From contig VBFH01000034.1 of assembly GCA_005883575.1 (NCBI GenBank), positions 1-64,000 on the forward strand: a DNA stretch of 64,000 nt, in the 5' to 3' direction. Positions 1-64,000 of the stretch are shown here, in pieces. The notes under the pieces were generated by a model. That model was not told the origin of the DNA, made no database searches, and was given only the letters and a program-made list of their open reading frames with translations. Made by a program: the position numbers and the translations under genes. Source of the DNA: Chloroflexota bacterium (lineage in GTDB: Bacteria; Chloroflexota; Dormibacteria; Dormibacterales; Dormibacteraceae). How positions within the stretch are numbered: the stretch's first letter is position 1; the number at the start of each line of letters is the position of its first letter.

Positions 1-2325
1 CTACCGGTCCTCCCCATGGACGACGTGGTCGTCCTCCCCCACATGTCGGTCACCCTCGCGGTCGAGGGCGACGACCAGAAGGCGGCGATCGAGGCCGCCC
101 GCCAGGGCAACCGCCTGATCCTGCTCGTCCCTCGCATCGAGGGCAAGTTCGGCGCCATCGGCACGGCCGCCCGCCTGGGCGAGTCGGCCGAACTGCCGAC
201 CGGGGCCGAAGCTTTCATGATCCGCGGCGAGTACCGCGCCCGCCTGGGCAGCGGTCAGGCCGACATAGGCGGGGCCCTGTGGGTCAAGGCCGACCCCATC
301 CTCGACCCCGAACCTCCAACCGAGAAGTCGGTGGAGCTCGGGCGCGAGTACCGCGCGCTGCTCGAGAACCTCGTCGAGTCCCGGGGCGTGCCCCAGGTCG
401 TCCAGTTCCTGCGCGCCGCGAGGACTCCCGGCCACCTGGCCGACCTCGCCGGCTACTCTCCCGACCTCTCGACGGAGCAGAAGCTCGAGATCCTCGAGAT
501 GACCAACCTCGAGGACCGGCTGACCAGGCTCATCGGCTGGACGAAGGGCATCCTCGCCGAGGCGTCGCTGAAGGAGAAGATCCGCAGCGAGGTCGCGGAA
601 GGGATGGAGAAGACCCAGCGCGAGTTCCTGCTCCGCCAGCAGATGGAGGCGATCAAGAAGCAGCTCAACGAGGGCCAGACCGACGTCGTCTCGACCTACC
701 GCGAGCGGATCGCCGCGGCCGGCATGCCCGAAGCCGTGCAGACCGAGGTCAACCGTGAGCTCGACCGCCTGGAGCGGACGAGTGAGCAGAACCCCGAGTA
801 CGGCTGGATCCGCACCTACCTCGACTGGATGCTCGACATCCCGTGGAACGTGCGCTCGGACGACAACTACGACCTCGTCAAGGCTCGGCAGATCCTCGAC
901 GAGGACCACACCGGCCTGGGCGACGTCAAGGACCGCATCATCGAATTCCTGGCGGTGCGCAAGCTGCGCCAGGAGCGCGGCATGGAGGTCCTGGGCGGGC
1001 GCGGATCAGGCGCGATCATCACGCTCGTCGGCCCTCCCGGAGTCGGCAAGACCTCGCTTGGCGAGTCTGTCGCCCGCGCGCTCGGCCGCAAGTTCACCCG
1101 CGTGTCGCTGGGCGGCATCCGCGACGAGGCGGACATCAGAGGCCACCGCCGCACGTACGTCGGCGCAATGCCGGGCCGGATCGTCCGCGCCCTCAAGGAC
1201 GCGGGCACCAAGAACCCGGTGATCATGCTCGACGAGATCGACAAGGTCGGCAGCGACTGGCGCGGAGACCCCTCCTCGGCCCTGCTCGAGGTCCTCGACC
1301 CCGCGCAGAACCACACCTTCCGAGACCACTACCTCGAGGTCGACCTCGACCTGTCCGAGGTGCTCTTCATCCCGACCGCGAACGTCTCCGAGACGATCCC
1401 TGCTCCGCTGCTCGACCGCATGGAGCTGATCCGCCTCGACGGCTACACCGAAGAGGAAAAGGTGGCGATCGCGCGCGATCACCTGCTCAAGCGGCAGGTG
1501 AGGCAGGCGGGCCTCAACCCCGAAGAGGTCACGGTCGACGACGCGGCGATCCTCAAGGTAATCACCGAGCACACGCGCGAGGCGGGAGTGCGCAACCTCG
1601 AGCGAGAGCTCGGCAAGATCACACGCAAGGTCGCGACCAAGATCGCCAAGGCGGAGCTCACTCCGCCCGTCGCGATCACACCCAGCCGCGTGCGCGAGTT
1701 TCTGGGTAAGCCCAAGTTCGACAACGAGGTCGCGGCCCGCACGGCTGTGCCGGGCGTCGCGACCGGGCTGGCGGTGACCGGCATCGGCGGTGACGTTCTG
1801 TTCGTCGAGGCAACCGCGACCGAGGCCAATGGAAATGGCGGCGGCGGGTTGACCCTGACCGGCCAGCTGGGTGACGTGATGAAGGAGTCGGCGCAGATCG
1901 CGCTGTCCTACGTCCGATCGCACGCCGACGAGCTGAACATCAGCAGGGAGAGCATCAACAAGTCGTTCCACATCCACGTCCCCGAAGGCGCGGTGCCGAA
2001 GGATGGACCGTCCGCCGGCGTGACGATGACGACCGCGATCGTGAGCCTGCTCACCGGGCGGCCGGTGCGAAACACTGTCGGCATGACCGGCGAGGTCACG
2101 CTGCAGGGATTGGTGCTTCCGATCGGTGGCGTCAAGCAGAAGGTTCTGGCGGCTCACCGCATGGGCCTGAAGGAAGTCATCCTGCCGAAGCGCAACGAGA
2201 AGGACATCGACGACGTGCCGCAGAGCGTGCGCGAAGCGATGACGTTCCACCTGGCGAGCCGGGTCGATGACGTGCTGAAGGTCGCGCTCGAGCCCACTCG
2301 GGGCGCGAGGATCGTCGCGGCCTAA
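1..2325 (+). CDS. lon: Lon ATP-dependent protease (5' end outside window)
   Basis: Cytosolic AAA+ serine protease that unfolds and degrades damaged and regulatory proteins. The reading frame is open from base 1, and the residues before the first ATG (base 16) continue the typical Lon N-terminal phrase LPVLPMDDVVVLPHM, so the true start is probably upstream. Counting from the base-16 ATG there are 769 residues, close to the family length of about 780. The order is LAN substrate domain, coiled coil, AAA+ module with Walker A GPPGVGKT near residue 339 and Walker B MLDEIDK, then the protease domain. The Ser-Lys dyad is visible: S666 in KDGPSAG and K707 in GGVKQK. It is LonA type with no transmembrane insertion. 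A palindromic repeat follows the stop codon. Confidence 0.97.
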   Translation, partial: LPVLPMDDVVVLPHMSVTLAVEGDDQKAAIEAARQGNRLILLVPRIEGKFGAIGTAARLGESAELPTGAEAFMIRGEYRARLGSGQADIGGALWVKADPILDPEPPTEKSVELGREYRALLENLVESRGVPQVVQFLRAARTPGHLADLAGYSPDLSTEQKLEILEMTNLEDRLTRLIGWTKGILAEASLKEKIRSEVAEGMEKTQREFLLRQQMEAIKKQLNEGQTDVVSTYRERIAAAGMPEAVQTEVNRELDRLERTSEQNPEYGWIRTYLDWMLDIPWNVRSDDNYDLVKARQILDEDHTGLGDVKDRIIEFLAVRKLRQERGMEVLGGRGSGAIITLVGPPGVGKTSLGESVARALGRKFTRVSLGGIRDEADIRGHRRTYVGAMPGRIVRALKDAGTKNPVIMLDEIDKVGSDWRGDPSSALLEVLDPAQNHTFRDHYLEVDLDLSEVLFIPTANVSETIPAPLLDRMELIRLDGYTEEEKVAIARDHLLKRQVRQAGLNPEEVTVDDAAILKVITEHTREAGVRNLERELGKITRKVATKIAKAELTPPVAITPSRVREFLGKPKFDNEVAARTAVPGVATGLAVTGIGGDVLFVEATATEANGNGGGGLTLTGQLGDVMKESAQIALSYVRSHADELNISRESINKSFHIHVPEGAVPKDGPSAGVTMTTAIVSLLTGRPVRNTVGMTGEVTLQGLVLPIGGVKQKVLAAHRMGLKEVILPKRNEKDIDDVPQSVREAMTFHLASRVDDVLKVALEPTRGARIVAA

Positions 2326-2340
2326 GCAAGGGGACGTCAC

Positions 2341-2384
2341 CACCCGGCGGCTTCGCCGCCGACCTCCCCGCATGGCAGGGAGGT
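2341..2384 (+). repeat. Dispersed double-palindrome repeat, copy 1 (3' of lon)
   Basis: Thirty bases from 2341 are identical to bases 7481-7510 inside glgE. The unit contains two hairpins: GGCGGC-TTC-GCCGCC (2346-2360), then ACCTCCC (2362-2368) pairing with GGGAGGT (2378-2384). It lies in the lon-to-membrane-protein gap. Its GGGAGGT arm is the only Shine-Dalgarno-like sequence before the next gene. It may act as a terminator or processing hairpin for lon. Confidence 0.75.
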
Positions 2385-2399
2385 GACGATGGGCGCAGA

Positions 2400-3110
2400 A
2401 TGCGCCTCGGGATGGGAGCTGACATTCAGCGTTACGCGCGAATCGGCCTATGGGCCTTGCCGATCTATGCCGCCACGCTGTTTGCCGGCACGATCACCCA
2501 CCAGCCGCCGCCGCAGACCGAACTAGCAGGATGGTCGGCGTATGTCACCACAAACGAATTCCTCTTCAGCCATCTGATCTTCAGCATCGGCGGCGCGGTG
2601 TTCGGAGTCATCGGCGCTGTGTCGCTGGGCATCGTCCTGATCGGGAAGGGCTCGGTGAAGCTCGGGCTCTGGGGCTTGCTCTCCGGCGTGACTGCCAACG
2701 TGCTGGGCACCTCCATCTACGGCATTGCAGCCTTTGCCCAGCCGGCGATTGGGCGCTTCTACCTGGCGGGCAACCACGCGCAGGCGCAAAACCTCTATTA
2801 CGACGCGGCCCAGGGAACGCCGATGGACATCGTCGCGGTCGTGTTCATCGTCCTGCTGGTGACGAGCTTCATCGTTTTCGGTGTCGGCTTCGCGCGACTG
2901 GCTTTGATGCCGCGATGGGCAGGGATCGGGTACGCGGTCTCAGGCCCGCTGTTCGCGGTGATCGGCTTCGCCCTGGACAACTGGATCCAGAGCCTGGCCG
3001 CGGTCCTGATGACCGCGACCGCTGTCTGGATGGTGATCGCTCTGCGCCGGCCTCTTAGCTCCGGCCTTCCGGCGGTCCAATCGTCGCCGCTTCCGGCCCG
3101 AACTTCTTGA
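2400..3110 (+). CDS. Polytopic membrane protein of unknown function
   Basis: Predicted integral membrane protein of 236 residues with about six hydrophobic segments, at roughly residues 14-33, 55-80, 88-110, 140-165, 170-195 and 198-215. It carries no recognisable catalytic motif and I cannot name the family. The ATG at 2400 is preceded by GGGAGGTG at about 15 bases, a sequence that belongs to the palindromic repeat; an in-frame ATG at 2412 is an alternative start. The last 56 bases overlap the convergent SRPBCC gene on the other strand. The high hydrophobicity in this frame, absent from the opposite frames, is the main reason for calling it real. Confidence 0.7.
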   Translation: MRLGMGADIQRYARIGLWALPIYAATLFAGTITHQPPPQTELAGWSAYVTTNEFLFSHLIFSIGGAVFGVIGAVSLGIVLIGKGSVKLGLWGLLSGVTANVLGTSIYGIAAFAQPAIGRFYLAGNHAQAQNLYYDAAQGTPMDIVAVVFIVLLVTSFIVFGVGFARLALMPRWAGIGYAVSGPLFAVIGFALDNWIQSLAAVLMTATAVWMVIALRRPLSSGLPAVQSSPLPARTS

Positions 3111-3567
3111 CGTAGTCGCGGTGGACGGCGGTCCATCGCTCCGGCATGGCCGGCGCTGCGGTTCCGTCGAGCGCATGCTCCAGCGCGTCGAGGCACACAT
3201 GCCACCCCGCGCCGTCGCGCGCGGCCTTGCCTAGCTCGTCGATGATGTCGATGAGCGTCAACGTGCAACCGGCGCCGCGAGGCGCGACCTCGAATCGAAT
3301 CGTGTCGGTGCCCCAGCGAAACTCCAGCAGCCTCGGCGGCTCGTAGGCGATCACCTCGCCATCGAACGGCTGGATTCTTGCGTTGGCGTCTTTGAACTCC
3401 ATCTTTGCGCCTACCGTCCACTCGCTGACCGCGACCTGGTCCGGGAACCACTTGCGCAGCTCGTCGGGCTCGGTCAGCGCTTTCCAGACTCTCGCGGGCG
3501 GGTACGGCAGCTCGCGCCGAAAGCGCAGCTCCCACCGCTCACCTGCCTTTTCCAGATCTCCGATCAC
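3055..3567 (-). CDS. SRPBCC (AHSA1-type) protein, partner of ArsR
   Basis: START-like hydrophobic-ligand-binding protein of the AHSA1/SRPBCC superfamily, 170 residues from the chosen start. Family phrases seen are FRRELPYPPARVWKALTEPDELRKWF at the N-terminus (shortened: PPARVWKALTEPD) and RLLEFRWG in the middle. The start is GTG at 3567 because AAAGGAGG sits five bases before it; longer forms reach further into the regulator gene. It overlaps the end of the upstream arsR-type gene by 29 bases, so the two are probably translationally coupled. ArsR/SRPBCC pairs are common in soil bacteria and usually lack a known ligand; none can be deduced here. Confidence 0.85.
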   Translation of the reverse strand: MIGDLEKAGERWELRFRRELPYPPARVWKALTEPDELRKWFPDQVAVSEWTVGAKMEFKDANARIQPFDGEVIAYEPPRLLEFRWGTDTIRFEVAPRGAGCTLTLIDIIDELGKAARDGAGWHVCLDALEHALDGTAAPAMPERWTAVHRDYVKKFGPEAATIGPPEGRS

Positions 3568-3898
3568 GTTTACCTCCTTTCGGATGAGATTCGGTCGCAT
3601 CGAGGTGGCGCTCGAGCGCGTCAAGGCTGCGTGTCCACATGACGCGGTACGGCTCCAGCCACGCGTCCATCTCCCGCAGTGGATGCGGCCTCACTCGGTA
3701 GAAGCGCCGCTGCGCTTCGCTGCGAGACTCCACCAGTCCCGCACCTCTCAGCACCTTGAGGTGCTTCGAAACCGCCGGCTGGCTCACCGCAAGCGCGTCG
3801 ACGAGATCGCCCACCGTGCGCTCGCGCTGCCGAAGCAGATCAAGGATGAGCCGCCTGTTGGGCTCCGCCATGACCTCGAACGTAGCCGCCACAGCCAT
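3539..3898 (-). CDS. ArsR-family winged-helix regulator
   Basis: Small dimeric repressor of 119 residues. The winged helix-turn-helix is clear: MAEPNRRLILDLL at residues 10-22, then the recognition helix phrase VSQPAVSKHLKVLRGAGLV. It has no metal-binding ELCVCDL-type cysteines, so it is not a classic metal sensor; it belongs to the subgroup that partners SRPBCC proteins. The ATG lies only about six bases after the likely -10 element, so the transcript is probably leaderless. An imperfect palindrome between the -35 and -10 elements is a candidate autoregulatory operator. Confidence 0.92.
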   Translation of the reverse strand: MAVAATFEVMAEPNRRLILDLLRQRERTVGDLVDALAVSQPAVSKHLKVLRGAGLVESRSEAQRRFYRVRPHPLREMDAWLEPYRVMWTRSLDALERHLDATESHPKGGKRDRRSGKGR

Positions 3899-3904
3899 GC
3901 CACC

Positions 3905-3934
3905 AACATAACTATCCAGCTATATATCTGTCAA
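3905..3934 (-). promoter_or_regulatory. Promoter and candidate operator of arsR/SRPBCC pair
   Basis: On the minus strand TTGACA (3934-3929) is followed after 17-18 bases by TTATGT/TATGTT (3911-3905). The ATG at 3898 follows within seven bases, giving a leaderless mRNA. The spacer holds CAGCTATATATCTG (plus strand 3917-3930), a 14-base palindrome with one mismatched pair, placed where a bound repressor would block RNA polymerase. Confidence 0.7.
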
Positions 3935-3984
3935 GCTATTTATGTCGAGGAATAATCGCCTTGGCTCTCTGTTTGCAATTTCCG

Positions 3985-4398
3985 ATGGCCCGCGCCTCGC
4001 ACCAGATCCTCGAACGCTCCAGGACCATCGCCGTGGTCGGCGCGTCGCGAGATCCCAGCAAAGCCGGAGGCTCCGTGCCCGCCGGCCTGCAGAGCCGCGG
4101 CTTTCGCATCATCCCGATCAACCCCTTCGCCGACACGCTCTTCGGGGAGCGCGTCTATCGCTCGCTGCTCGACGTGCCCGAAAAGATCGACATCGTCGAC
4201 GTCTTCCGGCCCTCACCGGACACGCCCGAGATCGCGCGCCAGGCCGCGGCCATCGGCGCCAGGGCGCTGTGGCTGCAGCTCGACATCCGCTCCGCGGAGG
4301 CGCGGCGGATCGCGGAGTCGGCGGGCATGGACTACGTCGAGGACGAATGCACCGCCGTGGTGGCCTCGCTCTACAGGATTCGCAAGACCGCGGCCTAG
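3985..4398 (+). CDS. CoA-binding (Rossmann) domain protein, YccU-like
   Basis: Single-domain protein of 137 residues in the CoA_binding_2 family (YccU/YneT-like). The N-terminus ILERSRTIAVVGASRDPSK is the nucleotide/CoA-binding strand-loop-helix, followed by GFRIIPINP and PEKIDIVDVFRPS, all typical. Members resemble the CoA-binding half of succinyl-CoA synthetase, but their physiological role is unknown. I chose the ATG at 3985 because homologues begin close to this point; an in-frame TTG at 3961 would add eight residues. No clear ribosome-binding site is visible. Confidence 0.88.
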   Translation: MARASHQILERSRTIAVVGASRDPSKAGGSVPAGLQSRGFRIIPINPFADTLFGERVYRSLLDVPEKIDIVDVFRPSPDTPEIARQAAAIGARALWLQLDIRSAEARRIAESAGMDYVEDECTAVVASLYRIRKTAA

Positions 4399-4415
4399 CC
4401 GATACTCTCGGGTGA

Positions 4416-5024
4416 GTGGCGCGCCCGAAGCGAGATCGCACCATCGAGTCGGAGCTGAAGTTTCGCCTCACCGGCGAGAAAGACCACGTCAAGCTCCGCG
4501 CCATGCTGCGCGAGCGGGGGGCTCACCTGAGCGCGCGCTACCGAGAAGAGAACTACCGCTTCAACGGGCCCGGCAAGTCGACGCGCAACATCACGCTGCG
4601 GTTGCGCGTGCTCAACGGCGGCCCTCAGGGCGTGCTGACCGCCAAAGGGCCGGCGAAGTTCGAAGGCGGCGTGAAGACGCGAGAAGAGACGGAGATCGAG
4701 GTCAAGGACGTGCACGCCGCGCTCGACATGCTGGAGCAGCTCGGCTTTCGCATCGGCTGGACGTATCCCAAGCGCCGCGCGGTGTGGATGCTCGATGGCG
4801 TCTCGGTCACGCTCGACGTGCTCGACTTCGGGTGGTTCGTCGAGCTCGAGGGTCCAGCCAGCGCCCTACCGGAGATGGCCCGCAGCTTCGGCCTGGATCC
4901 CTCCCGCGCCCTCAAGGACAGCTACTCGGTGATGGCCAGGAAGCACCTCAAGGCCAAAAGGCTCACCAAGAAGCCGCCGATCCCAATCGAACCCCAGGTT
5001 CAGGACGAGAAGCGCAGCTCGTAG
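4416..5024 (+). CDS. CYTH-domain triphosphate-binding protein
   Basis: Class IV adenylate cyclase/thiamine triphosphatase superfamily, 202 residues. The signature ExExK is present near the N-terminus as ESELKFRL, and downstream basic and acidic strand residues such as ITLRLRV, REETEIEVKD and VTLDVLDFGWFVELEG form the tunnel fold. CYTH proteins bind triphosphorylated substrates (ATP, tripolyphosphate, thiamine triphosphate) with divalent metal, and the precise substrate cannot be read from sequence. The start is GTG at 4416, 17 bases after the previous gene. The 3' end overlaps the convergent acetyltransferase gene by 25 bases. Confidence 0.87.
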   Translation: MARPKRDRTIESELKFRLTGEKDHVKLRAMLRERGAHLSARYREENYRFNGPGKSTRNITLRLRVLNGGPQGVLTAKGPAKFEGGVKTREETEIEVKDVHAALDMLEQLGFRIGWTYPKRRAVWMLDGVSVTLDVLDFGWFVELEGPASALPEMARSFGLDPSRALKDSYSVMARKHLKAKRLTKKPPIPIEPQVQDEKRSS

Positions 5025-5524
5025 CTCTCGGCATCGAAGACGCCGAGCCCGCCTTCCGGCCGCCAGCCGAGCGGTCCCAGGTGCGCGAAACCGACCTTCT
5101 CGGCCACTCGCCTGCTGCCTTTGTTCTCGCGACCAGCCCACAGCGTCAGCCGGCTGACGCGCAGCTCGTCTCGTGCCCAGGCGATCAACGCGCGACATGC
5201 TTCGGTGGTGAGCCCACGCCCGGCGCGGTCGCTGCGAATCCAGTAATGCAGCTCGGCAGCGTCTGGCCCTTCGCGGTTGAGCCCCGCAATCCCGAGCACG
5301 TCACGCGACCGCTTGTCGACCACGGCGAAGTGGAACACCTCATCGTTCTTCCAGGCTTTCTTTCCGCGCTCGGCCGCGGCAAGCGCGCCCGGGAGCGACG
5401 GCTCTCGTGCCCAAGGCATCCACGGCAGCAGCTCCGGTCGGGACGCGACGACCGCGGCGTGGATGCCCTCGGCGTGAGATGTGTTCACAGGCTCGAGAAG
5501 GAGCCGCTCGGTGGAGAGCGTTAC
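5000..5524 (-). CDS. GNAT-family N-acetyltransferase (RimJ/RimL-like)
   Basis: Acetyl-CoA-dependent N-acetyltransferase of about 170 residues. Family phrases are TERLLLEPV at the N-terminus, the central ELHYWIRSDRAGRGLTTEA (the acetyl-CoA pyrophosphate loop is R-x-x-G-x-G, here RAGRGL) and ENKGSRRVAEKVGF near the C-terminus. It is RimJ/RimL-like, but the substrate is unknown. It directly follows the aldehyde dehydrogenase on the same strand. The start is unresolved: between that gene's stop and TERLLL there is no in-frame ATG, GTG or TTG. The nearest candidate is CTG at 5581, so the 5' coordinate is approximate. Confidence 0.8.
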   Translation of the reverse strand, partial: VTLSTERLLLEPVNTSHAEGIHAAVVASRPELLPWMPWAREPSLPGALAAAERGKKAWKNDEVFHFAVVDKRSRDVLGIAGLNREGPDAAELHYWIRSDRAGRGLTTEACRALIAWARDELRVSRLTLWAGRENKGSRRVAEKVGFAHLGPLGWRPEGGLGVFDAESYELRFSS

Positions 5525-6930
5525 TCGGCGCGTGGAGGTGGTGACGCCTTGGCCCCGTCGGTTTTGGCCGGCCCGACCCAGACCGTCTGGATGTTGGTGA
5601 ACTCCTTGATCCCGTACTCCGAGAGCTCGCGCCCGTAGCCCGATCGCTTCACGCCTCCGAACGGCAGCCTGGCGTCCGACGCGACCATCCCGTTGATGAA
5701 CACAAGGCCGGCCTCGACCCGCTCCGCGAGCTTCTTGCCGCGTTCGACGTCGCCGGTCCAGATGTTCGAGCCCAGCCCGAAGTCGGTGTCGTTGGCGACG
5801 CGCAGCGCGTCCTCGGCGTCCTTGACCCGGATCACGGCCGCCACCGGACCGAACGTCTCCTCCTGGTACGCGGGCATCCCGGGCCTCACGTTCACCAGCA
5901 CGGTCGGTTCGAAGTAGTAACCGTCGCCCGCGATCCGCTTGCCGCCGACGACCGTGCGCGCGCCCATGCGCACCGACTCGTTGACCTGGCGCTCGAGCTC
6001 GTCCACCAGGTCGCCTCGCGCGAGCGGCCCGACCTGGTTGGCGCGGTCCATCGGGTTGCCGACCCTGAGCGCGGCGACCGCGCTGGTGAAGCGCTGCTCG
6101 AACTCGTCGGCGACGCCCTCCTCGACGATGAACCGCTTGGCCGCGATGCAGCTCTGGCCGTTGTTCTGGTTGCGAGCCCGGCACGCGACCGAGGCCGCGG
6201 TGTTGAGGTCGGCGTCGGCGAGGACGATGAACGGGTCAGACCCGCCCAGCTCGAGCACCGTCTTCTTCAGCTCCTTGCCCGCTGTCTCCGCCACCAGCGA
6301 GCCAGCCTTGTCCGAGCCTGTCAGTGTCACGCCCGCGACACGGCGATCGGCGATGACGCGCTCCACCGCGGCCGAGCCGATCAGCAGGGTCTGAAAGACG
6401 CCTTCGGGCACACCGGCCTCACGGAAAACCTCCTCGACCGCGAGCGCCGACTGCGGAACGTTCGACGAGTGCTTCAGGAGCATGACGTTGCCCGCGCTCA
6501 GGGCGGGCAGGCCCGCCCGGAAGGCCTGCCAGAAGGGAAAGTTCCAGGGCATCACGGCCAGGATCACGCCCATGGGCTGGAACCGCACGTAGCTCTCCGC
6601 GCCGGTGCTGTCGACCGGCTCGTCGGCGAGCAAGCGCTCGGCGTTCCCGGCAAACCAGTTCGCCGTCCAGGCGCATTTTTCGACCTCCGCCTCGGCTTCG
6701 ACGATCGGCTTGCCCATCTCCGAGGTGAGCAGTGCCGCGTAGCGCGACTTGTCAGCCCGGAGCACGCCCGCTACCGAGCGCATCTGCGAGGCGCGCAGGC
6801 CGACGCCGGCGTCCCGCCAGCCGTAGCGAGCGTCCCAGGCTCGGGAGAGAGCGGACTCGATGGCGCCGTGGTCGGCTTCGGGGAATGAGGCAAGCTCCCG
6901 GCCGGTGGCCGGATCTATGGATTTCAGCAC
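5521..6930 (-). CDS. gabD: NAD(P)-dependent aldehyde dehydrogenase, succinate-semialdehyde type
   Basis: Oxidises an aldehyde, probably succinate semialdehyde, to the acid; 469 residues. Catalytic motifs are LELGGSDPF with its general-base Glu and NNGQSCIAAKRF with the nucleophilic Cys, plus the nucleotide-binding PWNFPFWQAFRAGLPAL region and FTGSD-like TLTGSDKAG. The shorter N-terminus and overall pattern match the SSADH GabD1-like subgroup, although substrate assignment within this superfamily is uncertain. The start is GTG at 6930, immediately after a GAGGGG run. It is divergent from glgE, with only 28 bases between the starts, so promoters must overlap the coding ends. Confidence 0.9.
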   Translation of the reverse strand: MLKSIDPATGRELASFPEADHGAIESALSRAWDARYGWRDAGVGLRASQMRSVAGVLRADKSRYAALLTSEMGKPIVEAEAEVEKCAWTANWFAGNAERLLADEPVDSTGAESYVRFQPMGVILAVMPWNFPFWQAFRAGLPALSAGNVMLLKHSSNVPQSALAVEEVFREAGVPEGVFQTLLIGSAAVERVIADRRVAGVTLTGSDKAGSLVAETAGKELKKTVLELGGSDPFIVLADADLNTAASVACRARNQNNGQSCIAAKRFIVEEGVADEFEQRFTSAVAALRVGNPMDRANQVGPLARGDLVDELERQVNESVRMGARTVVGGKRIAGDGYYFEPTVLVNVRPGMPAYQEETFGPVAAVIRVKDAEDALRVANDTDFGLGSNIWTGDVERGKKLAERVEAGLVFINGMVASDARLPFGGVKRSGYGRELSEYGIKEFTNIQTVWVGPAKTDGAKASPPPRAE

Positions 6931-6958
6931 CCCCTCGAATCATGGCACGATTTGATGT

Positions 6959-9045
6959 GTGGCCCGAGCACCGGTAAGGAGGCGTGTCAGCCGCAGCCAG
7001 GCGACCCCCGCCGGCGCCCCTCGAGTCGACGGCCGCAGCCGCGTCGTCATCGAGGCAGTCACGCCTGAGATCAACGGCGGGCGCTTCCCCGCCAAGCGCG
7101 TCGTGGGGGAGGCGGTGACGGTGGAGGCCGATATCTTCGCCGACGGGCACGACTCCCTGGCGGCGGTCCTCCGACACCGACACGAAGCCGCCTCGGGTTG
7201 GACCGAAACGCCTATGGCACCGCTGGTCAATGACCGCTGGCGTGGGGAGTTCTCGGTCACGGAGCTCGGCCACTATCGATTCACCATCGAGGCCTGGGTC
7301 GACCACTTCGAGACCTGGAGCAAGCAGCTCGCCAAGCGCCTGCAGGCGGGACAGGACGTGAAGGTCGAGCTCGAGGCCGGCGCCCGCATGATCGAGCAGG
7401 CCGCGGCGCGCGCCGACGGCACGACGGCCGACGCGGCGCGACTGCGGGAACTCGCCACGTCGCTGCGGGCTCCAAACCCCCACCCGGCGGCTTCGCCGCC
7501 GACCTCCCCGGCGAGCGGGGAGGTAGACGGCGAGCTCAGCCAGCTGATGCGGCGGTACGCCGACCGCGGCTACACCACGACCTACGTGCGCGAGCTCGAG
7601 GTGCTTGTCGAGCCGGCCAAGGCGCGTTTCAGCAGCTGGTACGAGCTGTTCCCGCGAAGCGCAGGCCCGAAAGGCGCCGGGCGCGCCCAGGGCGCAGCTC
7701 CAACAAGACACGGAACGTTCAAGGACGTGGAGCGGTTGCTGCCAGAGATCGCGGCCATGGGCTTCGACGTCCTCTATCTACCTCCCATCCACCCCATCGG
7801 CCGCAGCCATCGCAAAGGCGCCAACAACAAACCCGCCAAGCCTGGCGAGCCGGGTAGCCCGTGGGCGATCGGGTCGGAGGAGGGCGGTCACAAGGCCGTG
7901 CACCCGGAGCTCGGCACGCTGGCGGACTTCCGCCGTCTGGTGAAGGCAGCCGCGCAGCGGGAGATCGACGTTGCGCTGGACATCGCGTTCCAATGCTCGC
8001 CCGACCATCCATACACGCGGGAGCATCCTGAGTGGTTCAAGCACCGGCCGGATGGCTCGATCCAGTACGCCGAAAACCCGCCCAAGAAGTACGAGGACAT
8101 CTATCCGTTCGATTTCGAGACCGAGAGCTGGCGTGAGCTCTGGCAGGAGATGCTGTCGATCGTGCTGTTCTGGGCCGAGCAGGGCGTGCGCGTGTTTCGC
8201 GTCGACAACCCGCACACCAAGCCGTTCGCATTCTGGGAGTGGCTCATCGCCGAGGTGCGGCGCGCCCATCCCGACGTGATCCTGCTGTCAGAGGCGTTCA
8301 CCAGGCCGAAGGTCATGTACCGCCTGGCGAAGCTGGGCTTCAGCCAGTCGTACACCTACTTCGCGTGGCGGAACACCGCGTACGAGCTGTACCAGTACTT
8401 CTCGGAGCTTGCGCAGCAGCCGGTCCGCGAGTTCTTCCGACCCAATCTCTGGCCTAACACCCCCGACATCCTCACCGAGTACCTGCAGCTGGGCGGTCGG
8501 GCCGCCTTTCAGGCACGCCTCATCCTCGCCGCGACGCTGGGAGCGAGCTACGGGATCTACGGGCCTCCGTTTCTGGCGCTCGAGAACCGAGCCCGCGAGC
8601 AGGGCTCTGAGGAATACCTCGACTCGGAGAAGTACCAGCTCCGCGAATGGAACCCCGACGGCGGCATGAGAGAGCTGGTGACCATCATCAATCGCATCCG
8701 GCACGAGAACCCGGCCCTGCAGTCGGATCGCGGCCTCCGTTTTCATCTCGCCGAGAACGACCAGCTCCTGGCCTACTCCAAAAGCACGCCCGACAATGCG
8801 AACGTAGTGCTCACGGTGATCAACACAGACCCCCACCACGTCCAGCGCGGGATGGTCAACCTGCCGCTCGAAGAGCTCGGCCTGGATCGCGACAGGCCGT
8901 TTCAGGCGCACGAGCTGGTCTCCGGGGCACGCTACCTCTGGAGCGGCCCTCGCAACTTCGTCGAGGTCAATCCTCACGCGATGGCGGGGCAGGTGTTCCG
9001 TTTTCGCCGCCGCGTGCGCAGCGAGCACGACTTCGAGTACTTCCT

Positions 9046-9049
<4 letters not shown>
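6959..9049 (+). CDS. glgE: GlgE alpha-1,4-glucan:maltose-1-phosphate maltosyltransferase
   Basis: GH13_3 enzyme that transfers maltosyl units from maltose-1-phosphate onto alpha-1,4-glucan; 696 residues. Clear motifs are FDVLYLPPIHPIG, GVRVFRVDNPHTKP with the nucleophilic Asp, LLSEAFTRPKVM with the acid Glu, and ENQFRP-like NLWPNTPDIL. The start is GTG at 6959, with no good upstream ribosome-binding site; the AAGGAGG at 6976 is inside the gene and has no matching start. Residues 175-190 (HPAASPPTSPASGEVD) are encoded by a palindromic repeat also found after lon, inserted in frame in the N-terminal region. It is the first gene of a three-gene operon. Confidence 0.97.
7481..7524 (+). repeat. 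Dispersed double-palindrome repeat, copy 2 (in frame in glgE)
   Basis: The first thirty bases are identical to 2341-2370. The second hairpin arms, ACCTCCCC (7502-7509) and GGGGAGGT (7517-7524), are complementary over eight bases although the loop sequence differs from copy 1. The element keeps the glgE frame open and encodes a Pro/Ala/Ser-rich peptide. Confidence 0.8.
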
Positions 9050-12395
<3,346 letters not shown>

Positions 12396-12399
<4 letters not shown>

Positions 12400-14312
12400 T
12401 CGCGCGCTCGCTCCTGAGCCCGTTCGACCTGCACCTCTTCAACGAAGGCACGCACAGCCACCTCTTCGACAAGCTCGGCGCGCATGTTTCGCACGACCCG
12501 GAGGGAACCTACTTCGCGGTCTGGGCGCCCAACGCGGACACCGTGAGCGTCATCGGCGACTTCAACGGCTGGGACAAGAACGCGAACGGCCTGTACCCGC
12601 GCGAGCAATCCGGGATCTGGGAGGGCTTCATCCCCACGGTGGGCCACGGCGCGCACTACAAGTACTACGTCCACTCGAAGGTGACGCGCGCCGGCATGGA
12701 CAAGGCCGACCCCTTTGCCACCTTTTCGGAGGCGCCGCCGCGCCAGGCCTCGATCGTCTGGGACCTGTCCTATGACTGGGGCGACGACGGCTGGATGCAG
12801 AACCGGCGCCGGACCAGCGACCGCGCCGCGCCGTGTGCGGTGTACGAGGCGCATCTCGGCTCCTGGATGCGGGTGCCCGAGGAGGGAAACCGGTGGCTGT
12901 CCTACCGCGAGCTCGGCCCGCCGCTGGCGGACTACGTGAGCCGCATGGGCTTCACGCACATCGAGTTCATGCCTGTGATGGAGCACCCGCTGTACGAGTC
13001 CTGGGGCTACCAGGTCACGGGCTATTTCGCGCCGACAAGCCGGTACGGAACCCCGCAGGACTTCATGTTCCTGGTCGACTACCTGCACCAGAACGGGATC
13101 GGCGTGATCCTGGACTGGGTCCCGTCTCACTTCCCCGCCGATGAGTTCGGATTACAGAACTTCGACGGCACGCACCTCTTCGAGCATGCCGATCCGCGGC
13201 TCGGCGTCCATCCCGACTGGGGTAGCTCGATCTTCAACTACGGCCGCAACGAGGTGCGCGGCTTCCTGCTCAGCAGCGCGCTGTGCTGGCTCGACCGCTA
13301 CCACGCCGATGGCCTGCGCGTGGACGCGGTGGCCTCGATGCTCTACCTGGATTACTCACGCAAGCAGGGCGAATGGATCCCCAACAAGTTCGGTGGCAGG
13401 GAGAACCTGGAGGCAGTCGACTTCCTCCGCCGCTTCAACATCGAGGTCTACAAAGAGCAGCCCGACACCCAGACCATCGCCGAGGAGTCGACGGCGTGGC
13501 CGCTGGTCTCGCGACCCACCTACGTCGGCGGTCTCGGCTTCGGAATGAAGTGGGACATGGGTTGGATGCACGACACGCTCTACTACTTCGAACGGGAGCC
13601 GGTCCACCGCAAGTTCCATCACTCGAACCTCACCTTCCGCATGCTCTACGCGTTCGGCGAGAACTTCATGCTGCCGCTGTCGCACGACGAGGTCGTGCAC
13701 GGGAAAGGCTCGCTGATCGCGAAGATGCCTGGAGACGATTGGCAGAAGTTCGCCAACCTGCGCCTTCTCTACGGCTGGATGTACGCGCAGCCGGGCAAGA
13801 AGCTGCTCTTCATGGGCGGCGAGTTCGGCCAGTGGCGCGAGTGGGATGTCGAGTCGAGCCTCGACTGGCACCTGCTCGACCACCCAAACCACGGCGGCCT
13901 TCGTCTGTGGGTCGGCGACCTGAACCGGATCCTGCGCGAGGAGAAGGCGCTGCACGAGCTGGACTTCGACCCCGCCGGCTTCTCCTGGATCGACGTCACC
14001 GACGCCGACCACAGCGTCGTGAGCCTGATCCGCCGCAGCGGCACTCCCGAGGACGTCATCGTCGCCGTCTTCAACTTCACGCCCGTGCCGCGACACAACT
14101 ACCAGATCGGGATTCCTGCCGCCGGCCGCTGGCGCGAGCTGGTGAACAGCGACGCACCGCTCTACGGCGGGAGCGGGATGGGGAACATGGGCGGCGTGGA
14201 TGCGGTGCCGGTCGCCATGCACGGGCACATGCACAGCGTCACCCTGACCCTACCCCCGCTGGGCGCGCTGTTCTTGAAGCCCGACCGCGAGGCATCTTCC
14301 AACCCAGAGTAA
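12396..14312 (+). CDS. glgB: GlgB 1,4-alpha-glucan branching enzyme
   Basis: Introduces alpha-1,6 branches into the glucan made by GlgE; 638 residues. It begins directly with the CBM48 region (LFNEGTHSHLFDKLGAH, AVWAPNADTVSVIGDFNGW), lacking the extra N-terminal module of longer GlgB forms. The catalytic GH13_9 core shows EFMPVMEHP, GLRVDAVASMLYLDY (nucleophile), TIAEESTAWP (acid) and LPLSHDEVVHGKGS. The start is TTG at 12396, overlapping the preceding stop (TTGA). It is the last gene of the glgE operon, so the three enzymes form a complete trehalose-to-branched-glucan route. Confidence 0.97.
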
Positions 14313-14399
14313 GCGCGCGGCGAACTTGCGCCTCGACGATCTCCGGTCGGTTGTGAATGTCCCCGGCAGTGAAACGAAGCAGCAACTCGGCCCGTAAAG

Positions 14400-14462
14400 A
14401 GTGCGTCTGGATCCAAACGCACTTATGCAACAACTGAATTCGGTGCGTTTGCCCGCCAAACG
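14400..14462. other. Two adjacent palindromes in glgB / cyclase convergent gap
   Basis: The 157-base gap between the convergent ends holds two dyads. At 14400-14423, AGTGCGT and ACGCACT flank the palindrome TGGATCCA. At 14446-14462, CGTTTG and CAAACG surround a five-base loop. The words GTGCGT(C/T)TG and CAAACG(C/T) recur between them. No U-run follows, so they look more like paired binding sites or RNA-processing hairpins than intrinsic terminators. Confidence 0.45.
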
Positions 14463-14469
14463 TCTCGAA

Positions 14470-15123
14470 TCAGGCGAGGACGTAGGCCCGGACCGGGAAG
14501 CTTGCGCCTCCCACCCACGCGATAGGCACCGCGTGCAGCCGGCCACCGGACGCCGGCACCGCCGACAGGTTCGTCATGTGCTCGCAGATCGGAATCCCCG
14601 CGCCCAGCAGCGTGGTGTGGGCGGGCCGCGCGTCATCCGCAGTGTCATCGATGTTCAGGGAGTCGATGCCGACGAAAAACGCGCCCGCCCTCACGAGCAT
14701 CTCGCAAGCGTCGGCGGTCAGAAACGGGTTGTCCCCGAAATACGCCGGCGTGCCCCAGTGCTGCGAGAAGTCGGTCCTGACCAGCACCGCGCGATAGCGC
14801 AATTCGACCCCGGCCAGCGCTTCCGCGCCGATCGCGCGGTCCGCCCCCGTGCAGTCGATCACCACCGTCTCGACGTCGGCCAGGCGCTCGAGCGGGAGTG
14901 ACGCAAGGTCGGCGCCGCCGCGGTAGCGATGTATGGGCGCGTCCACGTAGGTGCCCGTGTTGCCGCACAGGTGCAGGGACGCGATGAAGAACTCGGCCTT
15001 GCCCTCGTAGCGCTCCCTGGAATCGTCGTAGTCGAAGACCACGTCGACCTGCGGTTCGGGCAGACCGGGATAGGTCTTCATCCCGGCCACCACCGGATGA
15101 CTCACCTCGATCAGCCGCGCCAC
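14470..15123 (-). CDS. Cyclase-family (kynurenine formamidase-like) hydrolase
   Basis: Putative metal-dependent amidohydrolase of 217 residues in the cyclase family (PF04199-type). Typical phrases are IEVSHPVVAGMKTYPG at the start, the central CGNTGTYVDAPIHRY and VGIDSLNID. In KynB-type enzymes the central motif is H-x-G-T-H-x-D-x-P-x-H; here the first two metal-binding His positions are Asn and Tyr while Asp and the last His remain. The metal site therefore differs, and I would not call it kynurenine formamidase. The start is GTG at 15123; longer forms would run into the pspA promoter region. It is divergent from the PspA cassette. Confidence 0.82.
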   Translation of the reverse strand: MARLIEVSHPVVAGMKTYPGLPEPQVDVVFDYDDSRERYEGKAEFFIASLHLCGNTGTYVDAPIHRYRGGADLASLPLERLADVETVVIDCTGADRAIGAEALAGVELRYRAVLVRTDFSQHWGTPAYFGDNPFLTADACEMLVRAGAFFVGIDSLNIDDTADDARPAHTTLLGAGIPICEHMTNLSAVPASGGRLHAVPIAWVGGASFPVRAYVLA

Positions 15124-15138
15124 GGACTGATTCTCGAT

Positions 15139-15172
15139 GGTCTCAGTGTGCGGTGAGACCGAAATTGAGACC
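15139..15172 (+). promoter_or_regulatory. Triple GGTCTCA/TGAGACC element before pspA cassette
   Basis: GGTCTCA (15139-15145) and TGAGACC (15154-15160) form a perfect seven-base inverted repeat with an eight-base spacer. A third TGAGACC follows at 15166-15172. The cluster lies in the divergent gap between the cyclase-family gene and the PspA cassette, 76 bases before the first pspA start, as expected for a multi-site operator. The binding protein is unknown. Confidence 0.5.
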
Positions 15173-15247
15173 TTTTCGGGACTGCTTCTGAAACGGGCTT
15201 CGGCCGAACCTCTGGCCACCGGCCGGATTTTTCGACAGGAGGCGGAC

Positions 15248-15970
15248 ATGAGTCTATGGAGGCGTCTGAGGCTGCTGCTCAACACGGAGTTGAGCAGCGC
15301 CCTCGACAGGGCTGAGGACCCGCGCCAGGTCCTCGACTACGCGTACAACCAGCAGCAGGAGCTGCTCGTCACTCTGCGGCGAGGCCTGGTCGACGTCGCC
15401 ACCGCGAAGGAGCAGCTCGTGCAGCAGGCGCGCCGGCTCGAAACCCGCATCCCGCAGCTCGACGACCAGGCCCGGCGTGCGGTCAGCGCGGGCCGCGACG
15501 ACCTCGCACGCGTCGCCATCGAACGGAAGTGGCTGGCGCTGAACGAGGTCGAGGGCTTGAACAAGCAGATCGAAGAGGTCGAGACCGAGAAGCAGCGCCT
15601 GGCCACGCAGGAGAGGACCCTGCAGATCCGCGTGGAGCAGTTCCGGACGCATCGCGAAGTCGTCTCGGCACGCTACAGCGCGGCCGAGGCCGAGGTCCGG
15701 CTGAAGGAGTCGCTCGCCGGCGTCTCCGGCGAGCTGGCTGAGCTCGGCATGGCCGTCGGCCGCGCCGAGGAGAAGGCGGAGAGGCTGCAGGCCCGGGCGA
15801 AGGCGATCGATTCGCTTGTCGACCTCGGCTCCTTCCCGTCGATGGGCGGCGGCGACTTCGTGGAGGCCGAGCTCCTCAGGATCACGGTCACCAAGGACAT
15901 CGACGACGAGCTGGCGAAGATCAAATCCGAGGTCGGCGCCGCGACCTCGCCCAAGGAGAGGAAAGCATGA
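15248..15970 (+). CDS. pspA: PspA/IM30-family coiled-coil protein 1
   Basis: ESCRT-III-related membrane-remodelling protein that coats and protects the inner membrane under stress; 240 residues. It begins MSLWRRLRLLLNTELSSALD, an amphipathic helix followed by the family phrase AEDPRQVLDYAYNQQ. It is then almost entirely heptad-rich helix to about residue 190, including VSARYSAAEAEVRLKESL. The start is ATG at 15248 with AGGAGG eight bases upstream. It is the first gene of a four-gene cassette, and its stop overlaps the next start (ATGA). There is no PspB, PspC or PspF homologue nearby, so control probably differs from the enteric Psp system. Confidence 0.93.
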   Translation: MSLWRRLRLLLNTELSSALDRAEDPRQVLDYAYNQQQELLVTLRRGLVDVATAKEQLVQQARRLETRIPQLDDQARRAVSAGRDDLARVAIERKWLALNEVEGLNKQIEEVETEKQRLATQERTLQIRVEQFRTHREVVSARYSAAEAEVRLKESLAGVSGELAELGMAVGRAEEKAERLQARAKAIDSLVDLGSFPSMGGGDFVEAELLRITVTKDIDDELAKIKSEVGAATSPKERKA

Positions 15971-16746
15971 GCACGACCCGTTGGAATCCGGCCCATCACC
16001 TCGTCTCGCCAGACGGCAAGTGGTACTGGGACGGCGTGGCGCAGGAGTGGAAGGCGGTGCCGACGCCGGCCGCACCGGCGAAGGCCGCTCCCACGACGAG
16101 CCCCGCGGCGGCCGCGGCGAGCCGCGGCCTCCGCTCCTTCACGGGCACGATCCGGTCCGACGACCTCAGCTACGGCCAGACGGTCCTGGTCTGGGCGCGC
16201 TGGATCCTGATCGGCACCGGTCTCCTGCTTTCGTTCTGGAGTCCCAAAGACCTGCTCACGCTGCAGGTGCAGCTTGCCGCGATAATCGCGCTCGCCTTCG
16301 GCAACTTCTACCTCCACGTGCAGCTGCTGCGCGGCCACCCCGCTCTCGACAACGTCGTGTACGGCGCCAGTCTTGCCGACATCTGCGTCGTGACGGCGCT
16401 CGTCCTGGTCCAGAGCGGTTATCCCTCGCCGGTGTTCATCTTCTACTTCGCCGCCATCGTCGGCATCTCGGTGGCATTTCCGACCCAGATGACTGCCGGC
16501 TACACGTTACTGGCGATCGGCGTCTACGGAATCATCTGCCTGGCGACCGCCACCGGAGACGAGTACCCCGCCGTGTTCACGCGGCTGCTGACCATCGCGG
16601 CGGTCGCGGTGTGCGGCAACCTCTTTGCCCGTCACGAAGCGCAGCGGCGCGCGGACGCGATTCGTATACATGGCGAGCTCCTGGACGAGATCGAGCACCA
16701 GCCTTCGAGTCAGTCCCAAACACAGCCGGCGACGCCGGCCTTATAG
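15967..16746 (+). CDS. Integral membrane protein A of the PspA cassette (sensor-like, no kinase)
   Basis: A 259-residue protein. Residues 1-35 contain tryptophan-rich WNPAHHLVSPDGKWYWDG, resembling the DUF2510-type W-x-D motif. A Pro/Ala-rich linker follows, then about six membrane helices from residue 70 to 225, then a short charged tail. The membrane part, opening with LSYGQTVLVWARWILIGTG, resembles N-terminal sensor regions of histidine kinases, but no HisKA or ATPase domain follows. It overlaps pspA-1 by four bases and is paralogous to the next gene. A role as membrane anchor or sensor for PspA is inference from context. Confidence 0.85.
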   Translation: MSTTRWNPAHHLVSPDGKWYWDGVAQEWKAVPTPAAPAKAAPTTSPAAAAASRGLRSFTGTIRSDDLSYGQTVLVWARWILIGTGLLLSFWSPKDLLTLQVQLAAIIALAFGNFYLHVQLLRGHPALDNVVYGASLADICVVTALVLVQSGYPSPVFIFYFAAIVGISVAFPTQMTAGYTLLAIGVYGIICLATATGDEYPAVFTRLLTIAAVAVCGNLFARHEAQRRADAIRIHGELLDEIEHQPSSQSQTQPATPAL

Positions 16747-16757
16747 GAGGTAGTTCA

Positions 16758-17381
16758 ATGCCTGCAGCACGCGAAGTCCGAACCGCCGCCCAGGCCAACC
16801 AGGAAGACGTCTTCTACGGGCAGACGGTGATCATGTGGGCGCGTTGGAGCGTCATCGTGACCGGCATCGTGCTCGTCCTGTGGACGTCCACCAACGTGAG
16901 CCTTCTGACGCAGACCATGCCGTTCTTCCTGGTCCTCATGGCGGTCAACTTCTTCCTCCACGGCCGCTACGTCATGGGAAGTCCCCTGAACCGTGTGGTC
17001 GTCATCGTCGCGAGCGTTATCGACCTCGTTTTGATCACGGCCATCGTGGTTTTGTGGCCTGGTTCGCACGGACTTCACAACCAGTTCTACGTCCTGTACT
17101 TTCCGGTGGTCTTCGCGTTCGCCCTTGTCTTCACACGCCGCATCGAGGCGGCGTATACGGTGCTCGCGATCCTCCTGTACCTGGGCGCGTGCCTCTTCAC
17201 GGGCACGGTTCCCTTCGACCTCGGCAGCGACGACAAGGTGCTCGTGATGCGCGTGATCGTGATCGCCGCCATGGGCTTCCTCGGCAACTACTACTTCCGG
17301 ATACAGCGCGACCGGCTTGTGCAGGCCTCACGTGGCGACCGCTCGACGCTCTCAGAGATCCGCGGCGGCCTCGCGCACTGA
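16758..17381 (+). CDS. Integral membrane protein B of the PspA cassette
   Basis: A 207-residue paralogue of the preceding gene. It shares the entry motif YGQTVIMWARWSVIVTG and six predicted helices ending in GFLGNYYFRIQRDRL, but lacks the Trp-rich N-terminal domain. The start is ATG at 16758 with TAGGAGG eight bases upstream, 11 bases after gene A. The short cytoplasmic tail has no enzymatic domain. Two similar membrane proteins between two PspA homologues suggest duplication of a PspA-membrane pair followed by inversion of gene order, or paired partners; this cannot be settled from sequence. Confidence 0.83.
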   Translation: MPAAREVRTAAQANQEDVFYGQTVIMWARWSVIVTGIVLVLWTSTNVSLLTQTMPFFLVLMAVNFFLHGRYVMGSPLNRVVVIVASVIDLVLITAIVVLWPGSHGLHNQFYVLYFPVVFAFALVFTRRIEAAYTVLAILLYLGACLFTGTVPFDLGSDDKVLVMRVIVIAAMGFLGNYYFRIQRDRLVQASRGDRSTLSEIRGGLAH

Positions 17382-17405
17382 AAGTCAAATCAATGGGGGT
17401 ATGAG

Positions 17406-18107
17406 ATGGGCGTCCTGGAACGGCTCAGCCAGCTGCTGAAATCGAGCGCGTCTGTCGCGCTCGCTCCCGCACCCGACCCACGGGTGACCCATCTCACCTC
17501 CCACCAGAAGCAGCGTGCCCTGTTGAACCAGGTGGCGGCCGCGGGCCGAGAGGTCACGGCCGCGAAGGAGCGCCTCCACGCAGCCGCCGAGGCGGTGCGA
17601 GCCAAGCTGCCCGCCATGGAAGAGCAGGCACGCCAGGACCTGAAGGCGGGCCGAGAATCGATGGCGAGGCTTGCCCTGCAGCGCCGCCAGGTCGTGATCA
17701 GCGAGCTGCAGACTCTCGAGCGCCAGCTGGCCGAGGTGGAAAAGGAGGAGGCGGCGCTGTCGATGATCGAGCAGCGCCTGTCAGGTCAGATCGAGGCGTT
17801 CGCCGCCCGACAGGAAGTGATCAAGGCGCGCTTCAGCGCCGCCGAGGCGCAAGTTCGAATCAACGAGGCGATGACCGGGGTCGCCAACGACTTCGCCGAC
17901 CTGACCGCCACGCTTCACCGTGCGGAGCAGACCACCGAACAGATGCAGGCCCGCGCCACGGCGATCGATCGCCTGGTCCAGGAAGGCGATCTGGAGGCGA
18001 TCAGCTTCGCTTCCGGCTCCGACGCGATCGACGCCCGCTATCAGTCGCTGGGTGTTGACGCGGACGTGGAGCAGCAGCTGGACGCGCTTCGCAAGCTCGA
18101 CCGGTAG
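17406..18107 (+). CDS. PspA/IM30-family coiled-coil protein 2
   Basis: A 233-residue helical protein related to the first PspA homologue. Shared phrases include AKERL, ARLALQRRQ and IKARFSAAEAQVRINEAMTGV, matching VSARYSAAEAEVRLKESLAGV of copy 1. The N-terminal membrane-binding helix is weaker (MGVLERLSQLLKSSASVALA) and is followed by a Pro-rich stretch instead of the conserved AEDPRQVL segment, so membrane binding may differ. The start is ATG at 17406, preceded by GGGGGTATGAG. It is last in the cassette and ends six bases from a convergent membrane-HTH gene. Confidence 0.88.
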   Translation: MGVLERLSQLLKSSASVALAPAPDPRVTHLTSHQKQRALLNQVAAAGREVTAAKERLHAAAEAVRAKLPAMEEQARQDLKAGRESMARLALQRRQVVISELQTLERQLAEVEKEEAALSMIEQRLSGQIEAFAARQEVIKARFSAAEAQVRINEAMTGVANDFADLTATLHRAEQTTEQMQARATAIDRLVQEGDLEAISFASGSDAIDARYQSLGVDADVEQQLDALRKLDR

Positions 18108-18113
18108 CTGGCG

Positions 18114-19574
18114 CTACTCCTTCACCGGGACTCGGTTGGCGACGCTGAGCTGATCGATCCGATTGCCGACCAGCTCGTAGCCGTGGTGCAGCCGGCGGTA
18201 GTACGTCGGCCGGCTCATATGCAGTCGTTCCATGATCACCTCGTGGCTTCCGACGCGCCTCACGTAGTAGTCGAGAAGGAGGTGCCCGGCCTCCGCGTCT
18301 CGGGGCGCGGGTGATGCCGCAAGCTCGCTGATCACGTCGACCAGCAGGGCGCGCAGCTCGGCCGCGGCGGAGCCGCCTCGGGACACGCTCGGAAGCCGAG
18401 CAAGCGGACTTCTGCCGAGCGCCTCCGGCGTCCCCAGGTCGTCTAACGCCGACCTGATCAGCTGCTCGCGCGCGGTGCTGTCGGGATCGAGCGTCCATCG
18501 CTCCGGCATGGACTCCTCGGCGAGCGTGAGGTAGGGCTCGATGATCGCGGCCGGCAGGCCGGCCCTCAGCAAGCGCCCCATCAGCCAGCTGAGCATCGTG
18601 CAGGCGATGATCGCGCCAGCCCAGAGGGACGCTCCCCAGGAGGTCCCGGCCGGGAGCAGCGAGATCTCGGCCATGTAGGCGAATGCATAGGCGCCGCCGA
18701 TGACCGCGCACAGCGACGCGGAGGGCCGGCCGGGGCGCCGGGCGGTGAAAGCAACCCACGCGTCCGCAGCCACGCCCGCGACGATCGGCACCGGCAGCAG
18801 GGCGAAGTGGCCCTTGGTGATGCAGACGAGGATTCCGTTGATGGTGAAGACGAAGATCAGCGATCCCGGCCGCAGCTTGAACGCGCTGTTCAGGAGCAAT
18901 CCCGTGCCGGCCAGGATGGCCGTCTGTGCGAGCAGGGCCGCCATGCCCATGTTCTCACCGATCCACTTGACCGCCGCCCCCTCGAACTCGTAGTCGCGCG
19001 CCGGCCAGGGATCGATGAGGGGATGTCCGAACTGGGTCGCGAACGTGAGCACCGAGAGGAGCAGCGCCGCCGACGTCAGCGTCACGGGGCTGGCGACCGC
19101 CTCCCCGCGCCTCGCCGCCGCACGCAGGGGGCCGCTGACCATGATCGCCGCTGCGGCGATCTCGACCAGGTGCGGCGGTGTGAAGAGGCTGTCCAGGCCC
19201 ACACCACCCACCCCGAACGCCGGCGACCAGAAGGCATCGTCGACGATCCACGCCGCACCGAAGATGAGCGCGGCTGCGAAAGTACCCGTCTGCCCATCCG
19301 GCAGAGAGCGATTCCATGCCCGGCCCCGGCGCAGCCCGAGGGCGAAACCGGCGAAGAGGTAGAGCGTGAGCAGCGACCACGCGGCCGTGACCGTGGTGAA
19401 GCCGGCCTTTTCCGGCCCGGCCAGGATCGTGCCCGCGGTGTGCACGTAGGCGTAGGCGGTGATGTATCCGCCGAGCACGAACCATGTGGCCAGGACGACC
19501 ACGACCGCGTCGACGGCACGAGGTTCTTCAACAAACCGACGCATGACCTTCACGCCCGAGCCCGGGCCAACCAT
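18114..19574 (-). CDS. Polytopic membrane protein with C-terminal helix-turn-helix
   Basis: A 486-residue protein. Residues about 20-345 carry roughly eight to nine hydrophobic helices. A soluble tail of about 130 residues ends in LLLDYYVRRVGSHEVIMERL, then HMSRPTYYRRLHHGYELV, a helix-turn-helix pattern in which S-R-P-T-Y-Y-R-R-L looks like a recognition helix. This could be a membrane-tethered transcription factor of the one-component type, but no characterised family comes to mind. The ATG at 19574 is used; ATG at 19544 is also possible. It is convergent with the PspA cassette and separated from it by six bases, so a functional link is possible but unproved. Confidence 0.82.
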   Translation of the reverse strand: MVGPGSGVKVMRRFVEEPRAVDAVVVVLATWFVLGGYITAYAYVHTAGTILAGPEKAGFTTVTAAWSLLTLYLFAGFALGLRRGRAWNRSLPDGQTGTFAAALIFGAAWIVDDAFWSPAFGVGGVGLDSLFTPPHLVEIAAAAIMVSGPLRAAARRGEAVASPVTLTSAALLLSVLTFATQFGHPLIDPWPARDYEFEGAAVKWIGENMGMAALLAQTAILAGTGLLLNSAFKLRPGSLIFVFTINGILVCITKGHFALLPVPIVAGVAADAWVAFTARRPGRPSASLCAVIGGAYAFAYMAEISLLPAGTSWGASLWAGAIIACTMLSWLMGRLLRAGLPAAIIEPYLTLAEESMPERWTLDPDSTAREQLIRSALDDLGTPEALGRSPLARLPSVSRGGSAAAELRALLVDVISELAASPAPRDAEAGHLLLDYYVRRVGSHEVIMERLHMSRPTYYRRLHHGYELVGNRIDQLSVANRVPVKE

Positions 19575-19695
19575 ACCCCTAAACCACGCGAACGCCGTGA
19601 GTGCACGGACCCGTTTGCGATAGGTATTTCGGCTCCTCGGCTCAGCCGACGGTGATGTCGGTCAAAGCAGAAATCCCGCCTGCGGCAACTAGTAC

Positions 19696-21726
19696 CTAGG
19701 GCTGAGGCGAGGGCGGCGCGGCGCTGAACTTGTGGGTGGCGCCCGTCTCCGCGTGGATCACATGCATGACCGCGTTGATGAGCGCCAGGTGGGAGAAGGC
19801 CTGGGGGAAGTTGCCGAGGTGGCGCCCGCTGCGGGGATCGATCTCCTCCGCATACAGCTGCAGCGGGCTGGAGTAGGAGAGGAGCTTCTCGCACAGCTCG
19901 CGCGCGCGGTCGAGCTCTCCGATCTCACACAGCGCGGAGACGAGCCAGAAAGAGCAGATCGTGAACGTGCCCTCCTCGCCCTGCATGCCGTCGTCGGTTT
20001 CCTCAGTGCGGTAGCGGAGCACCATCCCGTCGACGGTCAGCTCGTCCGCGATCGCCAGCACGGTGGCACGGACCCGCGGGTCATCGGGCGGCAGGAAGCG
20101 AACCAGCGGGATCAAGAGCACCGAAGCGTCGAGCGCCTTGGCGCCGTATCGCTGCACGAAGACGCCGCGCTCGTCGACACCGCGCTCGCAGATGTCGGAC
20201 TTGATCTCGTCGGCCACGCTCTGCCAGGTCTTGGCGAGACCAAGGTCGCCGTGCAGCTCGGCAAGCCGCGCGCCGCGGTCCATCGCGACCCAGCACATGA
20301 GCTTGGAGGAGGTGAAGTGCTGCGGCTCACCGCGCACCTCCCAGATGCCATTGTCGGGCGTCTTCCAGTTCTCGATCGCGCACTCGACTGCGCGCTTGAG
20401 GATCGGCCACACGACCTCGGGCAGGTAATCCCGCGATTTCGTGTGCAGGTAGACGGAATCGAGCGCTGCGCCCCACACGTCGTGCTGCTTTTGGTTGTGC
20501 GCGCCGTTGCCGACGCGCACGGGCTGGGAGATCTCGTAGCCGCTCAGGTGGTCGAGCGTCTTCTCCACAAGCTGATGCTCGCCGCCGATCCCGTACATGA
20601 TCTGCAGGTCCTTCTTGCCCGCCGCGGCATCAGCGATGAAGTAAAAGAAGTCGTTGGCCTCGCGCGCGAAACCAAGGGTGTACAGGCCCCAGAGCATGAA
20701 GGTCCCGTCGCGAATCCAGGTGTAGCGGTAGTCCCAGTTGCGCTCGCCGCCGATCGTCTCGGGCAGCGAGGTCGTCGGCGCCGCGAGCAGCGCTCCTGTC
20801 GGGCTGTAGGTGAGTCCCTTGAGCGTCAGGGCGCTCCGCTGCAGGTAGCTCTGCCATGGGTGCTCCGGGAATTCGCCGCGGTTGATCCATTCCCGCCAGA
20901 AGTCGGCCGTCCGCTCCACGCGCTCGAAAGCCTCCTCCACGGTGGCCGGGGCCGGGTGCTCGGCCCAGTACTCCTTGCCGGTCGAGTGCCTCGAGCGCGG
21001 CCACACCATCGCCACATACGCACGCTCGCCCTGACGCAGCGTCTTGGTCGCGTGCGCGCCGGGGCCCTCGAAGCCGACCCTCAGGTCGGTCACGAGCCTG
21101 ATCGGGACCTCGTTCTCGCCTCCGCTGGCGATCGCCTCGTTGTAGCCGGTTCCGCCGTACTCCCACCTGGCGTCCGTCTGTCCGTAATCGAAGACCGGCT
21201 GGCAGTCGAGCGTCAGCTCGACCTGGCCGACGACGCATCGAGCCGTCCGCAGGAGGATGTGCTCCGCCTCGTAGTCGGAGGGCGGCCGGCGATAGGTGCC
21301 CGAGCGGCGCTGGCTGTGATACCAGGGTCCGATGCACATCGCGTCGCGGACGATCAGCCAGCCCGTGCGCGTGCGCCAAGTGGTCTCCAGGACGAGCGTC
21401 CCCGGCAGGTAGCGGCGGCCGGCGGGGACCTGCACGCTTGTGGGCCCGAAGCTGAAGCTCCCAGCTCCTCGGTCGAGGATCGCCGCGAAGACACTCGGGC
21501 TGTCGGGGCGCGGCAGGCACATCCACTCCACGCGGCCGCTGGGCGCGATGAGGCAGTTGACCTCGCAGTCGGACAGGAACGCGTACTCCGCGATCGGTGG
21601 AAAAGGGCTCGCGACCCGCAGTTCGTCGACCTGCGGCCCGATCTCGGAGATCGGCATCTGCCCGTCGCCGTTCAGAGCCGGCGCGATCGACTGGCCTAGA
21701 TCGGCGTGGCGGGCTTTGCGGGCCAT
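19696..21726 (-). CDS. GH15 family glycoside hydrolase (trehalase/glucoamylase type)
   Basis: An (alpha/alpha)6-barrel enzyme of 676 residues. An N-terminal beta-sandwich region starts at IAEYAFLSDCEVNCLIAPSGRVEW, typical of bacterial GH15 proteins. The barrel shows SLPETIGGERNWDYRYTWIRD, then DNGIWEVRG carrying the probable general acid Glu, and GEEGTFTICSFW carrying the general base Glu. Actinobacterial proteins of this type include trehalases as well as glucoamylases. Given the trehalose/glycogen genes in the window, trehalase is the favoured guess. There is no signal peptide, so it is likely cytosolic. It is followed upstream on the same strand by adk. Confidence 0.92.
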   Translation of the reverse strand: MARKARHADLGQSIAPALNGDGQMPISEIGPQVDELRVASPFPPIAEYAFLSDCEVNCLIAPSGRVEWMCLPRPDSPSVFAAILDRGAGSFSFGPTSVQVPAGRRYLPGTLVLETTWRTRTGWLIVRDAMCIGPWYHSQRRSGTYRRPPSDYEAEHILLRTARCVVGQVELTLDCQPVFDYGQTDARWEYGGTGYNEAIASGGENEVPIRLVTDLRVGFEGPGAHATKTLRQGERAYVAMVWPRSRHSTGKEYWAEHPAPATVEEAFERVERTADFWREWINRGEFPEHPWQSYLQRSALTLKGLTYSPTGALLAAPTTSLPETIGGERNWDYRYTWIRDGTFMLWGLYTLGFAREANDFFYFIADAAAGKKDLQIMYGIGGEHQLVEKTLDHLSGYEISQPVRVGNGAHNQKQHDVWGAALDSVYLHTKSRDYLPEVVWPILKRAVECAIENWKTPDNGIWEVRGEPQHFTSSKLMCWVAMDRGARLAELHGDLGLAKTWQSVADEIKSDICERGVDERGVFVQRYGAKALDASVLLIPLVRFLPPDDPRVRATVLAIADELTVDGMVLRYRTEETDDGMQGEEGTFTICSFWLVSALCEIGELDRARELCEKLLSYSSPLQLYAEEIDPRSGRHLGNFPQAFSHLALINAVMHVIHAETGATHKFSAAPPSPQP

Positions 21727-21797
21727 GGTCGTCTACTCAGAGGATATTCCGGTAGTCCCCACGAAATCCGAGGCTTCGCCTTGATTTCGCGGGGCCC

Positions 21798-22361
21798 CTA
21801 GGTGAGAGCGAGATGGATGCGGTCGAAGACCTCGTCCGGCGTGCCCGTCCCGTCGACCTCGATGATTCTGGCGCCTTGCTTTCGATAATGTTCGAGCACG
21901 GCCTCGGTCAGCTTGTGGTACTCGCGCATCCGCTCCGCAATCACGTCCCGGGTGTCGTCGGTCCGGCCTTCCAGCTCCGCTCGGTGCAGCAATCGCTCGA
22001 CGAGGGCGTCCTCCGGCACCTTCAGGGCGACGATGAAGTCGACTCTGTGCCCCTCGTCGGCCAGCATGGCGTCCAGGGCCCGAGCCTGTGCGACGGTGCG
22101 GGGAAAGCCGTCCAGCAAGGCGCCGACGCCTTGTTCCGCCCCGGGCAGCCTGGTGCGCACCACGTCGACGATCAGCTCGTCCGGAACGAGGTCGCCCGCC
22201 GCCATGATCCTTCCCACCTCCTTGCCCAGCGATGTGCCCTTGGCGACCTCGCCGCGTAGGGTGTCGCCGGTGGAGAGGTGATGGATGCGCATCTCCTCTT
22301 CCAGGCGCGCCGCCTGCGTGCCTTTGCCACTCCCCGGTGGGCCGAAGATGAGCCCGATCAT
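21798..22361 (-). CDS. adk: Adenylate kinase
   Basis: Interconverts AMP + ATP and 2 ADP; 187 residues. The P-loop is GPPGSGKGTQ at residues 7-16, the AMP-binding LSTGDTLR follows, and LLDGFPRT contains the conserved Asp-Gly-Phe-Pro-Arg. The lid region is the short form (RAELEGRTDDT) with no zinc-binding cysteines. The ATG at 22361 overlaps the stop of the upstream ParB-fold gene (ATGA). It is not embedded in the usual ribosomal-protein/secY cluster, so this may be a second, specialised copy; a genome search would tell. Confidence 0.95.
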   Translation of the reverse strand: MIGLIFGPPGSGKGTQAARLEEEMRIHHLSTGDTLRGEVAKGTSLGKEVGRIMAAGDLVPDELIVDVVRTRLPGAEQGVGALLDGFPRTVAQARALDAMLADEGHRVDFIVALKVPEDALVERLLHRAELEGRTDDTRDVIAERMREYHKLTEAVLEHYRKQGARIIEVDGTGTPDEVFDRIHLALT

Positions 22362-23251
22362 TCGTTGTCAAGCCGGATCTTGCGCCGCCGGCGCCACCAG
22401 CGGCGCGCGTGCTCCGCAAGCAGCGCCTCGATCGCGGGGTCCGGGCCGGCCGGCTCTCCCTCCTTGCTGAGCTCGAGCCACCGCCGCGTCACCTCGACGT
22501 AAACGTCAGCCTCGGTCCAGCCGGGCAGCTGCTCGAGGACCTTGTGCTTGCGGATCGCCTCGGCGATCGGGTGATAGACGTGGTCGTACCAGCTGGCCGC
22601 GGCTTCCTGCAGCGGCACGGCCCGGCGCTGCTCCAGGGACAGGAAGTAAGCGTGGCCGAGGATGTGCTTGAGGATCTCGTCGTAGCGCCCCAGCCGGCTG
22701 CATTCGAGGCGCGCCTGCGGCCGGCTGCGGTGCAGCTGTGTCGTGTCGAGGAAGGCGGCGTACTCCGCCGCGCGCAGAAGCGAGTCGGTGTCGACATTCG
22801 GTCTCACGGGAGCACGGGTCCGCACGTTGATGATCCGCGCGTTGAGCGTCGGCCTGCCGAGGTTGCGGGCCACCGAGACTCGATGGTGGCCGTCGATCAC
22901 GTAGTAGAGGCCGTCCACCTTGTAGACGTCGATCGGAGGCAGCTCGTCCCCCTCGACCATCGCCTGGTAGATCCGCGTCCAGCGTTCGCGCATGCGCCGG
23001 TTGATGGGCAAGAAACCTGGGTCGAAGTCGCCTGTCTTGGCGTCGGGTGCGACGGAGCCGACGATCTTGTCAATCGGGATCTCCTGCACCCCGCCGGCCG
23101 CACGGGCCTCGACTCCCGCCGCCTTCAGCACGGGCTCGATCGAACGCAGCCGCGGGACCCTGCCCGTCAGGATCGTCCGCAAGCTGCGACGAAACGCCCG
23201 CGCCCGTGCGGCGTCGAAATCCTGGATGGCGCGAATGCGCTCTAAGCCCAA
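22358..23251 (-). CDS. ParB/sulfiredoxin-fold domain protein (DUF4032-like)
   Basis: A 297-residue protein. The central segment PPIDVYKVDGLYYVIDGHHRVSVARNLG (shortened core: YYVIDGHHRVSVAR, about residues 117-130) is the ParB/Srx nucleotide-binding fold with the D-G-H-H-R motif. It is preceded by GGVQEIPIDKIVGSV. The C-terminal half is helical with several Trp and Tyr and ends in a basic tail RRWWRRRRKIRL. It is not a chromosome-partitioning ParB because the HTH domain is missing. The pattern resembles DUF4032-type proteins, whose function I do not know. It overlaps adk by four bases. Confidence 0.85.
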   Translation of the reverse strand: MGLERIRAIQDFDAARARAFRRSLRTILTGRVPRLRSIEPVLKAAGVEARAAGGVQEIPIDKIVGSVAPDAKTGDFDPGFLPINRRMRERWTRIYQAMVEGDELPPIDVYKVDGLYYVIDGHHRVSVARNLGRPTLNARIINVRTRAPVRPNVDTDSLLRAAEYAAFLDTTQLHRSRPQARLECSRLGRYDEILKHILGHAYFLSLEQRRAVPLQEAAASWYDHVYHPIAEAIRKHKVLEQLPGWTEADVYVEVTRRWLELSKEGEPAGPDPAIEALLAEHARRWWRRRRKIRLDNE

Positions 23252-23278
23252 AACCCGACGGGTCGAACTGGATTGGTT

Positions 23279-24337
23279 CTAGAGAAGCGCCTGCTCGCTC
23301 TCGGCGTCGAAGAAGTGCAAGGTGCGGGTGTCGAGGCCAAGCTTCACTCGGTCGCCCGGCGCCACGGTCATTCGCGGGTCGACTCGGGCCGTCACCTGGT
23401 CGCCCCCGACCATGCCGTAGAGGAACTGGTCGGAGCCAAGCCTCTCCACAACGTCGACCTTCATCTCGAGGGTAGGGCTTCCGTCGGCGATGCGGTCCGT
23501 CACGGTCTCGGGCCGGAATCCAAGCGTGCCCTTGTGCGCGCTCACTGCCTTCGGCAGCTTGACCTCGAATCCCGACGCCTTGGCCGATCCGTTGCTGACG
23601 GAGGCCGGGACGAAGTTCATCGTGGGCGTGCCGATGAATCCGGCGACGAACAGGTTGGCGGGATGGTCGTAGATATCGCCCGGAGTCCCGACCTGCTGCA
23701 GGATGCCGGCGTTCATGATCGCGATCCGGTCACCCATCGTCATCGCCTCGACCTGGTCGTGCGTGACATAGATGAACGTCGTCTGCAGGTCACGGTGCAG
23801 CTTCTGCAGCTCGACCCGCGTCTGGCCGCGAAGCTTCGCGTCGAGGTTGGAAAGCGGCTCGTCGAGCAAGAAGACCTTGGGGCTGCGCACGATGGCGCGA
23901 CCCAGGGCGACGCGCTGACGCTGGCCGCCGGAGAGGGCGCGCGGCTTGCGCTTGAGGAAGTTGTCGAGACCCAGGATGCGCGAGGCGTTGCGCACCCGCT
24001 TGTCCATCTCGGTCTTCTTCATGTGCTGCATCTGCAGCGGAAAGGCCATGTTGTCGTAGACCGACATGTGCGGGTAAAGCGCGTAGGACTGAAACACCAT
24101 CGCGATGTCCCGGTCCTTGGCGGCGATGTTGTTAACGACCCGGTCCCCGATCAGGATGCGACCTTCGGAGATCTGCTCCAACCCGGCGAGCATGCGGAGC
24201 GCCGTCGACTTGCCACAGCCAGACGGACCGACAAGGACCATGAACTCCTTGTCCTTGATCTCGACGTTGAAGTCCTTAACCACGGTCACGTCCGCGGTGT
24301 AGCGCTTGACGACGTGGTCATAAGTTACAGATGCCAT
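23279..24337 (-). CDS. ugpC: Sugar ABC transporter ATPase (UgpC/MsmK type)
   Basis: ATP-hydrolysing subunit of CUT1-family sugar importers, 352 residues. Walker A GPSGCGKST lies near residue 38, followed by the Q-loop region, the signature LSGGQRQRVALGRA and Walker B VFLLDEPLSNLDA. The C-terminal OB/TOBE domain follows and ends LHFFDAESEQALL. No permease or binding-protein gene adjoins it. The window's CUT1 permeases (34662-36529) lack an ATPase, so this is a likely shared energiser, as known for MsmK-like proteins. A LacI regulator lies immediately upstream on the same strand. Confidence 0.96.
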   Translation of the reverse strand: MASVTYDHVVKRYTADVTVVKDFNVEIKDKEFMVLVGPSGCGKSTALRMLAGLEQISEGRILIGDRVVNNIAAKDRDIAMVFQSYALYPHMSVYDNMAFPLQMQHMKKTEMDKRVRNASRILGLDNFLKRKPRALSGGQRQRVALGRAIVRSPKVFLLDEPLSNLDAKLRGQTRVELQKLHRDLQTTFIYVTHDQVEAMTMGDRIAIMNAGILQQVGTPGDIYDHPANLFVAGFIGTPTMNFVPASVSNGSAKASGFEVKLPKAVSAHKGTLGFRPETVTDRIADGSPTLEMKVDVVERLGSDQFLYGMVGGDQVTARVDPRMTVAPGDRVKLGLDTRTLHFFDAESEQALL

Positions 24338-24405
24338 CTCTTTATCCCTTCACCAAATGCACGGTCATGCCGCGTACGCGGGCTCTGCCCCACAAACAAT
24401 TCTAT

Positions 24406-25446
24406 TTACCTCCTCCCAATTGGCAAATCCGAATTTCTCGGCGCCGATGTCGAACCCCGGATTACAAGGCTTGTGTTGAGCGGCGCCGGCGAGTCCACTC
24501 CGCGTCCTTTCATGCGCTCGATCAGCATGCGAGCGGCAAGACGGCCCTTCTCGACGATCGGCTGATGAACCGTCGTGAGCGGCGGGTTGGTCCAGGCAGA
24601 GAGCGGAATGTCGTCGAATCCGACCACGGAGAGGTCCTCGGGCACCCTCACGCCGGCCGCCTGCGCTGCGTTCATGACGCCGATCGCCGCCATGTCGCTC
24701 ATCGCCAGCAGGCCGGTGGGTTGACGCTTACCCCTGGGTAGGGACTCGAACGCCCGCGTGCCGCCTGCTATCGAGACCCCGGCCGTAACCGTCTCCGGCG
24801 GCGGTGCGCCGGCGGCTTCGAAGGCGGCATGGTAGCCCGCCAGCCGCCTGGTTGCGGTCGGTGTGCTCTCCACCTGTGAGCGTGCCGGCGGCAAAAGCAC
24901 GATCGTCACGTTGCGGTGTCCCTGCTGGAGGAGGTGCTTGGCGGCCGCCTCGGCGCCGCCCCGATCGTCGACGTTGACCACGGGATGCCCGAACGAATCC
25001 TCGGAGTCGATCAGCACGGTCGGGATGCCGATGCCGTCCAGAACCTCGAACGCGCGATCGTCGGGGCTGAGGCCCAGGCTGATGAATCCATCGACAGAAG
25101 CCTGACGGATTGCGCTCTCGAGCGACCCGTCGAGCGGCGGCACTAAGAGAAGCGTGAGGTCGTGCTCCTCGCACAGCTCACCCAGGCCCTGGATCAGCTC
25201 GCTCAGGAACGGGTTGGCAAAAACCGTGGACAGGCGCTGCGGGATCAGCACGCCGATCGTGCCGTTGCGCCGCATGGAGAGCGCGCGGGCGGCGGGGTGA
25301 GGCGTGTAGCCGAGGTCGCGGGCGACGCCGAGCACGCGCTCCAGCGTGGCATGTCCCAGCCGCTCCGGGTTGTTGAACGCGAACGACACGGCCGTCTTCG
25401 AGACGCCGGCCGCGCTGGCCACGTCAGCGATGGTGACCCGGGACAC
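24406..25446 (-). CDS. LacI-family transcriptional regulator 1
   Basis: A 346-residue sugar-responsive repressor. The N-terminal HTH VTIADVASAAGVSKTAVSFA and hinge region YTPHPAARALSMRRNG are standard, followed by a periplasmic-binding-protein-like effector domain (IGVLIPQR to VHQPIVEKGRLAARML). It ends 68 bases before the UgpC-type ATPase and probably controls it. The start is GTG at 25446. A perfect 31-base dyad lies just after its own consensus promoter, indicating autoregulation. Confidence 0.94.
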   Translation of the reverse strand: MSRVTIADVASAAGVSKTAVSFAFNNPERLGHATLERVLGVARDLGYTPHPAARALSMRRNGTIGVLIPQRLSTVFANPFLSELIQGLGELCEEHDLTLLLVPPLDGSLESAIRQASVDGFISLGLSPDDRAFEVLDGIGIPTVLIDSEDSFGHPVVNVDDRGGAEAAAKHLLQQGHRNVTIVLLPPARSQVESTPTATRRLAGYHAAFEAAGAPPPETVTAGVSIAGGTRAFESLPRGKRQPTGLLAMSDMAAIGVMNAAQAAGVRVPEDLSVVGFDDIPLSAWTNPPLTTVHQPIVEKGRLAARMLIERMKGRGVDSPAPLNTSLVIRGSTSAPRNSDLPIGRR

Positions 25447-25485
25447 CCACCAAGGCTCCTGGCATCGGCATCAGCGCTCCCCACG

Positions 25486-25516
25486 CTATAAACCGCTTTA
25501 TTAAAGCGGTTTATAG
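25486..25516 (-). promoter_or_regulatory. Operator of LacI regulator 1 (perfect dyad)
   Basis: The arms CTATAAACCGCTTTA (25486-25500) and TAAAGCGGTTTATAG (25502-25516) are exactly complementary with a one-base centre. It starts immediately downstream of the -10 element, so bound repressor would block initiation. AT-rich flanks in GC-rich DNA make it stand out. Confidence 0.8.
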
Positions 25517-25517
25517 G

Positions 25518-25546
25518 ATCGTATGCGCCACCGGGAAATCTGTCAA
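25518..25546 (-). promoter_or_regulatory. Promoter of LacI regulator 1
   Basis: On the minus strand a perfect -35 TTGACA (25546-25541) is followed by a 17-base spacer and -10 TACGAT (25523-25518). The transcription start would fall inside the palindromic operator, leaving a 5' leader of about 65 bases before the GTG. Confidence 0.75.
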
Positions 25547-25620
25547 GGGTGATTTTCGCCATCCGCCGGCGGTTTGTGCAGGCGCGCCTCGCCTAAGACC
25601 AAGGAGAGGGAGCTCGATCC

Positions 25621-27261
25621 TCACCGCCGTTTCGGAGTTTGGGTCATGGGTCGCAGGCGGGCTGGATCGACTTTGGGTTCCCGCTGGGCGGTGAGCAGAC
25701 CGTTCTGCTCCTGCTCGACGTCGGTGAGCTGCGTGTAGCAGAAGCCTTCGACCGGTCCACGCTGCATGAACGCTGCGATCAGCTGCCCGTACGCCCCGAC
25801 AAACGCGGCGTCATCGGGCACCTCCAGCCAGCCCCAGCCGCCTGAGCCGGCGAGCCGCAGGCCGCCGAACTCGCTGACGATGATCGGCTCCCCGCGGTAG
25901 CCGAAACCGGGGTCGTATGGCGGATGGGCGCTCCCGGTCCCGTCCAGCGCGGTCTCGACGCTGCGGTAGCGCCGCGCGAGGTCTGCCGGCGGCGAGTAGT
26001 CGTGGAGCGTGCACAGATCGCTCAGCGAGTGCTCCCAGCCGTCGTTGGAGACGACGGGGCGGGACTCATCGAGCTCGCGCGTGATTCGCCGGAGGCCCGA
26101 GGTGAAACCCGAGCGAACCCCTGCGTCGACCCCGTCGAGGCCGAAGCTTTCATTGGCTACGACCCAGGTCACGACCGAGGGGTGATCGCGGTCGCGGCGC
26201 ACTATCTCCGTCCACTCCGCGGCCAGCCGGCGCATCGCCTCGTCCGAGAACTGGTGGAAGCTGGGCATCTCCGCCCAGACGAGAAAGCCGAGGACGTCCG
26301 CCAGATAGAGCCAGCGCGGGTCTTCGGCCTTCTGGTGTTTGCGCGCGCCATTGAAACCGAGCGCTTTGGCCAGCTCGATGTCACGTCGTAGATCCTCGAT
26401 CGACGGGGCCGTCAGCAGCCCTTCCGGAAAGTAGCCCTGGTCGAGGATCAGGCGCTGGGTTAACGGCTCGCCGTTCAGCCAGCAGCGCCCGTCGCGGACC
26501 TCCACCTTGCGCAGGCCGAAACATGTGCGCACGAGATCGGCCCCAAGTCGCACCTCGACCCCGTAGAGCCGGGGGGACTCGGGAGACCAGGCCTCGACCT
26601 CGTCAAGCCGGATTCGACCGCCGCCGTTGCCGGACCAGCGGCCAACGTCTTCCTCATCCAGGTCCACGACCACGTCTGCAGGGCCGTCCGCGTCGATGAC
26701 GACGTCCACCGCGCCGGCGTCGAGGTCCGGGGTCAGCCGCACGCCGCGGACGTGATGCGCCGGCAGTGGCTCGAGCCAGACGCTCTGCCAGATCCCGGTG
26801 GTCGCGGTGTAGAAGATTCCCTCCGGCGTCTCGGTCCAGTGCTGCTTGCCGCGCGGGATCGTCTTGTCAGCGAGCGGATCCTCCGCGCGTACCACCACGA
26901 CGTTGTCGCGCGCCCGCACCGCGGCAGTGATGTCGGCGGTGAAAGGCGAGTGCCCTCCCTCGTGCCGCGCGACCTCGACGTCGTTCACCCACACGATCGC
27001 CTGGTAGTCGACGGCCCCGAAGTGGAGGTGCAGCCGATCGGCGCCCGGGGCGTCGAAGCGCCGCCGGTACCAGACCACGTCACCCACGCGCTCGCCTATG
27101 CCGGAGAGCGCCGACTCCGGGCAGAACGGAACCACGATCCGGCGGTCGAACACCGGGTTGGCGCCGGCGCCAAACTCCCACTCGCCATCGAGGCTCGACC
27201 ACTCCTCCCGCCGAAGGTTCGGCCGCGGGTACTCGGGTCCGGGTCCCACTGTGCCCTCCAC
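25621..27261 (-). CDS. GH2-family glycoside hydrolase
   Basis: Retaining beta-glycosidase (galactosidase/glucuronidase/mannosidase superfamily), about 546 residues from the chosen GTG. Domains in order: sugar-binding jelly roll (YPRPNLRREEWSSLDGEWEF, VVWYRRRFDAP, HLHFGAVDYQAIVWVND), immunoglobulin-like sandwich, then TIM barrel. The acid/base is in VTWVVANESFG and the nucleophile in IIVSEFGGL. There is no signal peptide, so the substrate is probably an imported oligosaccharide. ATG at 27297 would add 12 residues but would place the LacI-2 operator and a possible -10 (TATTAT) inside the coding region, so GTG 27261 is preferred. It is divergent from LacI regulator 2. Confidence 0.88.
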   Translation of the reverse strand: MEGTVGPGPEYPRPNLRREEWSSLDGEWEFGAGANPVFDRRIVVPFCPESALSGIGERVGDVVWYRRRFDAPGADRLHLHFGAVDYQAIVWVNDVEVARHEGGHSPFTADITAAVRARDNVVVVRAEDPLADKTIPRGKQHWTETPEGIFYTATTGIWQSVWLEPLPAHHVRGVRLTPDLDAGAVDVVIDADGPADVVVDLDEEDVGRWSGNGGGRIRLDEVEAWSPESPRLYGVEVRLGADLVRTCFGLRKVEVRDGRCWLNGEPLTQRLILDQGYFPEGLLTAPSIEDLRRDIELAKALGFNGARKHQKAEDPRWLYLADVLGFLVWAEMPSFHQFSDEAMRRLAAEWTEIVRRDRDHPSVVTWVVANESFGLDGVDAGVRSGFTSGLRRITRELDESRPVVSNDGWEHSLSDLCTLHDYSPPADLARRYRSVETALDGTGSAHPPYDPGFGYRGEPIIVSEFGGLRLAGSGGWGWLEVPDDAAFVGAYGQLIAAFMQRGPVEGFCYTQLTDVEQEQNGLLTAQREPKVDPARLRPMTQTPKRR

Positions 27262-27274
27262 AGACGCTCGGTAG

Positions 27275-27286
27275 GCGAACGTTCGC
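27275..27286. promoter_or_regulatory. Operator of LacI regulator 2 at GH2/lacI divergent promoter
   Basis: GCGAACGTTCGC is a perfect 12-base palindrome between the GH2 and regulator starts. Its core CGAACGTTCG plus the flanking CCT recurs at 38023-38036 upstream of the ABC binding-protein gene. CATAAT/TATTAT at 27295-27301 could serve as the -10 element in either direction. Confidence 0.75.
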
Positions 27287-27327
27287 TTTCCGCGCATAAT
27301 ACCTGGAGCGTGAGGGAGTACAGGCCC

Positions 27328-28344
27328 ATGAGGCACGTCTCCGTCAAGGACGTCGCCGCTCGCTCGGGAGTCAGCTTCCAGACGACGAGCAAGGTGCTGA
27401 ACGGCGGCGGCTCGGTGTCCGAGACGACGCGGGCCCGGATCCTCCGGGCGGCGAGCGACCTCGGCTACGTGCCCAACCTCCAGGCGCGAAGCCTCGTCAT
27501 GCAGCGGACCCGCATCATCGGCCTGATCACGGGGGACTTTCGCGACCCGGGGCTGAGCCGGTGCCTTGCGGGCGCCGAGCAGGAGGCGCGCCGGCAGGGA
27601 TACGCGCTCCTCATCACAAGCATCGAGCCCGAGGGATCCCTCACTGAGTACGCCCTGCCCGCGATGATGGAGCGCCGCGTCGACGGGATCCTCCTCGCGG
27701 CGCCGCAGATGGAGGAGGACCGCGCGCTGAGCCACGTGCTGGACCGCACTCTCCCTGTCGTCAGCCTGCACCACATCGCGAGCAGCGATGTGACGATCGT
27801 CGCTCCCGACGACGAAGAGGCTGGCTACGTCGCCACACGTCACCTGCTCGAGCTCGGGCACACGGCGATCGGCGTCGTCACCGGGGTACGCGGGACACGC
27901 CAGACGCAGAGTCGGCTTCGCGGCTACCGGCGCGCGCTCGAGGAGTCGGACCTCGAGCTCGCGAGCGAGCTGGTCGCTGAGGGCGGCGGCGAAGTCGCCG
28001 GCGGCCTCGCGGTGATGCCGGACCTGCTCGCACGGCGCCCTGACCTCACCGCCGTGTTCTGCCACCACGACCTGGCTGCGATCGGCGCCCTGATCTCGCT
28101 GCGCGAGGCCCACCGGGCCGTGCCCGACGACTGCTCGGTCGTGGGATGCGGCGACCTCGACGCCGCCGCCTTCACGAGCCCGCCCTTGAGCACGGTCCAC
28201 GTCCCGTTCTACGAGACCGGCGCCGAGGCGATGCGCCTCCTTCTCAGGATGGTGGCGAACGGAAAGGCGAGCGGGGGCCGGATCATGCTTCCCGTGCACC
28301 TGATCGCGCGAGAGTCGACCTCGTCCGCGAGAGCACGCGCCTAG
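27328..28344 (+). CDS. LacI-family transcriptional regulator 2
   Basis: A 338-residue regulator with N-terminal HTH VSVKDVAARSGVSFQTTSKV, where TTSKV replaces the more common T-V-S-R/K-V. The hinge YVPNLQARSLVMQRT and a ligand-binding domain with IGLITGDF and VVGCGDLDAAAFTSPPLST follow. The start is ATG at 27328, preceded by GGGAG; an in-frame GTG at 27310 is an alternative. It is divergent from the GH2 gene, with the palindromic operator between them, and the same operator occurs at the ABC operon, so it probably controls uptake and hydrolysis of one oligosaccharide. Confidence 0.94.
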   Translation: MRHVSVKDVAARSGVSFQTTSKVLNGGGSVSETTRARILRAASDLGYVPNLQARSLVMQRTRIIGLITGDFRDPGLSRCLAGAEQEARRQGYALLITSIEPEGSLTEYALPAMMERRVDGILLAAPQMEEDRALSHVLDRTLPVVSLHHIASSDVTIVAPDDEEAGYVATRHLLELGHTAIGVVTGVRGTRQTQSRLRGYRRALEESDLELASELVAEGGGEVAGGLAVMPDLLARRPDLTAVFCHHDLAAIGALISLREAHRAVPDDCSVVGCGDLDAAAFTSPPLSTVHVPFYETGAEAMRLLLRMVANGKASGGRIMLPVHLIARESTSSARARA

Positions 28345-28445
28345 ACAGCTCAAGGAAGCGCTTCGTCAACGCGCACGAAACCTATCGCCGCGATTCTCGT
28401 TGTAAGCCGGATGAAATCATCGAACGCTCCCGCATCATTTCGGCC

Positions 28446-29492
28446 GTGACTCCACTCCGAATCGCCCAGGTCGGACTCGGTGCGCACGGCCGCAACTGGG
28501 CGAAACGGGTGCTCCCGGATATCGGCGAGGTCGAGCTTGTCGCCTATGTCGACTCGGACCCGCGCTCGCTCGACATCCTCCGCGAAGAGCTCAAGCCGCG
28601 GCCCGAGATGGTCTTCGAGTCGCTGAAGGAAGCGATCGCGGCGACGCATCCGCAAGCCGTCCTCAACACGACGGCTTTGCCCGGCCACGTGCCCGCGACC
28701 AGGACCGCGCTCGAAGCGGGCCTGCACGTGTTGGTCGAGAAGCCGTTTGCACCCAGCATCGGAGCGGCGCAGGAGCTGGTCGACATTGCCGCGCGCGGGG
28801 GCCTCGTCCTGATGGTCAGCCAGAACTACCGTCACTTCCCAGCGCCCCGGGCGATTGCCTCGCTCGTCCGCGACGCTTCACTCGGCAAGCTGCACCAGGT
28901 CTCGATCGACTTTCGCCGCTACTCGACCATCGGTCCGAACGGCCGCGGGCGCCATCACTTGGAGGACCAGCCGCTGCTGGTCGACATGTCGATCCACCAC
29001 TTCGACCTGTTGCGCATGATCCTCGGCAGCGAGCCAGAGCGCATCTACTGCGAGGCGTGGAACCCGAAGTGGACCGGGTTCAACGGACCGTCGACCACCG
29101 TCGCCTCGATCGCCTTCCCCGGAGTCGTGGTCAGCTACCGCGGCAGCTGGATCAGCGCCGGGCCGGTGACGCCCTGGGGCGGTCAGTGGAGCCTGGAGTT
29201 CGAGCATGGCGAGATCTTCTGGACGAACCGCGACGATGACATGACGCACGACAAGGTCGTGATCCGGCCGCGCGGCGGCAAGCCCCGCTCCGCTAACCTG
29301 CGACCGATGGCGAGAACCGGCCCTTGGGGAACCATCACCGAGTTCGTCGACGCGGTGCGCAGCGGGCGCGAGCCTGCGACTTCGGGTCGTCACAACCTCG
29401 GGACCATCGCGTTCGTGGCCGCCGCCGTCGAGTCGGCGACAGTACACGAGCCTGTATCGATCTACCGGGCCGGCGAAGCGCTTCCGATCTGA
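28446..29492 (+). CDS. Gfo/Idh/MocA-family oxidoreductase 1
   Basis: NAD(P)-dependent dehydrogenase acting on sugars or inositols; 348 residues. The Rossmann motif is [10 protein letters not shown] near residue 8, the family hallmark EKP is in [11 protein letters not shown], and the catalytic-domain HHFDLLRMI carries the expected His pair. The start is GTG at 28446, followed immediately by the Rossmann strand; no good ribosome-binding site is visible. It is first of a four-gene operon with one- and four-base overlaps (Gfo/Idh, ThuA, Gfo/Idh, epimerase). Confidence 0.92.
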
Positions 29493-30247
29493 TGGCGGCC
29501 GGCCGCCCCCTTCGGGTCACGGTCTGGAACGAGAACGTCCACGAGCGGCGTGACCCGTCCGTCAAGCGGATCTATCCCGACGGCATGCACGCCCCCATCG
29601 TCGAGGGCCTGCGCCGCGAGCTCGGCGGCGGCGTCTCGGCGCGCGTCGCGACGCTCGAGCAGCCCGAGCACGGTCTCTCAGAGGAGGCGCTTGCCGAGAC
29701 CGACGTCCTCACCTGGTGGGGTCACGCGGCGCACGATCAGGTCGATGACGAAGTCGTGCAGCGCGTGCACGCGCGGGTGCTGGACGGAATGGGCATCGTC
29801 GTCCTGCATTCGGGCCACTATTCGAAGATCTTCAAGCGGCTCATGGGCACGACATGTGCCCTTCGCTGGCGGTCGGACCCCGGTGGCGAACGAGAGGTCA
29901 TCTGGACGGTCAACCCGGCGCATCCGATCGCCGCGGGCATCCCGCAGCCGATCGTCGTCCCGCACCAGGAGATGTACGGGGAGTTCTTCGACATCCCTCC
30001 ACCAGGTGAGCTGATCTTCATCAGCTCGTATGAGGGAGGCGAGGTGTTTCGCAGCGGCTGCTGCTACCAGCGCGGCGCGGGAAGAATGTTCTACTTCGGT
30101 TCCGGCGACCAGGAGTTTCCCGTGTACCACCAGACGGACATCCAGCGTGTGATCGCGAACGCGGTCGCGTGGTGCGGCTGGACTGCGAAGGTCAACGACC
30201 TGCCTTCTGCACGGCAGGGGAAGTCCCAGCGAAACTGGTATATGTGA
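29492..30247 (+). CDS. ThuA-like protein
   Basis: Glutamine-amidotransferase-like fold protein of the ThuA family, 251 residues. Typical phrases are [11 protein letters not shown] at the N-terminus, [26 protein letters not shown] and [10 protein letters not shown], ending with [16 protein letters not shown]. ThuA was named for trehalose utilisation in rhizobia, and related proteins participate in 3-keto-sugar metabolism together with Gfo/Idh enzymes. The ATG at 29492 overlaps the preceding stop by one base (TGATG). The catalytic role is not established. Confidence 0.92.
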
Positions 30248-31371
30248 AATCCAGGGCCTTTGGCGAGATAGGCGCCGCCGTCGTGGGAACCGGATTCATC
30301 GGCGTGGTGCACGTCGAAGCGCTGCGAAGGCTCGGAGTCCAGGTTTACGGCGTCGTCGGCTCCAGTCGTGAGCGCGCCGCCTCGCGTGCACGCGAGCTGG
30401 GCCTGCCCCCGGCCTATGAAAGCTTTCAGGCCATGCTCGACGATCCGCGCATCGACGTGGTCCACATCACGTCGCCGAACCACCTGCATCACGAGCACGC
30501 GAAGGCAGCGCTCGCGGCCGGCAAGCACGTCGTATGCGAGAAGCCGCTGGCCATGACCTCGACCGAATCGGCGGACCTGTTGCAGCTGGCCGAGGAGAGC
30601 GGACGCGTGCACGCGGTCAACTTCAACCTCCGCTTCTACCCCGTGTGCCAGCATGTCCACGGCCTGATCGCGGATGGCGCTCTCGGCGATGTGCGCCTCG
30701 TTTCCGGCCATTACCTGCAGGACTGGCTCCTTCTCGACACCGACTGGAACTGGCGAGTGGACCCCGGACTCGGCGGCGATCTCCGTGCGGTGGCCGACAT
30801 CGGGTCGCACTGGATGGACATGACCACGTTCCTTTGCGGCGCGAAGATCACCGCCGTGATGGCCGACCTGACGACGTTTATCAAGCAGCGGAACGCGCGC
30901 GAGGTCAAAACCGAAGACGCGGCCACGATCCTGCTTCGATATCAAAACGGAGCTCGCGGCGCGCTCGCTGTCTCCCAGGTGAGCCCGGGACGCAAGAATT
31001 CACTCATCTTCGAGATCGACGGCTCGACCTCCGCGGCGGCATGGAACTCTGAACGGCCAGACGAGCTGTGGATCGGACATCGGGGACGTCCGAACGAAAT
31101 CCTCCTTCGCGACCCGGCGATCCTCAATGAGCAGGGACGCCGGGCGACGAGGCTGCCCGGCGGTCATGCGGAGGGATTCGCCGACACCTTCAAGGCGTTG
31201 TACGCGACGGTATACAGAGCGGTCGGTTCCGGGGCGCGCGGGGACGGCTACCCGACCTTCGCCGACGGCCACGACGAGATGCTGGTCTGCGAGGCGGTCG
31301 CGCGCAGCTCACGGGAGCAGCGCTGGGCCGAGGTCGATCGCTCGCGGCGCGCGGTCGGCACGCGCAAATGA
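30244..31371 (+). CDS. Gfo/Idh/MocA-family oxidoreductase 2
   Basis: A second sugar dehydrogenase of 375 residues. The Rossmann motif is [20 protein letters not shown] occurs in [14 protein letters not shown], and the catalytic domain has [13 protein letters not shown]. It is longer than its neighbour and distantly related to it. The start is GTG at 30244, overlapping the thuA-like stop (GTGA), so translation is coupled. The pairing with ThuA and a TIM-barrel epimerase suggests an oxidation - isomerisation - reduction route for an unusual sugar; the substrate is unknown. Confidence 0.93.
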
Positions 31372-32276
31372 AGCTCGGGCTGCTGACGGCGGCGTTCCCA
31401 GACCAGAGCCTGGAGCAGGTTGCGCGGTGGGCGCACGAAAGCGGCTTCGACGCGCTCGAGATTGCATGCTGGCCTTCGAGCGGAGGCGAGCGCCGCCGCT
31501 ACTCGGGCGTGTCCCACATCGACGTCGAGGACTTCGACCCGAAGGCGGTGCGCAAGCTGCTGGCCCGTTACAACCTGGAGATCTCCGCGCTGGCTTACTA
31601 CCCGAACAACCTGGACCCTGACGCCGCCGCGCGGGAAGCGGCAAACGAGCACCTGCGCCACGTGATCGAAGCCGCGCAGCGCCTCGAGGTCGACATCGTC
31701 GGCACCTTCGTCGGCCGCGACCAGCACCGCTCGGTGCAGGAGAACCTCACAGAATTCCAGCGTGTCTGGCCGCCGATCGTGCGCTTTGCGCGCGAGAGGG
31801 ACGTGAGGATCGCGATCGAGAACTGCCCGATGATCTTCTCCGCCGACGAGTGGCCCGGCGGTCGCAACCTCGCCTACTCGCCGGCGCTTTGGCGCCGCCT
31901 CTTCGAGATCGTCCCCGACGAGAACTTCGGGCTGAACTTCGATCCGTCGCACCTCGTGTGGCAGTTCATCGACTACACGCGTGCCGTGAGGGACTTTGCG
32001 TCCCGAATCTTTCACGTGCACGCAAAGGACATGGAGGTGGATCGCGACGGGCTCTACGAGCAGGGAGTGATGTCGCTCGGCATGGGGTGGCAGGTGCCGC
32101 GGCTTCCCGGCCTCGGCGAGGTTCGCTGGGACCGATTCCTCAGTGCGCTCTACGCCATCGGCTACGACTGGGTGGTCTCCATCGAGCACGAGGATCGCAA
32201 GTTCGAGGGCGAGCTCGAGCTGGTCCAGCGGGGATTTCTGCTCGCCCGCGACACGCTGCGACCGCTCATCGTCTAG
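31368..32276 (+). CDS. Sugar phosphate isomerase/epimerase (xylose-isomerase-like TIM barrel)
   Basis: A 302-residue AP-endonuclease-2-type TIM barrel. Recognisable segments are FDALEIACWP, DIVGTFVGRDQHRS, VRIAIENCPM with a metal-ligand Glu, LNFDPSHLVW with Asp and His, HVHAKDMEVD and WVVSIEHED. These give the usual E-D-H-E metal set. The ATG at 31368 overlaps the previous stop (ATGA). It is the last gene of the operon and its final 11 bases overlap the convergent MFS gene. Confidence 0.94.
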   Translation: MKLGLLTAAFPDQSLEQVARWAHESGFDALEIACWPSSGGERRRYSGVSHIDVEDFDPKAVRKLLARYNLEISALAYYPNNLDPDAAAREAANEHLRHVIEAAQRLEVDIVGTFVGRDQHRSVQENLTEFQRVWPPIVRFARERDVRIAIENCPMIFSADEWPGGRNLAYSPALWRRLFEIVPDENFGLNFDPSHLVWQFIDYTRAVRDFASRIFHVHAKDMEVDRDGLYEQGVMSLGMGWQVPRLPGLGEVRWDRFLSALYAIGYDWVVSIEHEDRKFEGELELVQRGFLLARDTLRPLIV

Positions 32277-33456
32277 CCGCGATCAGAAACGCGGCGGACA
32301 TGCTGAGCGCGACCACCGCGAGCACCGCCGGCGCCCAGGCGACGCTTGTCTGGGCGATGACGATGCCGATCGCGCCGGGCCCCGCGACGCCGCCGATCGA
32401 AGCCGCCGGAAAGAGCCACGAGGTAGCGCGCGAATCGCCCGGCCTGAGCTTCGCGAGCCACACGATTCCCGTCGGAAAGATGGGGGCCAGCGCCAGCCCG
32501 GTCACGATGTAGGCCCAGGGCGCCGCGGCTCCGATCGACGCGACGATGAGGGCTACCGTGGCCGCGGCCGATCCCGCCAGCACGATCGTCGCCTCACCGA
32601 CCTTGGCGGGCACGAGCGTGATCAGCAGTCGACCCGTCACCAGGGCAAGCCAGAAGCCCGACGTCACCGTGGCGGCATCGTTCGAATTGAGGCCGACCGA
32701 CTCGAGGTGCGAGGTCATCCATCCGCCCGTCCCGTTCTCGACCGCGACGTAGAGCACGAACGCGCAGATGAAGATGCCGACGAGGACCCCGGGCCGGAGT
32801 GGCAGGTCGACCACAACCGGCATGCGCCCGGAGATGCCGATGGCACCGGGTATGAGTGCCAGCCAGACCAGGGCGGCAAAGAGGTAGAGCGCCGAGAAAT
32901 GGTCGGCGGCAAACGTGGCCACGAGGATCGGGCCGGCCACCGCGCCTGCCGAGTAAGCCCCGTTGAGCGCGTTCAGCAGCGCGGCGCGGCGCGCGCCCTC
33001 GCTGTAGGCGACGAGCTGGTTGAGCCCGAGGACGAGCATGCCGAACCCCAGACCGACGACGAACACCGCCGCCAGAAACGCCGGCCACGCGAAGGCGATG
33101 GCAATTCCAGCAAGGCCGACGCTCACCACGCCGGTGGCGACCATCACCGTCACGCGGGCGGGCAGGCGCTCGAACGATCGCATGGCGATGAACACACCCG
33201 GCAGCGCGCCCGCGAAATGCACACTGATCGTCGCGCCGGCCACGGGAAGGCTGACGCCGAACCGCCGGCTCAAATGCTCCAGCAGCGGCCCATAGCCCCC
33301 GACGACCATGCCCATGAGCAAGAAGGTCGCGGCGACGGCCGCGATCGCCCCCCGGGAGAGGACGACTCGCGTCAGGACTGCATCGCCAGGCGGTAGCGTG
33401 GCGAGGGGACGGGACCATCGAGCAGAGGGTCGCGAGTCTCGCGCATCCAGCGCCAC
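32266..33456 (-). CDS. MFS transporter
   Basis: Twelve-helix major-facilitator carrier of up to 396 residues, with helices from about residue 30 and a loop at the middle (SGRMPVVVDLPLRPG). It resembles FucP/sugar-type or general MFS permeases, with no substrate-specific motif that I recognise. It lies directly after the sulfatase gene on the same strand, so the pair may import and desulfate a compound. The start is uncertain: GTG at 33456 overlaps the sulfatase end by 85 bases, and nearer to the first helix only a CTG at the sulfatase stop is in frame. Confidence 0.85.
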   Translation of the reverse strand: MALDARDSRPSARWSRPLATLPPGDAVLTRVVLSRGAIAAVAATFLLMGMVVGGYGPLLEHLSRRFGVSLPVAGATISVHFAGALPGVFIAMRSFERLPARVTVMVATGVVSVGLAGIAIAFAWPAFLAAVFVVGLGFGMLVLGLNQLVAYSEGARRAALLNALNGAYSAGAVAGPILVATFAADHFSALYLFAALVWLALIPGAIGISGRMPVVVDLPLRPGVLVGIFICAFVLYVAVENGTGGWMTSHLESVGLNSNDAATVTSGFWLALVTGRLLITLVPAKVGEATIVLAGSAAATVALIVASIGAAAPWAYIVTGLALAPIFPTGIVWLAKLRPGDSRATSWLFPAASIGGVAGPGAIGIVIAQTSVAWAPAVLAVVALSMSAAFLIAARR

Positions 33457-34640
33457 AGCTCCTCGCTCAGCTGCTTCTCGACCGCGGCTATCTCGGCCAT
33501 ACCCGCGAGGTTGTTCTGTTCCAGAGGGTCTGACTCAAGGTCGAAAAGCTCGACCACGTTGGCTCGGTCCTTCGAGTAGCGCGAGGGGTCGGCGCGAAAG
33601 ATGGGACCGGCCTGGATGTCGCCCGGCACCTCGACGGCAAAGGCCGACTCGAAGTTGCGGATGAACTTGTAGCGGTGGGTGCGGACGCAGCGCATCGGGT
33701 CGTAGTAGCTGTGAAAGGTCTTCTCGGCGAAGATCATCTCGCGGGGTTCGTACGCCTCGCCTCGCAGCAGTGACAGCAGCGACCGCCCCTGGATGTTGCC
33801 GGGGTGCTCCACGCCGGCCGCGTCGAGGACGGTCGGCAGGACGTCGATGTTGCTCACGAGCTGGGGCAGAACAGCGCCCGCCTCGAGCCCGCCGGCCGGC
33901 CAGCGCATCAGCAGCGATACCTCCAGGCCCGGGTCGTAGAGGGTGCATTTCGCGCGTGGCATCGCCACTCCGTGGTCGGTGGTGAAGATGACCAGGGCCT
34001 CGTCGGCCCGGCCGGCTTTGTCCAGCGCGGCCAGAACGCGGCCGGCTGCTTCGTCCATCAGCCGGATACCGGTCTGAAGCCCGGCGATCTCCGCGACGGC
34101 TTCAGGGCCGTCGGGTAGATAAGGCGGGATGTCGATGGCGTCCGGCGGGCCGCCTTCGACCTTCGGATACGGCCGGTGCGTCTCCTCGAAGTTGATCTCG
34201 AGGTAGAACCGGCGATCGTGATTGCGTCCCAAGACCTCCTCCACCTCGGAGGCGATCGCCGAACCTGTCATGTCCGCGTGGTGGCGGGCAAAACCAAGTC
34301 GCGCGGGGTGGAGAGAGACGTGCTGGCCGCCGAACAGGTGGGCCTCGAATCCCTGCCCCGCGAGAATCGCCGCCGTGTGGGGAATGTTCGGGCCGAGCTC
34401 CCAGTCAAAACCAGGGTGCGCGAGCCCCATCACGCCGTTGTTGTGGGGATAGCGTCCCGAGGCCAGGCTGGCCCGGCTCGGGCTGCACTGCGGGGCCGTG
34501 CAGAAGGCCTGCGCGAACCTGGCACCGGACGCCGCCAGTGAGTCGACGTTTGGGCTCACCACACTCGACCGGCCATAGCAATGGAGATGGCGGCCGATGT
34601 CGTGCGTGGTCATCAGGACCACGTCCCTGGCGGCCGCCAT
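33372..34640 (-). CDS. Sulfatase (formylglycine-type, alkaline-phosphatase superfamily)
   Basis: A 422-residue arylsulfatase-like hydrolase. CSPSRASLASGR contains the C-x-P-S-R motif whose Cys becomes formylglycine, and an N-terminal metal Asp is present in MTTHDIGRH. IFTTDHGVAMPR supplies the D-H metal ligands, and ALVIF/EMIFAEKTFH follows. There is no signal peptide, so action is probably cytosolic on an imported sulfated substrate or by another route. No maturase (FGE) is in the window. It lies among sugar genes, upstream of the MFS carrier and downstream of the ABC permease genes on the same strand. Confidence 0.93.
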   Translation of the reverse strand: MAAARDVVLMTTHDIGRHLHCYGRSSVVSPNVDSLAASGARFAQAFCTAPQCSPSRASLASGRYPHNNGVMGLAHPGFDWELGPNIPHTAAILAGQGFEAHLFGGQHVSLHPARLGFARHHADMTGSAIASEVEEVLGRNHDRRFYLEINFEETHRPYPKVEGGPPDAIDIPPYLPDGPEAVAEIAGLQTGIRLMDEAAGRVLAALDKAGRADEALVIFTTDHGVAMPRAKCTLYDPGLEVSLLMRWPAGGLEAGAVLPQLVSNIDVLPTVLDAAGVEHPGNIQGRSLLSLLRGEAYEPREMIFAEKTFHSYYDPMRCVRTHRYKFIRNFESAFAVEVPGDIQAGPIFRADPSRYSKDRANVVELFDLESDPLEQNNLAGMAEIAAVEKQLSEELWRWMRETRDPLLDGPVPSPRYRLAMQS

Positions 34641-34661
34641 CGCTACGCGCCGGTTACTCGG

Positions 34662-35564
34662 CTATCCCTTGACCGATCCGCTCGTGATGCCTCGCACGAA
34701 GTACCGCTGCAGGAAGATGAAAACTGCGAGCGGCAGCGCCATCTGCAGCACGGCCGCGGCGGTTAGGAATTGCCAACCACCACCGAGCGACGTGACGAGC
34801 TGCGTGATGACCACCGTGAAGGGGCGGTTCGGGCTGGTGCCAAGGTAGGTCAGGGCGACCAGCAAGTCGTTCCAAACTCCGAGGAAGACAAATATTGTCA
34901 GCGACGCGATCGCGGGGATGGTCATCGGCACCGCAATGCGAAGGAATCGCACCGCGTGGCCTGCACCGTCGACCTCGGCCGACTCGAAGATCTCCCGCGG
35001 CAGGCCGCCCAAGTAGTTGCGGAGCAGGAACACCTCGAACGGCAGGCCGTAGCCCGAGTGGGCAAGCCAGACGGCGACGATCGTTCCGTTGAGCCCGACG
35101 ACCTTGAAGAATTGAAGCACCGGGATCAGCGTCATCTGGATCGGCACGACCATCAGTCCGACGATGACGATGAAGAACAGGTTCTTTCCTCGGAAATTCA
35201 TCCAGGCGAAGGCGTAGGCGCCCATGGTTGCGATCGCCAGTTGGATGACGGTGGCCGGGACCGTGATGAGGACGCTATTGACGATCGATGGGACGACGCC
35301 TTCGATGTTGAGGACCTGCTGATAGCTCGCGAGACTGAAACCGTGTGGCGGAAACAAGGTCGTCCACCAGCCAGCCTGGCCCATGTCCGACACCGAACGG
35401 AACGAGTTGATGCTCATTCCGATCGTGGGCACGATCCAGACCGCGCAGAAGATGATGATCACAAGGTGGAGCGGCAGCCGCTGCAGGCGATAGCCCAGCC
35501 TGTCGAGCGCCGACACGCCCGCAACGCCGGTTTCGCGACGAGTCGTAACCTGCTCTGCGCTCAT
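34662..35564 (-). CDS. Sugar ABC transporter permease, MalG type
   Basis: Inner-membrane permease of 300 residues with six helices. The ATPase-coupling EAA loop reads EIFESAEVDGAGHAVRF, and the C-terminus VRGITSGSVKG is typical of CUT1 MalG-like subunits. The start is ATG at 35564 with AGGAGG seven bases upstream, overlapping the stop of the MalF-type gene (ATGA). It is the third gene of the binding protein - MalF - MalG operon; the ATPase is absent and may be the UgpC-type protein at 23279. Confidence 0.95.
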   Translation of the reverse strand: MSAEQVTTRRETGVAGVSALDRLGYRLQRLPLHLVIIIFCAVWIVPTIGMSINSFRSVSDMGQAGWWTTLFPPHGFSLASYQQVLNIEGVVPSIVNSVLITVPATVIQLAIATMGAYAFAWMNFRGKNLFFIVIVGLMVVPIQMTLIPVLQFFKVVGLNGTIVAVWLAHSGYGLPFEVFLLRNYLGGLPREIFESAEVDGAGHAVRFLRIAVPMTIPAIASLTIFVFLGVWNDLLVALTYLGTSPNRPFTVVITQLVTSLGGGWQFLTAAAVLQMALPLAVFIFLQRYFVRGITSGSVKG

Positions 35565-36529
35565 CGCTGCTCCTCCTGTTGCTGGAAGCGCCGGATGTTG
35601 ACAATCAAAAGCGGCACGATGGCGAGGAAGAGGACTACGCCGACCGCCGCCGCGCGACTGTAGTGGTTGTGCTCGAGCTGGCTGAACATCTGGGTCGCGA
35701 TCACGTCGGTGTCGTATGCGCCGTTCGTCATCACGTAGACGATGTCGAACGTCTTGAGTGCGTTGATGATCATCGTCGTGCCGACGACGGTGATCGTCGG
35801 CCAGAGCAGTGGGGTGACGATGAGCTGGACGATGCGGAACTCGTTCGCGCCGTCGATCCTGGCCGCCTCGAGGACCTCGGTGCTGATCGCCTTGAGGCTG
35901 GCCGAGATGATGACCATGCAGAAACCTGTGATGGTCCAGATGCCGACAAAGATCAGGGCCGCGTTGTTGGTGGTGGAGTTGACGAGCCACGCCACCGGTT
36001 GCTGTCCGAACGATCCCAGCAACGCGTTGAGCGTTCCTGTCTGGGGCGTTCCCGGAGGCTGGTAGTCGAACATGAACTTCCAGATGATCGACGCGGCCAC
36101 TGCGCTGATCGGCACCGGGAGGAAGATGGCGATTTTGGCCAGCGATTCGTATCGGACGCGGTCGAGAAGGATCGCGATCACGAGGCCCAAAAAGACGCTG
36201 ATGCTCGTATAGAAGACCAACCACAAAAGGCTGTTGCGCAGCGAGGTCAGGGTGTCGGGAAACGTGAAGAAGTACTTGTAGTTGGCGAGCCCTATCCAGT
36301 CGGTGTCGTCATTGTTCCGGAAGCTGATGACGACGGTGCGAAGGAGCGGGTAGACCATGAACACGGTGGCAAAGCCGACCGCGGGCAGGGCCCAGAAATA
36401 GGGTCGGATCCACTTCTGAAGCGTGTCGGACAACCGCTCGATGATCTGCTCGCCGACGATGATGTAACCGAGGAGAGCCAGCGGAACCGCAATTACGGCG
36501 ATGACCGCTGTGATGATCTGATTGCCCAC
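35561..36529 (-). CDS. Sugar ABC transporter permease, MalF type
   Basis: Membrane permease of 322 residues with an N-terminal extra helix pair and a six-helix core. The EAA loop is EVLEAARIDGANEFRIVQL. Like other MalF/UgpA subunits it has an insertion between core helices (about residues 160-185, GTPQTGTLNALLG). It lies 80 bases after the binding-protein gene, with a strong hairpin in between, and overlaps the MalG-type gene by four bases. Confidence 0.95.
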   Translation of the reverse strand: MGNQIITAVIAVIAVPLALLGYIIVGEQIIERLSDTLQKWIRPYFWALPAVGFATVFMVYPLLRTVVISFRNNDDTDWIGLANYKYFFTFPDTLTSLRNSLLWLVFYTSISVFLGLVIAILLDRVRYESLAKIAIFLPVPISAVAASIIWKFMFDYQPPGTPQTGTLNALLGSFGQQPVAWLVNSTTNNAALIFVGIWTITGFCMVIISASLKAISTEVLEAARIDGANEFRIVQLIVTPLLWPTITVVGTTMIINALKTFDIVYVMTNGAYDTDVIATQMFSQLEHNHYSRAAAVGVVLFLAIVPLLIVNIRRFQQQEEQR

Positions 36530-36558
36530 CGCCTACCTCCTTCTGAGGGTGCTCAGGC

Positions 36559-36583
36559 CCAGGGCGGAGTGCATCCGCCCTGG
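36559..36583 (-). terminator. Intra-operon hairpin between binding protein and permease genes
   Basis: CCAGGGCGGA and TCCGCCCTGG form a perfect ten-base stem around a five-base loop. There is no U-run, so partial termination or mRNA 3'-end stabilisation is more likely than full termination. Such hairpins commonly keep binding-protein mRNA in excess over permease mRNA. Confidence 0.65.
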
Positions 36584-36609
36584 CCGATTCAGCACCACCA
36601 AAGCGCTAC

Positions 36610-37956
36610 CTAACTCGTAGCGTATGCGGCCGCCTGGACCTGGTCGAGATGCTTCAGTTGAGCATCCAGGCTCGACGGGTCACGGGTGACGTTGAGCAAC
36701 GACTGCCAGAAGGCCTTCTGCATGTCGGAGGGCATGAAGTCCCCCGCCGTGACGAGCAGGTTCTTGGCGCTGCCGGCGACGTCGGCCGCGCGCTTGAAGA
36801 TCGGGTCCGTGTAGTTAAGAGTCTTGATGGCGCCCAGCGTGCCGCCGTCGTTGACCCAGATCTGCTGCGCGTCCTTGGTCGCCATGTACTGCATGAGCTT
36901 CCGGGCCGCGGGCGTGTCGTTGTACATCGCGAAGTTGTCGTAGAAGCCGTTGACGTTGCCGTCGTACTGCGAGTTACCCATGCTCGGGTGAGCAAAGAAG
37001 TCGAAGTCGGTGCCGGCCTTCAGGTTCAGGCTCGGGAAGTCCTGCTGGAAGAAGGAGGTGATGAACGTCGCTTGCTCGAGGAACAAGCAACCGGCCGGGG
37101 TCTTGAACATCGGGTCGCCGGCCTTGCCGAAGTTCGTCGACAGGGCAGTGTTCGAGCCGCCGTACACATTGGCGGCGGAGACTTCCTTGAGGAAGGTCTG
37201 GTAGCCGAGCTTGATCTCGGGCGAGGTGAACTTCTGCTTGCCCTGGATCCAGTTCGTGTAGACCTGGTCACCGGACTGCCGCATGATGATGTTGTCGATC
37301 TGGTCGCTCGCCGGCCAGCCCGACGCCGCACCTGACTCAAACCCCGCGCAGAAGAGCTTCTGTGCTCCGTACTGCGAAGGATTGATCGCCAGCAGGTCGT
37401 CGAACGTCTTCGGAGCCTGCCCGGTGAAGGCCTTCTTGTTGTACCAGAACAGGCCCTTGACCTGGGTCTTGACCATCAGCTCGTAGTGCTTGCCGCCGAT
37501 GATGCCGATATACACGTCGTCAGAAGCGCCGCCAGGCGCCGTGGTCAGCGCGGGATACGTGTTGTCCTTGTAGGCGCTGAACTGGTCCCCCAGTGCCGTC
37601 TCAATCGGCTTGATCGCGCCTTTGCTGACCCAGCTCTTGACCTGGACCGGGTCAGTGGGCCCAGGGGCGACGTCGGGCAGGTCCGTCCCGGCCGCGATGC
37701 CGTTGGCGATCTGGTTCGTCGAGTCGCGGTTGGTCGTGAGGTGGACCTTGATGCCCGTGCTCGACTGGAACGGCGCCAGGACGTCGCGGAACGCTTTGAG
37801 CTCCGCGCCTCCCCAGGCCGTCCAGACGGTGACGTCGGTCGACGACGCGCTCTGGTTGCTGCTCGAGCCGCCCGTCGAACAGGCTGCCACGAGAAGTAAT
37901 GCGCCGAGACTCAGTGCGATCGCCCTAGAGCTCAGCCTCGCTAAGACCTCGGCCAT
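36610..37956 (-). CDS. Sugar ABC transporter substrate-binding lipoprotein
   Basis: Extracellular CUT1-type binding protein of 448 residues. The N-terminal signal ends in the lipobox LLVAACSTGG (Cys near residue 26) and is followed by a Ser/Gly/Asn-rich linker. The mature domain begins VTVWTAWGGAELKAF, typical of cluster-B sugar-binding proteins. The start is ATG at 37956 with GGGAGG about 11 bases upstream; the in-frame TTG at 37974 lies inside that ribosome-binding site. It is the first gene of the importer operon and is preceded by a consensus promoter with a LacI-type palindrome. Confidence 0.94.
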   Translation of the reverse strand: MAEVLARLSSRAIALSLGALLLVAACSTGGSSSNQSASSTDVTVWTAWGGAELKAFRDVLAPFQSSTGIKVHLTTNRDSTNQIANGIAAGTDLPDVAPGPTDPVQVKSWVSKGAIKPIETALGDQFSAYKDNTYPALTTAPGGASDDVYIGIIGGKHYELMVKTQVKGLFWYNKKAFTGQAPKTFDDLLAINPSQYGAQKLFCAGFESGAASGWPASDQIDNIIMRQSGDQVYTNWIQGKQKFTSPEIKLGYQTFLKEVSAANVYGGSNTALSTNFGKAGDPMFKTPAGCLFLEQATFITSFFQQDFPSLNLKAGTDFDFFAHPSMGNSQYDGNVNGFYDNFAMYNDTPAARKLMQYMATKDAQQIWVNDGGTLGAIKTLNYTDPIFKRAADVAGSAKNLLVTAGDFMPSDMQKAFWQSLLNVTRDPSSLDAQLKHLDQVQAAAYATS

Positions 37957-37980
37957 TGCGTGATTTCCTCCCAAAAACGA

Positions 37981-37992
37981 CCCCAGCTGGGG
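37981..37992. promoter_or_regulatory. 12-base palindrome in the leader of the binding-protein operon
   Basis: CCCCAGCTGGGG is a perfect palindrome 25 bases before the binding-protein ATG and about 40 bases downstream of the LacI-type site. It may be a second operator or an RNA hairpin that affects translation; nothing else in the sequence decides between these. Confidence 0.4.
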
Positions 37993-38022
37993 CGCGTTCG
38001 CCCGGTTGACGACACGCCAAGA

Positions 38023-38032
38023 CGAACGTTCG
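38023..38032. promoter_or_regulatory. LacI-2-type operator upstream of ABC importer and GH1 gene
   Basis: CGAACGTTCG is a perfect palindrome; the site reads CGAACGTTCGCCT, matching the reverse complement of the LacI-2/GH2 site. It is centred about 24 bases downstream of the -10 element of the importer promoter, a road-block position, and lies 112 bases before the divergent GH1 start. Confidence 0.72.
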
Positions 38033-38050
38033 CCTTAGCCGACGGTTCGG

Positions 38051-38079
38051 ATACTAGTTCGCACCTGGGGCATTGTCAA
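38051..38079 (-). promoter_or_regulatory. Promoter of the sugar ABC importer operon
   Basis: On the minus strand TTGACA (38079-38074) is followed by a 17-base spacer and TAGTAT (38056-38051), close to the sigma-70 consensus. The predicted start gives a leader of about 85 bases containing both palindromes. Confidence 0.75.
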
Positions 38080-38143
38080 CTTCAGGCTTGGGCCTGCCCA
38101 GGCTCCGCGCCGGCCGCGCGCAGGGCGCACTAGCATCGACCGG

Positions 38144-39379
38144 ATGAGAGACGCCCTCAGGTTTCCCGACGGCTTTCTATTCGGCGCGTCGATCTCTGCC
38201 TACCAGACCGAGGGTGGCAACAGCAACACGGACTGGTGGTGGTGGGAGCACATCGCTGCCACGCCGTGCAGCGAGCCGTCGGGTGACGCCTGCGACTTCT
38301 ACCACCGCTATCGAGAGGACATCGCGATGCTCGCGGGCTTCGGGCTGAACTGCTTCCGGTTCGGTATCGAGTGGGCACGCATCGAGCCGGCCGAAGGCGA
38401 GTTCTCCCGCGCTGCCCTGGCCCATTACCGCCTAATCCTCGACGCGTGCCACGAGCACGGCATCACCCCGCTCGTGACCTTCGACCACTTCACGGTCCCG
38501 CGCTGGCTGCACGAGCACGGTGGCTTCGCGGCCGAGAACTTTCCCGCGCTCTTCGAGCGCTACTGCGCCCGCGCCGCCGAGGCGCTCGGGGATCGCATCG
38601 CCTACGCGTGCACGATCAACGAGCCGCAGGGCCTCGGATCGAGCGGGTGGCTGCTGGGCATCAACCCGCCGGGCCACACCGACGACCGCGAGGGTGCGCA
38701 GCGGGCGGTTGACAACCTGCTCGAGGGTCACCGGCGTGGGGCGGCGGCGATCCGCTCGCGGGCAGGGATACCAACGGGGATCACGCTCGCGCTTCCCGAC
38801 CTCCAGTACGAAGACGGTGCCCAGCCGGGCTCCTCCTCCCTCGAGCTGGAGTCGCGGGTGAGCGACTGGTTCTTCGAGCTCGCGCGCCAGGACGACTTCG
38901 TCGGCGTGCAGACGTACACACGGTTCAGATACGGCCCGGAGGGGCCGCGCAGCCCAGGCCACGACTGGAGTGACAGCACGCGCTACCTGGTCGAAACCGA
39001 CGAGACGACGCAGATGGGCTACGAGTACTACCCACGCGCGATCGGCGGCGCGATTCGCCGCGCCCAGCGCAGCTGCCCTGGCGTGCCGATCCTGGTCACC
39101 GAAAACGGGATCGCAACCTCCAACGATGAGAAGCGGATCGCGTACATCGACACGGCCTTGCGCGAGGTTCTGGCTTGCCTCGCGGAGGGCATCGACGTCC
39201 GCGGCTACCTTTACTGGTCGCTCCTGGACAACTTCGAGTGGGCGCTCGGCTACGCGCCCACGTTCGGACTGGTCGCGGTCGATCGCCAGAACTTCACCAG
39301 GCATCCCCGGCCAAGCGCCTCCTGGCTGGGTACCGTCGCCAGGGCCAGGGCACTGAGCGGGGTGGCTGAATCCGTGTGA
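38144..39379 (+). CDS. GH1-family beta-glycosidase
   Basis: Retaining (beta/alpha)8 glycosidase, 411 residues. The N-terminal signature FPDGFLFGASISAYQTEGG, acid/base YACTINEPQG and nucleophile VTENGIATSND are all present, with the usual LDNFEWALGY near the C-terminus. It is shorter than many GH1 enzymes (about 450). There is no signal peptide, consistent with cytosolic hydrolysis of beta-linked sugars brought in by the divergent ABC importer. It starts a plus-strand operon with the GAF-oxidoreductase and a debranching enzyme. Confidence 0.95.
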   Translation: MRDALRFPDGFLFGASISAYQTEGGNSNTDWWWWEHIAATPCSEPSGDACDFYHRYREDIAMLAGFGLNCFRFGIEWARIEPAEGEFSRAALAHYRLILDACHEHGITPLVTFDHFTVPRWLHEHGGFAAENFPALFERYCARAAEALGDRIAYACTINEPQGLGSSGWLLGINPPGHTDDREGAQRAVDNLLEGHRRGAAAIRSRAGIPTGITLALPDLQYEDGAQPGSSSLELESRVSDWFFELARQDDFVGVQTYTRFRYGPEGPRSPGHDWSDSTRYLVETDETTQMGYEYYPRAIGGAIRRAQRSCPGVPILVTENGIATSNDEKRIAYIDTALREVLACLAEGIDVRGYLYWSLLDNFEWALGYAPTFGLVAVDRQNFTRHPRPSASWLGTVARARALSGVAESV

Positions 39380-39395
39380 TGATCGCAACACCAAA

Positions 39396-42300
39396 GTGAT
39401 CCGCCCGCCGGTCGAAGCCAATTCCGGTCTTGCCGCGGTCCTCCGCGGCGTGATCGCGGACTTTCAGCACGCGTCGGGCGCGGAAATCGTTTCCGTCTTC
39501 CTTTATGAAGAGTCGACCCATACCTACTACGCGCCGTTCGCGACTGGACAGCCGCAGGAGAGCCTCCTCGACTCGCTGACCGACATGCATGAGCAGCTCA
39601 CCCGCTACCTTTCAGACGAGCGGCAGGGCAAGGTGCCGGACGAGCTCGGCGTCCACCAGTACGGATCGACCGTCTGGCTTACCGTCACACGCCAGCGCCT
39701 GGTCGCGCGCAATGCGCCGGCGGAGATCGACTCCACCTTCATCCGCCGCTACCAGGTCCAATCGACGCTTGGCCTGCCACTGCTGGTCGGCGACCGGCTG
39801 CTCGGCCTGATCTACCTGAACTACCGCAATCGGGAGCGCGCCCCGGACGACAGTCGCCTGCGAGAGCTCGAGCGGCGCGCCTCGACGGCGGCGGCGCTCA
39901 TCCAGAGCGCGCTCGAGGGCGCCGAGCGATCGGCGCTGGACGGCCTCTCGCGCCTGACCTCGCTGCTGACGACGCCCATCGGCGACGCGCGGACCGACGC
40001 CAAGGAGCTGCGTCGGCTCTTGTCGATCGCCCTCGCCGACCTGCTGATGGCAAGCAACCTCGACGGCGCGGCCATCTACCAATTCGGGCACCAGCGGTCC
40101 CACCTCGAGCTGGTCACGGCGCACCTGCGGGTCGCGGCGCCGACGCGGGTCGACCGAGTCGACGCTTCGACCGCCTGGGAATCGGCCCTGCACAAGACGC
40201 TCGACGAGGCGACCGCCGAGGCGGACCTGCATCCGGTCGCCAGCTACGCGCTCGGCCAGCCGGACGAGCCGCACGGCTATCTGGTCTTACTCAGCCGGGA
40301 CCCCCTCGCGACCGTGCGCCGCGCCCCTTCGACCGACGAAATGTTGAGGGCGGGCGCGCAGCTCATCGGTGGAACGCTCGCCTCCCAGCGGTTGATCGGC
40401 GAGCTCGAGAACAGCAACCGGCTGCTCAGCGCGCTGGGCGACATGACGGCCGCCATGCTCAAGCCGGGGGCCACGCGGCACGAGGTGATCGACGCGGTGG
40501 TCGGGCACCTGACCGATTCGCAGGTGCCGGAGTTCGACTTCAACTTCGCCACCGTCTACCTGCTCGAGGAGCGGGACGACGGCGCGATGGTCGTGCGCAT
40601 GGCCGCGGGCGCAGCCACAGGAGCGGCGATCGATGTGGCGGAAGCCCCGCGCGGAAGCTCGCGCGGAGCTCAGGCGCGGGTGCCGCGATGGGCGCTGGAG
40701 GAAGACCGCCTCCTCGCCGCGGACGACGTGCTCCTCTACTCGGCACGCGCGTGGCAGACGGTGATCGTCGGCCCGATGCCCGCCGCGGACCATGCCGACA
40801 TCATCTCGGGAGGCATACCAGTCCAGTCGGCCTGGACCGAGGTGCCCGTCGTATACAGCAACGGCACAGTGCTGGGCAAGGTGCTGGCGTGCCTCATCGG
40901 TGAGAAGGATCGTCCGCGCGGCGAGGAGGATGCGCCCTTCACGCTCGCCGGCGAGGTCTTCGAGCGAGGTGGGCACAAGGACCTGGTGCGAATCTTCGTC
41001 CCCTTCGGCACCGATCCGTCGGGACGCGCGAGCGGAGTGCTCGAGGTCGGCTATCACCGCTCTGACGCGCGCCGGCCGGACTGGGGCCAGGTAGAGGCCC
41101 TTCGAGCGGCCGCCGGGCAGCTCGCGGTGGCGGTCGAGACGGCGCGGCTCTATGAGGAGGCGCAGCGGCACGCCGAGCAGCTCGAGCTCGTCGCCGACGT
41201 GAGCAAGGCGATCGCAAGCTCGATCGACCTCGACCAGACGCTCACCCTCGTGGCCCAGAACCTGGTGCGACTCGTCGACGCATCGTTGTGCCAGATCGCG
41301 CTCTATGAAGAGGACCGCGAGGGCTGGTACGGCGCAGCCGCTTCGGACCTCGAAGAGCTCTGGCGGCGCCAGCACGGGGAGCGCTCCCAGACTTCGTTCC
41401 TGTTCGATGTCCTCGACCGCGAAGAGCCGGTCGTGATCGAGGACACGTCGGTCAGCGCCGACGTCGATCCCGCATACGTGCGCACGTTTGGCGTGCGCTC
41501 GCTGATGGCGCTGCCGCTGATCGCCGACGAGCAGGCGATTGGCGCTGCCGTGCTGGCCGAGCGCAACCGCAACCGGCGCTTTCGCCCCGATGAGGTGCAG
41601 CGCGCGCAGGCGCTGGCGGTGCAGGCCGCGGTGGCGATCAAGAACGCGCGCTTGCACGCGCTCGCCGAAGAAGAGCGCCACCTGCAAAAGGACTTCGTGC
41701 TCATCGGCTTTGGGCAGTGGGGGCAGAAGGCGTACCAGCACCTGCTCACGCTCAAGCAGTTCTTCAACTTCCGCACGCTCGTGGTGGAGCAGGATTCGCC
41801 GGGCGCACGGGATCGGCTCGGGGTGAAGGAAGAAGAAGTCAGGACGCATGGTGACTCCTTCTACTGGGACAGCCACGGCTCGCCGGCACACGACCAGCTC
41901 GAGCGCGAGCTGGAGTCGAGCTCTTACGTCATCACCTACATCGCGACCCCCGCCGCGACGCACCTCCAGACGCTCGCGCGCTACTACGACCTCAGCGACG
42001 TGGTCCTGATCGAGAAGCCGCTGGGCGCTCCGCCGGACGAATACCGCAAGTTCCTCGACACGGCGCCCGGCGGCGTGGAGATCGTCGCGGCCGACCACTA
42101 CTACTTCAAGCTCGAGGTCCGCCTCCTCGCGATGCTGCTGACGGAAGAGCGCACGCTTCGCAACTTCCTCGACAGCGTGGAAGAGATCCGGATCGAGATC
42201 CTCGAGGAGCAGCCGCTCACGGGCGCCGCGGCTGACATCGGCGTCGTCGCCGACCTGATTCCTCACGCCTTCGCCATCATCTCGCTGCTTACACCGATCG

Positions 42301-42827
42301 ACCGCATCAAGCTCGATGAGGAGGCGCCCCTGCTCATCGGCCGCCACGAAGGTTTGACCGGCCAGCGCGAAAGCTACGCGCGGATGAACGCTCACTTCGA
42401 CTATCAGGGCCGCGCGGTGCGCTTGGTGATCGAGGTCGGCAAGGGAGCCGAGAACGCGAAGTGGATCAAGCTCAGCGGCGAGAAACGCGCGGCCGGGCGC
42501 AGCCCGAGCTACAAGTTCGATTTCGGCAAGGGGGAGGCGATCGACGGCACGCAGGCGACCGTGCGCGCCGCGGTGCGACGCATCCGCGAGCCGGGCGTCC
42601 CTGACAACGCGCACCTGAACATGCTCCGGCACGTGATCGAAAAGCGGCATCCCGCGGTCGGCATCCTCTCGATTCGCGAGGCAATTCGCGCAAACCAACG
42701 CGTCCGCGACCTCGAGGCGATGGCGGTCGAGCTGCTGGCGCGAGAAGAGTGGACGAGCTATGCACTCGGATCACGGCCTGCATTCGAAGCGTCGGCAAAA
42801 ACAACCGCGATAAGCAGCGCCAACTAG
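39396..42827 (+). CDS. Multi-GAF sensor fused to a Gfo/Idh-like Rossmann oxidoreductase
   Basis: A 1143-residue protein of unusual architecture. Residues about 10-760 look like four GAF-type units, seen as FRRYQ-like FIRRYQVQSTLGLPLL (about 115-130), a second block to about 335, a third to about 590, and a fourth with VRTFGVRSLMALPLIADEQ near 700. A Rossmann oxidoreductase follows: GFGQWG at 771-776, EKP at 873-875 and DHYYFK at 900-905. The last two resemble Gfo/Idh and glucose-6-phosphate dehydrogenase active-site motifs. There is no kinase, cyclase or HTH domain. The start is GTG at 39396, 17 bases after the GH1 gene. A ligand-regulated sugar dehydrogenase is the simplest idea, but unproved. 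Confidence 0.88.
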   Translation: MIRPPVEANSGLAAVLRGVIADFQHASGAEIVSVFLYEESTHTYYAPFATGQPQESLLDSLTDMHEQLTRYLSDERQGKVPDELGVHQYGSTVWLTVTRQRLVARNAPAEIDSTFIRRYQVQSTLGLPLLVGDRLLGLIYLNYRNRERAPDDSRLRELERRASTAAALIQSALEGAERSALDGLSRLTSLLTTPIGDARTDAKELRRLLSIALADLLMASNLDGAAIYQFGHQRSHLELVTAHLRVAAPTRVDRVDASTAWESALHKTLDEATAEADLHPVASYALGQPDEPHGYLVLLSRDPLATVRRAPSTDEMLRAGAQLIGGTLASQRLIGELENSNRLLSALGDMTAAMLKPGATRHEVIDAVVGHLTDSQVPEFDFNFATVYLLEERDDGAMVVRMAAGAATGAAIDVAEAPRGSSRGAQARVPRWALEEDRLLAADDVLLYSARAWQTVIVGPMPAADHADIISGGIPVQSAWTEVPVVYSNGTVLGKVLACLIGEKDRPRGEEDAPFTLAGEVFERGGHKDLVRIFVPFGTDPSGRASGVLEVGYHRSDARRPDWGQVEALRAAAGQLAVAVETARLYEEAQRHAEQLELVADVSKAIASSIDLDQTLTLVAQNLVRLVDASLCQIALYEEDREGWYGAAASDLEELWRRQHGERSQTSFLFDVLDREEPVVIEDTSVSADVDPAYVRTFGVRSLMALPLIADEQAIGAAVLAERNRNRRFRPDEVQRAQALAVQAAVAIKNARLHALAEEERHLQKDFVLIGFGQWGQKAYQHLLTLKQFFNFRTLVVEQDSPGARDRLGVKEEEVRTHGDSFYWDSHGSPAHDQLERELESSSYVITYIATPAATHLQTLARYYDLSDVVLIEKPLGAPPDEYRKFLDTAPGGVEIVAADHYYFKLEVRLLAMLLTEERTLRNFLDSVEEIRIEILEEQPLTGAAADIGVVADLIPHAFAIISLLTPIDRIKLDEEAPLLIGRHEGLTGQRESYARMNAHFDYQGRAVRLVIEVGKGAENAKWIKLSGEKRAAGRSPSYKFDFGKGEAIDGTQATVRAAVRRIREPGVPDNAHLNMLRHVIEKRHPAVGILSIREAIRANQRVRDLEAMAVELLAREEWTSYALGSRPAFEASAKTTAISSAN

Positions 42828-42854
42828 CGCCTGTTAAGGCACACTGCCCGGCCG

Positions 42855-44828
42855 ATGATTTCGGCCGGGCAGCTGATCTCCGAGCGCGTGATGCTCAAAC
42901 GCGACCGTTTTTTCAGCGTGTCCGCGAGGGACGGATCGATGAGGCCCGGCGAGTTTCGCGGAGACGGCCTGTGGGACGGCGACACACGAATCCTTTCCAC
43001 GCTGCGATTGCTGATCAATGGCATCGAGCCGCGGGCGGTGCATTTCGAGACCGATGACAGCTCGGCGACCTTCGAGCTCGAAACCGTCGGCGTGCACGTG
43101 TCCCGTGTGCGGTTCATCGAGTCGGGAATGCACGAAAGAATCACGATCACCAATCCGGGCGCGGCGACTGTCGATGCGGTGCTCGAGATCGAGGTCGCGG
43201 CCGATTTCGGCGCGATGCTCGGAATTCGAGGGGCGGTGCCGAAGCTTGCGGCGCCGCAGCCTTTGCCGCCGGTCAAGACCGTTGACGGGGTGCGGTTTGA
43301 GCATTCCCACGGTGGAACTCGCGTGCTCGCATTTCCCGAAGGCCTGAAACACCAGATGCGCCTCTTGCCAGGCGACGAGTTCACGTTGCGTCTCGACGTC
43401 GTTCGCGACATGGGAGAGCCGATCATCGATTTCGTCGCCGGTCTCGACGAAGCCAGGGCGGCCTATCCCCGATGGGTGGCGGAGTGCATGTCCGTGCACA
43501 CCGACAACCCGGCGCTCAACGAGCTCCTGGAGCAGGCCACCGCGGACATCCGCATGCTCTGCAACCGATACGAGACTGGGATCTATCCGACGGCAGGACT
43601 GCCCTGGTTCGCGGTGCCATTCGGCCGCGACTCGCTGATCAGCTCGATCCTTCTGCTCCACTTCAACCCCGACCTGGCGCGCGGCGTGCTGCGCTACCTT
43701 GCCAAGCACCAGGGCACACGCGTCGACGACTACAGCGAAGAGCAGCCCGGCAAGATCCTCCACGAGGTGCGCGACGGCGAGGTGGTGGAGCGCGGTCTGT
43801 GGCCGCACATCCTGTACGGCACGGTCGATGCGACCGCGCTCTTTCTTTGCGCACTGACCGAGACAGAGACCTGGACTCACGACCACGGGTTCGCGGACCA
43901 GCTCTGGCCGGCGGCCGAAGCGGCGCTTCGGTGGTGCACGGACTACGGTGACTCCGACGGCGACGGGTACCTCGAGTACATGGGCGGTCTCGCGCGCAAC
44001 GAAGGCTGGAAGGACTCCGACAGCTCGCTCACCAACACCGACGGCACTGACGCATCGCATCCCGCCGCGCTGTGCGAGGTGCAGGCATACCTGCATCGGG
44101 GGCTGGTGGGCATGTCGCGGCGCAACCCCAGGCTCAAGGAGCACGCCACCGTCCTCAAGCGGCGCTTCAACCACGACTTCTGGATGTTGGACTCGAAGTA
44201 CATCGCTCAGGCCCTCGATGGCTCGAAGCACCAGGTGCAGGCTGTCACTTCGAACCCCGGGCACTGCCTGTGGATGCGAATCCTCGACCGCGTGAAGGCG
44301 GGGCACGTGACGCGGCGCCTGCTTGCGCCCGACATGTTCTCGGGCTGGGGCATCAGGACTCTGTCCGAGCGCGCCGTGAACTACGACCCGTGCAGCTACC
44401 ACAACGGTTCGGTGTGGCCCTTCGACTCCGCGCTGGCGGTGGCGGGGATGCGGCAGTACGGATTCGCCGCCGAGGCCGAGCGAGTCGCTCGCGCGCTCAT
44501 CGAGGCGTCGATCGAGCTTCCTCTGCGCCGGCCCCCAGAGCTCTTTTGCGGCGACGAGCGCGCGCCGGGCGAGCCGCCCAGTGAGTACTGGAACACCTGC
44601 ACACCGCAGCTGTGGTCGGCGGCCGCGATGTTCGCGTGCGTCGCCTCCATCCTTGGGCTCGAGGCGAACCCGAGCCGCAAGACGCTGCGCATCGCACCCA
44701 TCGAGACAGGCCTGTGGAACCGAATCGAGGTCACCGGATTACATTTCGCCGGCCAGCGCATCGACTTCGCGGTCGAGGGCACCAAGGTGAAGGCCGGCCG
44801 CCTTCCCGCGGGAGTGCGAATCAGCTGA
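42855..44828 (+). CDS. Glycogen-debranching-type amylo-alpha-1,6-glucosidase 1
   Basis: A 657-residue protein with an N-terminal beta-sandwich of the bis-GDE_N type (FRGDGLWDGDTRILSTLRLLING) and a C-terminal (alpha/alpha)6 barrel. The barrel motifs are GLPWFAVPFGRDSLISS, DSDGDGYLEYMGG, GWKDSDSS and PYSYHNGSVWPFD-like YDPCSYHNGSVWPFD. The family hydrolyses alpha-1,6 branch points or related linkages in glucan. It lies 28 bases after the GAF-oxidoreductase gene and is probably co-transcribed with it. Its last eight bases overlap the convergent glycosyltransferase gene. A paralogue is at 46084-48396. Confidence 0.9.
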   Translation: MISAGQLISERVMLKRDRFFSVSARDGSMRPGEFRGDGLWDGDTRILSTLRLLINGIEPRAVHFETDDSSATFELETVGVHVSRVRFIESGMHERITITNPGAATVDAVLEIEVAADFGAMLGIRGAVPKLAAPQPLPPVKTVDGVRFEHSHGGTRVLAFPEGLKHQMRLLPGDEFTLRLDVVRDMGEPIIDFVAGLDEARAAYPRWVAECMSVHTDNPALNELLEQATADIRMLCNRYETGIYPTAGLPWFAVPFGRDSLISSILLLHFNPDLARGVLRYLAKHQGTRVDDYSEEQPGKILHEVRDGEVVERGLWPHILYGTVDATALFLCALTETETWTHDHGFADQLWPAAEAALRWCTDYGDSDGDGYLEYMGGLARNEGWKDSDSSLTNTDGTDASHPAALCEVQAYLHRGLVGMSRRNPRLKEHATVLKRRFNHDFWMLDSKYIAQALDGSKHQVQAVTSNPGHCLWMRILDRVKAGHVTRRLLAPDMFSGWGIRTLSERAVNYDPCSYHNGSVWPFDSALAVAGMRQYGFAAEAERVARALIEASIELPLRRPPELFCGDERAPGEPPSEYWNTCTPQLWSAAAMFACVASILGLEANPSRKTLRIAPIETGLWNRIEVTGLHFAGQRIDFAVEGTKVKAGRLPAGVRIS

Positions 44829-45900
44829 TCGGCGGCTCGCTCTGCTGGGCCTGCTCGATCGCACGCTCGTACACGTTCAGATAGCCGCCCGCCATCTGCG
44901 CCGGGCCAAAACGCTTGGCGGCCACGTCGGCGCAGCGCTTCAAGTCGATCTCCTGCCAACGTTTGACTGCGTCGACCATGCCATCGACGTCATCGACCAG
45001 AAATCCCGTCACGCCAGGTTCGACCAGTTCCGGTGCTGCGCCATGCGAGAAAGCGATCACCGGCGTGCCGCTGACCATCGCTTCGACCATCGCGAGCCCG
45101 AAGGGCTCTTCCCACTCGATGGGAAACAGCAGCGCCTTAGCCTTTGCAAGCAGCGTTGCCTTTTCAGCGCCTTCGACGTTCTCGCGCCACGTGACCTGCC
45201 CGTTGAGGTTGGGCTTGACCTTCTCTTCGAAGTAGCGACGCGATTCCGGATCGACCTTGCCGGCGAGCACGAGCGGGATGTTGAGGCGCTTCGAGACCTC
45301 GATCGCATGGTGCTGGCCCTTGTCGGGGTTGATGCGCGCAAGCTCGACCACGTAATTGTCTTTTTCTTCCGGTTTTGTGATCGGCGAGTACTCGGCGGGA
45401 TCGACCGCGTTGTGCACCACTCCACTCCACTCCACGCCCGCGACCGTGGCCTGCTGAGCGCGGCTGATCGCGACCAGGTTCACCTGCCGGGCCACGGAGC
45501 GCAGGAAATCTCCCTCGGCTTCACTGAGAGCACCATGGAGCGTCGCCACAACCGGCGACTGCAGTCGCGCCTGCGAGGCAACAAGGATCCCAGTGAGGCC
45601 TGTGTTGTCGTGGACGACATCGAAGGCGCGCCTGCGCACGGTCTCGTAGGCCCGATGGAGGAAGAGGTCGTGGCGCGGGATCTCGTCGTGCGTGCCGAGT
45701 GCCTGCTGCCAGCTCTCGGGAGCCAGCGCGAGGGATTCGAACAGTCCTTGCGACCCCTGCCGCCCGAGAACCGTGACCTTGTGCCCCCTTTCCGCCACCT
45801 CGCGCGCGAGGTTGTACACCATGAGCTCGATACCGCCGTAACCGGTGGGCGGGACAGGGAACCACGGGCTGACGATGAGCGCGATGCGACGAGGCTCCAC
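44821..45900 (-). CDS. GT4-family glycosyltransferase
   Basis: A GT-B-fold retaining glycosyltransferase of 359 residues. The N-terminal acceptor domain shows FPVPPTGYGGIELMVYNLAREV, and the C-terminal nucleotide-sugar domain shows ARINPDKGQHHAIEV, FPIEWEEPFGLAMVEAM (E-x7-E motif) and GTPVIAF. The start is GTG at 45900. It follows the second debranching enzyme on the same strand after 183 bases. The acceptor is unknown; a role in glucan or glucosylglycerate-like compatible-solute synthesis is only a contextual guess. Confidence 0.92.
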   Translation of the reverse strand: MEPRRIALIVSPWFPVPPTGYGGIELMVYNLAREVAERGHKVTVLGRQGSQGLFESLALAPESWQQALGTHDEIPRHDLFLHRAYETVRRRAFDVVHDNTGLTGILVASQARLQSPVVATLHGALSEAEGDFLRSVARQVNLVAISRAQQATVAGVEWSGVVHNAVDPAEYSPITKPEEKDNYVVELARINPDKGQHHAIEVSKRLNIPLVLAGKVDPESRRYFEEKVKPNLNGQVTWRENVEGAEKATLLAKAKALLFPIEWEEPFGLAMVEAMVSGTPVIAFSHGAAPELVEPGVTGFLVDDVDGMVDAVKRWQEIDLKRCADVAAKRFGPAQMAGGYLNVYERAIEQAQQSEPPIS

Positions 45901-46083
45901 ATTTGTAAAACACCCCAGACAGAGGGATACGCAGGAACGCCGCCGAGAAAGGAAGTACCTGGTCCGGTCGGCGCGGGTAGCCGAACGTGATGGTCGATGC
46001 GATGGTCATGATCTGGCCCTCGTAGGTTTTGACCAACTGCCAGCGGAAGGGCGCCCCGGACCAGACCCACCCCGACACGCTCT

Positions 46084-48396
46084 TCACAGTGCTCGTCCCT
46101 GATCCACCCCGATCTCGAGCCAGGAAGGCACCCCACGCACCACCTCCAACCCGTCGACGTCCCCATCCACCACATGCCGCCCGTCCGGCTTCCTCTCCAC
46201 CACCAACCTCACCTCATGCCTCCCCAGCCGCAGCTTCCGCAGCTCCAGCCGCGCGCACCACACCGGCAGCTCCGGCTCAAGGTAGATTCGCCCCGAGGGC
46301 ACGTCCGGCTCGAGCCCCAGCAGGATGCGGACCATGTGCAGCACGGAACCCGCCGCCCACGCCTGCGGCACGTTCGCCATCCGGTACGGCACGGGCACCG
46401 CGAACTCGCTCTTGGGCAAGCCCGCGAAGAGCTCCGGCATCTGGATGTCCTCAAAGCACATCACCGCCCCGAGCAAACCGTCGAGGATTGTCCACGCCTC
46501 CTCCGCCATCCCGTACCGGCGCAGCCCCGCGGCCGCGATGACGCTGTCGTGCGGCCAGACCGAACCGCGCTGATACGAGTGCGGGTCGTACGAGGGATGG
46601 CGATCGGACAGCAGGCGCAGCCCCCAGCCGGTGAACATGTCGGGCTGCATCAGGCGCCGCCCCGCCGCACGTCCCCGCTCCTCGTCGAGGATCCCCATCC
46701 ACAAGCTGTGTCCCGAGTTCGACACCACCGTGCGGACCGGCTTTTTGTTGCCATCGAGCAGGAACGCCAGCTCGCCCACATCGTCGAGCCAGAAGGAATC
46801 GATGAAGCGCCGCCGCAGCTCTGCCGCCTCGCTGCGCAGCCGAGCCGCCGTCGCGTGGTCGCCCCAAGCCTCGAAGAGCGGTGCGATTCGAGTCTTCGCG
46901 CCGTATACGTAGGCCTGCATCTCCGACGTGGCGATCGGCAGCTCGGGAAAGGCGCCGCCGTCGTCGAGCACGCCATCGTGCGCATCACGCCAGCTCTGGT
47001 TGCGATAGCCGCGCGGTGAGCGCGGCGCGTACTCCTGGAACCCGTCGCCGTCGCGATCGCCGTGGCGGTCGACCCATTCCAACGCGCGCTCCGCCGCGCC
47101 GCGGAAATCACCGAGCGCATCCGCATCGCCCGACCACCGAAAGTTCTCGGCCAGCAGCAACAGACATAAAGGTGTGGCGTCCGCGGTCCCGTAATAGGGC
47201 CGGTGCGGCACGATTCCGAAGTGCGCCCACTCCCCCACCCGAAGCTCGTGCGGGATCTTGCCTGGTTCGGCGTCGCGGTCGGGGTCGTCAACGTCCGACT
47301 GCCAGCGCGCCAGGTTTTCGAGCGTGCCCATCGCGACCGCGGGCTGCGCGACCATCGCCTGGATCGAAGCGATCAACGAGTCGCGACCGAACAGAGCCAT
47401 GAACCACGGGAGTCCGGCCGCCGGCATCCACCTGTCTTCATTAGAAGTGCGCCCTGCGCGCGCCCGGCGCGAGGTGTCCTGCTCATGGAGGCGCAGCGCC
47501 GCGAAGTCCTCGATCGCGCGCTCACACGCAAACTGCAGCCTGATGTCGGTGGGCTCGATCTGCGAGACGGACTGCCGCCAGCTGCGCGTGTGGCGCAGCG
47601 GGTCCCCGTCGCCCGCCTCGAACACGCAGCTGGCCGCCATCTCGGGGATCTGCTCGTCGGAGGTGAGCAGGTCGTACTGCAGGCAGATCTTCCACTCCTG
47701 GCCCGGGACCAGGTCCGCGGGGATGCGCAGCGCTCCGTTTGCGTACGTCATGCCGCCCGCGGTAGTGAGCGCCCGGACCAGACAGCGGCGGACAAAATCG
47801 TCGTTCTGGTAACGCGACTCGAGGCTTGCCGGGCCCACCCACCACGTGTTCAAGTCGGCGCGTCTCTGCCACGAGCGGTAGCGGACCTCGAACAGGTCCG
47901 CGAAGTCACTCTCGAGTGCGACCTCGAGGAGCACCGTCACCGATGTGCGCGTGTACGTGTGGAGCGTGATGTCTTCATGCATCTGGTGCAGGCTGATCAA
48001 ACGATCGAGCGTCAGCGCCACGCGTGCCTCGCGCATGTCGCCACCAGGGCCCGCGATGCTGTCGGCGACCATATGCCAGCGCGCGTGGCGAAACGAAAGC
48101 CTTACCGACGCCACCGAGTCGGGCCGCTTGCCGTTGAGCCTCAACTCGTGTCGTGAAACGAACCGCGTATCCGAATCGTAGAGACCGTATTCACCCTCCG
48201 AGCCGTGAGGGATCGCGCCCTGCTGGTCGGTGACGAGGAAGGTGGCGCCGTGATTGATCTTCACAGACGGGTGTGGATGGACGGCAGTGATCAGCGTCCG
48301 CCACGGCGCCATTTGCGTCTGGCCGTCGGCAAGCAATCGGGTCGGAGCTGTGGAGCGCGCGGACTTCGCGCGCGTGACTCGTTCGCGCTGGCTCAT
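46084..48396 (-). CDS. Glycogen-debranching-type amylo-alpha-1,6-glucosidase 2
   Basis: A 770-residue paralogue of the enzyme at 42855, with the same two-domain layout. The N-terminal sandwich has GLYDSDTRFVSRHELRLNG and the barrel has GLPWFMALFGRDSLIAS, DRDGDGFQEYAP, PYYGTADATPL and PHSYQRGSVWPHDSV. A basic N-terminal extension of about 30 residues and longer loops explain the extra length. It ends in a C-terminal sandwich (LPVWCARLELRKLRLG). The two paralogues flank the GT4 gene on opposite strands and may act on different branched glucans. Confidence 0.9.
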   Translation of the reverse strand: MSQRERVTRAKSARSTAPTRLLADGQTQMAPWRTLITAVHPHPSVKINHGATFLVTDQQGAIPHGSEGEYGLYDSDTRFVSRHELRLNGKRPDSVASVRLSFRHARWHMVADSIAGPGGDMREARVALTLDRLISLHQMHEDITLHTYTRTSVTVLLEVALESDFADLFEVRYRSWQRRADLNTWWVGPASLESRYQNDDFVRRCLVRALTTAGGMTYANGALRIPADLVPGQEWKICLQYDLLTSDEQIPEMAASCVFEAGDGDPLRHTRSWRQSVSQIEPTDIRLQFACERAIEDFAALRLHEQDTSRRARAGRTSNEDRWMPAAGLPWFMALFGRDSLIASIQAMVAQPAVAMGTLENLARWQSDVDDPDRDAEPGKIPHELRVGEWAHFGIVPHRPYYGTADATPLCLLLLAENFRWSGDADALGDFRGAAERALEWVDRHGDRDGDGFQEYAPRSPRGYRNQSWRDAHDGVLDDGGAFPELPIATSEMQAYVYGAKTRIAPLFEAWGDHATAARLRSEAAELRRRFIDSFWLDDVGELAFLLDGNKKPVRTVVSNSGHSLWMGILDEERGRAAGRRLMQPDMFTGWGLRLLSDRHPSYDPHSYQRGSVWPHDSVIAAAGLRRYGMAEEAWTILDGLLGAVMCFEDIQMPELFAGLPKSEFAVPVPYRMANVPQAWAAGSVLHMVRILLGLEPDVPSGRIYLEPELPVWCARLELRKLRLGRHEVRLVVERKPDGRHVVDGDVDGLEVVRGVPSWLEIGVDQGRAL

Positions 48397-48496
48397 GCAG
48401 AGATACGACCTACGTTAGCCGCGTCTCGCCAGCTTCCGTAAAAGGCCGCCGCATGAAGAGCACCTGAAGACTCGCTTTGACTCTGGAAGGAACAAG

Positions 48497-48697
48497 GTGC
48501 TCGGAAACGACTTCGAGGACGAGATCACTCCCAACGGGACCGCGCAGGCCATCTTCACGGATGACAGCGCCAAGCCGGACGGGCTTTCCTTCAGCGGGTC
48601 TTACAAGGTCGTATTCCTCAGCTTCCCGTACGAGGGCTACGGAACAGCCGCGCAAAGGACGGATCTCATCAGCCGGATCTACACGTTCTTCGGTTAA
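48497..48697 (+). CDS. Small ORF resembling the C-terminal end of a larger secreted protein
   Basis: A 66-residue frame in the 397-base gap after the debranching gene. The sequence ends SYKVVFLSFPYEGYGTAAQR, then DLISRIYTFFG, a pattern I associate with the C-terminal ends of large extracellular proteins and proteases (K-V-V-F-L-x-F-P-x-E...R...F-F). An AAGGA lies five bases before the GTG, and a hairpin follows the stop, so it could still be expressed. The same frame is open upstream only to a stop at 48416. It is most likely a 3' remnant of a lost gene. The rest of the gap shows no other gene. Confidence 0.45.
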   Translation: MLGNDFEDEITPNGTAQAIFTDDSAKPDGLSFSGSYKVVFLSFPYEGYGTAAQRTDLISRIYTFFG

Positions 48698-48724
48698 TGC
48701 AAACGCGGTAGAGGCTTCTACTAC

Positions 48725-48757
48725 AAGGGCCGGCGGCGTGGCGGCCCTTCTCCTTCT
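48725..48757 (+). terminator. Stem-loop terminator after the small ORF
   Basis: AAGGGCCG and CGGCCCTT form an eight-base stem around a nine-base loop, followed by the pyrimidine run CTCCTTCT. It lies 28 bases after the small ORF stop and before the response-regulator gene. Confidence 0.6.
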
Positions 48758-48792
48758 GTGGGTACTGCCTGCTGGAAGGTGGTTAAAAAAGT

Positions 48793-49482
48793 GTGCCCCC
48801 AGCCGGGGAACCCACCGCGTCATCCAACGACCCGCAAGCCGACGGCGCTGACCAATCCACCCGTGTCCTCATCGTCGAGGACCACCGCGTCGTGGCCGAG
48901 GGGCTCTCCGCCCTGATCAACGATCAGGCCGACATGAAGGTCGTCGGCAACGTCGGCACGTTGGCGGAATGCGAGCCGGCGGCGGCGGAGGTAAAGCCGG
49001 ACGTCGTGCTGCTCGACTTTCGGCTGCCCGACGGCACCGGTGCGGACGCCGCCGCTGCGATCCGCGGCATTCGGCCCGCGGCCAAGATGATCTTCCTCAC
49101 GCGCGAAGACACCGACGCCGCGCGCTTTGCCGCTGTGCAGTCCGGGGCGAGCGCCTTCTTGCACAAGTCCAGGGCCGCGGCGGAGGTAGTGGCCGCGATC
49201 CGTGAGGTGGCGCGCGGCAAGATGTTGATCACCCCGCGCACCATCGCGACCCTGCTCGCCAAGCGGCGGGCGATCGAAGACCAGCTGGAGCGCCTCACGC
49301 CGCGAGAGAAAGAGGTGCTGAGGTTGCTGGCGGACGGCTACCCGAGCCGCTCGATAGCCGCCGAGCTCGGCATCAGCTACACCACCGTGCGGACGCACAT
49401 CCGCAGCCTGGGCAGCAAGCTGGCCGTGCATTCCAAGCTCGAAGTCATCGTCAAGGCGCGCGAGCTCGGGCTGATCAGCTAG
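48793..49482 (+). CDS. NarL/FixJ-family response regulator
   Basis: A 229-residue two-component regulator. The receiver domain begins RVLIVEDHRVVAEGL, the phospho-acceptor Asp is in VVLLDFRLPDGTG, and the conserved Lys is in AFLHKSRAA. The C-terminal LuxR HTH is LTPREKEVLRLLADGYPSRS followed by IAAELGISYTTVRTHI. No histidine kinase gene is adjacent, so it is an orphan in this window. The GTG at 48793 is used; GTG at 48791 is out of frame. The last eight bases overlap the convergent channel-like gene. Confidence 0.94.
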   Translation: MPPAGEPTASSNDPQADGADQSTRVLIVEDHRVVAEGLSALINDQADMKVVGNVGTLAECEPAAAEVKPDVVLLDFRLPDGTGADAAAAIRGIRPAAKMIFLTREDTDAARFAAVQSGASAFLHKSRAAAEVVAAIREVARGKMLITPRTIATLLAKRRAIEDQLERLTPREKEVLRLLADGYPSRSIAAELGISYTTVRTHIRSLGSKLAVHSKLEVIVKARELGLIS

Positions 49483-50587
49483 CCGCCTTCGGCACTGTCC
49501 TCCTGCGTCGGGGCCGCTGGCGGTGCGGAAGGTACGACCGATCGCCCACCCAGGGGGCCGGCGGGGCAGACAGCACCTGCGCGATCTGGTTGAGGATCGA
49601 TGCGTATTTCGAGCGGATCAAACCGAACTTTTCCCAATGCGTATCGCCGTCCTGGACCCGGTAGCCGGCGGCCCTCAACCGGGCGATCGCCGCGACGTAC
49701 TCGGCGCGCTCGATGATCGGATCGGTCGACGGCTGGAAGCGAAGAAGCCAGGAGATGTCTTCGACGAAGTGGTTGCCAATGGTCATCATGAGCTTTGCCG
49801 CCCCCACCGCGGGCTCGCCTTCCATCGAGCTGAGCACGAGCGCGGCGGCGTCCATCACCGCCCCGAACGAGTTGATCCATGCCTCGTTGTCGTGGCTGGA
49901 CCGGAAATAGATGAGAAGCGGATAAGCCAGGTGGCTCTCCAGGACCATCGCGGACCACTTCCGCCACTCGTCGAACGTCTCCTTCAGGGCGCCGTCCATG
50001 CCTGGTAAAGCGGCTGTCTCGAGCAGCTGCACGGCGGACGCGGGCGCGCCCGCGAGCGCATCCAGCGCCACCACCGTCTCCTCGCGCGCGCGAAAGGATC
50101 CGTAGAGCTCGAAAAGCAGGGTGATGGCAAGAGCCGCGATGCCAACACCGCTGGCGCTCTCGAAGAAGATCACCGTACGCGCCAGACCCTCCTCGGGGAC
50201 GAAGTCTCCGTAGGCGAGCGGAACCAGCGTCGTCGCCGAGACGTAAAACGAGGTCAGAAAATCCTCGAGGTGCGGCCTGAACTCGTCGCGGGCTGCGTCG
50301 ATGATGAGCCCATAGCCGAGGATCAGGGAAAAGCCCCAGATCGCGAAAAGGGCGAGCAGCGCGAGGGGGCCAAAGAGGGCCAGGCGGGCCTCGCTTCGCT
50401 CGATACGGGAGCCGCGCAGGAAGACCCAGCGCCAGGCCCGCCACATGGGCCGGATGATCAGCCGCGCGAGCTGGAACTTGCGGACCGCCGGCCTAGGGAG
50501 CACGACCGACTGGAACAGGTCATAGGCGGTCACCGCGAGCAGGAGGATTCCCGCGGCGAGCTCGGCGGCCGATGCTGGACCACTCAC
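49475..50587 (-). CDS. Two-TM ion-channel-like membrane protein with altered selectivity filter
   Basis: A 370-residue protein. Hydrophobic segments at about residues 8-28, 75-97 and 150-170 surround a pore-like segment FYVSATTLVPLAYGDFVPEEG. The usual potassium filter T-V-G-Y-G-D is replaced by T-T-L-V-P-L-A-Y-G-D. The remaining 200 residues are a soluble helical domain (DEWRKWSAMVLESH, YVAAIARLRAAGYRV) and a basic tail. It resembles Ion_trans_2-type proteins, but ion selectivity cannot be assumed. The start is GTG at 50587 with GAGGTAG about 12 bases upstream. Confidence 0.78.
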   Translation of the reverse strand: MSGPASAAELAAGILLLAVTAYDLFQSVVLPRPAVRKFQLARLIIRPMWRAWRWVFLRGSRIERSEARLALFGPLALLALFAIWGFSLILGYGLIIDAARDEFRPHLEDFLTSFYVSATTLVPLAYGDFVPEEGLARTVIFFESASGVGIAALAITLLFELYGSFRAREETVVALDALAGAPASAVQLLETAALPGMDGALKETFDEWRKWSAMVLESHLAYPLLIYFRSSHDNEAWINSFGAVMDAAALVLSSMEGEPAVGAAKLMMTIGNHFVEDISWLLRFQPSTDPIIERAEYVAAIARLRAAGYRVQDGDTHWEKFGLIRSKYASILNQIAQVLSAPPAPWVGDRSYLPHRQRPRRRRTVPKAAS

Positions 50588-50605
50588 GCGCTTTGAAACG
50601 CTACC

Positions 50606-51160
50606 TCAGTCCGCTGTATTCGCTCGCGGACTGAGCCCGCGGTCCTGAAGCAGGTCGAGGATCTCTCGCTGCTGCTGCAGCATCTCCTGCTGCTGCTCGA
50701 GCATCTTGAGCTGCTGCACGTTGATGGCATGAAGCGTGGTCAGGGTGATGTGGTCGGCCTCGGCGCGTGCGTCCTGGCTCGCCGAGATCACGTTCTGGCC
50801 GACGATGATGATCGGCAGCAAGACAAGCTGCAGAAACGACTGGCTCAGCCACGCGATGCCGACGTACGTGTCGCCTGTGAGGAAGGCATGGAGGGCCTGC
50901 GGAAGCGAGACGAGGGCGATTAGGACGAACAGGTATGCGGCCCACATGGTGCCCACGGCGCGCGTGATGTGAACGGCAAGCCAGCTGTTGAAGCGTCCGA
51001 CCGTGCCCCCGCCGTGCACCTGCCGATGCACGGACCGCGAGGTGATGAGCCGCGGCTTGTGCTCGGCCGGGGCCTCCCTGGCGGCCGCGTACGCGGCCCG
51101 ATGCTCCTTGCTGCTGATCCTTCGCTCGCGGTGATGCTCGGTCGTGCTGGGCTCGTCCAT
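50606..51160 (-). CDS. DUF1003-like membrane protein
   Basis: A 184-residue protein with a charged N-terminus, two helices at about residues 68-92 and 104-126, the connecting SQSFLQLVLLPIIIVGQN, then R-A-E-A-D and a C-terminal coiled coil rich in Gln and Leu (KMLEQQQEMLQQQREILDLL). This matches the DUF1003 layout; function unknown. The start is ATG at 51160; a longer ORF upstream has no support. It lies 18 bases from the channel-like gene on the same strand, so the two may be co-transcribed. Confidence 0.82.
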   Translation of the reverse strand: MDEPSTTEHHRERRISSKEHRAAYAAAREAPAEHKPRLITSRSVHRQVHGGGTVGRFNSWLAVHITRAVGTMWAAYLFVLIALVSLPQALHAFLTGDTYVGIAWLSQSFLQLVLLPIIIVGQNVISASQDARAEADHITLTTLHAINVQQLKMLEQQQEMLQQQREILDLLQDRGLSPRANTAD

Positions 51161-51191
51161 CTCGGCGCATAAACCTAAGACAATTGACCGT

Positions 51192-51710
51192 ATGTCGAAC
51201 CAGGTTTTTGAGGCGGTACGCACAGTCATGGCGGTGCGGGAGTACTCGGCCAAGGCAATTCCCGCGGAGGTCGCGCATCGAATCGTCGAGGCGGGCCAGC
51301 TCACGGCGAGCGCGTCGAACGTCCAGCCGTGGCACTTCGTGCTCGTCCGCGAGCGGGAGGGGCTGCGCAAGCTTGGGGCCCTCGTTCGCACCGGGCCCTA
51401 TACGGCAAACGCCGGGGCGGCGGTGATCGTGGCCTACGAGAAGGAGAAGGGCGACTTCGGCATCTCCGACGCCAGCCGCGCCATCCAGTCGATGATGCTG
51501 GCCGCTTGGGGAGACGGCGTGGGCTCGAACTGGACGGGCTTCGCCGGCCGTCTCGACAACGTGCGGGTGGAGTTCGGCCTCCCCGACGCCTACGAGGTGC
51601 TGGCGGTCATGCCCCTCGGTTATCCGAAACGCAAGGTGATCGGCAAGAAAAAGCGCAAGCCGTTGAACGAGGTCGTGTCAGCGGAGCGCTTCGGCACGCC
51701 TCTCAGCTGA
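51192..51710 (+). CDS. Nitroreductase-family flavoprotein
   Basis: An FMN-dependent NAD(P)H oxidoreductase of 172 residues. The N-terminal FMN-binding phrase MAVREYSAKAIP and the segment QLTASASNVQPWHFVLV are diagnostic. AAWGDGVGSNWTGF and GYPKRK complete the fold. Substrates in this family range from nitroaromatics to quinones and are not predictable here. The start is ATG at 51192, 31 bases from the divergent DUF1003-like gene, with no clear ribosome-binding site. Its last 33 bases overlap the convergent YwaF-like gene. Confidence 0.92.
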   Translation: MSNQVFEAVRTVMAVREYSAKAIPAEVAHRIVEAGQLTASASNVQPWHFVLVREREGLRKLGALVRTGPYTANAGAAVIVAYEKEKGDFGISDASRAIQSMMLAAWGDGVGSNWTGFAGRLDNVRVEFGLPDAYEVLAVMPLGYPKRKVIGKKKRKPLNEVVSAERFGTPLS

Positions 51711-52379
51711 CGAGGACGCGCGCCGCCAGCGAAACGGCGCGTCGAGGATGGCGAAAAGAGCGATGCCGATCAGCGTCGCCGCTCCGATGTACCACGGCCA
51801 CGGGCCCAGGGCCTCCAGGAGCGTCGCGCTGGGCGGCTTGGCTCGAAGGTACATGTAGTCGGCACCGGTGATCGCGTCGACCACGCCGACGACCGCGGCG
51901 TAGGCGAACGTCAGCGCTGCGACCTTCAGCACGGACCACGGGCGTGGGTGGATCCGAAGTCCGATCACCAAGAGCAGCGCGGAGGCGACGACGCCGCCGT
52001 GGGCGATGTAGTACTGGAGGTAGGGGTAGCTCGGGAAATGCTGCGGCAGGTCCGGCGTTAGCAGCGCCTGGATGGTTCCCGCCAGACCCCAGAAATAGGT
52101 CACCTCCACCAGCAGCGGCAGCCGGCTCCACAACGCCGCAGCGGTGACGAAGATCGCCACGTCGCAGAGCTGCAGCGGAAGCGATTGGCCGAGCTCGCTG
52201 CCAGGCTCGCCGCCGGCCAGGAGGTAGACCCACCAGCTGACCTCGTCCACGACGAGCACCAGGGCGAGGACTTGGAGCCAAGCGCCCGGCCGGCGCCTCG
52301 CGGCGACGATGAGGACCACGGTCGCTGCGGCGATGACGACGAGCGCGCCGACATGCTCGGTCGCGAGGAGGTCGCTCAT
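51678..52379 (-). CDS. YwaF-like (TIGR02206 type) membrane protein
   Basis: A 233-residue integral membrane protein with about seven helices. The pattern SLPLQLCDVAIFVTAAAL, then EVTYFWGLAGTIQALLTPDL and YYIAHGGVVASALLLV, is characteristic of the YwaF/TIGR02206 family, whose function is unknown. I start at ATG 52379 because it overlaps the stop of the upstream DCC-family gene (ATGA); an ATG-like start six bases earlier is also in frame. Confidence 0.88.
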   Translation of the reverse strand: MSDLLATEHVGALVVIAAATVVLIVAARRRPGAWLQVLALVLVVDEVSWWVYLLAGGEPGSELGQSLPLQLCDVAIFVTAAALWSRLPLLVEVTYFWGLAGTIQALLTPDLPQHFPSYPYLQYYIAHGGVVASALLLVIGLRIHPRPWSVLKVAALTFAYAAVVGVVDAITGADYMYLRAKPPSATLLEALGPWPWYIGAATLIGIALFAILDAPFRWRRASSSAERRAEALR

Positions 52380-52780
52380 CCGCACGTCACGCCGGGGTCG
52401 TCACACTCCGGCGTGACGCCGAGGCGATGGAAGCGCGAGCGGCGCGCGGCGAACCAGCGGTAGAACGCCTCCTCGAACGCGGCGATGGGACGCCAGCGAT
52501 ACATCGTTGCCACGGCGCGCCAGCCGCCGCCGACCTCATGCAGGACGCGGTTGATGGCGGCGGCGCCCTCCAGGCGATGTGCGTCGGTGTCGACGGTCCA
52601 GGCTGCGCGGTCCGCCTCAGGCCGGGTGACGCCGTAGCGCTCGAGAGCGCCCGGTTCCTGGTTGGCAACGGTCAGCACACGGCCGGCCGGGGCGCGGCGG
52701 CGGACCCAACGCGCCATCCGCGTGCATACGCCTCAAGTGCCGTCGAAGAGGAGAACGATCTGTTCCGCTATGCGGACAAC
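52376..52780 (-). CDS. DCC-family (DUF393) thiol oxidoreductase with in-frame TGA at the first redox Cys
   Basis: Read through one TGA, the frame gives IVLLFDGT-TGA-GVCTRMARWVRRR (TGA at 52735-52733), then a normal DCC-family body to GVTPECDDPGVTCG. The family hallmark is D-G-x-C-x-x-C, so the TGA is exactly the first Cys, giving a possible U-x-x-C redox site. Without readthrough only an ATG at 52717 remains, making a 113-residue fragment lacking the motif. No ATG/GTG/TTG lies between the upstream gene's stop and the motif, so the start is undefined. It could be a selenoprotein, a recently broken gene or a sequence error. Confidence 0.6.
52691..52735 (-). other. Candidate SECIS-like hairpin after the TGA codon
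   Basis: Starting 17 bases after the TGA, GGCGCG (52715-52710) pairs with CGCGCC (52696-52691) around a 13-base loop beginning UUGGGUCC. Bacterial SECIS hairpins sit at a similar distance and carry G in the apical loop. In GC-rich DNA such a stem can occur by chance, so support is modest. Confidence 0.3.
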
Positions 52781-52971
52781 TATCCCAGTACTGGACGGCC
52801 CCTTCTGATCCTGAGGGCGGCCAGGGCCCCCATCAGCACGGCGGTGACGATGAGGATCCACCTGACCTCGGTGCTGATCGGGTCGGCCAGGCCGACCTCG
52901 ATCGTGAACGGGATCCACGCCATGAAGAGGACGGTCCAGAGCGCGAGGTTGACGATCGTGAGCACCCGCAT
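52780..52971 (-). CDS. Small two-helix membrane protein
   Basis: A 63-residue protein starting MRVLTIVNLALWTVLFMAWI and containing two hydrophobic helices (about 3-24 and 33-55), ending in a basic tail. It has no known motif. The start is ATG at 52971; longer in-frame starts run through charged low-complexity sequence. It is directly upstream of the DCC-family frame, with its TAG at 52780-52782, so the two may share a transcript. Confidence 0.6.
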   Translation of the reverse strand: MRVLTIVNLALWTVLFMAWIPFTIEVGLADPISTEVRWILIVTAVLMGALAALRIRRGRPVLG

Positions 52972-53016
52972 CGTGTCAATGCGATAACGCCCCCGCGGGC
53001 CGGCCTCCTCGGCTCC

Positions 53017-53050
53017 AAACAAAAGGAGGCGCCGCCAAGGCGACGCCTCC
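53017..53050 (-). terminator. Rho-independent terminator of the MHS transporter gene
   Basis: On the minus strand GGAGGCG pairs with CGCCTCC, with additional inner pairing (CGCC/GGCG), and the stem is followed directly by TTTTGTTT. It lies 17 bases after the transporter stop. This is the clearest intrinsic terminator in the window. Confidence 0.85.
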
Positions 53051-53066
53051 CGAGGAAGGAAAACTG

Positions 53067-54461
53067 TCAGCCCATCGCGCGACGTCGCATCCCTTCCGCC
53101 TCCATGGGCTCTTGCTCGTCGTACTCCATCGTGTGATCCAGAGCAGAGCGGTCTTTCAAGAGCGCCACGGCCGCAAAGCCGATGATGCAGCACAGCAGGA
53201 TGTACAGGCTGATCATGTACGGGTTCTTGGCGGGAAGGAAAGTTTCGCCTGCCCAGATCCTGGTCGCGATGTACGGCGCGGGGCCGCCGGCGACGATCGA
53301 CGCAAGCTGGTAGCCGAGAGACGCGCCGCTGTAGCGCAGCCGGCCGGTGAAGCTTTCGGCGATCAGGGAAGCCTGTGGGCCGTATTGCATGTCGTGCGGG
53401 ATGAGCGAGACCGCGATCACGATGAATACGACCGCGGGGATGGCGGTGCTGTAGAGGCCGAAGTAGACGAAACCCCAGATCGCCATCACGACGATGCCGG
53501 CCATATAAATCGTCTTCCGCCCGACACGGTCCGACAGGTGGCCGAAAAGCGGAATGGTGAAGAACGAGACGCAGGCGGCGGCGCTGACCGCCCAGGTTAG
53601 GAACGGCCGGTCGAGCTTGGTCGCGGCGAGACCGAACGTAAACACGAAGGTGGTGAACAGGTAGAAGGGCGCCTGCTCCGGCAGCCGCAGCAGGGCGCTG
53701 AGGATGATCTCCCTCCAGTTACGCTTGATGACCTGAGTGATGGGACGAGGCTCGACCCGATTTGCTGCCACGATCGAGTTGAACACCGGGGTCTCGAGGA
53801 TGCCCAGCCGGATGTAGAGACCGACAGCTACGAGAACGATGCTGAGCAGGAACGGGATTCTCCAGGCCCATGCCTCGAAGGTCGCGGATCCCGAGACAGT
53901 GACGGTTAGGGCCGTGATCGCCGTCGAGAGCAGCAGCCCCACAGGAACGCCGAACTGAGGCCAGCTGCCAAGGAATCCCTTGCGCTTCTGGCTCCCCCAC
54001 TCCATGGACATGAGCACCGAGCCGCCCCACTCTCCGCCGACGCCTATGCCCTGGCAGAGGCGGAAGATGACGAGCAGCACGGCCGCCCACAGCCCGATGC
54101 TGGAGTAGGTCGGCATGACGCCGATCAGGAAGGTCGCGATTCCCATCACCAGGAGGGTCGCGATCAGGGTCGCCTTGCGCCCGATGCGGTCGCCATACGT
54201 CCCAAACAGCCAGGCGCCGATCGGCCGCGCGAGAAAGCCGACGAAGAAGATCGCGTAGTTGTTCAGGGTCCCGGTCAGCGGGTCGGACTTCGGGAAAAAG
54301 AGGTGCGGAAACACGAGGGCGGCCATCGTCCCGAAGAGGAAGTAGTCGTACCACTCGATCGAGGTGCCGACGGTGCTTGCCACCACCGCCCGCACCATCT
54401 GTTTGCGGTGTTCCTCAGGCGCCATCGAAGCCAAAGCGGATGAACCGACAGTATTTGCCAT
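53067..54461 (-). CDS. MFS transporter, metabolite:H+ symporter (MHS) family
   Basis: A 464-residue, twelve-helix proton symporter. N-terminal STVGTSIEWYDYFLFGTMAAL and RPIGAWLFGTYGDRIGRKATL are typical of MHS proteins (ShiA, KgtP, ProP type), and CQGIGVGGEWGGSVLMSMEW is the characteristic helix-5 region. Substrate could be an organic acid, shikimate or betaine. The start is ATG at 54461 with GGGGGA about seven bases upstream. It ends at a strong terminator and stands alone. Confidence 0.94.
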   Translation of the reverse strand: MANTVGSSALASMAPEEHRKQMVRAVVASTVGTSIEWYDYFLFGTMAALVFPHLFFPKSDPLTGTLNNYAIFFVGFLARPIGAWLFGTYGDRIGRKATLIATLLVMGIATFLIGVMPTYSSIGLWAAVLLVIFRLCQGIGVGGEWGGSVLMSMEWGSQKRKGFLGSWPQFGVPVGLLLSTAITALTVTVSGSATFEAWAWRIPFLLSIVLVAVGLYIRLGILETPVFNSIVAANRVEPRPITQVIKRNWREIILSALLRLPEQAPFYLFTTFVFTFGLAATKLDRPFLTWAVSAAACVSFFTIPLFGHLSDRVGRKTIYMAGIVVMAIWGFVYFGLYSTAIPAVVFIVIAVSLIPHDMQYGPQASLIAESFTGRLRYSGASLGYQLASIVAGGPAPYIATRIWAGETFLPAKNPYMISLYILLCCIIGFAAVALLKDRSALDHTMEYDEQEPMEAEGMRRRAMG

Positions 54462-54502
54462 AAGCAATTCCCCCAAGCAGCCGAAATGCGGCCGTTTGCT
54501 AC

Positions 54503-55891
54503 TTAATTCTTTAGCACTTTTTGGGATTTTTTGCTCAGCCAGTCTGCCTCGGCCTCCCCGATCGGGGTCGACGGCGGGCCGTTCCGGAAGGGCCAGATCT
54601 CCTCGGCGATGCGGCGCCAGTTGGCGGTCGCGTTCAGGCTGCCCAGCACGGCGTAGAGGCCAAGGTTTATGCGCTGCATGATCACGTAGGCGCGGGGCAC
54701 GTCCGAGTACGGAGCGAGGGGACCTCGCGCATCGAAGAATCGCCGCACGATTGCCGAGGCGTAGGCCGGCGTGATCGTCATGGGGGCGTCCTGCAGCACC
54801 GTGCCGTAGAACTGCCCGAACCGGTCGACCACGATCTGCGTAGGCACCGGCGCGCCGGACCGGAGGAAGCCGGCTCGCTCGAGCGCGGCGCGAAAAGCCT
54901 CGTAGTCCTTCTCGAAGACGAGGAAGCGCACGGCGTCGATCAGCGGCGACAGGTCTTGGTCCGTGAACAGCTTGGTCAAGCCGAAATCGAGGAAGGTGAC
55001 ACGGCCGCCGCGGTGGAAGAGGTAGTTCCCTGGATGCGGATCGCCGTTGAAGGCGTGCAGACGGTACAGGCTGCGGAAGACGAAGCGATGGATCGTCTCC
55101 GCGGCGAGATCCTTCTCGTGCTGATCCCAGCCGAGCAGTTCTTCGAAACCCTCGCCAGAGACGAGCTCGCTCGACAGCACGCGTGCTGTGCTCAGCTCGC
55201 TGACCACGTGCGGCACGCGGATGACGGGATGCCCGTCGTAGTAGCCCGCGAAGAGCTCCTGATTCTCCGCTTCGCGGACGTAGTCGACCTCTTCCTGCAG
55301 GCGATCACCGAGCTCGTCGACAAGCGAGCGCGTATCGAGGCCGGGGAACGCGGCGCCGACGATGCGGCGCAGCAGACCCACGTTGCGGAGGTCGGACGTG
55401 ATGCTTCGCGCGATGCCGGGGTACTGGACCTTGACCGCGACGGCTCGTCCGTCGCGCGTGATCGCGCGGTGCACCTGGCCGATCGACGCCGCGGCGAACG
55501 GCAGCGGGTCCCACTCCGCGAAGACGCGCTCAGGTGCATCGCCCAGCTCCTCGACGATGACCGACGCGGCCAGGGCGCTGGTCATGGGCGGCGCCTTTTG
55601 CTGCAGGCGGGACATGGAGACGCGAAACGTGGCTGGCATGTCCTCGTAGATGTAGCTCGCCATCTGGCCCAGCTTCATGAGGACGCCCTTCATCGACCCA
55701 AGCTCTTCGGCGACCTCGTCGGCCGAACGGAGGGCGAGGTCGTGGCGAAGCTCGCCTCGGCGCTCCACCGACGCGAAGAGGATTCGGGGGTACTTAGCCA
55801 CGTAGCGGCCACCGATGCGCAGCGCCAGTCGCGCGAGCGCGGCGCCGCGGCTTACGCGCGATTGGCGAACGGCCGCTGCAGCCGAGCTCAC
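54503..55891 (-). CDS. ABC1/AarF/UbiB-family atypical kinase
   Basis: A 462-residue protein kinase-like ATPase. Family marks are KxGQ in [16 protein letters not shown], the Ala-rich nucleotide loop [13 protein letters not shown], the AVKVQYPG lysine, [12 protein letters not shown] and the metal motif TFLDFGLTK. UbiB-type proteins assist isoprenoid-quinone synthesis or lipid homeostasis. There is no C-terminal membrane anchor. The ATG at 55891 overlaps the stop of the MpaB-like gene (ATGA), giving a four-gene minus-strand chain from 59308 to 54503. Confidence 0.94.
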
Positions 55892-56751
55892 GCGCGCATA
55901 CGAAGCTCGATGCGCTGTCGCGCCTCGAGCACGCCCGGCAGCGACTCGAATGCGAGGTCGAGCGCGCCCAGGAGCTGGCGCACCGGCTCGCGCTCCATCA
56001 GCTCCGGAGGAGGGGCGTCGAATCCGTACATCTCGCGCGCCCAGTCGGGAAGCGTGCCGACCGCGACCTGGGCGAGGTCGCTCCAGAGGTTGCGCGTGTC
56101 GTAGTCCATGTCCGGCGGGTTCATCACGACCGCGATCGCGTCCTTCGCCGCAGGCGTCGCCTGCCGCAGCTCGACCGACTCGATGTAGTCGCGCAGCGAC
56201 GCCACCGTGGTCGGAACAGCCTCGCGCGGCACGCCGACGATCTCCGCGAAGCGCACCATCTCGCCCACGTAGCGGTCTGCGTCATCACCGTCGAGCGTCC
56301 GGCCGTAGCCCTGGACCACGGTCACGATCGATTCCACCATGCCCGCGTGCACCCAGAGCAGCAGGTCCGGATCCTCGGCGCTGTAGGAAAGGCCCGTCTC
56401 AGGATCGACACCCCGCACGTGGGCGTGGATCTTGCGCACCCACGCGGCGGCGGCCAGCGCGGAGACGGTGTCGCCGTAGGTCGTGGTGAGCAGGTAGCTG
56501 CTTGTCGCCGCGAGCCGGCCGAAAGGGTCCTGCCGCCAGCTGCTGTGCTGGGCCACCCCGGCCATCGCGAGCGGGTGCAGGGCCTGGAGCATCAGCGAAC
56601 GCATGCCGGCGAGCGGAAAGCAGCGGTCGCGGTTGACCCGCCAGACGATGCTGCGCGGCCCGAACAGCCCGTCGTCGGCCGCGTGCTCGGGGACAGCGCG
56701 CTGGTACGCCTTGGCCAGCGGTTCCAACGGGCTCAGCCGGGCCGTGTCCAC
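55888..56751 (-). CDS. Oxygenase MpaB / DUF2236-family protein
   Basis: A helical protein of 287 residues. The diagnostic segments are GPRSIVWRVNRDRCFPLAGM and LMLQALHPLAMAGVAQHSSW, with DPFGRLAATSSYLLTTTYGD and LLLWVHAGMVES. The family includes latex-clearing-protein-like haem oxygenases and fungal MpaB; whether this one binds haem is not certain. The start is GTG at 56751, 20 bases after the antiporter stop; longer frames upstream are antisense-like and were rejected. It is coupled to the UbiB kinase by a four-base overlap. Confidence 0.9.
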   Translation of the reverse strand: MDTARLSPLEPLAKAYQRAVPEHAADDGLFGPRSIVWRVNRDRCFPLAGMRSLMLQALHPLAMAGVAQHSSWRQDPFGRLAATSSYLLTTTYGDTVSALAAAAWVRKIHAHVRGVDPETGLSYSAEDPDLLLWVHAGMVESIVTVVQGYGRTLDGDDADRYVGEMVRFAEIVGVPREAVPTTVASLRDYIESVELRQATPAAKDAIAVVMNPPDMDYDTRNLWSDLAQVAVGTLPDWAREMYGFDAPPPELMEREPVRQLLGALDLAFESLPGVLEARQRIELRMRA

Positions 56752-56771
56752 AGCCGAGACGATACCGATCG

Positions 56772-58517
56772 TCAGGCCAATACCTCTTGCCGATGCGAAA
56801 GATGCTCGATCGCCTGGGAGCGGATCTCCTCGAAGCCGCCGTTCAAGCCCTTGCGCAGGATCCGCGCACATGCCGCCGCCGAGTACAGCCGAGGCACGAA
56901 GACGAAGTCCGCCCCCTCCTCGTAGAAGTGCAGCGCCTGAGGGATGTGGTCGGACGTGAGTACGACATGGGCGTTCGGAGCAGCGGTGTGGACGCTGTGC
57001 ATCAGCCTCAGGTTGCTCGTGCCCCGGAGCACGTCGTCGGTGATGCTTGAGACCACGAGCTGGGCGTGCTCGACACCCGCGTGGCGCAGCGTGTCCGCGT
57101 GGGCGATATCGCCGTAGATGCACTTGATGTTCCTTCGCCGCAGCTCACGCATCACGGTCGGATTGAAGTCGATGACCAGGATCTTCTCGATGAACTGATG
57201 CGCCTCGTCGGACGTGCCCTCGTGCTCGAACTCGTAGAGGATCGAGCTGGCGTCGCGGAAGAAACCAAGAAAGATCACAGGCTGGTGGATGGCTGCCGCA
57301 TCTTCTCTCTCGGCTGCCGAGTCGAGGTCTTTCAGGCCCAGTGCCTTGAAAGCCGTGGCAAGGAGGCTTTGGATCCGGTGGCTGGAGTTGATCATGTACG
57401 TCGAGACGACCGAAGTGACCGCAAACGTGATGATGACGATGGTCAGGACGTCCTGACCGATCTGGTGCGTCGTCACGCCGAGCGACGCGATCACGATCGA
57501 AAACTCGCTCACCTGGGCGAGGTTGATCGCGGGGACGATGCTCGTCCGCAGGCCGAGCCTCAACGCATAGAGGATCGGCACGACGACGACGCGGCTGACG
57601 ATGACGAACACGGAGGCGGCCAGTGCAAGCTCGAGCACCTGCAGGCTCGGGATGGTGATCTGCATCCCGAGGGCGACGAAGAACAAGGTCACGAAAAAAT
57701 CGCGGATGCTGACTGCCTTTGCGACCACGTCGACGTTGTAAGGAAACGTCGACAGGCTCACCCCGGCGATCAGTGCGCCCATCTCCCTCGAAAGGCCGAT
57801 CAAACTCGCCGCCCCGGCCAGGAAGAAGCACCAACCCAGAGCGGAGACGAGCACGAGCTCCGGCGCTTTGGCAACCGTCCGGAACAGGTACGGCAGGACG
57901 TATTTGGCGAGGGCGAAGCCGGCGACCACGAGCACCGCACCGCGCCAGAGCGATCCGAGAAGCGGTAGGAGGTTCGGGTTCAGGATGTTCGGCTGCACCG
58001 CGAGCATTCCCACCGCCCACAGGTCCTGAATCACCAGCACGCCGAGCGTGATCCGGCCGGGCAGCGTGTCCAGCTCGAACTTGTCGTTCAGGATCTTGAC
58101 GACCACGAGCGTGCTGGAGAGGCTCATGCAGGCGGCGAGGTAGAGCAGGGCGTAGTTCTGGGGCGTGTTGCGCACCCCGAGCAGGGTGAAGAACCCAAAC
58201 CCCAGGGCCGCGCAGATCGGCACCTGGAGGGCGCCCGTGAGCAACACGGCCGGACCGCCGGAGGCCATCTTGCGAAGGTCGATCTCCAGGCCGATCACAA
58301 ACAGCAGCAGGATCAATCCGATCTCGGCCACGGTCTGGATGCTGCTTTCGTCGTTGATCCACTTCAGGCCGATGTTCGGCCCGATGATCACCCCGGTTGC
58401 CAGGTAGGCGATGATCAGCGGCTGCTTGAAGCGCCAGGTGATCGCTGCGATCAGTGCCGCGGCTCCCGTGCAGATCCCGATACTGGAGAGTAGGCCGAGG
58501 TCGTGGGGGACGATCAC
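56772..58517 (-). CDS. Kef-type CPA2 cation:proton antiporter with TrkA-N domain
   Basis: A 581-residue inner-membrane transporter. About twelve helices occupy residues 8-385, including ATGVIIGPN, SSTLVVVKIL and FFVTLFFVALGM. The C-terminal Rossmann domain begins VIFLGFFRDASSILYEFE and contains ILVIDFNPTVMRELRRR and KCIYGDIAHADTL. The usual G-x-G-x-x-G is altered to GFFRDA, so nucleotide gating may be changed. It probably exchanges K+ or Na+ for H+. The start is GTG at 58517, overlapping the SDR stop (GTGA). Confidence 0.93.
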   Translation of the reverse strand: MIVPHDLGLLSSIGICTGAAALIAAITWRFKQPLIIAYLATGVIIGPNIGLKWINDESSIQTVAEIGLILLLFVIGLEIDLRKMASGGPAVLLTGALQVPICAALGFGFFTLLGVRNTPQNYALLYLAACMSLSSTLVVVKILNDKFELDTLPGRITLGVLVIQDLWAVGMLAVQPNILNPNLLPLLGSLWRGAVLVVAGFALAKYVLPYLFRTVAKAPELVLVSALGWCFFLAGAASLIGLSREMGALIAGVSLSTFPYNVDVVAKAVSIRDFFVTLFFVALGMQITIPSLQVLELALAASVFVIVSRVVVVPILYALRLGLRTSIVPAINLAQVSEFSIVIASLGVTTHQIGQDVLTIVIITFAVTSVVSTYMINSSHRIQSLLATAFKALGLKDLDSAAEREDAAAIHQPVIFLGFFRDASSILYEFEHEGTSDEAHQFIEKILVIDFNPTVMRELRRRNIKCIYGDIAHADTLRHAGVEHAQLVVSSITDDVLRGTSNLRLMHSVHTAAPNAHVVLTSDHIPQALHFYEEGADFVFVPRLYSAAACARILRKGLNGGFEEIRSQAIEHLSHRQEVLA

Positions 58518-59308
58518 TGTGCGGCTGAGGTCTCCATCGCGGCCGCGTCCTCGCCGGCGCCGGCGTCGATGAGGAAACGGGGATGGTGCAGGCCATCGAT
58601 CAGGTAGTCCACGAACCGGTCCAGGTGGGCTGCGCCCTCGTCGAGGCCGTTCGGTTCGCGCAGCAGACGCCCCAAACCGCGGGACCGTGTGTTCTGGCCG
58701 ATGCGCGGCCCGCCCAAGCCGGTGCTGTACAGCGACACTTTGACTCCGGTGCCCTCCAGCTCGGCCGCAAGGCTGCGCGTGAAGGAGGCGACCGCGACCT
58801 GCACAGTGTCGTAGGCGATGGTCAGCGGGTCCTTCGGTTCGAGGGAACCGCCGCTCACCGCGTTGATGATGTGCCCGGAACCACGCTCGCGCATATGGGG
58901 GAGAAAGGCGGCCACCGTCCTGACCGTGCCAAGCAGGTTTGTCTCCAGCAGCCAGCGCCAGTCGCTGCTCTTTAGCTGCTCGACCTTGCCCACGAGCAGG
59001 ACACCGGCCATGTTGATGAGGATGTCGACGCGCCCCATCGCCTTGATGGCATCCTCGCCCGCGGCACGCACCGACCGGTCGCTGCGGACATCGGTCGAGA
59101 GGGCCAGGGCGGCGTCGGAGCTGTCGAGGTGGAGGATTTCGTCGACCGTCCTGTCCATGCGGGCCTGGTCTAAGTCCGCGACGACCACCCGAGCGCCTTG
59201 CCTGGCCACGCCCATGGCCGCCGCCCGGCCGATGCCGCTGGCGCCGCCGAAGACGAGCGCGACCTTGCCTGAGAACGCGCCGCGGGGCCTCCGCTGATCT
59301 TCCACCAC
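58514..59308 (-). CDS. Short-chain dehydrogenase/reductase-like protein lacking catalytic Lys
   Basis: A 264-residue Rossmann protein. The coenzyme loop is GGASGIGRA near residue 21, the adenine-ring motif is DILINMAGV, and the catalytic Ser is in NAVSGGS. The Y-x-x-x-K pair reads YDTVQ, so the catalytic lysine is Gln. This may be a non-catalytic or altered member, or act with a different proton relay. The start is ATG at 59308. It is the first gene of the chain with the Kef antiporter, MpaB-like protein and UbiB kinase. Confidence 0.88.
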   Translation of the reverse strand: MVEDQRRPRGAFSGKVALVFGGASGIGRAAAMGVARQGARVVVADLDQARMDRTVDEILHLDSSDAALALSTDVRSDRSVRAAGEDAIKAMGRVDILINMAGVLLVGKVEQLKSSDWRWLLETNLLGTVRTVAAFLPHMRERGSGHIINAVSGGSLEPKDPLTIAYDTVQVAVASFTRSLAAELEGTGVKVSLYSTGLGGPRIGQNTRSRGLGRLLREPNGLDEGAAHLDRFVDYLIDGLHHPRFLIDAGAGEDAAAMETSAAQ

Positions 59309-59346
59309 GCGGGCATTCTATTGATCGTGCCGCGGCGTTCAGCCGT

Positions 59347-60000
59347 TCAAAGGCGGCGCAGAAGGGGTATCGGCGGCGCGAGCGCGAAGTTGAGCTGGAT
59401 GGCGACGATCAGAGCGATGCTCCAGTGAGTGTCGAAAATGCACAGCAGCATGGCCACGAGGTAGAGCAGCTGTGCGCCTAACACGCGCCGGCGCACCAGC
59501 TGAATGATCATCCGCCCCTGCTCTTTCGGAAAGAGCCGCGCGCGGCTCGCATACTCACTACCGAGCAGGAGCGCGGTTCCCATCACCAGGATGTTCAGCC
59601 AGTAGACGATCAACGCGATCCTCGACCAGTGGAAGCGGGCCAGGAGTTGGGTCGAGAACGGCACGAGCGTCACCGACAGGAGGAACCCAAGGTGGATCCA
59701 TGTGTAGTTTCGGTTTGCCCGTTCGACCTGGCTGAGCTGCGTCTGCTGGCCGACCCAGAAGATGCCCAGGGTAAGGAAGCTCATGACGTACGTGACGGTG
59801 GCCGGCAGAAGGTCGCGCAGCAGGCGAGCCAGGTCGCCTTCCATGCCCGTCCGGACCTCACTCGCGGTGGGGACGGCAAGACCGAGGACCAGCAGCGTCA
59901 TGCTGACGGCGAAGATGCCGTCGGAGATGGCGGCCAGGCGATGCAGGCTGGAGCCGGCAAGCTCGTTGTAGTAGCGGTTGCGCTGCTCGGACCGATCCAC
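59347..60000 (-). CDS. TMEM175/DUF1211-family potassium-channel-like protein
   Basis: A 217-residue membrane protein with six helices. The first carries LHRLAAISDGIFAVSMTLLV, matching the TMEM175 motif R-x3-F-S-D with Ile replacing Phe. Bacterial members have one six-helix repeat and conduct potassium as tetramers. The rest (VMSFLTLGIFWVGQQTQL, RNYTWIHLGFLLSVTLVPF) fits the family. The start is GTG at 60000, 17 bases from the divergent YdeI gene. Confidence 0.9.
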   Translation of the reverse strand: MDRSEQRNRYYNELAGSSLHRLAAISDGIFAVSMTLLVLGLAVPTASEVRTGMEGDLARLLRDLLPATVTYVMSFLTLGIFWVGQQTQLSQVERANRNYTWIHLGFLLSVTLVPFSTQLLARFHWSRIALIVYWLNILVMGTALLLGSEYASRARLFPKEQGRMIIQLVRRRVLGAQLLYLVAMLLCIFDTHWSIALIVAIQLNFALAPPIPLLRRL

Positions 60001-60017
60001 GGGTAAATTGTCGCGAC

Positions 60018-60617
60018 ATGCCCACACCTCAGAACGTCGCCTTCTTCGAGACGGCTGCGGACCTCCGAGCCTGGTTCGAGAAGAACCACGACACCGCGTC
60101 TGAGCTCTGGCTCGGCTATCACCGCAAGCGGACCGGCCGTCCATCGGTCACCTGGCCCGAGGTGGTCGACCAGGAGCTCTGCTTTGGCTGGATCGACAGC
60201 GTTCGCTACTCGCTTGGCGATGACAGGTCGGCGCAGCGGATCACACCGCGGCGCAAGGGCAGCGTTTGGAGCGCCATCAACATCACGCGGTTCCAGGAGT
60301 TGGAGCGGCTTGGCCTCGTCCATCCGAGCGGACGAGCTGCGTTCGAGAAACGCGACGAGGCTCGGTCACGGATCTACTCGTACGAGAACCGCTCGCGCGG
60401 GCTGGACGGAGCACACGAGGCGGAGTTCCGCAAGCACGAGTCCGCCTGGAAATTCTTCGAGGCGCAGGCTCCGTCGTACCGGACGACCGCGGCTTACTGG
60501 GTCATGAGCGCCAAGCGAGAGGAAACCCAAAAACGCCGGCTGGAAAAGCTCATCGAGCACTCGAAGAAGGGCGTGCGTATCCCTCCTTTCGGCCGCCCGT
60601 CTCCTCGTTCTTCTTGA
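60018..60617 (+). CDS. YdeI/OmpD-associated family protein
   Basis: A 199-residue cytosolic protein. Typical phrases are AFFETAADLRAWFEKNHDTA, ELWLGYHRKRTGRPSVTW, CFGWIDS and ITPRRKGSVWSAIN, with AYWVMSAKREETQKRRLEKL near the C-terminus. Members are linked to peptide resistance in enteric bacteria, but the biochemical role is unknown. The start is ATG at 60018. The final 68 bases overlap the convergent DUF1801 gene, the longest convergent overlap in the window. Confidence 0.92.
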   Translation: MPTPQNVAFFETAADLRAWFEKNHDTASELWLGYHRKRTGRPSVTWPEVVDQELCFGWIDSVRYSLGDDRSAQRITPRRKGSVWSAINITRFQELERLGLVHPSGRAAFEKRDEARSRIYSYENRSRGLDGAHEAEFRKHESAWKFFEAQAPSYRTTAAYWVMSAKREETQKRRLEKLIEHSKKGVRIPPFGRPSPRSS

Positions 60618-60948
60618 CCCGCGCCTCGATTAGCTTCCTGATCAGGTCCATGGGCATCGGCTCGTCCAGCGGAAAGCGATAGGTGCCCTTGCCCGTCATG
60701 TACCGGCTCAGGTCCTTGTGCTGGGCAGCCTCGCCGACGGGGTAGACGCCAATGTGGTTCTTGAAGGCCGAGAAGTAGATCAGCCGTCCCTTGTATTCGT
60801 AGTGTGGCATCCCGTAGCTGAGTCGCTCGGTCGCCTTCGGCGCTGTGTCCTTGATCAGCTTGCGCAGCTGGCCGAGCCGCGGCTGCGCCACTTTCGGCGC
60901 AGCCGCTATGTACGCGTCGACCGCTTTCTTGCCGTCTTGTTCGCTCAT
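60550..60948 (-). CDS. DUF1801-family protein (iron-chaperone/YdhG-like)
   Basis: A 132-residue protein with VDAYIAAAPKVAQPRLGQLR, KATERLSYGMPHYEYKGRLI, IGVYP and GTYRFPLDEPMPMDLIRKLI, the standard DUF1801 pattern (YdhG/frataxin-like fold). Function in bacteria is unsettled. It starts with ATG at 60948, overlapping the stop of the upstream DUF1579-like gene (ATGA). It is the last gene of the ArsR-2 operon. Confidence 0.92.
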   Translation of the reverse strand: MSEQDGKKAVDAYIAAAPKVAQPRLGQLRKLIKDTAPKATERLSYGMPHYEYKGRLIYFSAFKNHIGVYPVGEAAQHKDLSRYMTGKGTYRFPLDEPMPMDLIRKLIEARVKKNEETGGRKEGYARPSSSAR

Positions 60949-61361
60949 TGCTTTGTATACGTCAAGTCGAAGTCGACGTCCCAGCGTTTTCCGTCCTTCG
61001 ACATCTCCCACTGGCCTTCGATGGTCCTGCCCCGGTGTTTGATGGCGCCGATGTAGCGCTGGTTGAAGCCGGGCGCATCTCGCCACATCTTCCATACGCC
61101 GTCCACCACGCTCATCCGGTAGACGCGATGCACACCCCTCGAGTCGTAGTAGAGAACGGTGCACTCATCCCGTGACTCGTCCGCGCCGACGAGCTGCGTG
61201 CTGTGAGGAAAGCGCTCGTCTTCCTCGCGTGACTCGATCCGCAGGAGCTTGCCGTCCTCGGTGGGCGCGACACTGGTATGGCCGCGCCCCTCCGAGTATT
61301 TCTTGCTCACTGCGGTCCATTCGCCGAGGAGCACATCGAGCTGCTTCAGACCACCGGTCAT
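60945..61361 (-). CDS. DUF1579-like small beta-rich protein
   Basis: A 138-residue protein beginning MTGGLKQLDVLLGEWTAVSK. L-L-G-E-W-x near the N-terminus and GRTIEGQWEMSKDGKRWDVD near the end are typical of DUF1579 or lipocalin-like proteins that measure sample background in sequence searches poorly, so the family call is tentative. It overlaps both neighbours by four bases (ATGA at each end), so it is translated as part of the ArsR-SRPBCC operon. Function unknown. Confidence 0.75.
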   Translation of the reverse strand: MTGGLKQLDVLLGEWTAVSKKYSEGRGHTSVAPTEDGKLLRIESREEDERFPHSTQLVGADESRDECTVLYYDSRGVHRVYRMSVVDGVWKMWRDAPGFNQRYIGAIKHRGRTIEGQWEMSKDGKRWDVDFDLTYTKQ

Positions 61362-61858
61362 TTGCCCGCCTTCAGGTTCTCGAGCACTTCGGCGAGACGC
61401 TCCATCGACTCGTCGGCGCCGTCCTTCATGCCCGAAGCCACCATCCCGTCCCGGTCCATCACCGACTGGAAGAGCTGCTGGGCCACGAGCCGGGTCTTGT
61501 TTCCAAGAGACTCGAACGTTGCGGTCTGCAGGGCGACGTGGCCCGGCACCCCCTCGTACTCGAACGTCGTGCAGATGCGTTCCGGGGCGACGACATCGTG
61601 GTTGACGCCGCGGAAGCTGTGCCGGCTGCCGTCCTCGCCGACGTGGACGACACGCCATTCGCCCCCGGGTCGGGAGTCGAACTTCTCGATCTGGGCCTTG
61701 TACCGCCGCGGGCCCCACCACTGCCCAAACAGGTCAGGCTCGGTGTAGGCGCGGAAGACGAGCTCACGCGGCGCGTCGAGGATGGTCGTCGTGATGATCT
61801 CCTGCTTGCCAGGCTCGATCACGTACTCAGTCTTGGGCATGGCTCTTTTTGTCGCCAT
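61358..61858 (-). CDS. SRPBCC (AHSA1-type) protein of the second ArsR operon
   Basis: A 166-residue START-like protein. DAPRELVFRAYTEPDLFGQWWGPRRY (core ELVFRAYTEPDLF), the pair PGGEWRVVHVGEDGS and RICTTFEYEGVPGH are diagnostic of the AHSA1 family. The start is ATG at 61858 with AAGGAGAA six bases upstream, overlapping the regulator gene by 32 bases. It is more similar in layout to activator-of-Hsp90-type SRPBCC proteins than to the copy at 3055. The ligand is unknown. Confidence 0.92.
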   Translation of the reverse strand: MATKRAMPKTEYVIEPGKQEIITTTILDAPRELVFRAYTEPDLFGQWWGPRRYKAQIEKFDSRPGGEWRVVHVGEDGSRHSFRGVNHDVVAPERICTTFEYEGVPGHVALQTATFESLGNKTRLVAQQLFQSVMDRDGMVASGMKDGADESMERLAEVLENLKAGK

Positions 61859-62192
61859 CGGTCTTCTCCTTCTTGATCAAATCCTGCAACACGTCGTCCA
61901 GGCGCTGGAAGCTCTCGTCCCAGAATCGCCGGTACTCCCCCACCCACTCGGACGCCTCCTTCAGGCGGCCAGGCTCCAGGCGGCACGGCCGCCATTGCGC
62001 GTTGCGGCTCTGCGTGACCAGGCCGGCGCGCTGCAGCACTTTCAGGTGTTTGCTGATGCCGGGGAGGCTGAGGTCGAACGGTTTGGCCAGCTCCGTGACC
62101 GAGGCCTCTCCGTGAGAGAGACGAGCCAGGATCGCTCGCCGGGTGGGGTCGGCGAGGGCTGCAAACGTGACGCTCAGGTGGTCGGATGCCAT
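61827..62192 (-). CDS. ArsR-family winged-helix regulator of the second SRPBCC operon
   Basis: A 121-residue repressor with FAALADPTRRAILARLSHGE and the recognition-helix phrase LPGISKHLKVLQRAGLVTQ. It has no metal-binding Cys motif. The ATG at 62192 immediately follows GGAG. Its promoter sits in the 3' end of the upstream MFS gene, and an AT-rich palindrome lies in its leader. The operon order is regulator, SRPBCC, DUF1579-like, DUF1801, all overlapping. Confidence 0.94.
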   Translation of the reverse strand: MASDHLSVTFAALADPTRRAILARLSHGEASVTELAKPFDLSLPGISKHLKVLQRAGLVTQSRNAQWRPCRLEPGRLKEASEWVGEYRRFWDESFQRLDDVLQDLIKKEKTDGDKKSHAQD

Positions 62193-62204
62193 CTCCGTAT
62201 TTAT

Positions 62205-62259
62205 CTACCTAGCTAATTAACTAGTCGGTAGAATAATCCACCGCTCAGGCTCGTGTCAA
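62205..62259 (-). promoter_or_regulatory. Promoter and operator of the second ArsR operon
   Basis: On the minus strand TTGACA (62259-62254), a 17-base spacer and TTATTC (62236-62231) form the promoter. Downstream, plus-strand CTAGCTAATTAACTAG (62209-62224) is a 16-base palindrome with one mismatched pair, flanked by CTAC (62205-62208) and GTAG (62228-62231). It is a strong candidate ArsR binding site. Confidence 0.72.
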
Positions 62260-63669
62260 GGGCCTCGCGGCGGTGATCAGCACGGCGGCGGCGATTGCGC
62301 CGACGACCAGGATCAGGACGCCGACCTCGGCCGCGACCGCGAAGCCATGCACGATTCCAGCAGCTCGAGATCCGACGAATGCGGCGCCCGCGGTGGTCGC
62401 GATCGCGTTGAGCAAGGCGGTTCCGAGCGAGCCTCCAACCTGCTGCGCCGTGTTCACTGTCGCCGAGGCGATTCCCGCCTCCCTCGGGTCGATCCTCTGG
62501 GTCGCCGTGCTGAAGGCAGCGACCATCACGCACGAGATTCCGACGCCGAGCAGGATCTCGGCCGGCAGCACGAGGCTCACGTAGCCGCTGTCCACGCGCA
62601 TCTGCGTGAGGACGGCCATCCCGGCCGCCGCCACGAGCGCCCCGGGAGCCATGAGCACGCGGGGCGCTACACGCGGCATCAGCCGGCTTGCGATCAGCCA
62701 GGACCCGGCCTGGGAAGCGATCGTCATCGGGAGGAAGGCGAGACCCGCCTCCAGTGGCGTGAAGCGAAGCACGACCTGCATGTAATACGTGAGGAAGAGA
62801 AACGCGCCGAACATGCCGGCGATGGCACACATCACCGTCAGGTAGACGCCCGCGCGGCTACGATCGATGAGGATGCGCAGCGGCAGCAGCGGATCCGAAG
62901 TCGTGGCCTCCCTCACGACGAACAGCGCGAGCAGGACCACGCTGCCGGCGCCGAACCAGGGCGAATTGCCGCTGCACGCGTAGACGAGCGCCACAAGTCC
63001 TGCCGTCGCCAGCACGGCACCTGGAACGTCGATGCCGACTCGCGCCTTTTGCTCGGCAGCCGGGACGGCGAACCAACCGCCGGCGGCCGCGACGAGGGCG
63101 ATCGGCAGGCTCACGTATAGGCACCAACGCCAGGAGAGGTACTGCGTGAGCGCACCTCCGACCAGCAGACCGATGGCGGCTCCACTGCCGGCGATGGAGC
63201 CATAGACGGCAAAAGCCTTTGCCCGGTCGCGGGGCTCGGTAAAAGTTACGGCGAGCAGCGACAGGGCCGTGGGCGCGAGGAGGGCCGCAAACCCGCCCTG
63301 CATCGCCCGCGCGGCGACGAGGACGGCGAAGTTCGGCGCCGCACCGCCGATGGCCGACGCGACGGCAAACCCCGCCAACCCGAGCAGGAACGCCCGCTTT
63401 CGTCCGGCGAGGTCTGCGATCCGGCCGCCGAGCAGAAGCAGGCCCGCGAACGCGAGGGTGTAGGCGGTGATCACCCACTGCCGGTCGGCATCCGACGCGC
63501 CAAGGGCGGCCTGCGCGGAGGGAAGCGCGATGCTGACGATCGTCGCGTCGAGCGCGATCAGCAGCTGGGCCAGGGCGATGAAGCTGAGGGCAACCCACCT
63601 CCTCCCCGCCTCGCGAGGAATTACCGGGCGGGGACCGGGGATCGCGTTGTTCGCTCGGAGTGCGCTCAT
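62245..63669 (-). CDS. MFS drug-type exporter (DHA2, 14-helix)
   Basis: A 474-residue proton-driven efflux pump of the EmrB/QacA class. Motif A appears as LLLGGRIADLAGRKRAF and motif C-like GSIAGSGAAIGLLVGG is in helix 5; ALDATIVSIALPS in helix 1 is diagnostic for DHA2. About fourteen helices are visible. The start is ATG at 63669, overlapping the stop of the upstream small membrane gene (ATGA). The 3' end contains the ArsR-2 promoter, so the two units are closely packed. Substrate unknown. Confidence 0.94.
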   Translation of the reverse strand: MSALRANNAIPGPRPVIPREAGRRWVALSFIALAQLLIALDATIVSIALPSAQAALGASDADRQWVITAYTLAFAGLLLLGGRIADLAGRKRAFLLGLAGFAVASAIGGAAPNFAVLVAARAMQGGFAALLAPTALSLLAVTFTEPRDRAKAFAVYGSIAGSGAAIGLLVGGALTQYLSWRWCLYVSLPIALVAAAGGWFAVPAAEQKARVGIDVPGAVLATAGLVALVYACSGNSPWFGAGSVVLLALFVVREATTSDPLLPLRILIDRSRAGVYLTVMCAIAGMFGAFLFLTYYMQVVLRFTPLEAGLAFLPMTIASQAGSWLIASRLMPRVAPRVLMAPGALVAAAGMAVLTQMRVDSGYVSLVLPAEILLGVGISCVMVAAFSTATQRIDPREAGIASATVNTAQQVGGSLGTALLNAIATTAGAAFVGSRAAGIVHGFAVAAEVGVLILVVGAIAAAVLITAARPLTRA

Positions 63670-64000
63670 GCCGGCCTCACGGCACGCAGCGTGGGCACCG
63701 CGGCCGCGACGCCGAGGATCACGCCCACCGCAACAACCGCGGCCGAAGCGATGAGATCCGGCTTCACGGTCATGTCGAACACCACGGCGAGCGCCATCCC
63801 GGTCCTGACCAGCCATGAGATGGTCGCGGTGCGCGCGGCCATCCGACCACGCATGACGTTGATCCCGGTGTATGCCCCAACGGCCGCGATCAAGACGTAG
63901 GTCGCCAGCCCGACGACGGCCCATCCGGTCCATCCAGGTCCGGCAAGCACCATGTACATGCCCGGGACCAGGATCGCCAGGGCCGAGATCGGACCGAGGA
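63666..64000 (-). CDS. Small membrane protein, 5' end outside window
   Basis: The frame is open to the window edge. An ATG at 63959 would give 97 residues, but the residues encoded upstream (PISALAILVPG) continue a membrane helix, so the gene probably starts beyond base 64000. There are at least three further helices (WAVVGLATYVLIAAVGAY, ALAVVFDMTV region, VVAVGVILGVAAAV). No family is recognised. It overlaps the DHA2 exporter start by four bases, so the two are co-translated. Confidence 0.7.
   Translation of the reverse strand, partial: LGPISALAILVPGMYMVLAGPGWTGWAVVGLATYVLIAAVGAYTGINVMRGRMAARTATISWLVRTGMALAVVFDMTVKPDLIASAAVVAVGVILGVAAAVPTLRAVRPA

Follow-up and report, generated by a model that had tools for sequence, protein, structure and literature searches.

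GAF domains are known front ends of signalling outputs. G6PDH and Gfo/Idh enzymes, for their part, belong to one superfamily of dehydrogenases. In the G6PDH of Leuconostoc and of human, the histidine, tyrosine and lysine of a DHYxxK motif and the lysine of a GK motif contact the sugar phosphate. The aspartate and the later histidine of the G6PDH D..H pair take part in catalysis. A fusion of GAF with a Gfo/Idh/MocA, G6PDH or dehydrogenase domain was not found described in the titles and abstracts of the open-access literature. This agrees with the original prediction, in which no described system was known to have such a layout, an absence of this kind being weak evidence. It is established that the gene considered here joins a GAF array to a compact dehydrogenase in a fusion that is strongly conserved and, as far as the open-access literature shows, undescribed. 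The fold of the dehydrogenase is predicted to be that of G6PDH, and it carries the landmark residues of that family.

The gene lies in the window, that is, the whole stretch of 64,000 nucleotides that was analysed, in a host genome of 3.6 Mb in 127 contigs:

39396..42827, forward strand: GAF-dehydrogenase fusion gene, 1143 amino acids, GTG start; an open reading frame conserved as a single frame and under purifying selection

The open reading frame is real, intact and conserved. No internal stop interrupts its 1143 residues, and the motifs quoted in the original prediction stand at the residues given there (GFGQWG at 771-776, EKP at 873-875 and DHYYFK at 900-905). A frameshift or an assembly join was considered as the origin of the fusion and rejected, because the single open reading frame recurs in tens of independently assembled genomes with full-length identities of 45-90%. 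The proposed architecture, several GAF domains followed by a dehydrogenase, was also right in outline: two GAF domains are confirmed by Pfam and the C-terminal part models as a dehydrogenase fold.

The N-terminal array consists of four modules, all on the forward strand:

39429..39971, forward strand: GAF-A, residues about 12-192 with a long helix at the end; Pfam GAF at 1.3e-07, above cut-off; AlphaFold2 (AF2) pLDDT mostly 85-94
39987..40457, forward strand: GAF-like module B, residues about 198-354 with a long helix at the end; recognised by the order of secondary structure in the AF2 model only
40476..41219, forward strand: GAF-like module C, with insertions, residues about 361-608 with a long helix at the end; recognised by the order of secondary structure in the AF2 model only
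41229..41675, forward strand: GAF-D, residues about 612-760; Pfam GAF_2 at 1.8e-16; invariant Cys632

The claim of about 760 residues of tandem GAF domains therefore stands in part. GAF-A (32.7 bits) and GAF-D (60-61 bits) score over the Pfam cut-off, but modules B and C (residues 198-354 and 361-608) gave no GAF match in a Pfam search of the source protein and are GAF-like by the model, which makes them probable GAF domains and not GAF proper. The full-length AF2 model was built from 33 aligned homologues and has a mean pLDDT of 81.5; its pTM of 0.44 makes the predicted arrangement of the domains uncertain. It places a long helix after each of four alpha/beta modules (152-192, 311-354, 563-608 and 731-760), and the last of these, the helix of GAF-D, passes directly into the first Rossmann strand at residue 765.

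What might such an array sense? Control by cyclic nucleotides, as originally suggested, finds no support and is probably wrong: the NKFDE-type motif, written as N[KR]x(3-16)FxxxDE, has no match in any of the 33 homologues, and this argues against a cyclic-nucleotide-binding GAF. Among solved structures, the GAF domains of DevS come closest to GAF-D in sequence, and the tandem GAF structure of PDE5A is among the structural matches of the full-length model. A DevS-type haem GAF was rejected for GAF-D, since the residue aligned near the position of the haem-ligand histidine is not a histidine. Cys632 of GAF-D is invariant (33/33 homologues) and might, speculatively, take part in redox chemistry or in handling a ligand.

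The enzyme domain begins where the array ends:

41676..42794, forward strand: compact G6PDH-fold dehydrogenase, residues about 761-1133; VIA-align Z 27.9, Foldseek E 1.2e-14, and motifs

The original prediction had left the choice between Gfo/Idh and G6PDH open. Its oxidoreductase type is upheld, and fold and motifs together narrow the choice to G6PDH over an ordinary Gfo/Idh enzyme. A VIA-align search with the full-length model returned its 50 best chains all on residues about 761-1134. The best match to the predicted model was the G6PDH 8i37, with Z 27.9, an rmsd of 3.7 and 357 of ~373 residues aligned; human G6PD aligned over 363 residues. Nearly all of the 50 best chains were G6PDH, with Z 24-27.9 and mostly 330-365 residues aligned, up to about residue 1133, and the leading rows were tied within about 1-2 Z. 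The best Gfo/Idh chains among these 50 reached Z 23.7-23.9 over 295-317 residues, up to about residue 1115. As the two families share a superfamily, the margin between scores counts more than the match itself. In Foldseek, the top 46 rows were all G6PDH. A separate and less confident model of the domain alone (pLDDT 69) ranked G6PDH first as well.

Sequence profiles gave a more divided picture. No Pfam G6PD family scored over its curated cut-off (G6PD_N had a best E of 0.026 in 4 of 16 members, G6PD_C had no match). PF01408 (GFO_IDH_MocA) fell below its 24-bit cut-off, with 20.7 bits for the whole protein and 22.8 bits for the domain alone, and PF02894 and PF22725, the Gfo/Idh C-terminal domains, stayed unmatched in all 16 members at E up to 1; C-terminal domains of this type are present in the Gfo/Idh genes of the source stretch itself. 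Over the Rossmann half, hhalign gave Gfo/Idh a probability of 91% versus 68% for G6PDH. Neither profile aligned convincingly beyond about residue 970. Nothing usable came from aligning the C-terminal half by itself to either family with hhalign, or from global alignment to trimmed G6PDH. Searches of PDB sequences with enzyme profiles returned weak Gfo/Idh matches only (best E 0.017-0.04). A different reading is that the C-terminal domain is an ordinary Gfo/Idh enzyme acting on an unphosphorylated sugar, inositol or a nucleotide sugar, with a few G6PDH motifs that arose by convergence. PF01408, though below cut-off, is the sole Pfam family hit in favour of this reading, and the Rossmann-half probability, the D-x3-H spacing and the Z of 23.9 reached by Gfo/Idh folds also speak for it; the longer alignments of the G6PDH chains speak against it, as do the motifs described below. 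We consider it unlikely, though the strongest of the rivals.

The motifs are as follows:

41706..41723, forward strand: GFGQWG, dinucleotide-binding glycine motif, residues 771-776; G771 and G773 in 33/33, G776 in 32/33
42012..42026, forward strand: EKPLG, residues 873-877, invariant in 33/33; aligns to EKPFG of G6PDH
42093..42110, forward strand: DHYYFK, residues 900-905, with D, H, Y, F and K invariant in 33/33; aligns to DHYLGK of G6PDH
42252..42266, forward strand: D953-x3-H957, likely catalytic pair, invariant in 33/33; aligns near RDMVQNH of G6PDH, with the spacing of Gfo/Idh
42369..42443, forward strand: E992-S-Y-A ... G1015-K1016, matched to ETFVAL...RTGK of G6PDH on motif and spacing only

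The ordered set of EKP[LF]G, DHYxxK, D-x(3,4)-H and E[TS][YF][AV]..GK was found in 33/33 members of the family, which are related by descent and not independent, in 20 of 24 Chloroflexota G6PDH sequences, a set for which the DHY motif had been one of the selection criteria, and in 0 of 13 Gfo/Idh proteins from the source genome; the patterns themselves were defined after the sequences had been viewed. Within the family the last motif takes the form E[ST]Y[AV]...GK. The E[TS][YF][AV]..GK motif alone occurred in 33/33, 22/24 and 0/13 of these sets, respectively, and by chance in about 3 of 6600 shuffles. DHYxxK was missing from all 13 Gfo/Idh proteins tested. On the Gfo/Idh side stand the D-x3-H spacing and the distance from EKP to the aspartate, which is 80 residues in the fusion enzyme and 78-86 in most Gfo/Idh proteins of the same genome. 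The motifs separate G6PDH from Gfo/Idh better than the fold does. Taken together, the predicted fold and the motifs point to a compact G6PDH rather than an ordinary Gfo/Idh enzyme. The retention of G6PDH-type motifs for sugar-phosphate contact favours a hexose phosphate as the substrate; in other words, a sugar phosphate seems likelier than a free sugar.

The fusion is widespread among the relatives of its source. About 35 of the 42 genomes of the source organism's order carry it, by a hand count from the match table that accepts long high-identity matches only, all 42 genomes having given some match. It is absent from at least three genomes of the order that are >90% complete (G018, G022 and G032). 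Thus, the gene is common in the order but not essential. A phylum-wide scan of 400 genomes matched 26, of which 20 came from the source organism's family, four from family f17 (4 of its 5 genomes) and one from family f5. The remaining match was weak (G080, E 5.5e-8) and came from an ordinary Gfo/Idh gene, not from the fusion. Two Thermomicrobiales bins (L064 and L065) also carry it. Close relatives of the locus are metagenome-assembled Candidatus Dormibacterota / Chloroflexi from soil, and a plasmid search returned only partial Gfo/Idh matches of about 22-29%. In a midpoint-rooted tree of 33 full-length sequences, from which no claim on transfer is drawn, f17 lies at one end and the source family forms one clade with Thermomicrobiales adjoining. 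Whether homologues keep the fusion had been raised with the original prediction, and they do: the GAF array is present in each carrier. No stand-alone copy of the enzyme was found among the genome matches of the order and phylum scans; each real enzyme match was a long GAF-bearing open reading frame or a piece of one broken by a frameshift or a contig end.

All parts of the fusion are under purifying selection and the enzyme part is the slowest to change. In comparisons with relatives, every part had a low dN/dS, and the enzyme had the lowest. Against the relative L036, the enzyme had dN 0.028 and dS 0.76, and the GAF regions had dN 0.055-0.109 and dS 0.79-1.11. Identity to the most distant carriers was 64-68% for the enzyme, 49-73% for GAF-D, 35-51% for GAF-C, 30-51% for GAF-A and 26-39% for GAF-B. 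GAF-D, which adjoins the enzyme, is therefore the best conserved of the four N-terminal modules. This ranking is in keeping with an output that stays the same, a last sensor module that varies little and outer modules that vary more. It also bears on the proposal that the array carries no signal and only oligomerises or stabilises the enzyme. The strong divergence of GAF-B and GAF-C (26-51% identity), their lack of a Pfam GAF match and the failure to find a known ligand motif speak for such a structural role. Against that stand the retention of the array under purifying selection in each carrier and the conservation of GAF-D with its invariant cysteine, and we regard this proposal as the least probable of those considered.

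The neighbours of the fusion gene in the window suggest a setting of sugar metabolism:

38144..39379, forward strand: GH1 glycoside hydrolase gene (PF00232, 2e-74), 16 bp upstream of the fusion on the same strand
42855..44828, forward strand: debranching-type (GDE_N_bis / MGH1-like) gene (PF14742, PF22422 and PF06202), 27 bp downstream on the same strand

An operon with GH1 and a debranching enzyme had been proposed. The sugar context holds, but the arrangement is kept only within the source family. There the fusion usually lies between GH1 and debranching-type genes, and an ABC transporter of sugar type and another debranching gene are close by. The GH1 neighbour is kept in most near relatives and the debranching neighbour at about half of the near loci. 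Outside the source family, sugar-gene neighbours include GH15 (L060), GH130 (L099) and transaldolase (L096), and neighbours without a sugar link include EPSP synthase (L064) and PEP carboxylase on the opposite strand (L058). The sugar-gene context is suggestive only. Genes for TreS-maltokinase, GlgB and GH15/trehalase-like proteins are found elsewhere in the window.

Canonical Zwf (PF02781) is present in all fusion carriers checked, and 6PGDH occurs throughout the source organism's order. On these grounds, the fusion as a replacement for Zwf was rejected. With Zwf in the carriers, the fusion would be an extra enzyme, serving the pentose phosphate pathway or some other step in the handling of sugar phosphates. 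The same finding weighs against the G6PDH reading, because a second G6PDH is not required. If catalysis could be redundant, the dehydrogenase fold might instead serve as a sensor or docking module: without turnover, it would bind NAD(P)(H) or a sugar phosphate and signal this to the GAF array or to a partner. GAF proteins do mostly belong to signalling. Against this reading, all residues that are counted as catalytic in G6PDH and Gfo/Idh are invariant (33/33), and domain searches of the fusion protein found no kinase, cyclase or DNA-binding output. A non-catalytic module of this kind is improbable.

The most likely explanation, at a little better than an even chance, is that the protein is a soluble, signal-gated hexose-phosphate dehydrogenase. 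In a model based on this explanation, the GAF array, in which long signalling helices connect two sure and two probable GAF domains, would sense a small-molecule or redox signal, and the helix that ends GAF-D would relay the state of the array directly to the compact G6PDH-type domain. The Rossmann half with its GFGQWG motif would bind NAD(P)+. DHYxxK and the lysine of GK would hold the phosphorylated sugar, D953 and H957 would form the catalytic pair, and the domain would oxidise a hexose 6-phosphate, most likely, with glucose 6-phosphate as the first candidate. The fusion may then provide a second, conditional entry to sugar-phosphate oxidation beside canonical Zwf, used when glycogen, trehalose or glycosides release glucose. 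The fuller statement makes the array the direct allosteric switch of a divergent, compact G6PDH on the same polypeptide, with an ungated Zwf working alongside in the same cell; it is plausible but falls somewhat short of an even chance. Allosteric gating is what we infer from the architecture, and it was reasonable of the original prediction to suspect it; catalysis, substrate, cofactor and GAF ligand are likewise put forward conditionally.

The fusion matters because a GAF array is permanently wired to an apparent central-metabolism dehydrogenase in largely uncultured soil bacteria. If gating is true, a sensed signal would be tied directly, inside one protein, to NAD(P)H production, and a small-molecule or redox signal would control the entry of hexose phosphate to oxidative metabolism. 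The architecture thus suggests that a first step of sugar oxidation answers directly to an internal signal. The G6PDH/Gfo-Idh superfamily would also gain a compact member that combines traits of the two families.

How does the fusion compare with known systems? Like G6PDH (Zwf; PF00479/PF02781; PDB 8i37, 1dpg and 2bhl), it has the predicted fold over nearly the whole domain, the C-terminal sheet domain included, and the motifs EKP[LF]G, DHYxxK, D..H and E[TS][YF][AV]..GK in identical order. Unlike G6PDH, its enzyme has ~373 residues versus about 480 (about 100 shorter), shows GFGQWG in place of the GASGDL fingerprint (the canonical form in a Chloroflexota G6PDH), has D-x3-H versus D-x4-H, shares 13-16% identity, lacks a Pfam G6PD match over cut-off and is fused behind a GAF array. 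With Gfo/Idh/MocA enzymes (PF01408/PF02894/PF22725; PDB 4fb5 and 7bvk GnnA) it shares the Rossmann half, EKP, the D-x3-H spacing, size and, in the predicted model, the fold. It differs from them in its sub-threshold PF01408 score, in the missing match to PF02894 or PF22725, and in having the DHYxxK and GK motifs, both of which are missing in 13/13 Gfo/Idh proteins of its own genome. Its kinship with GAF signalling proteins of the DevS/DosS, PDE5A, NifA and PtsP type lies in GAF-A and GAF-D, which pass Pfam cut-offs, in the DevS GAF as the nearest solved sequence relative and in the structural match to the tandem GAF of PDE5A. The fusion departs from DevS in lacking a haem-ligand histidine at the aligned place and from cNMP-binding GAF domains in lacking an NKFDE-type motif. 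It departs from GAF signalling proteins as a whole in its output, which is a dehydrogenase and not a kinase, cyclase, phosphodiesterase or DNA-binding domain.

A cysteine occupies residue 632 (window 41289-41291) of GAF-D, the GAF module adjoining the enzyme part of the fusion protein, in all 33 full-length homologues. Cys632 is a possible redox or ligand site.

In f17, the second Chloroflexota family with the fusion, a transaldolase-type gene (L096, 8278-9537) lies immediately downstream of the fusion gene on the same strand, a hint of a link to the pentose phosphate pathway. The fusion gene is also present on a contig labelled Acidobacteria (L050), with 86-87% identity to the Dormibacterota enzyme; this contig is possibly mis-binned.

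The window contains a second debranching-type gene, retained by many near relatives, and an island of glycogen/trehalose type in two segments:

46084-48396, opposite strand: second debranching-type gene (GDE_N_bis + MGH1-like)
8647-14312 and 19696-28353, island:
TreS-maltokinase type gene, one 1250-aa ORF (alpha-amylase, maltogenic C-terminal domain, maltokinase cap domain)
branching-enzyme type gene with CBM48
GH15/trehalase-like gene
GH2 gene

At window 28347-32276, a xylose-isomerase-like TIM barrel gene follows two ordinary Gfo/Idh genes. The gene set resembles sugar-oxidation clusters and is unrelated to the fusion enzyme.
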